In this document: piece by piece, positions 1 through 35,182 of the stretch
Layout of the letters: each line of letters starts with the position of its first letter
Position numbering within the stretch: position 1 is the stretch's first letter
Assembly: GCA_018398765.1 (NCBI GenBank)
Contig: JAHBMJ010000899.1
Coordinates: forward strand, 3,798-38,979
DNA: 35,182 bases
Direction: 5' to 3'
DNA from: Chromera velia
Lineage: Eukaryota; Sar; Chromeraceae
The notes under the pieces: model-generated
Databases searched by the model: none
Told to the model about the DNA's origin: nothing
The model's input: the letters and a program-made list of their open reading frames with translations, nothing else
Position numbers and translations under genes: made by a program

Positions 1-659
1 AAAGAAACATACAGCCGGGGGTTAGAATTCGTACTTTTGCTCTTTAGAGTGCTTCACAATCTTTAGATAATCAGAAAAAAAAAATATGTAAAATCGGACT
101 TCCAAACAAAAAACCTAAGTTTTTCACAAAGCATTAAAAAAGATTGCTTATGACTCCGCTGTGTCAAAACATATATTTTTCAAGGATTAGTTGTATATCA
201 GTGGGAGTTTACATATAAAAAGTTTCAGTTTCTAACTCTTCATCGTTGCAAAGTTATATCTTTTCAAATTTTGCGGTGAATTATTGAATATACGGTGTGT
301 ACGAAACCTAGGTATGAATAGTATTTTAAAGGCAATATATCGATTTATTTATACGTTATTATTTTTTATTTTTTTAAATATTCTTTGAGTGAGATTTGCT
401 AGGCCGCAAATTTAGATAAACTTGATTGGCTGCGCCCCAGGTGCGGACGATCTTGATATTTTTTTTCAAGTGGACATTAGGTTCAGGGAGGTCAAGTAAA
501 TAAAGGGCTGTGATGCATTAATGATGATAAAATGCATACTGACACACTCCATCTAGTCCAGGTAACTTAGTTCCAACAGGAGACAACGAATGGTTGGTGC
601 ACTGTGGACTTCAAGTAACAAGTCTACCCAGGAACAGAAAGATACACTCTAGGGGGCAG
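1..659. other. AT-rich intergenic DNA, no gene seen
   Basis: No open frame with coding character, no inverted repeat and no RNA gene was recognised here. The sequence is AT-rich with short homopolymer runs. Confidence 0.5.
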
Positions 660-1528
660 CCTATGTAAAATCGCTGGAAGACCTTTCTCTTTCTTGAGTG
701 CCTCCAACCTGCATCCAGCGCACAGAGGTACTGCCTAACATGCATACAATCATGTTTAGAGGGAATGAGCAAGACAGAACGACCTACCGGGGGAAGTGGA
801 AGTCGATCAATGCTCCAGAGACGTCACTTCACCATAAGAAAGATACAAAAGATTTTCACCTTCCCACAACCAGCAGACACACCAGCAACCCATCCCACTG
901 CCCTGGAAAGATGTCAACTGATAAGAGGCACTGGGCAAAACTGTCGGGAATCGATTTCGGGGCCTCCTGGTGAAAAAAAAGAATGTTGCTCAGGAGGCCA
1001 GAAGGGCAAATTCCTGACTGTTCGCAGTATCAACTGCCAAACCCATCCAACTAGACCAGTGGTACAACAAGACTTCACCCTGACACAGACATAAGCTGTC
1101 TGGTCTTAAAGGAGGGGAATGGTGCGACTTTTACCACCAATACTGCTCTGGACAACAAGAAAGAAAGCAAGGCAAGAGGGAACGAACTTGGCCTTCTGCA
1201 GACATCTGTGAGCTTTCTGAGGTTTTTTCAGACATTTTGGTGATTTTGAGGGTAACCCCGGAAAGTTGCGGTCAAAATTTCGCCAAATTTGAAATGCCGG
1301 GGTCCTGATAATCATTTTGGTAGGTCGCGGGCCTCTGGGGCCACTGGGGCCGCCAGATAAGGCCATACTGCACGTTTTTGGCTTCGTATAGGGTCCTACC
1401 GTTTGATTAAGACCCCCCTTATGTCCCGCCCACCCACGTCCATGCGTCAAAAAACATGGAATTTTTTTGAAAGAAAAAAAATTTTTTTTCTAGGTTTTTT
1501 GTCATTCAAAAGTTTCTCAACCCGTATA
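660..1528. other. Unassigned DNA, possible retroelement edge
   Basis: Two short overlapping plus-strand open frames (698-973 and 765-1094) have no recognisable motif. A purine run at 1108-1119 (AAAGGAGGGGAA) followed directly by TG at 1120 looks like the polypurine tract and LTR start of an LTR element, but I find no partner LTR in the window. The assignment stays open. Confidence 0.25.
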
Positions 1529-1586
1529 ATTGATTGATTGATTGATTGATATGTTCCGCTCTAGGGCCTTCCCGCTATGTCTATCT
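1529..1586 (-). repeat. LINE 3' terminus with (TCAA)n tail, reverse strand
   Basis: Read on the minus strand, this segment carries AGACATAGCGGGAAGGCCCT, then a GCGGAACATATC core and about five TCAA repeats. The same string ends the LINE at 20166-20225 on the plus strand. It is therefore a second copy of that LINE family's 3' end, in opposite orientation. A tetranucleotide tail is typical of several non-LTR retrotransposon clades. Confidence 0.75.
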
Positions 1587-1699
1587 TATGGAGCAAATCA
1601 TATTTTATAGACCCGGCATTCAACAACTGACTATTTAACTTTTTTATAGCCTCCTTTCTGAACAACTTTCAAAATAAAAAGTAATTAAAAAAAAATAAT

Positions 1700-1942
1700 T
1701 GATTAGTGATTAGTGGTGCCCTAGATTGATTAGGATAGGATAAGATAGAATTAATGTCTGGAGGATTAGCCTCCTGCCCCAATGCCGAGCGCTCGATGTG
1801 CGGCGTCCAGGAAAAGCGTATACACGCGTCGGACCTTCCTGGCCGGCCCGCACAGGCCAAAAAGACCTGTGCCGCAAACTGTTTATATGATAATCAATCA
1901 ATTACTATCAATCGCATGTGAAAGACTGCAATCAATCAACTC
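1700..1942 (-). repeat. LINE/SINE-like 3' tail segment with hairpins
   Basis: Minus-strand sequence contains CTAGGGCACCA followed by short TAATCA-type repeats and a poly-T/A run, resembling a second non-LTR 3' end (compare 4995-5030). Two short hairpins lie beside it: stem GGAGG/CCTCC at 1760-1774 and stem GCACAGG/CCTGTGC at 1850-1872. Probably untranslated 3' sequence of the LINE remnant next to it, or a SINE nested in it. Confidence 0.35.
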
Positions 1943-2640
1943 TCACTGACGATGCTGCGGCCCGCTGATCGACCCGGCGGAGCTCAAACAGGCTTCAAAC
2001 GGAGGCATTTCAAAACAAACGGTCGATCGATTAGAGGCCAATCTCATTACTTCCCAGTCACTCAACCCTTTGGTTTCTCTCTCTTCCTTTGCTTGCTTCA
2101 TTTGCTGCCATGTTGCTGAGTACTCTGCCTGTCTTTTGTTTCTTTCCTTTTCATTTGACCAAAGGATTTGGTGGGCTTGGTCCAGCTGGATGCTTGATAC
2201 TCTTGCAGGCTGCATGCATTTCTCTTGCGGCATTCCTTTACGGCAGCTCGTTTTGTGACATCCTTCAAAAACTTGTCGACGCTTCCATCTGTCTCACTTA
2301 AAAGAAAAGAAAACAAGGCAAGCCTTTCTGTCTTCCTGTTTATCCCCTCTTCCCATTTCAGCTTTCCTGCTACTCTTTCCCCCCTCCTTTCATTCCATAT
2401 GTCTGAAAGAGCCTGCAAGCAAACAGCCCTCTCGGCATCATGCAAGGGATACTCAGTCAGAACGTGTACTTCGTCTTCAACCACCTGGATGCCAAGAATA
2501 TCAGAGCAAACAATGCATTTTCTGTCATGCAGCGGGGTCTCCCTCCCTCTATCAAGAGAGAATTTCCCCTTATTAACCTCAAGGCTCCTCTCTCCCACCC
2601 TGAATGCTGCTGAACAGGTGGTAGGAGAGGGAGATGGCTG
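1943..2640 (-). pseudogene. LINE C-terminal fragment (zinc-knuckle region), reverse strand
   Basis: The minus-strand frame around 2098-2625 aligns with the C-terminal region of the LINE at 19342-20154. Shared pattern: an R-V-G-[DE]-R start, a basic linker, then C-x2-C, G-I-[EQ]-V-V-x-D-E-[IV]-H and T-E-x-P. In the plus-strand copy the motif is CX2CX13HX4C; here the last Cys is Tyr (G-to-A on the coding strand), so the knuckle is broken. The frame then shifts and the remainder (1943-2233) is in another frame. There is no RT domain, so this is a dead 5'-truncated copy. Confidence 0.7.
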
Positions 2641-3499
2641 CGGTCATAATATTCTCAACGCACGTGAAGTTAGATGGCATCAGACGGGCAGATACCGATA
2701 CAAAAAGATCTCCTGGGATGGAAGAAGAATTTTTTTTTTTCTGCGGATGCTCAAAGAGTAAGACAGAGAAGGAAAGGAACATCATTATACTGAGCAGAAG
2801 CTTGGGTCGAAATATAGTCAGATGACCAATTGAAACACGTTTCTCTTCACTCTCTTTTTTACTTTCGAATCCTTGCATGCATGGCTGGGTAGTTGCAAGA
2901 ATATTTTTTGATCAAGCTCAACCTAAAATTCCCCTTCAACTATCCCGCCAGCCCTCCTTTTGTTCAAATAATCAGACCTCGATTCCAATTCATGACAGGT
3001 GCGTCGCCACAACCTGTTTCTCTCTCCCCTCTGTGTATGTGTGGGGTGGGTGGGTGGATGGGAGGGGGTCAGGTGAACGTGTGAGAGTGCGATATTTTAA
3101 AAACAGAGAGACTGAAATCCGTTGTGCACTGTCTGCCAGCATTGTCTTGTCCTGTATTCCTATAGTTTTCCCTTTTTTTTCTTTTTGCTCGGATGCTAGT
3201 CCAGCTGTCTCTGTATACAAGCGCTTTTGGTTTACCTTTTTGTTGTTCTTGCTGAACAATGTTATATAGTCTATCTGTGTCTCTTGTAGCTGAAACAATC
3301 TGTTTGATTTTGACTGTTCGCATTGTCCGTCTGTATGCATGCAGGTCACGTTACCAGGGGGGGCACCTTATGCACCCCTCTCCTGACGACAGAAAAGTGG
3401 GAGCCAGAGTACCGACCTGAGAATGTGTTTATGCAATTGCTCTATAGATTGGAAAAGGGAAAAGCCAGGCTGCATGACTCTCCGATGCGGGAGTATGAG
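2641..3499. other. Intergenic DNA, no gene seen
   Basis: Several overlapping open frames on both strands lack motifs and have low-complexity character. A G/T-rich run lies at 3036-3076. Two TGCATGCA palindromes lie at 2874 and 3336. No supported gene. Confidence 0.4.
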
Positions 3500-3507
3500 G
3501 AAACAAA

Positions 3508-4318
3508 CAGTGACCATGTTTGATTTGATTATATTTGATTTGATTTGAGCTTCAACCTCAAATATTTGATATTTGAGGTAAGATTTGAGGTTAACCTCTT
3601 AGGGTTCCTCACTGAGTCACTGACTTACTGTCACTCTGATCATTTTTCTCATGACAATAGTTAGTATCAGAACATTTCTGATGTGTGTTTCAAAAATTTA
3701 AAAAAATATATACAAAATTATAACTTATCAGTTCTGTAAAAAAAATATGCCTGTGTGGCGCTCTTTCCCCCTCGGCTCCTTGTATTTTCACCTGACACTG
3801 AATTACATTTACCCTCTTTTGCACGGACCATATTTTTTTTGCGTACCCGGCTCTAAAAACAAATGCCTCCTTCTTCCCGTTCGACCCTGTCGGATTGTAT
3901 GACATGTCTTTATGGGGTGTAAAATGTTCGCAGATGCTCAAAAAGGGGGCCGTAAAAGATGTTCCAGCACCAGAAAAGTCAACACAGCTGTTCAAAAAAA
4001 CGTTTAGCTGATCGGTTTACCTCTGCATGAAGTAAAAAGGGGTGAAACGTCAATTTCAGTGCAGCTCAAAACTTTTTTTTTTGAGAGCAAACCATCAAGA
4101 TTTAGGTTTTTTCATTTCAATCAGCATGCGTGACGGATTGGTACTTGCAAAAGTTTTTTCGGGACCTTCATATTTGAGGTTGAAAGTCATATTGATCAAA
4201 TATTTGATCGTATTTGATAGGTCTTTAAAGACTAGGTCCTCCCTGACTGGATATTTGATTTGAGCTTAAGCCTTACCTGAAATCAAATCAAATCAAATCA
4301 AATTAAACATGGTCACTA
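3508..4318. mobile_element. Non-autonomous hAT-like TIR transposon (MITE)
   Basis: The left end starts CAGTGACCATGTTTGATTTG and the right end, read in reverse complement, starts TAGTGACCATGTTTAATTTG: near-perfect terminal inverted repeats of over 20 bp. Subterminal ATTTGATTTGA and CTCAAATATTTGA motifs recur at both ends. Flanks are 8-bp near-identical direct repeats, GAAACAAA (3500-3507) and GAAGCAAA (4319-4326). An 8-bp duplication and a C/TAGTG terminus are typical of the hAT superfamily. The 811-bp element encodes no recognisable transposase, so it would need one supplied in trans. Confidence 0.75.
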
Positions 4319-4326
4319 GAAGCAAA

Positions 4327-5253
4327 TGCTCGAGAGGCCTTCCGAAGAGTGGCAGAGCGTTACAGCTAGAAAGTGAACTAGATAGATATATGTTCCTCAA
4401 TGGAACCTCGCCATGTGTGCGCAAGAGGGGGGCGGCTCGGATTGCATAAAAGAAGAAAAAGGAGAAGGTGTCAAAGCATAGAAGGTATCCACGATCCCAC
4501 CAGTGAAGCTGACTGGTGGAAAAGTGGGCAGGTGCTGCGATTTTGCAATTATTCCTCACAACTTTGATCGAAAGCGATACGCACCATTCATTTGCGTGTG
4601 GGCCGTCCGTACATTCAGTGATGCGGCACTGATACCGAATCTTTCCATGCAAGCAGGTTCACACAACGTTGTACTCCCTCCATGAATGTGTATTTCTTTA
4701 CCCTATGAAACGCAAACAGAGACCTGTATGGTTAAGAACTGTTGAACTGCAATTCAAACAGCCATTCATGTGCAATTGTACGTCTTCATTCCCCCCCAAA
4801 TTCTGGTAACCACCCTATAAAGTTTTAAATTATATAAAAGCTAAAATTTAACGTACTATGAAATTAATCTGTTTTCCATCATTTTTTATGTTAGAAGCGC
4901 TAACTAAGACCTTGAGATTAATACTTCATCAGTATCGAATGATAATACTAATATTTTAAAAGGTATGATAAAGAAAAAAATTAGATTTCGATAAGTGATA
5001 AGTAATTTACTGGTGCCCTAGAGCACTGTCGCCGTTTTGTCTTATAAAGGTCGCCTTCGCGATACGACAGCCATCCCTACAAACCACTTTTTCCCAAATT
5101 CCTAACCCCCAATCACCTCCAATTTTTTAGAAGTTCAACTTTTGAAAAATTATGACTTTATACTACTGTAGGACTTAAGTTTAAAACATTTTAAAACGCT
5201 TTCCAACCAATATAATATCAGCATTTAAGTTAAATAATCAATCAATCGATCGA
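4327..5253. other. Intergenic DNA with one LINE-like tail
   Basis: No gene seen. At 4995-5090, minus-strand sequence gives CTCTAGGGCACCAGTAAATT followed by ACTTATC repeats, resembling the tail segment near 1711-1742. The rest is AT-rich without features I can name. Confidence 0.4.
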
Positions 5254-5260
5254 ATTCCAT

Positions 5261-5788
5261 TATACTATGCTGTCAGGAGTAACCTACTTAGTTTGGTTAC
5301 TAAGGTGGCCGTTAGGCCGCTCGGTAACTATTTTCATGGTTACGGTAATCCTATAAAGTCACATTGATTACCGTTGTTTCGGTAACCAAAACAGTGGTAA
5401 TTGTTCTTTTAAGCAAAACAAATTAGTGGATAAATCAAATACCAAAGATAGATTTATTGTAAAGTTCTCTTATATCTAAAAATATGTGTAAGTATATGTA
5501 AGTGAAAGTCAAGTTCTTGATATTATAGAAACAACTTAGACAAAAAAAGTTTAAAAATGATCTTTTTTACGTCATACTGTACTCGTACACAGTTTTTAAA
5601 GATGCGTTTCTCCTATATTAGATCTCGATGCAACACATTTATAGGCAGATACAGCCAGATTACCACGGTAGTAGTAATCTCCTCAGACCTCCTTAGTTAC
5701 CAATTTTTGGTTACCAATTTGATGGTAACCAAAAAGCTAAAAAGCTTTCTGAGAAGGGCCGGTAGTTACTCCTAACAGCACAGTGTAG
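5261..5788. mobile_element. Small TIR transposon (unassigned superfamily)
   Basis: The left end TATACTATGCTGTCAGGAGT and the right end in reverse complement CTACACTGTGCTGTTAGGAG pair as imperfect terminal inverted repeats followed by AAC. A perfect 7-bp direct repeat, ATTCCAT, flanks both sides (5254-5260 and 5789-5795). Subterminal GGTAACC/GGTTACC motifs recur in both halves, as transposase-binding repeats do. The 528-bp element has no coding capacity. The duplication length (7, or 8 with one mismatch) is compatible with hAT but does not prove it. Confidence 0.7.
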
Positions 5789-5795
5789 ATTCCAT

Positions 5796-6103
5796 CCAAT
5801 AATATGATTCCAATTTAAATAATTGAGCCCAAGTTCAAGTTTCCATGCATGCAATACATACTTGCCCGAGTACTAATCTGGGTTGAGCCTAGGGTTGAGC
5901 TATAGGGGTTGAGCCAGCGCCAGGATCGAAGCGGACCGTACACAGCAGTACAATGAGTACATGGAGCAAAAACAAATCACTGATGAAGTAACTGATGAAC
6001 AAACACCGTCACGGTATACACTGAGCACACCTGTGTCTGAGCCTTTGAAGGTCCTTCGCTTTTTTCATTTCGCTTCATTTTTCTTGCAGAGTTTTCTCTT
6101 CAT
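5796..6103. other. Intergenic DNA, 3' flank of FG-GAP gene
   Basis: Contains GGGTTGAGC repeated three times within 5880-5917 and one TGCATGCA at 5846. This is probably the 3' untranslated and intergenic region of the reverse-strand gene ending at 6104. No coding feature. Confidence 0.35.
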
Positions 6104-6987
6104 TCAAGCAGTTCGCGTCAGGAAATTTACGAAGGATGAAGTGGCTGGAACGAAAGCGGGCAGCCCTGCCTTCCATTTATCTCCGTCCATTCGCAGAATG
6201 TACGCAGCCTCTCCCTGTCTCTGTTCTGTCGCTTGTAGAAACACCGTCTCTGTCTCTGCCAGGTTCTGCTCCATTTGTGCCGCTGGGGTTGCTTCCACCG
6301 CCTCTTTTTGCATAAGAAAATGAACAGAATCCCCCATTCTCGCTTCACCAAATCCCCCTGCATCCTTCAATGTAATTCTCTGTAAAACAACAAAAGGACC
6401 CACTCCCCCCTGATACCCCAAATCTTGAACCAATTCGTAATGACACCTCACCATCTTTCTTATCCTTCCATCCCCTCCCTTCTGCTGAATAATCTTTGCC
6501 GTTAAAATATATGCATACACATTCCCGTGACGCTCACCGACGTTCGCGGGCGCACTGGCAACAAGAAAGTGCAACGCTCTTTTCTGGGAAGAAGCAGACG
6601 GAGAACTGCCTGAATTCAAATGGAGGGAACATGAGGAAACTGCAAAACCGAACAGAGGGTTCCCCTCTTTTTTTGATCTCTGTACCGATTTCGGAGGCAC
6701 AATAGTCATCTTCAGCTTCTCCTCACTGAAGACCGTCACTGTGTCGTTCAATGGGTCTGCGTGCCACGAAAGGGAGGACCCTGAGAAAGGGGGTGAGGAA
6801 TGAAACACGAGAGATCCGAGCTTAGGTGAAGATGCCAACTTGACCTTCGTGTCGTTTGCCGTCACTCTGTAGACTACCACCACACCTTGGTTGTCGTCTG
6901 TTCCCGGCTCTCCTACTGCATCCGTGCATCCACCAATCCATTCAGACACGCAGACACTCAATGAATAAATTGAAACTGCTCTGCATG
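6104..6987 (-). CDS. FG-GAP / integrin-alpha-type beta-propeller protein, terminal exon
   Basis: A long reverse-strand exon opens after a candidate acceptor (TTTCCGCAG, exon start 6987) and runs to TGA at 6104. It encodes at least two FG-GAP-like blades: AVGEPGTDDNQGVVVVY near the start, and LFGFAVSSC ... FLVASAP followed by G-N-V-Y-A-Y. A weaker third blade is M-G-D-S-V-H-F then G-E-A-A-Y-I. FG-GAP repeats form calcium-binding beta-propellers in integrins and other extracellular proteins. A possible upstream exon is 7022-7065 (44 nt, phases compatible). The N-terminus is not identified. It is either an independent gene or the 3' portion of the dioxygenase gene just upstream on the same strand. 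Confidence 0.55.
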
Positions 6988-7205
6988 CTGCGGAAACTTA
7001 TGTGAACGCATGCATACAAACTGTCTGTGTAGGTCTGTTTGAGTCCGTGTGCTCGGCTGACCGACCTGCAAAAGACCAATATTCAAAAAGAGAGTCGACA
7101 GGGTGCGGATGAGAAAGGGTGGGTGCTGTCACGCTCCTCTATGTGCCCCCCTCTCTGTTTGCATGCGTGCGTGCTTGTCTTCTGGGTGTATGCATCGGAT
7201 GTATC

Positions 7206-7614
7206 CTAGCATGCAGCTCGACTCAAATGGACCCAGGCACAGACCTGCAAGAAGAGAGCAATCCGGAGAGAAGGCGAGGGAGTGACCAAAGAAATGGTCC
7301 GACCACGGGTCGTCCCTTCCACCCTTTCGGCGTCTCTGCACGTCTCTGAAATTGCCTTTGAAGTCTCCTTCTCCTCCAAATAAAGATTCACTGGATCGGG
7401 GTTCGCTGGGGGACGGGGAGTGGGAGGGGGAAAGGGACGCACGTGGCGAACCCGCCCCTTTTTCTTTCTCTGTCGCTTCTCTTTGATTTTGCTTGTCATC
7501 TCTCTCCTGGCCTTTGGCCTGCCCTTCGTTCTCCTCCCTTTGTTGCGTTTTAGACTGCACAGCTTCACCTTTTTCCTTTTCCTTGCTTCGTTTCTGCACG
7601 CAAGCACGAATGCG

Positions 7615-7652
<38 letters not shown>

Positions 7653-10393
7653 AGAGGGGGGGGCAGAGGGGGAGTGTGGAGGACTCTTGAACAATACGCA
7701 GATCGCAAGATGTTTCTTTTCATTCGATCCATGCGATCCGTTTCTGGCCAAAAGGCTGGAAGGGAAGACACACAACGAGGAAGAAAAATAAAAAAGACTG
7801 CACGACTGTCAAAGAGACGCCCGACAGCATATCTGCTTTGAACTGTAGTAATGTACCTGTTCGTCCGCCCCCAGCGTGTATTTTCCCTGTTCGCCCAGCT
7901 TCTCTCGTTGTTTCTTTTAAATGTCTCTCTGTATCTTTTGTGACTTCAGTTGCTGGGCGTCTCTCTTGGACAGCTCCGGAGAGAGAATGTTGAAGGCAAT
8001 GACGATGCGGGGGGGGCGTGAGGGGTCCGGGTGGTCGTATGAAGAGACGGAGTGGAAAAGCGGATTCCTCCAGAGGGCCAAAAGACCTGTAGGCGATTTA
8101 ATAAATAAACAGGAATTTTTCTTTAATTGTGCACATTCACGCATGCGAATGAATGCGAATACACTTCTGGAGGTGCCTGCATGGTCTCTCCATATTTTCT
8201 GCAAGTTTGGCGTGCTATCTGAACATGCAGTCTCTTCAGGCAGGTTTTGGGGATGCAACGCATGGAAAGGAAGGAAGACAACGGAAAAGAAATTCAAGGT
8301 CGATTGACATGTCAATGCACACAGGGAGCAAGAGAGAAGAGTAAATCCGGGCACGGACGCATACCCTCTCTGGGAGACCTAACAATTCAGCGACCAAACG
8401 ACCAGGTACTTTGTTAGATATTGCCTAGGAAAAAAGCAAGTGAAAAAGAAAAAACGTGATTGATATGCGAATTGCGGATCAAGTGAATCAGTCAAGCTCC
8501 CTGTTGACTGACCATCCTGGGGAATCAGTTTGGGTTCTTCCTTGAAGGGCTTCCTTCCCTTCTGCCTGATCAAATCAGATGGGACTCTCGGCTTCATCTT
8601 CCGGTGTCTTCTCTCCTTCTCCTTCTCCTTTCTGGTAGAGGCAGAAGAGATGGACGGGGGGGAGGCTGAAGAGGCATTCGTATTGGTTTTTTTGAGTGAA
8701 CGCTCTTCTTGCAGCATTGCCTCCTCAGGACTGGACTCACTCTCTGTCACATTTTTCGATTCTACTTCGGTGTCTACATGATCCTGCCGCTACTTTTCTT
8801 CTTTTTCCTGCCCTGCCTTCCCACCCCCACAGCTTTGCTTCCGCTGTTTCTGCTTCTTCCCCCCTCCACAGGCCCTTCCTCTCCCTCTCCCTCTCCGCCG
8901 CGGTTCCTCTTCTCTCATCCCCTCATGCCAAACGAGAAGGCCGTTCGTGCTGTTAGACATTCCGGCCTCCACATAGTACACTCCGGAGAGAACACCCCCG
9001 TGGTTGTGGGCCTTCCCAACCATTCCGTTCCGAGCTACAAACGCCCACAAGTCGCCCAGGTAGAGACGGCCCTTCACTCCGAGCAGCTCCCTCGTCTTCC
9101 TGTAAAACAGGAGAAGAAGGCAGTAGAGGAGGGACGAAAAAAATAAGCATGTCGAAAAGGGAACATTAGAAACTTTTTCTAAATGAACTTCAGTTGAAGT
9201 GGATTCTTTCGCCCTTTTTGTCCACGTATCTCCAATGTTTGCATTTGACCCGGCCTGTTCGCACAGTGAATTCCAAAGTAAAGACACAACTTTATATGAA
9301 TTCGAAAAATACAGAGAGACGTGTCTGTCAGAGCCCGAGCGTGAGAGGAATATGCACAGACAGAAGCGCACTTTCTAGACAGTGAGTGCATGTTGCAGAC
9401 ACCACCCCGTCTACCCACTTCGTGTTGAACAGAGAGAAAACCATACAGACAGATCATGGAAGAAACTCAGATCTTCTTCTCTCCTTCCATTCTCCCCAGA
9501 AACCCGGCCCCCTCCCTTACTTGAGGATATGGACCCTCAACTGCAGGAGGGCAGAGGAGTCTCCCATCTCGTCGTAGAGGTAGTCAGAGGACCTCCACCT
9601 GCATGCAAGTCAGTGAGATTACAGCCAAGTTTCAGTTATTCAAACAGAGGCGAAAAACAAAACAAGAAAACACAGGCGTGCAGATGGGGAAACGAGATGG
9701 CAGGAGAATTTTGGCTGGTCTGCATCTATTCGTTTCCATTCCACCTTTTCCTTTCAAAATTCAGTGTCCGCTATCACAGCCAAACAAATGAAGTGACACG
9801 CGCTCGCTCCAAAATAAAAGGAAAACAGGCGGGAAATTTTCACTTATACGGAGAAACTTCAAGCCGATGGCAGCAGCTTGGCTGCAAGCCACAGAAAAGA
9901 ACCTGAGGAGATGGCAGGCAGGCAGGAAAGAAGGAAGTAGTGAAGGGCGGATAAGGAGAACAAAGATCCGATCGAGTGACTGTCCGACGCCAGGAAAGAG
10001 AAGTTAGAGACCGAGGGGGGGATCAGTCGATCAAGAGACCGAAAATTCACGTCTTGATACATATCCTTCTCACCAGTTGTGAAAATTCATCCATCTTTTC
10101 CCTTCGGGATGTTTGAATCCTATGCGGACTCCGCTGAGCTGAGCGTCTCTATCTGCCTCTGCCTTCTCCAGCAGTTCTTCTCTTATTCGGACTCTCATGT
10201 TCTCATCATCCAAGAGCTGCAGGAGGCCCAGGTTCGACGGTTGGGGCCCGAGGGTAATCTCGGAGAGAAGAGAGGGGCTATCTGTATTGGGTCCGTAGAC
10301 AGTGCGAATTGCAAAGACGTCAGCAACAAGAAGAAACAAGAAAAAAACAAATGAGCACACAAGGGATAGGGAGCTAGCAAGACAGGCGACCAT
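7206..10393 (-). CDS. Secretory 2-oxoglutarate/Fe(II) dioxygenase-like protein
   Basis: Reverse-strand gene; exons with agreeing phases are 10393-10074, 9598-9521, 9254-9189, 9099-8513 (see the TAG entry), 8086-7945, 7593-7323 and 7244-7206, about 500 codons. The chosen ATG at 10393 begins a signal peptide (MVACL, then a Leu/Phe/Val-rich core, cut near VFA-IRT). Exon 4 encodes AHNHGGVLSGVYYVEAG, matching the H-x-H ... S-G-x-Y-Y core of the 2OG-FeII_Oxy_5 type family. Exon 5 encodes FHSVSSYD and RIVIAFN, the distal His and the Arg strand expected at the end of the double-stranded beta-helix. A Lys/Glu/Ser-rich insert of roughly 120-150 residues splits the fold, and a basic, Pro-rich tail follows. 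The substrate is unknown; family members hydroxylate proteins or small molecules. The last two exons are the least certain. Confidence 0.65.
7617..7648. repeat. (CA)16 microsatellite in intron
   Basis: Thirty-two bases of CA on the plus strand; (TG)n in the transcript sense, ending 24 nt before the acceptor of the exon starting at 7593. Confidence 0.95.
8790..8792 (-). other. In-frame TAG inside dioxygenase exon
   Basis: Frame 9099-8513 is open throughout apart from this TAG, which sits in the Lys/Glu-rich insert. A 96-nt in-frame intron (donor GT at 8869-8868, acceptor AG ending at 8774) would remove it, but the DNA there is purine-rich and lacks a normal pyrimidine tract. An assembly error or a decayed gene are alternatives. 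Confidence 0.5.
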
Positions 10394-10767
10394 CTTGAAA
10401 AGGACTGCAAGAGACAGCCAGGAAAACCCGAAGTCCTTCCGTCTACCCGAGGAACTCTGTTGGCTGCTCGGAGACGAGCAAGACGCCCAACCAGCCGATT
10501 GACACCTTATGCACACTACGGGGGCAGGAGCCCTGTCAGCTGTGCTTTGCTGGACAATTCTGCACAATATGTATCAGACATTGACAGACTATATAGATAT
10601 ACTCTGTCACTTATCTGTCTGTGGAGGCGTGGATTTTTGTAGCAATTTGAATCTGTCCGACCCGAACATACCCGCGAACCCCCAAAGAACATTTCTGTGT
10701 GTCAGAGATGCATGTGCCGTCTCGGCGATACACAATTAATTAAAAATTCGCGTCGCGTGACGGCCTT
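10394..10767. other. Upstream region of the dioxygenase gene
   Basis: No further coding exon is supported: the reading frame stays open upstream of the ATG but without motif. An AT-rich string, ACTATATAGATATACT, around 10588-10603 could serve as a core promoter element; this is only a sequence resemblance. Confidence 0.3.
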
Positions 10768-10798
10768 NNNNNNNNNNNNNNNNNNNNNNNNNNNNNNN
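10768..10798. other. Assembly gap (31 N)
   Basis: Run of N of unknown true length, followed directly by a G homopolymer, a common cause of assembly breaks. Confidence 0.99.
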
Positions 10799-11388
10799 GG
10801 GGGGGGGGTCCAGAATCCCGAAAAAGCTCGAGACGCCACACTTTTACAGCATTTCAATTGTGGTCCCCGGCCCCATTTTCAAGCTTTTTCAGGCTGCTCC
10901 GGTTTAGCCTCTGGACCTCCCCTCCCACGCTTCGCAAAAGCTCTGGGCGTTCAGAAAAGCAGCTTCAAAAGCATCTGCTCCTCCGGTAGAAGCCCACAAT
11001 CTTTTGCCTACATATGCCTACATAGTAAATTTTAAATACAAATTTTATATACACAAATTTTTTTTACTTTTGAACTTTTATTTAAAAAACTAGAAAAAAA
11101 CTAAATATGTTTTTAGGTGTATAACGGAGTATTTATTTTTTTTAAATATGTTAAAAACATATTTCATATATTTCAAAAGATGAGATTTGAAATCAAACTT
11201 CAGATTGTTTTTACTTTGAAAATTTATATATGGTGGAGGGGAGGGGGGGCTCATGGTCTGCCTCGGCAGAACCTCTCCTCAAGCAGTTTTTATCTTCCCC
11301 CGGAGCAGTTTTCCGCCCTTTGTTGTGCATCATTGTTGGAGGGGGGGCAAACGATGGGGGGAGGGTTGAATCAATTTGCAAAGCCTAT
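10799..11388. other. Intergenic DNA before the LTR element
   Basis: Mixed G-rich runs (10799-10808, 11234-11250, 11340-11366) and an AT-rich block (11030-11230). No gene seen. The last five bases, CCTAT (11384-11388), are the left target-site repeat of the LTR element. Confidence 0.5.
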
Positions 11389-11663
11389 TATTATGGATCA
11401 TGAATAAGAAAAACACTAAGTCCTTCGATAAGCAAAATTGACCTAATAGTAAAAAGGTCTAATACAGAGTGATTGATTCAATATAGACGCGTGCCTATTA
11501 TTAACAGCAATTCTTAGATACAGAGAATGGACGTGCATACATGCTGCCTGTTATAGAGAGAAGGCAAGCCTGAAGGAAAGGTGCCCTCTCTAATAGACCT
11601 CTATGTGTAAGATCATATAAGCACGTATCTGAGCCCTATAGCTTCTATAGGCCTGACGGAATA
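11389..11663 (+). repeat. 5' LTR
   Basis: Differs from the 3' LTR at 11 of 275 positions (96% identical, counted by eye), all transitions. It starts TA and ends TA where the 3' copy has the canonical TG...CA, so both termini have mutated. Confidence 0.95.
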
Positions 11664-11664
11664 G

Positions 11665-11682
11665 TGGTTAGCAGAGCTTTTG
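11665..11682 (+). promoter_or_regulatory. Primer binding site candidate
   Basis: Begins TGG one base after the 5' LTR, as required to pair with a tRNA 3' CCA. TGGTTAGCAGAGC resembles the complement of the initiator-Met tRNA 3' end (TGGTAGCAGAG) with one extra T. The true primer in this organism is unknown. Confidence 0.6.
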
Positions 11683-11950
11683 GGTTCCCGGTCCAGTTAA
11701 CACAATACAGACCGGAATGATCATGAGAAGAGGAACCTCCTATCTGCAAGGACGAAGCCAGAGTTCCCTTTCAATTCCTTCTATCGACCCCTGGTTAAAG
11801 AATATCGACACTCCTCATCCTTCCTCCATAGGCACCTTCTTTACGGAGGAAGGGGAGATTGTTACCGAAAGCCCAGCAGTCATGCACTACTGAGTATCTG
11901 AACAACAGACTGACTCAGAGGAATCGATACAGGCAGGGCAAAGACCGAAC
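11683..11950 (+). other. Retrotransposon leader
   Basis: About 270 bases between the primer site and the gag ATG, with no open frame of note. This is the usual place for packaging and dimerisation signals, none of which can be identified by eye. Confidence 0.5.
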
Positions 11951-12952
11951 ATGGCAATTGATGTAGACAAACTGAAGGGGCTGGCAGAGGTGAAGAGAGT
12001 CGTAGAGGTATTTAACCCCAAGAAGAAGAATGCGAGGACTTAGTTTAGCCAATTCCGTGATAAAGTGAGAGCCAGCAACCTCAACGTCAACGAATACAAA
12101 CTGTTGCTTGGTATACACTTTGTTGACACCGAGCTGGTGCAGCAGTGGGACGAGAAGAGAGGAACATGCTCCACCATCAACGAAGTAGACACATGGTTCC
12201 TCGATGCCTATGGTGGGGGAGGCATGGAAGAAAAACACGTTGTGTATACAATGGCAGATGTGAAACTAAGTGTCGCAGACGCGTTCCAACCGTTTGTTGA
12301 CCGATTCATCGATACCTTCATGGCCGTCAACCCAAACGCCATTTGCAACCATCGTATCACACCATTCATCAACGCCCTCTATCCCAAAATGCGGGAAGCC
12401 CTGGAAATTGAACCCACCTTCTCCGAATGGAATGATTTGGTAAAGAGAACCGAGCATCTCCATGCCAAACTGCAGAAGAAAGCCAAAGCCAAACTCGCTG
12501 CCGTCCAGAGTACGCAATCAGCGTTTAACCTTGAACGATGGGAGAAATTGATAGACAGGCTTGAGCGTGTTGAGGCCAGCATAGCGGCTTTGCACACTTG
12601 CGGCCGCGGCAGGGGCAATTTAATGCCACGAGGGGGTCGGGGTGGCTATGCCGTCTACAGTAATCGGCCGTCTCCTCAAATCGCATACGGCTTCACGCCT
12701 AACCGAAATGCAGGCTCAGGATGGAGAAGTAGATACAGGGGATGAGGAGGAATGCCAGGGGGCATGTACAGAGGCAGAGGAGGCCACAACGGTTTCAACA
12801 ACGGTCACTTTGGGTATGGACAGAATGGGCATGCTCCACCATTCGGGCAACGAGTGCCAACATGCCACCACTGCAGGTCGCCATCACACTTCGTCGCGAA
12901 CTGTCTAGAACTGCGGTACTCGGGAAACGAATGGGGTGGAGGGACACAGTAG
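11951..12952 (+). pseudogene. gag (capsid/nucleocapsid), two internal stops
   Basis: The frame starts at ATG 11951 and ends at TAG 12950-12952, interrupted by TAG at 12041-12043 and TGA at 12743-12745. The first half is capsid-like, helical and Trp-containing. The end is Arg/Gly-rich with one zinc knuckle, CHHCRSPSHFVANC (CX2CX4HX4C), which binds genomic RNA in retroelement nucleocapsids. Both internal stops are one transition away from sense codons. The true end overlaps the pol frame, see the frameshift signal. Confidence 0.8.
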
Positions 12953-12969
12953 AGGCAGTCCCTACCACC
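12922..12969 (+). promoter_or_regulatory. -1 ribosomal frameshift signal at gag-pol junction
   Basis: The heptamer GGGAAAC (12922-12928) lies in register with gag codons GGA-AAC, matching the X-XXY-YYZ rule. After a 6-nt spacer, 12935-12945 can pair with 12958-12969 in an 11-bp stem with one bulged A (12964) and a 12-nt loop that contains the gag stop codon. A -1 slip here enters exactly the frame in which protease and RT lie. This is the standard way to make a Gag-Pol fusion in limited amount. Confidence 0.75.
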
Positions 12970-13791
12970 CAACTTCAGTTGCCTCGTCCTCTCTCTGTGT
13001 ATCTCCATGCTCCACTTCATGAAATGAAAAGGAAAGGCTGCTTTTCGAGAGAGGACGACAGTGCAGGGAAAAGATTTGCTTTTGAAAAAGTACGTAAGCA
13101 GCCCGTGCTTCCATCTCCCTTGCCGGTACGAATGCTCAAAAGAGAAGAAATGAAACTAACAAGTATGTGGGCATAGAATGCTTCCATTAAGGTCAGTAGT
13201 CAGTCAAAAGTAAGCTTTGTGGTTGGAAATAGACATAAGACGACAGGAGTGCTTGATTCAGGTGCAGAGGTCTCATTCATAGATGTGTCACTGACTTTGC
13301 ATGCAGATAGCCCAGTGGTTCCGGCTACCCTGGCGCTGTCAGCGGCTGGAGAGAGTGGGTTGAAGGTGCTGGGGGAGACCACGATCTCACTCTCCCATCC
13401 CAATAGCCCAAAGAAGAAATTCCCGCACACTCTCCTCGTCACAGCCGACACGGGGTACGACCTGGTCCTTGGACAAGATTTTCTTAAGCTCAAAGACCCA
13501 GTCGTGCAGTACTACTATAGAGAGGACAGGTTGGTTGTTGCTGATCTTCCTGTCTTTCACTGTTGGTACGATGACGGACGGAAGCCGATGCGTGTGGCTC
13601 CCCTCTGCCGCACAAAGGTCACAAAGCGTTCCCGTACGCTTCTCCGGGTGGATGTAGATGGAGTAGGAGAGGAAGAAACAGTCATTTTGCGTCAAAATTT
13701 TCCCCGAGTGCACCCAGGCCTTGCAGTCCCAGACCAGATAGTCACAGTGAGGGCCAGCGTTGCCACCATCGAAGTCCTGAACGTCTCGTAG
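12929..13791 (+). pseudogene. Retrotransposon aspartic protease region
   Basis: The pol frame (-1 relative to gag) is open from 12742 except for TAG at 13174-13176 and TAG at 13789-13791. The active-site motif L-D-S-G-A (D at 13255) sits in TTGVLDSGAEVSFIDVSLT, followed later by D-L-V-L-G-Q-D-F-L, the second conserved strand of retropepsins. The protease would cleave Gag-Pol and acts as a dimer. Confidence 0.85.
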
Positions 13792-14763
13792 CAAGATTTT
13801 CGGTTAGGTACAGAGTCTCTCCTTATTTTTGCTGAGCTAGCCAGCCGCGTTGCCTCAGTTACAGCTGTCACAGCCGTCACAACCAACGTTATGACATCTA
13901 CCCCACCGCAGAATCCCCCGCCGCCTCCTTCGCTTCCGAAAATTGATCTCTTGCATATCCCGCCTGAGGTCAGAGGAAGTTATGAATCCCTCCTCCGAGA
14001 GTATAGCGACCTCTGGTCTCGCTCTCGCTTTGATATCGGCGAATTGCGACTGAATGGGCAGCCGTACGAAGTCCGAATCCCCATAGGCGATGCCCCTCCG
14101 ATCAGATGGAATCAGGACAGAGTGCCCTACCACCAACACGACCATGTGAAGAAGAAGATTGAGGCAATGGAAGAGGGGGGTGTCATCCACAAGTCCAGCT
14201 CACCATGGGCTGTGCCCATTGTCCTTGTGAAGAAGCCTGATGGCACCACCCGTTTCTGCTTCGACTTCCGCAAGCTGAATCAGGCAACCAAACGTGATTT
14301 GTTCCCCCTCTCCCGCATCCAAGAGACCCTCGACAGTCTCGCAGGAGCACAGGTGTTTTCCGTTCTTGATTATACCTCCGGCTTCTTCCAGCTGAAGATG
14401 CACGAAGCAGACGCAGAAAAAACTGCTTTCGTGACTCCTTTCGGTCTGTATGAGTTCACACGCATACCGTTTGGGCTCGTAAATGCACCGAGCATCTTCC
14501 AGCGTGTGATGACGTTACTCCTCACAAGTTTGACCAGAGACATCGCCCTCGTCTACATCGATAACATCATTGTTTTCTCCCACTCGCACGCAGAGCATTT
14601 GAGGGATTTGAGGGAGGTTTTGGGATTGGTGAGGCAGGCAAACCTCAAGCTGAAGTTAGAGAAATCACACATTGCGTTGAGAGAGGTGGAGTATTTGGGA
14701 CATTCAGTCTCCTTCAGGGGGATCAGGCCGAGTCGAAAGAATGTGAAGAAGGTATTGGAGTAG
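13792..14763 (+). pseudogene. Reverse transcriptase domain, catalytic D to N
   Basis: Continues in the same frame. RT landmarks are [43 protein letters not shown] and [15 protein letters not shown]. The catalytic box reads Y-I-D-N at 14554-14565 where the family has Y-x-D-D, so one metal-binding aspartate is lost (AAC at 14563-14565, one G-to-A step from GAC). The frame ends at TAG 14761-14763, where the family has a conserved Trp. This RT should be inactive. Confidence 0.92.
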
Positions 14764-15279
14764 GAGTCCCCAAAAGACTGAAAAGAGCTGCGCTCCTTTC
14801 TTTGTCTCTACTCGTATTACCGCCATTTCGTTGCAGGCTTTGCGAGGTTGATGCATCCCCTCCATGAGCTGCTGAAACCAGCTGACAAGGAAGGCCGTCC
14901 CCTTCCCTTCCAGTGGGGGGAGGAGGCAGAGGTAATCTTTGCCGAATTGAAAAAACGCCTCACTACCCCCCGTATCCTTGCCTTTCCAGATATGAGCCGT
15001 CATTTCACCGTCAAGCCAGACACGTGCAAGGTCTCCGTGGGAGGTCTTCTCACACAAGAAGTCAACGGAAAGGAGGTGGTGATTGCCTATACGAGCAGGG
15101 CATTGAGTGCCGCCAAGAGGAATTACAGCCCAGTAGAGAGGGAGGCCTTAGGTCTTGTGTACTGCTGCCTTCAGTGGCGTTACTACCTGATTGGTGGACG
15201 CACGTATGCAGTCACCGATCACAAACCTAATCTGGCGATGGAGGATAGGAAAGTGACGAATGAAAGAGTGAGGAATTGA
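14764..15279 (+). pseudogene. RT connection and RNase H domain
   Basis: Same frame, with TGA at 14779-14781 and TGA at 15277-15279. ELRSFLSLYSYYRHFVAGFA is the RT thumb/connection. RNase H follows with D-T-C in place of the usual D-A-S, YTSRALSAAKRNYSPVEREA and VTDHKPN (conserved E and D present). The TGA at 15277 falls where the family has the Trp of the R-W-x-L-x-L-Q-E motif. Confidence 0.88.
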
Positions 15280-16632
15280 GCGTTGGAGTTGCAGGAATTT
15301 GGGCTGCGGTATGTTCACAAGTCGGGGAAAGCCCATACAGACGCAGACGCTCTCTCCCAAATGCCGCAGAAGCCGTTGCCTGTTTGTGTCGACAGTGGCG
15401 TCCCACTGTGCAAGCATTGCAACCAACCCGCAGACGGGAGCACCAAGATCTGGACAGGTATGGGGGCACTCATGGCAGGTGTGCACGGGCAGGCAGAGGC
15501 TGTACCACTGCAAGCGAACAAAGCGTTTTTGGACAGAGTCAGAGAGGAGTTGCCGAAAGATCCGGTGTTGGGCGACCACTACAGATATTTTGTGAAAAGT
15601 ATTGTGCCAATAGACAAGAGGCAGGTAAGGTAGGTGCTTTTGGAAGAGAGTGCGTTTGAGTTCAAAGATGGCCTGCTGTACCGGTTCGAGGGGAGAGGGG
15701 TAAAAAAAAGAGAGCAACTCGTTATGCCTAGGACGTGTCAGTCAACTGTGCTTATGATGGGGCATGATCACAGTTTGGGAGGTTATGCAGGGCAGCATCG
15801 GTTGGTAGACAAAACGTTGCTGCATTTCTGGTGGCCTCGATTGCGGACTGATCTGAGGGAGTGGGTTGTTTCCTGTCGAGAGTGTCAGGAGCGAGCGAAG
15901 CGTCTTCCCACCAGAAACCCACAGACAGTCCCAGTGCCTTCTCCTCGTCCATGGCACACGTTAGGAATCGACGTGTCTGGTCTTTTCCCAACCTCCCACA
16001 GAGGAAACCGATTTGTCCTCGTTGTGACAGACCATTTCTCCAAGAACGTCGAAACCTTTGCCTGTCCTGAGATGACAGCAACAGTCGTAGCACAGATTTT
16101 GGTGGATGAAATTTTCTCTTGGTATGGCCCGTTTGAGGTCCTGCTCTCTGACAGGGGGACGAACTTCCGGAGTGAGTTGGTGTTTGAGGTGTTGCGCATT
16201 CTGAAGATCAACCACAAACTGACCTTAAGATACCACCCTCAGTGCAACGGTCTGACTAAATGTTACAATCAGACCTGGGAGCAGGGGGTTGGGAAGCAAC
16301 TGAAGGCAGAGAATTCCCTTGACTGGGACCTTTACCTCCAGCCATTCAATTTCTCTTACCGCACTACCCCTCACGCCGAAACCCATCTCACTTCCTTTCA
16401 GCTGACGTATGGGTATGAGCCGACCCATCTGCTGCGAGTTGAACCTGTCTCCCCGTTGCCTACAATGACTACTACAGCGTCATCCGATAGAACAGACTGT
16501 AACTGGTTGATGCAGTACAGCAGAGGATGGAAAGATCAAGACAGAAGAGAGAGGAGAGGAATTCTCCACCGACGCAACCGAGATTCAGAGTGGATGATCG
16601 GGTTTTTCTCCGCAAACCGGAGAACCCGTTGA
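15280..16632 (+). pseudogene. Integrase (zinc finger and DDE core), catalytic E to K
   Basis: Same frame, with TAG at 15631-15633. It includes a tether, H-x4-H-type zinc finger residues (GHDHSLGGYAGQH ... CRECQ) and core residues D in GIDVSG and D in LLSDRGTNF. The third catalytic residue is Lys (AAA, 16258-16260) inside HPQCNGLTKCYN, where the family has Glu in a T-E-R-x-N context; one G-to-A change explains it. The frame drifts out around 16450-16520, and the C-terminal part continues in another frame. Confidence 0.9.
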
Positions 16633-17336
16633 CAGGGAGGAATGCAGGAAAACTAGAGGCGACCCATGAGGGGGTATACAAAATTGTTGCCAACCCAGAA
16701 GGACGGACATACAACACGGTGATCAGACGAGTGGGAGGAAAAGAGAGAGTCTCTGTGAGCACAGACAGGTTGGCACTTTGGAAGAAGATAGAGAACGTCA
16801 GAGTAGAAGGAAAAGAAACAGAGGTTCAACTTGAAGAGAAGGAGGAGAGATCGAGAACAGAAAGAGAGAGTGGAACGAAAAAAAAAGAGAAAGAGGGGCA
16901 GAGAGAAGAGGAAACGCGTGCGTTTGACAAGACAGATGCAGAAGCCAGTGATCCGTGCCCTTAGTGGCAGGTAGGTCCACATCAGCACCGCAAGACGAAT
17001 TTGTCTCCAATTGATGAGGAGGAGTCAAAGTTCGAGTCTGAGACTTCTTTTGAGGAGGAAGAGAAAGAGAGTGAACAGGAGGACAGTGAGGAACTAGAAA
17101 GTCAAAAAGGGAGAAAGAAGGCGCCAAGATCGAATTCGAAGAAGGGAAAAGGAAAGTAGAAAGCAGTGCCCATTGGAATTCAAATAAGTCAGGAGAAGGA
17201 AGGAAAGACCTTCTACCATGTTTCCTTCTCTGATGGCACTTTTCTTTGGTTGAGTGAAGAGGGGGTGGACACACCCGCCCTCGTTAAAGACTTTGAGAGA
17301 AAGAAGGAAGCCGTTTTGCATGGCCGGGTAGAATGA
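16503..17336 (+). pseudogene. Integrase C-terminus with chromodomain-like tail
   Basis: Third frame, open except TAG at 16962-16964 and 17157-17159, ending TGA 17334-17336. First comes the GPY-type module: [23 protein letters not shown], then R-L-A-L-W. A very acidic and basic linker follows. The tail [20 protein letters not shown], then T-P-A-L-V-K-D-F, resembles a chromodomain (aromatic strand, W, acidic turn, closing helix). In chromoviruses this module directs integration to marked heterochromatin. Confidence 0.65.
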
Positions 17337-17508
17337 ACTGTTGATTGCTCCATGACATGAAGTGATGACTGCGCTGTTTTAATCAATTCGATCCATCATT
17401 CCTTTTTCCTGCCCTTCTTATGTTTTTCCCGCCCTTCGTATCATGTGGTGCGGCCACGCCAATGGTGGTTCTTCGATTGCCGGTATAGGTGGCTGAGATT
17501 GGTGAAAG

Positions 17509-18440
17509 GTGGAGAACATAAGAGCCGAAATAAATGAAGGAGGCTGCTGGAAGGTGTGGAGGAGACTCGGTGAGGAAGACAGGAGGGCAGCACTAAGAAA
17601 AACAAAAGACAGCATGACGACCCAGCAGGTAGCAGAAGGTTTCAAACAAACGTACGAGCTGCCAAAGGAAGAGAAAGAAGAGAGAAAGAGGGAACAAGAA
17701 GGAAAAACGACAGTGAGTAGAGCGATTAAGGAAAAAGGATGGCACATAGCAGAGGAAAAGGAGGTAAGGAAGGCAATGAAAAGAGCAGGCAACCCCAGAA
17801 AGGCCGCTGGGAAAGATGGAATGCCCCCAGAAATGCTGAGAACGATGGAAAAATCGACTGAGCTGGTATCTTTGTATGTTTTGTTAATTAATGTTGCATA
17901 TTGTTTTGGCTGGTGGCCGAAAGGGTGGAATGACTTGCCGGTGACGGCTCTTCCAAAACCAGGTAAGTCACTCGCACTAATTGGGGGATGGAGGGGAGTG
18001 TACCTGGTGGTAGCAGATGCGAAATGGGGGGATATGATCATGAGAACAAAGGTGGAAAAGGAAGCCAGACAGACGCCATGGCAGTTCGCATACAAGAGAA
18101 AGACAGGCACATGCGATGCAATTTTTCTTTTGCTGTTCGTTATTGCTCGAATGGAAGTGCTCAGTGTTGCTTTTGTTGACTTCACACGGGCTTTCGACGA
18201 AGTGAGGCTGGAAAAGTTAAAAGAGAAATTGAGAAAGGCAGGGGTGGAGGAAGGCCTAATCAGATGGGTTGAGGCCTCTCTGGAAAAAGTGAGGGCACGG
18301 GTGAAGGGAACGAGCATGTGGTACCTGGAAGACAAAGGACTCAAGCAAGGAAGTCCGAGCGGCCCTTCCCTTTACTCTGTATACACACATGACTTGCCAG
18401 AGGAAGTAGGAAAGAGNATCAAGAGAGAAAGAAGAAGTTA
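17509..18440 (+). pseudogene. LINE reverse transcriptase, N-terminal motifs
   Basis: RT motifs in order: A-G-K-D-G-M-P-P-E-M-L, LPVTALPKPGK, QFAYKRKTGTCDA, motif A VAFVDFTRAFDEV and motif B GLKQGSPSGPSLYSVY. Motif C (the Y/F-A-D-D box), expected 30-60 residues on, is absent: the reading changes frame at a lone N (18417). Confidence 0.88.
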
Positions 18441-19420
18441 GACTGGGGGAGATAGTGATGAAAGAAGCAAGAGAGCAACCCTACCTGGGACTAGTCCTAT
18501 CCGCCGACTGCGACCTAGAAACCATGATGAAAGCACGGTCAATCAAAGCAGAGAGATACATGCAGGGACTGATGGGGAAGATAGGAAGGGAGGGAGGGAT
18601 TCCACCCGCTGATTGCTTCAATATATTTAAACAGACAGTGCGCGCCATATGGTTGTATGGATGCGAAATCCATGTATACCCAGATAGCGCGTATGCAGAA
18701 TTCGACGAGAAGCAAAGGAGATTTGTCAGGTTTGTTTTGCGTTTGAGAAAGAAAGAGAATTGTGCCACGCTGATGATGGAAGGAGGTTTTATTCTGATTG
18801 ATCTCAAAGTGGCTTTTAGAATGATCCGGTGGGCAGGGAAGGCTTTAAAGGAGAGAAGAAACGAAGCGGTAGGGCAGGCAATCCTTACATGCCTGAGAGA
18901 GGGGATAGAGAACGAAATGGGGGGGGGGAGAGGAATGCATCCTTTTCACCTTTTCCCTCATCTGAAACAATGTGCACAGACACTCTACACAGACAGAGGA
19001 ATGCACCTTTTTGTAAGAGAAAGACTAAAAGGAAGCGTAGGGCAGAGAGGAACACAGGTAGTTAACGAGAGAGTGGATAGGATAGAGAGATGGCTGCTGA
19101 AGAGAACAAAAAATGAGCTAGACGAGAAGAAGAGAGAGGCGTTTGCACATAGAATAGAAAGAAACATAAGAGAGAAGAGCAGTCAGGAGAAGGCAGAACT
19201 AACAGGAGTGATGATGGCTGACGTGCACAGAAAGGTCTCAAATGGAAACCGTCTCCACCTTTCTTTGTTTGAAGACAGAGCAGATAGAAAGGTTGGCTCA
19301 ACAATGAAAATAGACAGAGAGAGAATAGGGAGAGCCCCTTTTTGCTATACGAGAGTGGCGCCGCGATCAAAACACAGGAGAGAGCAGCATGCAGGGTGGG
19401 AGACAGGGCTGTGGCTGTGA
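18422..19420 (+). pseudogene. LINE thumb and post-RT region
   Basis: The frame resumes after the N with V-R-L-G-E, then QPYLGLVLSADCDLETMMKA, the strand-and-helix region that normally follows motif C and the primer-grip. A long helical, basic segment follows. Another frame change is needed near 19320-19345 to reach the C-terminal zinc knuckle. Confidence 0.75.
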
Positions 19421-20154
19421 CTCAGGGAAAAATTCCGGTAAGGAGGGGAGAGAAGGTGCCGTTACAGAAAAGGATGTGCCAGTTCTGTCGAGGGTGGTTG
19501 GGAATCGAGGTGGTGAAAGATGAAATCCATTTGGTGACAGAATGTCCTGTTTTTGACAGAGAGAAAGCAGAAATGTTTAGAAAGATAGAAGGGAAACGGG
19601 ACAGCAAGATGGAAGAAAAAGCCAGAAAGGCAGCCAGAGAAAGAGAAGGGCTCAACAGAGAAGAGGGAAAAAGGGACAACTCGACGCTTTTCTATTTTCT
19701 GTTGAATGAATGTCATGCCGGAGTGGATGAGTTTTTGGGATGGGCGTCATTCAGACGGAGGGTGTTTGAGGAGTGTCCAGGACGGTACGGACACATAGAG
19801 GGAGACACTCTGGCGGCCAGATATGCAGGAATCACCGGAAGGCAGCGGGCGATCGAGAGACTAACAAAAGAATATGAGGAGACAATTGATAACTTAGAGA
19901 CGACCGAAGGAGCGTTAGGGTGGGGAAGGAGGGAGCCGCAGAAGAAGATTGATAAAGCAAACAAAAAGAGCGAGGAAGCCCAAATCACATGCCGTTTCAG
20001 ATCGATTTTCAGGCCGGAAAGCCAACGCGGATCCAGAGCCGTGGCTCGAACAACGAACAATCATGCAGCAGCGGCCAGGGCAACAGACTCTGGCGGGCCC
20101 CGAGGGCGGGGTCTGATACCTCAGCTTAGGCTGGGGAACGCCCCGCCCTGCTAG
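19342..20154 (+). pseudogene. LINE C-terminal zinc-knuckle region
   Basis: Contains C-Q-F-C, then G-I-E-V-V-K-D-E-I-H and T-E-C: CX2CX13HX4C, the C-terminal knuckle of RT-encoding LINEs. A basic helical tail follows. The ORF ends at TAG 20152-20154, about 70 bases before the TCAA tail. Confidence 0.8.
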
Positions 20155-20253
20155 CTCTGGCGACAGATAGACATAGCGGGAAGGCCCTAGCTAGGGGCGG
20201 AACATATCAATCAATCAATCAATCAAAATCAATTGTGCGGGACGTACAAGCTT

Positions 20254-20264
20254 AAAGGGGGGAG
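20254..20264 (+). promoter_or_regulatory. Polypurine tract
   Basis: AAAGGGGGGAG four bases before the 3' LTR; the RNase H-resistant primer site for plus-strand DNA synthesis. Confidence 0.9.
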
Positions 20265-20268
20265 TGAT

Positions 20269-20543
20269 TGTTATGGATCATGAATGAGAGGAACACTAAG
20301 TCCTTCGATAAGCAAGATCAACCTAATAGTAAAAAGGTCTAATACAGAGTGATTGATTCAATACAGACGCATGCCTATTATTAACAGCAATTCTTAGATA
20401 CAGAGAATGGACGTGCATACATGCTGCCTGTTATAGAGAGAAGGCAAGCCTGAAGGAAAGGTGCCCTCTCTAATAGACCTCTATGTGTAAGATCGTATAA
20501 GCACGTATCTGAGCCCTATAGCTTCTATAGGCCTGACGGAACA
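20269..20543 (+). repeat. 3' LTR
   Basis: Starts TG and ends CA, as canonical LTRs do; partner of 11389-11663. CCTGT follows (20544-20548). Confidence 0.95.
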
Positions 20544-20548
20544 CCTGT

Positions 20549-21129
20549 GAAGAGAAAAGTTGGGAGAAATTGATTGACAATCCGATTCACCGTTTGACAA
20601 CCTTTGTCCGAACGGAGGGGCCACGGGGGAGACTAAGTGATCTCTGGTATAGGCGACGGGAGCGTATGTCGATAGAAGAAGAGACAGGAAGCCCCAGGGG
20701 GTAAGGGGGTGGGGCAGGCCGAGGAGCGGGTAAGGCGGTACTTCTCAGTTCTTCTTCAGAGGGACGCCCGAAAGGCTAGTACCCTCATTGCTGCATACCT
20801 AGGACCGGACTGATCAATCCTGGGGAGCAGTGTTCTGCTAGCTAGTAGTCCTAAAGTTCGGCCGCTTTAGGTGAGCATTCGCTAGCGTGCTCCTAGCTTG
20901 CAATATGACATGAATGCTCACAGACTGCCCTTTGCCATTGGGACACGATGGCTGGCGGGTTAAGTCACCTCATCATTCATTCATTCATATTATCTTTATA
21001 GAATGATAACCACTGCAGTAACCAATTCTTTGCGTTTTACCACATGAATTATACTGGTTGAAGTTTAGTTTAATGCATTTTTGGATCGTGTCTGTGCAAA
21101 GCCTGACGCAGCAAACGCTTAAATTCATT
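20549..21129. other. Intergenic DNA, 3' flank of adaptor gene
   Basis: No gene found. A GC-rich stretch 20600-20960 has short hairpin-forming words (for example around GCATTCGCTAGCGTGCTC) but no recognisable RNA family. The part nearest 21129 is the likely 3' untranslated region of the reverse-strand gene. Confidence 0.35.
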
Positions 21130-23147
21130 CTATGAACCTCCGCCAATAGACGCCCCAATCTCTGCCTGCAGCAGCCTTTGTACTGCTTGGACGAGAACGA
21201 AATCATTAGAACGAATTTGCAGACGGGCTCTTCCCTTGAGCTGACCCTCGCCAACTTCAAGCCTGCAGTTATTTGGTGGATATATGAGTGAATGAATGAA
21301 TGCAAGAATGACTAAGCCGATGAAGCAAAGCCCCCGACAGTCCAAAACAAACACAACTAATACAGCTCACTCACCCACTCACACACGCATGGATCCGTTC
21401 ACAGATGCCTTTACGCTCAGGGATGTGCGGAAAAGGCGAATGGAAGAAAACCGCATATTTTTTTTGCACATGCAGTTTTTGGCAGCGGATGAAAAAGGTA
21501 TTGGGAAACTCGCCCCGTCAACTGCCCCAGAGAAGAAAGGTCTAGAAAGAAAGAAATCCTGCTAACCAACCAACCTGACAAGAACCAGTGCCCCCATCTC
21601 GGGAGTCACCAAGTCCCCCCCGTCTCCCGCATTCCCCACCGCCCCTGCTGTGGGAATGCTCAGAGAGTTCACTGCCGAGGAGGGGAAAACGCCCGCGAAG
21701 AGAAGAGCGCTGGGGTTCGGGTCGAGGCCGTGGAGGAACTCGAGGGCCCCTCCCTGCATAGAAATAAGTCGACGCAGTCCATATCGATGCAGTAACAGAA
21801 AGAAAGAAAGAACACCATCTCATTCATGTACACACAATTTCACATCCATCTCGGGGAGGTTTGGAGGTCGTCCATTGAGTGAAGAAAAACTACCCGCTTG
21901 CTTGGGATGCAAGACCGCACACATTCGTATCACGCGCCTTCCTTCTTTTTTTGCACTTCCCATGCAGAAGGGGGGCAGACGCACACAAAATCCACCAGAG
22001 AAAGCGAGGGCCCGTTTGTGGTGTCACTACAGAAACGAAGGAAACCGAGTAGATCAGTTGAACCTTCGGTGACAACACGCTGCCACACAGAATGAACGTC
22101 ACTTACTCAACCAGTGTCAATATCTACTGAACTGTCTTTGTGCAAACAACGAGCTGTACAGCAATTCTAGAAAGCTCAAATGACGAAAATAATCCTACAC
22201 AGAAGAATGTTCTAGGGAGACCCAAAGTAAAGCAAAGAATGCCCCGAAGGGGAGGGAGGAATCGAAACACAAGGGAGAGATACGCGGTACAGCGCACTCA
22301 GACTGACGAGTTTGCACGCGACTGCAAGGTGCATCATGCTGCTCGCGTATCTCTGTGCAAGGTTGACCACCACCGTCCGCTCGTGCAAGAGGAACTGCTG
22401 GCTCTTCCAGACGCGGGAGAATTGGGGACCTGAAAGCTCTTTTGGACCCTGCAAAAAAGAAAAGAAAAGAAGCGTTGCGTTGCCTTCAGATATTCTTAAG
22501 GCATGCGTCACAGAAAAACGGAGGCAGAGAAAGAGAGAGCGCAGAAGAAGTCGGTAAGAACCAATTTCAACAAGAGAACGAAATCATGTCGCGGAACCTA
22601 TCAATCAATCAATGTCACGTGATTTTCATCCTGTCAATCGTCTGCCGTGCCATTTGCTTCGACGACTCTACGGGTGTTCACACTGACCGTGCATGGGAAC
22701 GAATCAAGTCCATATATTAATGAAAGGAGAGACTGACCATGAACTTGCAGACTGCTACCGGGAGGGTCAACTTCACCTCCTTCGGACTGTTGTCGGGCAA
22801 CCTGGACACACGAACAAAGAGGAGGGGGGGATGGGGGGTGCGAGGCGAAGAAAAGGTCAAGAATTCTGGGAGAGTAACGGACTTGTACGTTCAAAGTCTT
22901 TTGCCTCCGAGCTTCTCTGGTATCTGCTGTGCCCTTTTTAATTCTGTTTTTTTCTTTTTTGGATCGAGAGCTAAATTTCTCTCAATCCCCCCAACCACTC
23001 ACACACGTCCAGAAGTGGAGCACGAATGAGGAAGTCTGACTGGGAGAGAGAGAGACGAGACAAACATAGACGAAAACTGAGGGGCAGCGCGGGAACTGGG
23101 CCAACAGACCGTCGGACTTATCGGTGCAAACAGACAGACAGACAGCC

Positions 23148-23180
<33 letters not shown>

Positions 23181-23634
23181 GGCAGACAGACACAGCCGAA
23201 ACCCATACAACAGGAAGACTGACTGACAGGTAGACAATTTTGATGATTGGATAGTCCGCGAAGGGCGCGTGACACCTCACTTTCACTTGCTGCACGCACT
23301 CAGTAAGGAAGACGACCGAGGAAAGCGGAGAGAAACGCCGTTCGATGGAGCAGACAGCACGCCGAGTGGGACCAGCACACAAAGGGTACCCAAAGAAAAC
23401 GAAATAATCAAGAAGGATGCAGAAATGAACACCGGCAGACGGCCGGAAAGGGAGGTAGGAAGGAAGAGACGGGGGAAAGAAAAGACAGGTGGAACGAAGG
23501 AGAAATGTGAGAGAAGAAAAGAAAAGAAGGAAGCTCGGACGAATCGAAGCGACCCTTTACGGCTTGCCCCAAAGAATCTCAACATGTCCCGACGAGCAAC
23601 AGGCGACCTCAACTGCGACAGACCATCTCGATTC

Positions 23635-23720
<86 letters not shown>

Positions 23721-24424
23721 GAGAGAGAGAGAGAGAGACAGACACACACGTACCTGCACCACCTGTTGCCTTGCAAGCACAGTGGGTGCCACAGGAGAGG
23801 GGGCCATGACGAGCAGCCCGTCGGGGTTGTTGGTGAAGATGGACGACCTGAAGCTATGGAGCTCCCCTCTCGTCTTGTTTCCAAAGTAGAGGTTCAGGTC
23901 ACCCCCCACATCTACATAGGAGGCTTTGACACCAACCTGCACATGAATGCAGAGAGGTCCATGCGGGGTGGAAATAGAGAGAGTTGTTCAATCGAATTGC
24001 ATAGCATTGAAGCATTTTCTCACCTCTTTTCCTGGATGGGATCTCTTCATGCCCACTCACAGGGAGGAAAAAGGCAAAAACATAATTGAAAAAGTACACC
24101 CGTCAGTCTTCGCTCTTTTCTCATCTCTTCTGTTGTCTCACTGTTCCTTCCTGCGCACTCGCACACCTCCTGTAGTTCTTTTTCTTCTCTCACTTCTCCC
24201 TTTCTTTTTCCCACATGCATCCTTGAACATGACGGGAAGAGCTGCAGGGAAAGAAGTCCATATATAATGAGACATCGAGGCATACACTCACCCAGCACAC
24301 CGAGAAAAGAAAACAGGAGAACAAGAAAGGTACACACACAGTTGCCTTTTCGTCTTCCCCCCCCACCTGTAACGACTCATCCTCAAACAGCACCGCGTCG
24401 TTGTGGAGAATTAAGTTGCGAAAT
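21130..24424 (-). CDS. Exons 19-25: alpha-adaptin-like appendage
   Basis: Exons 24424-24367, 23936-23754, 23289-23228, 22801-22738, 22448-22308, 21753-21575, 21262-21130, all in phase. Sandwich part: NDAVLFEDESLQVGVKASY, LNLYFGNKTRGEL, QQVKVRCHAPFADYPIIKI, VKLTLPVAVCKFM. Platform part: LSGPQFSRVWKSQQ, GGALEFLHGLDPNPSALLFA, VRLEVGEGQLKGRARLQIRS, closing with an amphipathic helix. These match, in order and spacing, the alpha-adaptin ear (N-x-V-L-F-E, Y-G-N-K-T, L-P-V, R-W-K, D-P-N-P, L-R-L-E). The Trp of the R-W-K motif and both downstream Arg, known contacts for DPF peptides, are kept. There are two subdomains of about 270 residues, unlike the single gamma ear of GGAs. Confidence 0.85.
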
Positions 24425-25766
24425 CTGCAGGCACAAGAAGCAGCATATCTATTCATCAGCATCTATTTTTGATAATCGAATGGCACGAACAAAAACTGAA
24501 GGACCAAATCCAATCGCTGAAGGAGCATTAGAGGCACACGTCTTTCGACCTCCTTCAAAATTCCCGTCTGCAGAACAACCGACACGCCCGCCGATCCAAT
24601 TTCTTCGCTCGCAACGTCCGACCGTGCGAGTTTGAGCGTGCACGATAGCAGCATGTGCACACATGGATGAGTATGCACCCAATTAAGAAAAGCGTTGCCC
24701 ACCTCTCTCCCTTGGGACCCCCTCCCGCAAGCGCCCCCCCAGCCCCCGTCCCAAAATTCTCCGGCGACTCTCTCAGGGGACCCACTGCCCCCGTGCCCAC
24801 AGCTGCCGTCGGATAACTCGGGGGGGCAGGCAGATGCGAGGAGGACCTGTAAATGTCCTGACGAGCCGCATATCGTCCAGGCACGACCGCAGAAGCATAA
24901 GGACCCGGATTCATGTCCATTCCCCCGCCCTGGTCATCCCAGAGTTCTGCAGCAGGAGGGGCGTCAATGGCGAGGTCTCCCCTGTGGGTCTGGGGACGGA
25001 AAGACGCCCCCCCGTCTCCTGCCGCCCCCCTTGCTGAACCCGGCCAGTCTCGTCCCCTCATGCCCCCCGCAGATGCTGTGTGGGGCCGCAGAGAGTTCAG
25101 AGAGTTCTCGAGGGGGGAATCTGACGGCGCTGCGGCAGGGTCCTGCAAGCAGGCGTGGGCACAAACCAGAAATAAATGGAAATAGGTATGCATTATTGTT
25201 GCATCAGTGTGAAGAGGTGGGTTCTCCAGAGCATATGGAAGTGTAGAAGGAGATTCGGACACTCATGAAGAAAGGAAGAGGGAAAGGAGAGAGGAACGTT
25301 CGACGAGTTATACAAAGGAGGAAATACAGAAGAAGCGTGACTTCCGAGCGAAAGAAAGCACAGAAGTACGGCGGAAAAGCGAGAAAAACTTCCAGCTCTC
25401 GCTCACACACAGACATAGAGACAGAGAAACAAGAAAGAGGTAAGTCTAACCTGAGAATTGAAGAGATGTTTCAGTTGCCTCAATTCCTGCAATCATTCAG
25501 TCCTCATTGGACAGGAAAAGAGATGGAGAGAACAGCAGCAGGGAGAGCAGGCTTCACTCTCATCCCGCCTTATGCCCCTCCGTCGAAATCAAAACACATA
25601 GACTCAAAATACAAAATCCTTGTATTAATAACAAGACATCACAGAAAACCTCTCCCGCAAACATGAAGAAATAAAAAACCCCGGGCTGAAAGACTCCTCA
25701 GAAAACTCCCAAAAGCTGCGACCCCCAACCTCCACACCCCAGAAGGAGAGTCACCCTCCCCAAGCA

Positions 25767-25852
<86 letters not shown>

Positions 25853-27875
25853 CGAACGACTCAACCTATCGATCCATCAATCTGCCCCCTTTCCGATCCG
25901 ATCAGCCCTCTCTCGTTCTTCCAAAAAGAAAACCCACATACGTTCTTCGCTTCCCTCTAAAGCCCTTTCTCGATCTGACAGACCTTTTGTGTCTTCGTGT
26001 GTGCCACATTCAGGTCCAGAAGCTCTCGGTCGAGGTCAGAGATCTTTAAGTCCGCCTCTGCACATGCAAACAAGTGCCGCATATTGTCAGTGAACAGATA
26101 TAGAAGGTCAACAAGCAGAGATGCTCAAATCGGCCGTTGCAGGAGGAAGGGAAAAGAGAAGACACAGGAGACAGGCCGTCACCGGCGTTCTCCTTCCAAT
26201 CCGCTCCCCCCTCGAGCTTTCTCATCCATCAATTCACTCACTCATTCATTGATGCAGCCGTCCACCCACAGACCGACGGACCGTTCAGACTCTCCGTGAG
26301 TGCAGAGGCTCGTGCGCTCTCCTTCATCCACATGTCCTTTGCGTGTGCGACCATCTGCTCCTTCTCCTTCAAATTCGCTTGGAGCCTCTCGATGGTCCCC
26401 ACCTTCTCCTGAACGCATACACGTGGGCATTGATTGTTCTGACGTTTATCCGTACATAGTGACCAGTCACTGTTTCAGCAGGGGGTCCAACTTTACAAGA
26501 GGAGCAGACAACGCAAAAACAGACTTCACCCGCTTCAGTCAGACAACTTAGCCAAACGCTCTTCCTTGACCCCTGCAGGCATAAATAAACTGACATTCAT
26601 TTCTTCCTCCAGAGCGTCGATTCTGCCTTCCATTTTGTCGATGTGCTCCTCTGCCCTCCTGCTCCTCTCCTTCCAAAGATCCAACTCCTCTACGAACTCC
26701 CTCCGCTCTGCCGCCATCTCTGCTGCCGTCTCGCTGCGGACCTGGGCCTGCATGCATGCATGCATGGAATGCATCACAGTGCATGGGTCGGGCAGTCAGA
26801 CAGATCGGGTATCTATTATCCATCAATTCGTGCGATGATCAGCATCCATGCATACGCCTCGCTTTCTCTCCGTCTTTCTCTTCCTTCTCCCTCCGCGCGT
26901 GTTCGTGTCCTGTGCGCGGGCCAATGCGTCAAGAGTGTCTATCGATGTGCACTGGCATGCCAAACATGTCTCTCTGGCCCTTTCCAATCTGATGTCTTCC
27001 CCCCTGCTCCTCTCTGCTTTTTCGATCGCTTTCCAACTCAACCGACTGTTCCTTGTGATATTAGAACTTCAGACCAGAAACAAAAGGCAATTTTTGGACC
27101 GAGGCGCTCTCTGCCACCCACACACCAACGACAAGCCAATTAACACCGTAATTTACATTGGGAGGGAACCTACCGACCTCAATCCGCGGCCTGAGCTCAG
27201 CCTCAACGCTGTCAAGTTCTCTTTGGAGGCCCTGGGAGACATGCAGACAAGAAAACGACATGGATTCTTTTTTGTTGTTGTGCAGGTCAACTGCCCGACA
27301 GATCGATAAGCGCGTATTCGTGATCGCTCACACGAATGCTCGATACAAAGACACTCATACACACAGAGGAAGAGAGAAACGAAGAGGATGAGAAGCAAAA
27401 AGGAGGCAGATATTCCAATGATGTCTATGCCGATCTCCGCGTGCCCACGGAGTGAGTCATGCTTGGCTCGCTAAAGATCAGACCGACAAAAGACGGGCAT
27501 TACTCAAACGATGTTTGAATGCGTCAAATTTCAATCCACAAGAAGATGCATTTTCGCATCTCAGAGTCAGTCATCCCTTTTGCAATCGACCCCCGACCTT
27601 TGCGTGCTCCCTCAGTCGCCCTTCACTCATCGTGCTTGGGTCCGGTGCCGCCCGTACCGCATGTCTGCTGGCAGCCCCGATGCTGCGTGCATCCCAGCCT
27701 GAAGGGGCGGTCGCGCCGTCTCCCTTGACTGCCCTCTCGAGCTCGTCTGTGTTGATGCGACCGAAACCCCCAACGCTCCCCGAGATCCCGTTCGCGTTCC
27801 CTTCTGCTGTTGGGGGGAAGGGGGGAGGCCCAGAGGCCCCGAAGGTCATGGAGGTCGCTGGACGCTGCTGCGGCC

Positions 27876-27906
<31 letters not shown>

Positions 27907-30900
27907 AGGAAAGAGAGAAAGAGAGAAAAGAGAGAAAAGAAAGAAAGAAAGAAAAGAAAGAAAGAAAGAAAGAAAGAAAGAGGGCATGCAGAGACGATGA
28001 ATACACAACGGCTCCAATTCTCACGTCCACTTCTTGTAGGGACACAGGGCAGCACCACATCAACTGAAAAAGAAAGAGGAAAAGAAGGAGAAACAAAAAC
28101 TTCTTTGGTGCATTGAGAACAGAAAAAACAACCAACTTGAGAAAGTTGACTGACCTTCAAGCCTCCCTCAGCTCCCCGATCTTCTCCCTCCACTCCTCCT
28201 CCAAATCGGGGCACCACCGAATCCCCTCCAAGTCCCCTTCCAGGCTGTCCATGTCCATTCTCATCGAAACCAAAACCAGAGGACAAACCGCCACCACCGT
28301 CCTGCAACAACGTGAGCATTTTTTTGATTTTTGACTTTTGTCGCTCCAACGGAATCTTCGTCATGAAATCATTTGGGCACACTGTGGGCGGAAAGAAAAA
28401 CCTGCCTGGCTGGAAAAGGATCACATGGGGGGTTCTACTTCGTTCTTCCTGTGTTCGCTCTCTCAGACTTCACTGTCGTGGGCACTTTCTGTGGCGTTTA
28501 CAGACAGAGGCAAAAGCAACAGCATAAGAAAAAAGTGAAGCGCAAATTCCTCTCTGATCCAAGAGGCGTTTCCCCCCGTAGGAGGAAGAGACGCTCTTTC
28601 CGTGATTTCACTATCCATATCCATATACTGAAAACAATGTGTGCATGTACCGACTGACCCCTGCCGCCTTTTTGCTCTCAGCACCGAACGCGGCGCTCCC
28701 CGCCGCCCCCAGTCCGAAGGCCGCAGTCGCCCCAAAGGGGTCCGCCCCCGCCGCCCCCCCTGCCTCAGCAGGAGAGGAGGAGGCCCCAAACGCCCCCGCA
28801 GCAGCTGGGGGGGCACCTGAGGTTGGAGGGCCCCCGAAAGCGTCGAAGGCACCCCATCCTGCAGACAGGCAAGGAGTGTGAATTAATTGAGATTCATTTT
28901 TCATCCTGTCTTCCAAAAACTCGTCTCAGCAGTGGGCGTCTGCCCTGGAGACAGGTCCTCCGTCTCTTTCCTCTCAACACCAAATACCAGATCAGATGCC
29001 TCAATTGGCAGATCAATATGTACGGAGCTCACATTCCTCATTTCTCTGCTTCTCCACCCTGATTTGCCGACAAAAGACGAGGCCCTCTCCAGCAAGGAGT
29101 GCTCATTACGCATGAAAGTGCACTCTGACGGAGAAAAAGAACCCTCTCACGCGGACAACTTTGACTGACCGCTGCTCAAATCTGCCCCCCCCGCCCCCCC
29201 TCCAGGAGGGCCTGTCGCATCAAAATCGAACGCCCCTGCCCCTCCGTTTGGAGACGCCTGCTGCGTCGCTGTCACCCCTGCTGCAGGTTCATCAAACCCA
29301 AACGCCCCTGCCCCTGCAACATCACCCCCTCCAGCAGAATCCCTAGCGCCTTTCTTCTTCCGAGATTTTGACGTCGACGTTCTTCCACCACCACTCGTGT
29401 CCATTCCTCCTGCGTCGAAGGCAGAAAGCACACCCGCGCCGCCAGTGGGGTCTCCAAAAGATGCGGTGGGACCCACCGCGGCGGCGCCACCACTGGTGGC
29501 CGCGTTGGCAGTCGCTCCTCCCCCTCCGCCCGCCGCCGCATTTTCCTCAGCCAGCCATCCAAAGGGATCGTCTGGATTCCCAGTCGTGGGAGGGGCCGCG
29601 AGGTCGTCAAACACGTTGGCGTCGCCCTGAGGCGACGGGGAAGGACCCTGCCCGCCGCCACCAGCAGCAGCTGCCGGCTCAGGGAATCCACTGGTGGCGC
29701 CCCCGAATGCCCCAAACCCAGGGGAAGGCTCTCGTGCGGGGGGAGACGCACTGATGGGAGGAACCGGGGGGTCCGAAGCCGGCATCGTTGTGGGGGCGTC
29801 AAACTGCAATCAATTTTCATGGTTGCAGATAAATCTTCTTCGTACGCATTTTCAACTTTGAAAAGGAGACAGAAGAGGCTCCGGAAGATGACTGTCAAAA
29901 TACGAAAAACAAAAAAAAAATGAACAGTCACGCTACTCCGTCAAGCAGATTGAGAATGCAAACTGAGAAAGAAGGGCAAGAACAGAAGACGAAAAACACG
30001 AAATGCAAGTCTGCTGACCCCCACGGCAGCCGCAGAAGCTCCGAGAGCGTCTCTAGAGTTCCGTCGGACCCCGGACCCCGGACTGGCACTCGGCATGGCC
30101 GGTGGGGGGTCAATGCTCATCCCCGGGGGCATTCCGGAGCCCCCCCCAGCCCCCCCCACAGGACTTGGACTTGCTGGTTGTGCGGACGGGGAGGTTGGTT
30201 GGAATCCCCTCCGTGCCCACTCCTCATACGCTTCTATGGCCCGACTAATGGTGTCTAGGGTCTGAAGACACAGAGAAGAGAGAGAGGAAATGAATGGCTT
30301 TAAAGGGAGACGAGTCAAATGAATGTGATCGGCAAAAAAAAGTGTTAGCGCATTCTCAGAAATGAGGGACGAGTGCTGGTGATCAGAAAAGAGACGGCAG
30401 CACCCTTCTTTGGAGGGAAGAGATCAGCCTCTTTTCGCAGACGCAGAAAGTGCCAACACATGAGTACATGAATGTCCATCTGTCTACCTGTGTATACGAA
30501 AGAGAAAATCTTAGCCAGACACGAGTGTATCTCCTTCTCTCTCTGCCCACTCCACGACGGACGTTTGTGACCCTGTCGAAATCCTCCAGCCTCCCTTCCT
30601 CTACAGCAAGTTGCGCCTCCTCCTGGAGTCCCCCGTTTTGGAACCTGTGATGCGTTTGAAAAGAAAATCTCATCATGAACAAATGGGACATATTCGTACA
30701 GACATGTGTACCCACATACTGCGAGGCACTTCAAGGAGAGCGGAAGGAGATGGTATCCATCTACGATTCGCCCTTCTTCATTGGGGTGGGTCTGGTAAAT
30801 TGCACATTACAGATCACAAAACGACGAATCTGACAGTCAATCAATCGCTCACAATAGGTCAGAACACGGGCATTTGGCCGACCAGACAGACTACTCGTGT

Positions 30901-33649
30901 CTTTCTTTTTCCCTCTTCTGGTTGACCAGGCAGATAGACAGACTGAGTGACTGACGCTTTGGCCTCGTTGACTAAATTCTCAACAGTTGACTTCTGCTCT
31001 TCCCCTCCACCTGCACGTAAGACGCGCGTGTGGACATATACATACATACATACATACATACATGCATATGTACACTCATACCTGCATAGGCAGTCACGAA
31101 GAGTACGAGAGAGACAGAGAAAGGAAAACTTGCCTTGGCGAGGAGTGGGGTGAAGAAGCTGAAGGAACTTCAACGAACAAATTGCCGTATCATTGGGAAT
31201 AGCCAGAAAAAAAGAAACACAGAGGCACCTAGATACATGATGAAAATAGCCGCAGTACAATTGCAATAGCTCCCGCTCCCTTGAAACACCTCCTGTCCCC
31301 ACTTTCTTTACCGCTCCCTCCCTGACTCTCTGACTAACTCACTCGAAGTCAATTGGTTGATCCGGTCACAGGTGGACTGTGCCACTGCAAAGGAAAGTCA
31401 AAAAGCAGAGAATGAGGGGGGGGGGCGTAAGAAGGACAAGTGCACATAGACTTTTGCATACTTGCTTCTCTTCTCGTGTGGTTGCCGTCTCCTTTTCAAT
31501 GCCCTTCTACAGAAGTGGAGAAACAGGAGGAGTGCCCAAGGAGTTCGACGCCAGATGGCTCCAAAAGCACTCAAGAGGAAGAATGCACAATATCATGTTT
31601 TCGGAAACCCCAACTACCGTGCCGGTCACCCCTTCATGTAAACTCACTTGCTAGCGTCTCTTCCAATCCCCCGCCAGGCCGTCTGCCACCCCCCCCTCCT
31701 CCCCCTGCAGGAGGCGGGGGTGGCGGTGGTTGTCCCCCTCTCCCTCCTCCACCGTCTCCTCCAAAAGCACCCGGAGAAAAACCCAACGAAGAGGACGAAA
31801 AGCCCCGCATGCCCCCGCCTCCCTGCTGCTGGGCGCTCTCTGGAGGGGGCTGAATGCCTGCAACAGCAAAGTGCTCGATCGCATGTGGGGACAGACACAG
31901 AAAAGAAAAAGGGAAAAGACCAATCGACAAACAACACATGTGCGAACAGAGCTACGGAGAATCAAATGAAAGTATTGACAGTGGGAAGTTGGGCACAAAC
32001 CACTGACAAGTAAAACAAAAACGAACACAGACACCAGGACAAACACAGAGACCAGGAGCTTTTCACCCAGGCAGCCTGTGATCCACATTCCCATTCCATA
32101 CCCTCTCACCCCCCCTCCACCAACTCTCTGTACAGACACAGACAGAAAAATAGATAGAGAAAAAAAATGTGTGTGAGTGAGAGAGAGAGACAGAGATCAT
32201 CCTTCTACACACCTTCCCGCTCCAAGACATCCCACGCCTCCTTCAGCTGTCTCCCATTGGCGGTGCTGGGCGTTCTGTTCATCAACGCCTGCTTGTTTGT
32301 TCGTACACACAAGCAAGGAGAGAATTCGAATGAGGCAAACACATGGAACGTCATCTTTCCTTCCTTCCCAGCTTCCTTGGCCCGTTCACTGCTTGATGTG
32401 CTCTTTCAAAGAGACAAAGACATGCAGACACTTCACAGAGAGGCAGATACACGAGAGAAGGATTCACGCAGTGAGGGGATGGAGAGGCAGAGGACACGGG
32501 GCGCAAATCTACATTCAGCCTTCCTCTCATATAAGGGCTGCCTCTTCTTTCTCTCGTCGTTCTTTCGCACCTGCCCGACTGAGCTGTCGCGTAACATTTG
32601 CTGCTATGTTTGCAAAGTGTCCACTTGATCGCAGTAAGCTCGGCTAGTCCATGGACTGACCCAGTGGTGCAACGTGCCGGCCGCCATGTCTGTGCAGCTC
32701 TTTACCTCCGCATCAGATACCGAAGACCGGAACAGCGTGCTCCGTCTCCGGTTCTGCAATCATTCAGTGATGCAGAAATTGAATTGACCTCTGTCCTGGA
32801 TGGTGCACTCACAAACGGACGGCTTGTGAAACGATGAAGAGAAAGAGGGAGGCCACCGAATTGCTGGTGAAGAAGCGCTGAGTGACTTGCATTCCAAAGA
32901 GCAACAGAAGAGAGTCACCAACCTTCAACCTGCGTTTTGTCCTCTGAGAAAATCCCATATAGCACCACACCAAGACGACACATGCATGCACGCCCACGCA
33001 CCCCCCTACCTTTGCAATCCTCGCGTAGTCCTGGAGGAGTTTGAGGACCTTCGTGTCGATTGCCGCCTTGGCTGAGCTCTCGTCGATGTCCACCAGGCTT
33101 TTGGACAGCTGCGGGTGTCACAACAGAGGTGAAAGCAGCAGAGCGAGAGTACAGAGAGAGGGGGGAGAACGATGGGGAGTGCATGAGGCAGGAAAGGGTA
33201 GTCGGCACGGCTATTGACAGGTAGCCAGGCTCAGAGACGGGGAGACAGAGGGGTGTCGGGAACGGGCAGAGAGACGGCAGTTTGCAGGATTTGTCTGCTG
33301 GTGCATACTCGGGGAGAGTGGAGGCAATAAGACAAGAGACGACCAGAGACAGGAAGGGACAAGGGACCGATCATTTGTGGAGAGATACACACGAATAGGG
33401 TGGGAAACGAAAGAGAGCGGTGAGACAGGAGTTTTTCTGATTCCAGCTTACCTCCATGGCAAGAATTTTGCTCGCAGGTTTTTCATTTTTGTCTTTGAGG
33501 ATCGTGTGGATCTGCTGGAATGCCGCCTTGGCTGCGTCGTTTCCCACGGTGATGACCTCATTGACAAGGTCCTGGAGTTGGGCCTCGTAGAGACTGCGAT
33601 TTCTCGTGGCTTGCTGTACAAGCTCCGTCATGCGAGAGCCCCCCGACAT
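21130..33649 (-). CDS. VHS-GAT-hinge-coiled coil-alpha-adaptin-ear adaptor protein
   Basis: One gene of 25 exons, ATG at 33649, TAG at 21130-21132. Exon lengths sum to 3,972 nt and every splice joins in phase, giving 1,323 residues. Domains: VHS-like (1-150), GAT-like (205-290), Ala/Gly/Pro-rich hinge with DPF-type motifs (290-768), coiled coil (769-904), second linker (905-1050), alpha-adaptin-like appendage (1051-1323). VHS and GAT bind cargo, ubiquitin and Arf in endosomal adaptors, and the ear binds accessory proteins. The architecture copies GGA proteins but with a two-part alpha-type ear. The AP-2 alpha trunk is absent, so this is not the AP-2 subunit itself. A break into two genes is possible only if a start and stop lie in the hinge; none is needed. 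Confidence 0.7.
23131..23192. repeat. (CAGA)n microsatellite in intron
   Basis: Tetranucleotide run with a few interruptions, between exons 21 and 22 of the adaptor gene. Confidence 0.9.
23635..23740. repeat. (CA)n/(GCAC)n/(GA)n compound microsatellite
   Basis: Lies in the intron just after exon 20. In transcript sense it is CT, then GT, then GTGC, then GT repeats beginning within about 15 bases of the 5' splice site (GTACGT). Confidence 0.95.
24703..25142 (-). CDS. Exon 18: second linker
   Basis: A 440-nt exon, low complexity (Ala, Gly, Pro, Ser, with Asp and Arg), joining the coiled coil to the ear. SPLENSLNSLRPH and AAELWDDQGGG stand out; the W-D-D string may be another short peptide ligand. 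Donor GTGGGC, phase 2, matches the ear's first exon. Confidence 0.6.
25765..25849. repeat. (AGCC)21 microsatellite in intron
   Basis: About 85 bases of pure AGCC repeat within the 840-base intron between exons 17 and 18. Confidence 0.95.
25984..27867 (-). CDS. Exons 13-17: linker and coiled coil
   Basis: Exons 27867-27598, 27231-27178, 26747-26595, 26408-26282, 26057-25984. Exon 13 is a low-complexity linker. Exons 14-17 read as continuous heptads: GLQRELDSVEAELRPRIE, ERREFVEELDLWKERSRRAE, HIDKMEGRIDALEEEMN, IERLQANLKEKEQMVAHAKD, ADLKISDLDRELLDLN. About 135 residues, likely dimerising. Phase-0 joins across four small exons support them. Confidence 0.7.
27876..27981. repeat. (GAAA)n microsatellite; splice pyrimidine tract
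   Basis: Over 100 bases of GAAA-type repeat; in transcript sense (TTTC)n, ending about nine bases before the acceptor of exon 13, so it forms that intron's pyrimidine tract. Confidence 0.95.
28155..30261 (-). CDS. Exons 9-12: hinge with DPF/FxFD motifs
   Basis: Exons 30261-30019, 29803-29170, 28858-28659, 28301-28155. After the GAT helix the sequence is Ala/Gly/Pro/Ser-rich and disordered. Motifs include NPDDPFGWLAEE, GADPFGAT, GAFDFDATG, AFGFDEP, AFDAFGG and ANVFDDLAAP. DPF and FxDxF-like peptides are the classic ligands of the alpha-adaptin ear, and the same polypeptide carries such an ear. A Lys/Arg cluster (KSRKKKG) sits in exon 10. Confidence 0.65.
30563..31857 (-). CDS. Exons 5-8: Gly/Pro linker and first GAT helices
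   Basis: Exons 31857-31648, 31384-31343, 31010-30956, 30644-30563. Exon 5 is Gly/Pro-rich (a run of seven Pro) and ends L-E-E-T-L-A. Exons 6-8 encode AQSTCDRINQLTS, E-N-L-V-N-E-A-K-A, QEEAQLAVEEGRLEDFDRVT. The last leads into exon 9's TLDTISRAIEAYEEW, matching the third GAT helix pattern (x-x-N-D-x-L-x-x-x-x-x-x-Y-E). Exon 8 could end nine bases earlier (donor GTCACA) without changing frame. Confidence 0.6.
31036..31064. repeat. (CATA)n microsatellite in intron
   Basis: Seven tetranucleotide units in the intron upstream of exon 7. Confidence 0.9.
32213..33649 (-). CDS. Exons 1-4: VHS-like domain
   Basis: Exons 33649-33452, 33108-33010, 32753-32706 and 32288-32213, donors GTAAGC, GTAGGG, GTAAAG, GTGTGT. 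Helical pattern TELVQQATRNRSLYEAQLQD, then AAFQQIHTILKDKNEKPASK, then KVLKLLQDYARIA, ending L-K-E-A-W-D-V-L-E-R-E-G-I-Q-P-P-P. VHS domains end with a similar helix, an L-R-x-x-G-[IL]-x-F/P-P segment. The domain is somewhat shorter than the usual 140-150 residues before that helix. Exon 3 (16 residues, phase 0 at both ends) is the least certain. Confidence 0.55.
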
Positions 33650-34600
33650 CTTCGCAGACTCTTTCTTCTCCGTTCAGTGACAACGAATAAAGGAGAAGTC
33701 AAGGCACAGAGCCAGGTCCGAGATAGCTCAACCGTCGTCCCTTGCAACGAAGAATGAGCAGGTGTTGCTCAAATGAGGAGCGAACAAAAAAGAGTAAGGT
33801 GCCACTCTTGCAGCAGGTGACGGCCAAACAGTTCGAAAGGAAACGTCCAACTCCGGAACGCCGGCAACTGTGCCGCATGGGGTCCTGTTAGTGCATGGCA
33901 TGAAGCAGAGCCTGCAGAGGAGAAGAGACAGTCCATGTGAATTGCCATGAATTGCCCTTCGATCTTGCTGCTCAGTGCCATGCATGCAGGCTTGGATTGC
34001 GGCCCGCGCGGCCGCGGGCCCATGCATGCGCGCGCGGCCGGCCGCGGGGGGGCCGGGCATGCACCGCGGCTCTCGGTTGCAACGCATGCGCATGCAGCAA
34101 TGCAGGATACCCCCTGCACGGGCTCCGGAGGTATGCCGGGGCCCTGAGAAAAAAATGTTCAGAAAAAAAAACATGTGTAACATGGAAAAAATGAGAGGAA
34201 AACAATGTTAGAAAGCAGGAATTCACCTATGAGGAGAATATTTTTTCTGGATTGATTACGGTTCAATAAAAAATGATCGTTCAAAAAATAAAAATAAATA
34301 ATAATAATTCTGTATTATTCCATATAATTCTATATTAAAAACTAGAAAATAAAGCCTAAAGAGAAAAATATATAAAATAAAGAATTAAGTCCACAGATAT
34401 AATTGGGAATAACGAGTGCAATAAGGCTAGTTTCGACGTTACAGGGCTCAAACTTGATTTTAAAGTCTCTGATGCACTGTAATGCAAGGTTTATATGGTC
34501 TGATAAGTTGCAGTTCGTCCAATACAAACTAGTATGGTCATGTATAGTCGTTAATACAAACACTTTTCTCATTCCTTATATATTACTTACACGTGGATGC
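33650..34600. promoter_or_regulatory. 5' flank of adaptor gene with GC-rich palindromic block
   Basis: No coding exon seen. Around 33998-34075 the sequence is almost pure G/C with nested palindromes (GGCCCGCGCGGCCGCGGGCC and GCGCGCGGCCGGCCGCG) and TGCATGCA at 33981. It may be the promoter or an untranslated leader; the frames across it are open only by composition. From 34190 the DNA turns AT-rich and featureless. Confidence 0.35.
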
Positions 34601-34730
34601 AATGCAATGCATACAACGGATTAATTACTGCTTCCATGATTCTTCGCTCATGAACGCGCGTCTTGAATGCAATGCATGCAACGGATTAATTACTGCTTCC
34701 ATGATTCTTCGTTCATGAACGCGCATCTTG
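34601..34730. repeat. 65-bp tandem duplication
   Basis: Units 34601-34665 and 34666-34730 are identical except for three transitions. Each begins AATGCAATGCAT and ends with CGCGCRTCTTG. Confidence 0.9.
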
Positions 34731-34774
34731 GTCTTAAGAATAAGTTCCGCGACCGTATAACGTTTCAACGGAGC

Positions 34775-35182
34775 CTTCCTTCTTTCCTTCCTTCCTTCCT
34801 TCTCTGTCTCTCTCTTTCTCTTTTTCTGTCTCCCTCCTTCCCTCCCTATCTCTCTCCCCCTCCCTCCAACTCTTCCTCTCTCTGTCCTTTCCTCCCCCTC
34901 CCTCTTCCTCTCTCTCTCTTCTCCCTCATCTCTCTCCCTCCACATTTGTCTTTCTCCCTCCCCCCCTCCCCCTCTTTCTCCCTCCTTCCCTCTCTCTCCC
35001 CCCCTCCCCCTCTCTCTCCCTCTGTATGTGTCTTTCTCCCTCCCTCCCTCTCTCTTTTTCACTCTCTTTCTTCCTCCTTCCCCCCCTCTCTCTCCCTCTC
35101 CCTCTCCCTCTCCCTCTCTCTCCCTCTGCATGCGTCTTTCTTCCTCCCTCCCTCTCTCTCTTTCTCCCTCCTTCCCTCTCTC
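34775..35182. repeat. CT-rich low-complexity tract
   Basis: About 400 bases of (TTCC), (CT) and (CCCT) runs reaching the window end. The long reverse-strand open frame across it is an artefact of purine-only codons. Confidence 0.95.

What the first reader, a model, noticed from the sequence alone, without database searches (positions are those of the whole stretch)
21130..33649. GGA-like adaptor with an alpha-adaptin ear: a VHS-GAT-hinge-coiled coil-ear fusion
Seen: 25 reverse-strand exons join in phase into 1,323 codons, starting with a VHS-like and GAT-like region and ending with an appendage that aligns stepwise with the alpha-adaptin ear. Known: GGA adaptors (VHS-GAT-hinge-gamma ear) are described from animals and fungi, and alpha ears are known as the C-terminus of the AP-2 alpha subunit. 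Inference: this lineage built, or kept, a monomeric clathrin adaptor by combining VHS-GAT with a two-domain alpha-type ear. I know of no described protein with this order, and it could act at the plasma membrane or at endosomes without an AP-2 trunk.
Basis: partly seen in the sequence, partly recalled or inferred. Interest (0 to 1): 0.92.

Follow-up and report, generated by a model that had tools for sequence, protein, structure and literature searches.

The report
Micropore endocytic adaptor KAE/KIC4, chromerid version
This gene encodes one long protein that joins a ubiquitin-adaptor-like front end (VHS-GAT) to the "ear" of the plasma-membrane adaptor AP-2; it is most likely the local version of KAE/KIC4, a protein already known from the feeding pore of malaria and Toxoplasma parasites, so the fusion is real but not new.

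Summary
The reverse strand of 33649..21130 splices, with 25 GT..CAG introns, into 26 exons (not 25) and 1350 codons (not 1323); the product is identical to database protein P0001. Residues 1-160 model best as a VHS domain, 219-303 as a GAT bundle (weaker), and 1078-1350 match AP-2 alpha ears (E 1e-18). A gregarine protein aligns end to end.

The claim that no such protein is described does not hold. KAE, an alpha-ear protein without AP-2 trunk, was published in 2023 and reported throughout Myzozoa, chrompodellids included; its Plasmodium homologue KIC4 was described in 2023 as VHS-GAT-hinge-ear.

It is not a GGA (the ear is not gamma type) and not AP-2 alpha (no trunk; a separate AP-2 alpha gene exists). 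Added here: the VHS-GAT half in a chromerid-like genome and a gregarine, an alpha-type ear, and a diverged second trunkless ear. Best mechanism, mostly inferred: a K13/micropore adaptor whose ear recruits Eps15-like proteins and whose VHS-GAT reads ubiquitin or another partner. Orthology to KAE/KIC4 was not tested by a tree holding them.

The parts
21130..33649 (-). Whole coding region, 26 exons, 1350 aa (33649-33452, 33108-33010, 32753-32661, 32288-32213, 31857-31648, 31384-31343, 31010-30956, 30644-30563, 30261-30019, 29803-29170, 28858-28659, 28301-28155, 27867-27598, 27231-27178, 26747-26595, 26408-26282, 26057-25984, 25486-25451, 25142-24703, 24424-24367, 23936-23754, 23289-23228, 22801-22738, 22448-22308, 21753-21575, 21262-21130)
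   Evidence: translation equals database protein P0001; 25 of 25 introns GT..CAG
31844..33649 (-). VHS domain, residues 1-160 (exons 1-5), 8 predicted helices
30208..31669 (-). GAT domain three-helix bundle, residues 219-303 (exons 5-9)
27598..30201 (-). Gly/Ala/Pro-rich hinge, residues 306-783, with 2 DPF and 1 WxxF motif matches and 14 of the protein's 17 FG pairs
   Evidence: 91 of 417 aligned positions identical to P0002, which has 2 FG pairs in all
25451..27231 (-). Coiled-coil-like region, residues 784-931, with better conserved blocks at 783-810 and 870-900
   Evidence: 12 of 27 and 14 of 31 positions identical to P0002 in the two blocks; only weak coiled-coil-type Pfam hits below cut-off
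24703..25142 (-). Second linker, exon 19, residues 932-1078
21130..24424 (-). AP-2 alpha-type ear, residues 1078-1350: sandwich subdomain then platform subdomain
   Evidence: Pfam PF02883 4.7e-9 (above cut-off), PF02296 0.035, or 0.0014 when the ear is scanned alone (below cut-off both times); AP-2 alpha ears in PDB E 1e-18 over residues 2-196 of the 274-aa ear

Best explanation
The gene is the chromerid-type orthologue of KAE/KIC4, a monomeric endocytic adaptor of the K13 complex at the micropore. Supported here: one reading frame with a VHS fold, a GAT-like bundle, a long hinge, a coiled-coil-like region and an AP-2 alpha-type ear that keeps most of the residues aligned with the known motif-binding sites. 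Inferred from the Toxoplasma experiments in PMC10105704: the protein sits in the plasma-membrane pit inside a K13 collar, and its ear binds WxxF-type motifs of Eps15-like proteins, a task split off from AP-2 alpha. Inferred from TOM1/GGA/STAM biology (recalled): VHS-GAT reads ubiquitin or another partner and so couples cargo or ubiquitinated adaptors to the ear's network, while the coiled coil makes a dimer or binds another collar protein.
For: Exact gene model. Ear. VHS. GAT. Full-length relative with the same order in a gregarine. In an 8-row ear tree the trunkless ears (P0001, P0002, second own locus) separate from five AP-2 alpha ears (mouse and 4 of the 6 found) at 96/96 support. Motif sites: of 11 mouse alpha positions compared (713, 718, 722, 727, 740, 742, 762, 782, 836, 837, 840; choice and numbers recalled, mouse letters), P0001 is identical at 7 (718, 722, 727, 742, 782, 836, 840) and differs at 713, 740 (F to Y), 762 and 837; P0002 is identical at 7. 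AP-2 alpha lies separately in the same genome, as in Toxoplasma. Published KAE/KIC4 descriptions fit.
Confidence: 0.8

Rival explanations
1. A true GGA (VHS-GAT-hinge-ear adaptor of the trans-Golgi) whose ear was replaced by the alpha ear, still working at Golgi/endosomes with Arf.
Against: Ear is alpha type with a platform subdomain; the stretch before the GAT bundle is Gly/Pro-rich and mostly pLDDT under 50, so no Arf hook is seen; relatives were placed at the plasma-membrane micropore (PMC10105704).
Confidence: 0.06
2. An AP-2 alpha gene whose trunk exons were missed or lost.
For: Ear belongs to the AP-2 alpha type.
Against: No Adaptin_N hit in the protein; the N-terminus models as VHS; a separate AP-2 alpha, trunk plus weak ear exons in order, lies on contig C3182.
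Confidence: 0.02
3. Two neighbouring genes (VHS-GAT protein; coiled coil-ear protein) fused only in the gene model.
For: No RNA from this species was available; the hinge is poorly conserved; P0001 may itself be only a gene prediction.
Against: 26 exons stay in phase with one terminal stop; a gregarine protein, by its name from a transcript assembly, has the same order in one reading frame; KIC4 in Plasmodium has it too.
Confidence: 0.03
4. A KAE-family protein that does not work at a micropore here but as a TOM1/TOL-like ubiquitin adaptor at endosomes, with the ear recruiting AP-2 accessory proteins there.
For: VHS model scores highest with TOL9, then TOM1; VHS-GAT without a seen Arf hook is the TOM1/TOL layout (recalled).
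Against: Toxoplasma KAE co-locates with K13 at the micropore; the GAT model prefers GGA; no localisation in this organism either way.
Confidence: 0.09

Closest known systems
KAE, Toxoplasma gondii TGME49_272600 (PMC10105704)
   Same: Large trunkless protein ending in a conserved AP-2 alpha-type ear, with coiled-coil motifs; separate AP-2 alpha in the same genome; KAE reported in chrompodellids with two paralogues.
   Different: The paper states no other conserved domains besides the ear; VHS and GAT are seen here by structure prediction. Its last residue is 1672 against 1350 here.
KIC4, Plasmodium falciparum (PMC10718435)
   Same: VHS, GAT, hinge-like stretch, ear with a second ear subdomain.
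   Different: Its last subdomain was assigned to the beta-adaptin type; here the sequence matches AP-2 alpha ears in both halves.
Polyplicarium translucidae protein P0002 (EukProt; gregarine)
   Same: Same order over the whole length, ear 36% identical in BLAST.
   Different: Diverged hinge; longer N-terminus; source gives no functional name.
GGA1-3
   Same: VHS-GAT-hinge-ear order; GAT model matches GGA1/GGA3 best.
   Different: Gamma-type single-subdomain ear, Arf hook, no coiled coil (recalled).
TOM1/TOL proteins
   Same: VHS followed by GAT; VHS model scores highest with TOL9, then TOM1.
   Different: No ear (recalled).
AP-2 alpha
   Same: Two-subdomain ear with most motif-site residues.
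   Different: Has the Adaptin_N trunk, lacks VHS-GAT; present separately here.

Membership tests
KAE/KIC4 | C-terminal AP-2 alpha-type ear | tested here: met
KAE/KIC4 | No AP-2 alpha trunk in the same protein, separate AP-2 alpha gene | tested here: met
   no Adaptin_N; AP-2 alpha on C3182
KAE/KIC4 | N-terminal VHS (described for KIC4) | tested here: met
KAE/KIC4 | GAT after the VHS (described for KIC4) | tested here: met
KAE/KIC4 | Coiled coil | tested here: inconclusive
   Sequence is coiled-coil-like; only weak coiled-coil-type Pfam hits below their cut-offs
KAE/KIC4 | Groups with TgKAE/KIC4 in a tree | not tested
   No TgKAE or KIC4 sequence was obtained; only P0001, P0002 and the second own ear against five AP-2 alphas, 96/96
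KAE/KIC4 | Two paralogues in chrompodellids | tested here: inconclusive
   A second trunkless coiled coil-ear ORF lies on C3130 (L011:1947-3329), 28% identical to the ear over 185 positions, long branch, no Pfam hit; its 5' end is off the contig
KAE/KIC4 | Co-location with K13 at the micropore; ear binds Eps15L WxxF | not testable with these tools
   Needs experiments; published for Toxoplasma
GGA | VHS-GAT N-terminus | tested here: met
   Predicted structures
GGA | Single-subdomain gamma-type ear | tested here: not met
   Two-subdomain AP-2 alpha-type ear
GGA | Arf-binding hook N-terminal to the GAT bundle | tested here: inconclusive
   Residues 163-217 Gly/Pro-rich, mostly pLDDT under 50
AP-2 alpha | Adaptin_N trunk | tested here: not met
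   No PF01602 hit in the protein
TOM1/TOL | VHS-GAT without an ear | tested here: not met
   Ear present

The most novel reading that the evidence does not exclude
The common ancestor of chromerids and apicomplexans already had KAE as a fused ubiquitin-reading VHS-GAT plus AP-2-ear adaptor, the alpha ear having been copied from AP-2 alpha onto a TOM1- or GGA-like protein. The micropore would thus run an 'AP-2 ear on an ESCRT-0-like handle', with ubiquitin as a cargo or assembly signal in the K13 complex. The VHS-GAT half, reported only for Plasmodium KIC4 in the passages I read, would be the ancestral state.
Probability: 0.45. Interest if true: 0.5.

Novelty: new member of a known kind. Interest (0 to 1): 0.35.

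Why it matters
KAE/KIC4 belongs to the K13 endocytic complex linked to artemisinin susceptibility (PMC10718435 passages). Seeing the VHS-GAT-hinge-coiled coil-alpha ear layout in a chromerid-like genome and in a gregarine suggests that the layout is older than Plasmodium and perhaps older than parasitism, reconciles two 2023 descriptions that each stressed a different half, and points to a non-pathogenic organism in which the VHS-GAT half could be tested.

Tried and rejected
Pfam VHS and GAT: no hit at E up to 10 in the 1347-aa model, its first 156 residues or its 87-residue GAT piece; for P0002 VHS E 0.1 only, no GAT. PDB sequence search with residues 1-161 gave one irrelevant hit (thioredoxin, E 0.59) and with alignment A2 none. 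Foldseek for the VHS-GAT model listed designed proteins first; the VHS rows came from VIA-align, where rows for the bundle were designed proteins and no GAT entry was listed, so GAT was modelled alone. The genome search with PF00790 and PF03127 gave 0 hits, but their controls also gave 0, so they say nothing. PF02883 found two weak places and missed the window's own ear, so it is insensitive to split exons. Two further protein searches for more KAEs returned only their own query.

K13: 59 kelch-repeat places in the genome. I read up to two ORFs of 200 aa or more in each of the 12 loci given (one locus had none), plus ORFs of 4 fetched kelch regions and of 3 of the 4 BTB_2 places. None looked like a BTB-kelch protein by eye; no PDB comparison was made; inconclusive.

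Hinge motifs (2 DPF, 1 WxxF, no FxDxF; 2 clathrin-box-like matches at residues 71 and 1305, both inside folded domains) were not tested against chance. An earlier count said donors are 'mostly GTCAGT'; the count is 9 of 25.

Full report
Observation. On the reverse strand the window holds a single spliced gene at 33649..21130. My first model broke at exon 10 because I had cut exon 9 one base short; the next had 26 exons, 1347 codons and no internal stop. A database protein, P0001 (UniRef, EukProt and MetaClust sources), has 1350 aa and differs only by three residues at the end of exon 8. Using the donor 9 bases downstream reproduces P0001 exactly, with 25 of 25 introns GT..CAG. I have no RNA for this species, and P0001 may itself be a gene prediction.

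Ear. The ear hits Pfam Alpha_adaptinC2 above its cut-off (36.9 bits against 27.6, E 4.7e-9) and Alpha_adaptin_C below its cut-off. Against solved structures it matches AP-2 alpha ears at E 1e-18 across both subdomains; of 8 sequences listed at E up to 10, 7 are AP-2 alpha and one is a carbonic anhydrase at 0.023. Eleven motif-site positions of the mouse alpha ear were compared (713, 718, 722, 727, 740, 742, 762, 782, 836, 837, 840; their choice and numbers are recalled, the mouse letters come; four more, at 905-920, lay beyond the mouse stretch and were not compared). P0001 is identical at 7 of 11 and differs at 713, 740 (F to Y), 762 and 837. P0002 is identical at 7 of 11 and differs at 713, 762, 836 and 837. 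The second own ear on L011 is identical at 3 of 11 (782, 836, 840).

Relatives. Three protein searches returned eight different proteins: P0001, the gregarine P0002 (taxonomy), and six AP-2 alphas with Adaptin_N (P0003-P0008). P0002 aligns with P0001 end to end at 29%: 52 of 160 identical in VHS, 26 of 86 in GAT, 42 of 139 in the coiled coil, 45 of 113 and 52 of 134 in the ear halves, but 91 of 417 in the hinge. Its name is of transcript-assembly style, so the order is probably on one transcript there. In the own genome (177.8 Mb, 4040 contigs) AP-2 alpha lies on contig C3182, trunk pieces and two weak ear pieces (best E 0.15 and 7e-4) in order on one strand. A further trunkless ear with a coiled-coil-like stretch lies on C3130 (L011:1947-3329); it hits AP-2 alpha ears at E 0.0013, no Pfam family, and is 28% identical to this ear over 185 positions. 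It is a candidate second KAE paralogue; its 5' part is off the contig. An eight-row ear tree (three trunkless ears; mouse, P0003, P0005, P0007, P0008; P0004 and P0006 left out) splits the trunkless ears from the AP-2 alphas at 96/96, with one long branch (L011) whose place is unsure.

Prior work. PMC10105704 (Nat Commun 2023; passages and section 10 seen) names KAE, TGME49_272600: a protein with a conserved alpha ear and no other AP-2 alpha similarity, co-located with K13 at the Toxoplasma micropore, its ear binding Eps15L through WxxF, found throughout Myzozoa where K13 is present, with two paralogues in dinoflagellates and chrompodellids. PMC10718435 (PLoS Pathog 2023; [quoted passage not shown] So both halves of this finding were in print; in the passages I saw, VHS-GAT was reported only for KIC4, and I could not see the supplementary trees. 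Five searches of an open-licence library (7 of 7, 15 of 34, 15 of 28, 15 of 559 and 10 of 22 papers listed) showed no title on a chromerid KAE with VHS-GAT; beyond the two papers I saw passages only of PMC9947163 and PMC12742282.

Mechanism. Supported: domain layout and partial motif-site conservation. Inferred: micropore location, Eps15 binding, ubiquitin reading by VHS-GAT, dimerisation by the coiled coil. That the organism is a chromerid such as Chromera velia is my inference from genome size, introns and relatives; no tool named it.

Verdict. A real, well-formed candidate member of the KAE/KIC4 family: new member of a known kind. It extends the VHS-GAT half beyond Plasmodium and shows an alpha-type ear.

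Noticed in passing
window 13177-16964, + strand: Ty3/gypsy-like LTR retroelement ORFs: weak retroviral-type protease (E 0.0093, below cut-off), reverse transcriptase (6.3e-32), integrase zinc-binding and core (3.2e-13, 2.1e-8). Observed only.
   Followed up: partly
window 17506-20154, + strand: Non-LTR-like reverse transcriptase ORF (RVT_1 1e-9); the ORF at 19288-20151 has no Pfam hit.
   Followed up: partly
window 6104-8789, - strand: Open frames that may belong to another spliced gene; the 297-aa frame at 6104-6997 has no Pfam hit.
   Followed up: no
L011:1947-3329 (contig C3130), + strand: Second trunkless coiled coil plus diverged alpha-ear ORF in the same genome, keeping 3 of 11 motif-site residues: a candidate KAE2.
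   Followed up: partly
window 26041-26357 (residues 870-900, exons 16-17), - strand: Coiled-coil block with 14 of 31 residues shared with the gregarine protein, against 42 of 139 in the whole region: a possible partner-binding site.
   Followed up: no
L012/L013 (contig C3182): AP-2 alpha in this genome keeps a recognisable platform exon (L013:6104-6235, E 7e-4), while TgAP-2 alpha is reported to have a degenerate ear; the split of labour may differ here.
   Followed up: partly
G000 C3633:48284-48919 (L016) and C706:6250-6381: A further adaptin-trunk-like place (E 3e-15) and a weak ear-like place (PF02883, E 0.015); which adaptins they are was not worked out.
   Followed up: no
window 33649-21130, introns: Nine of 25 donors read GTCAGT, a favoured donor that differs from the usual GTAAGT/GTGAGT (usual form recalled).
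   Followed up: no
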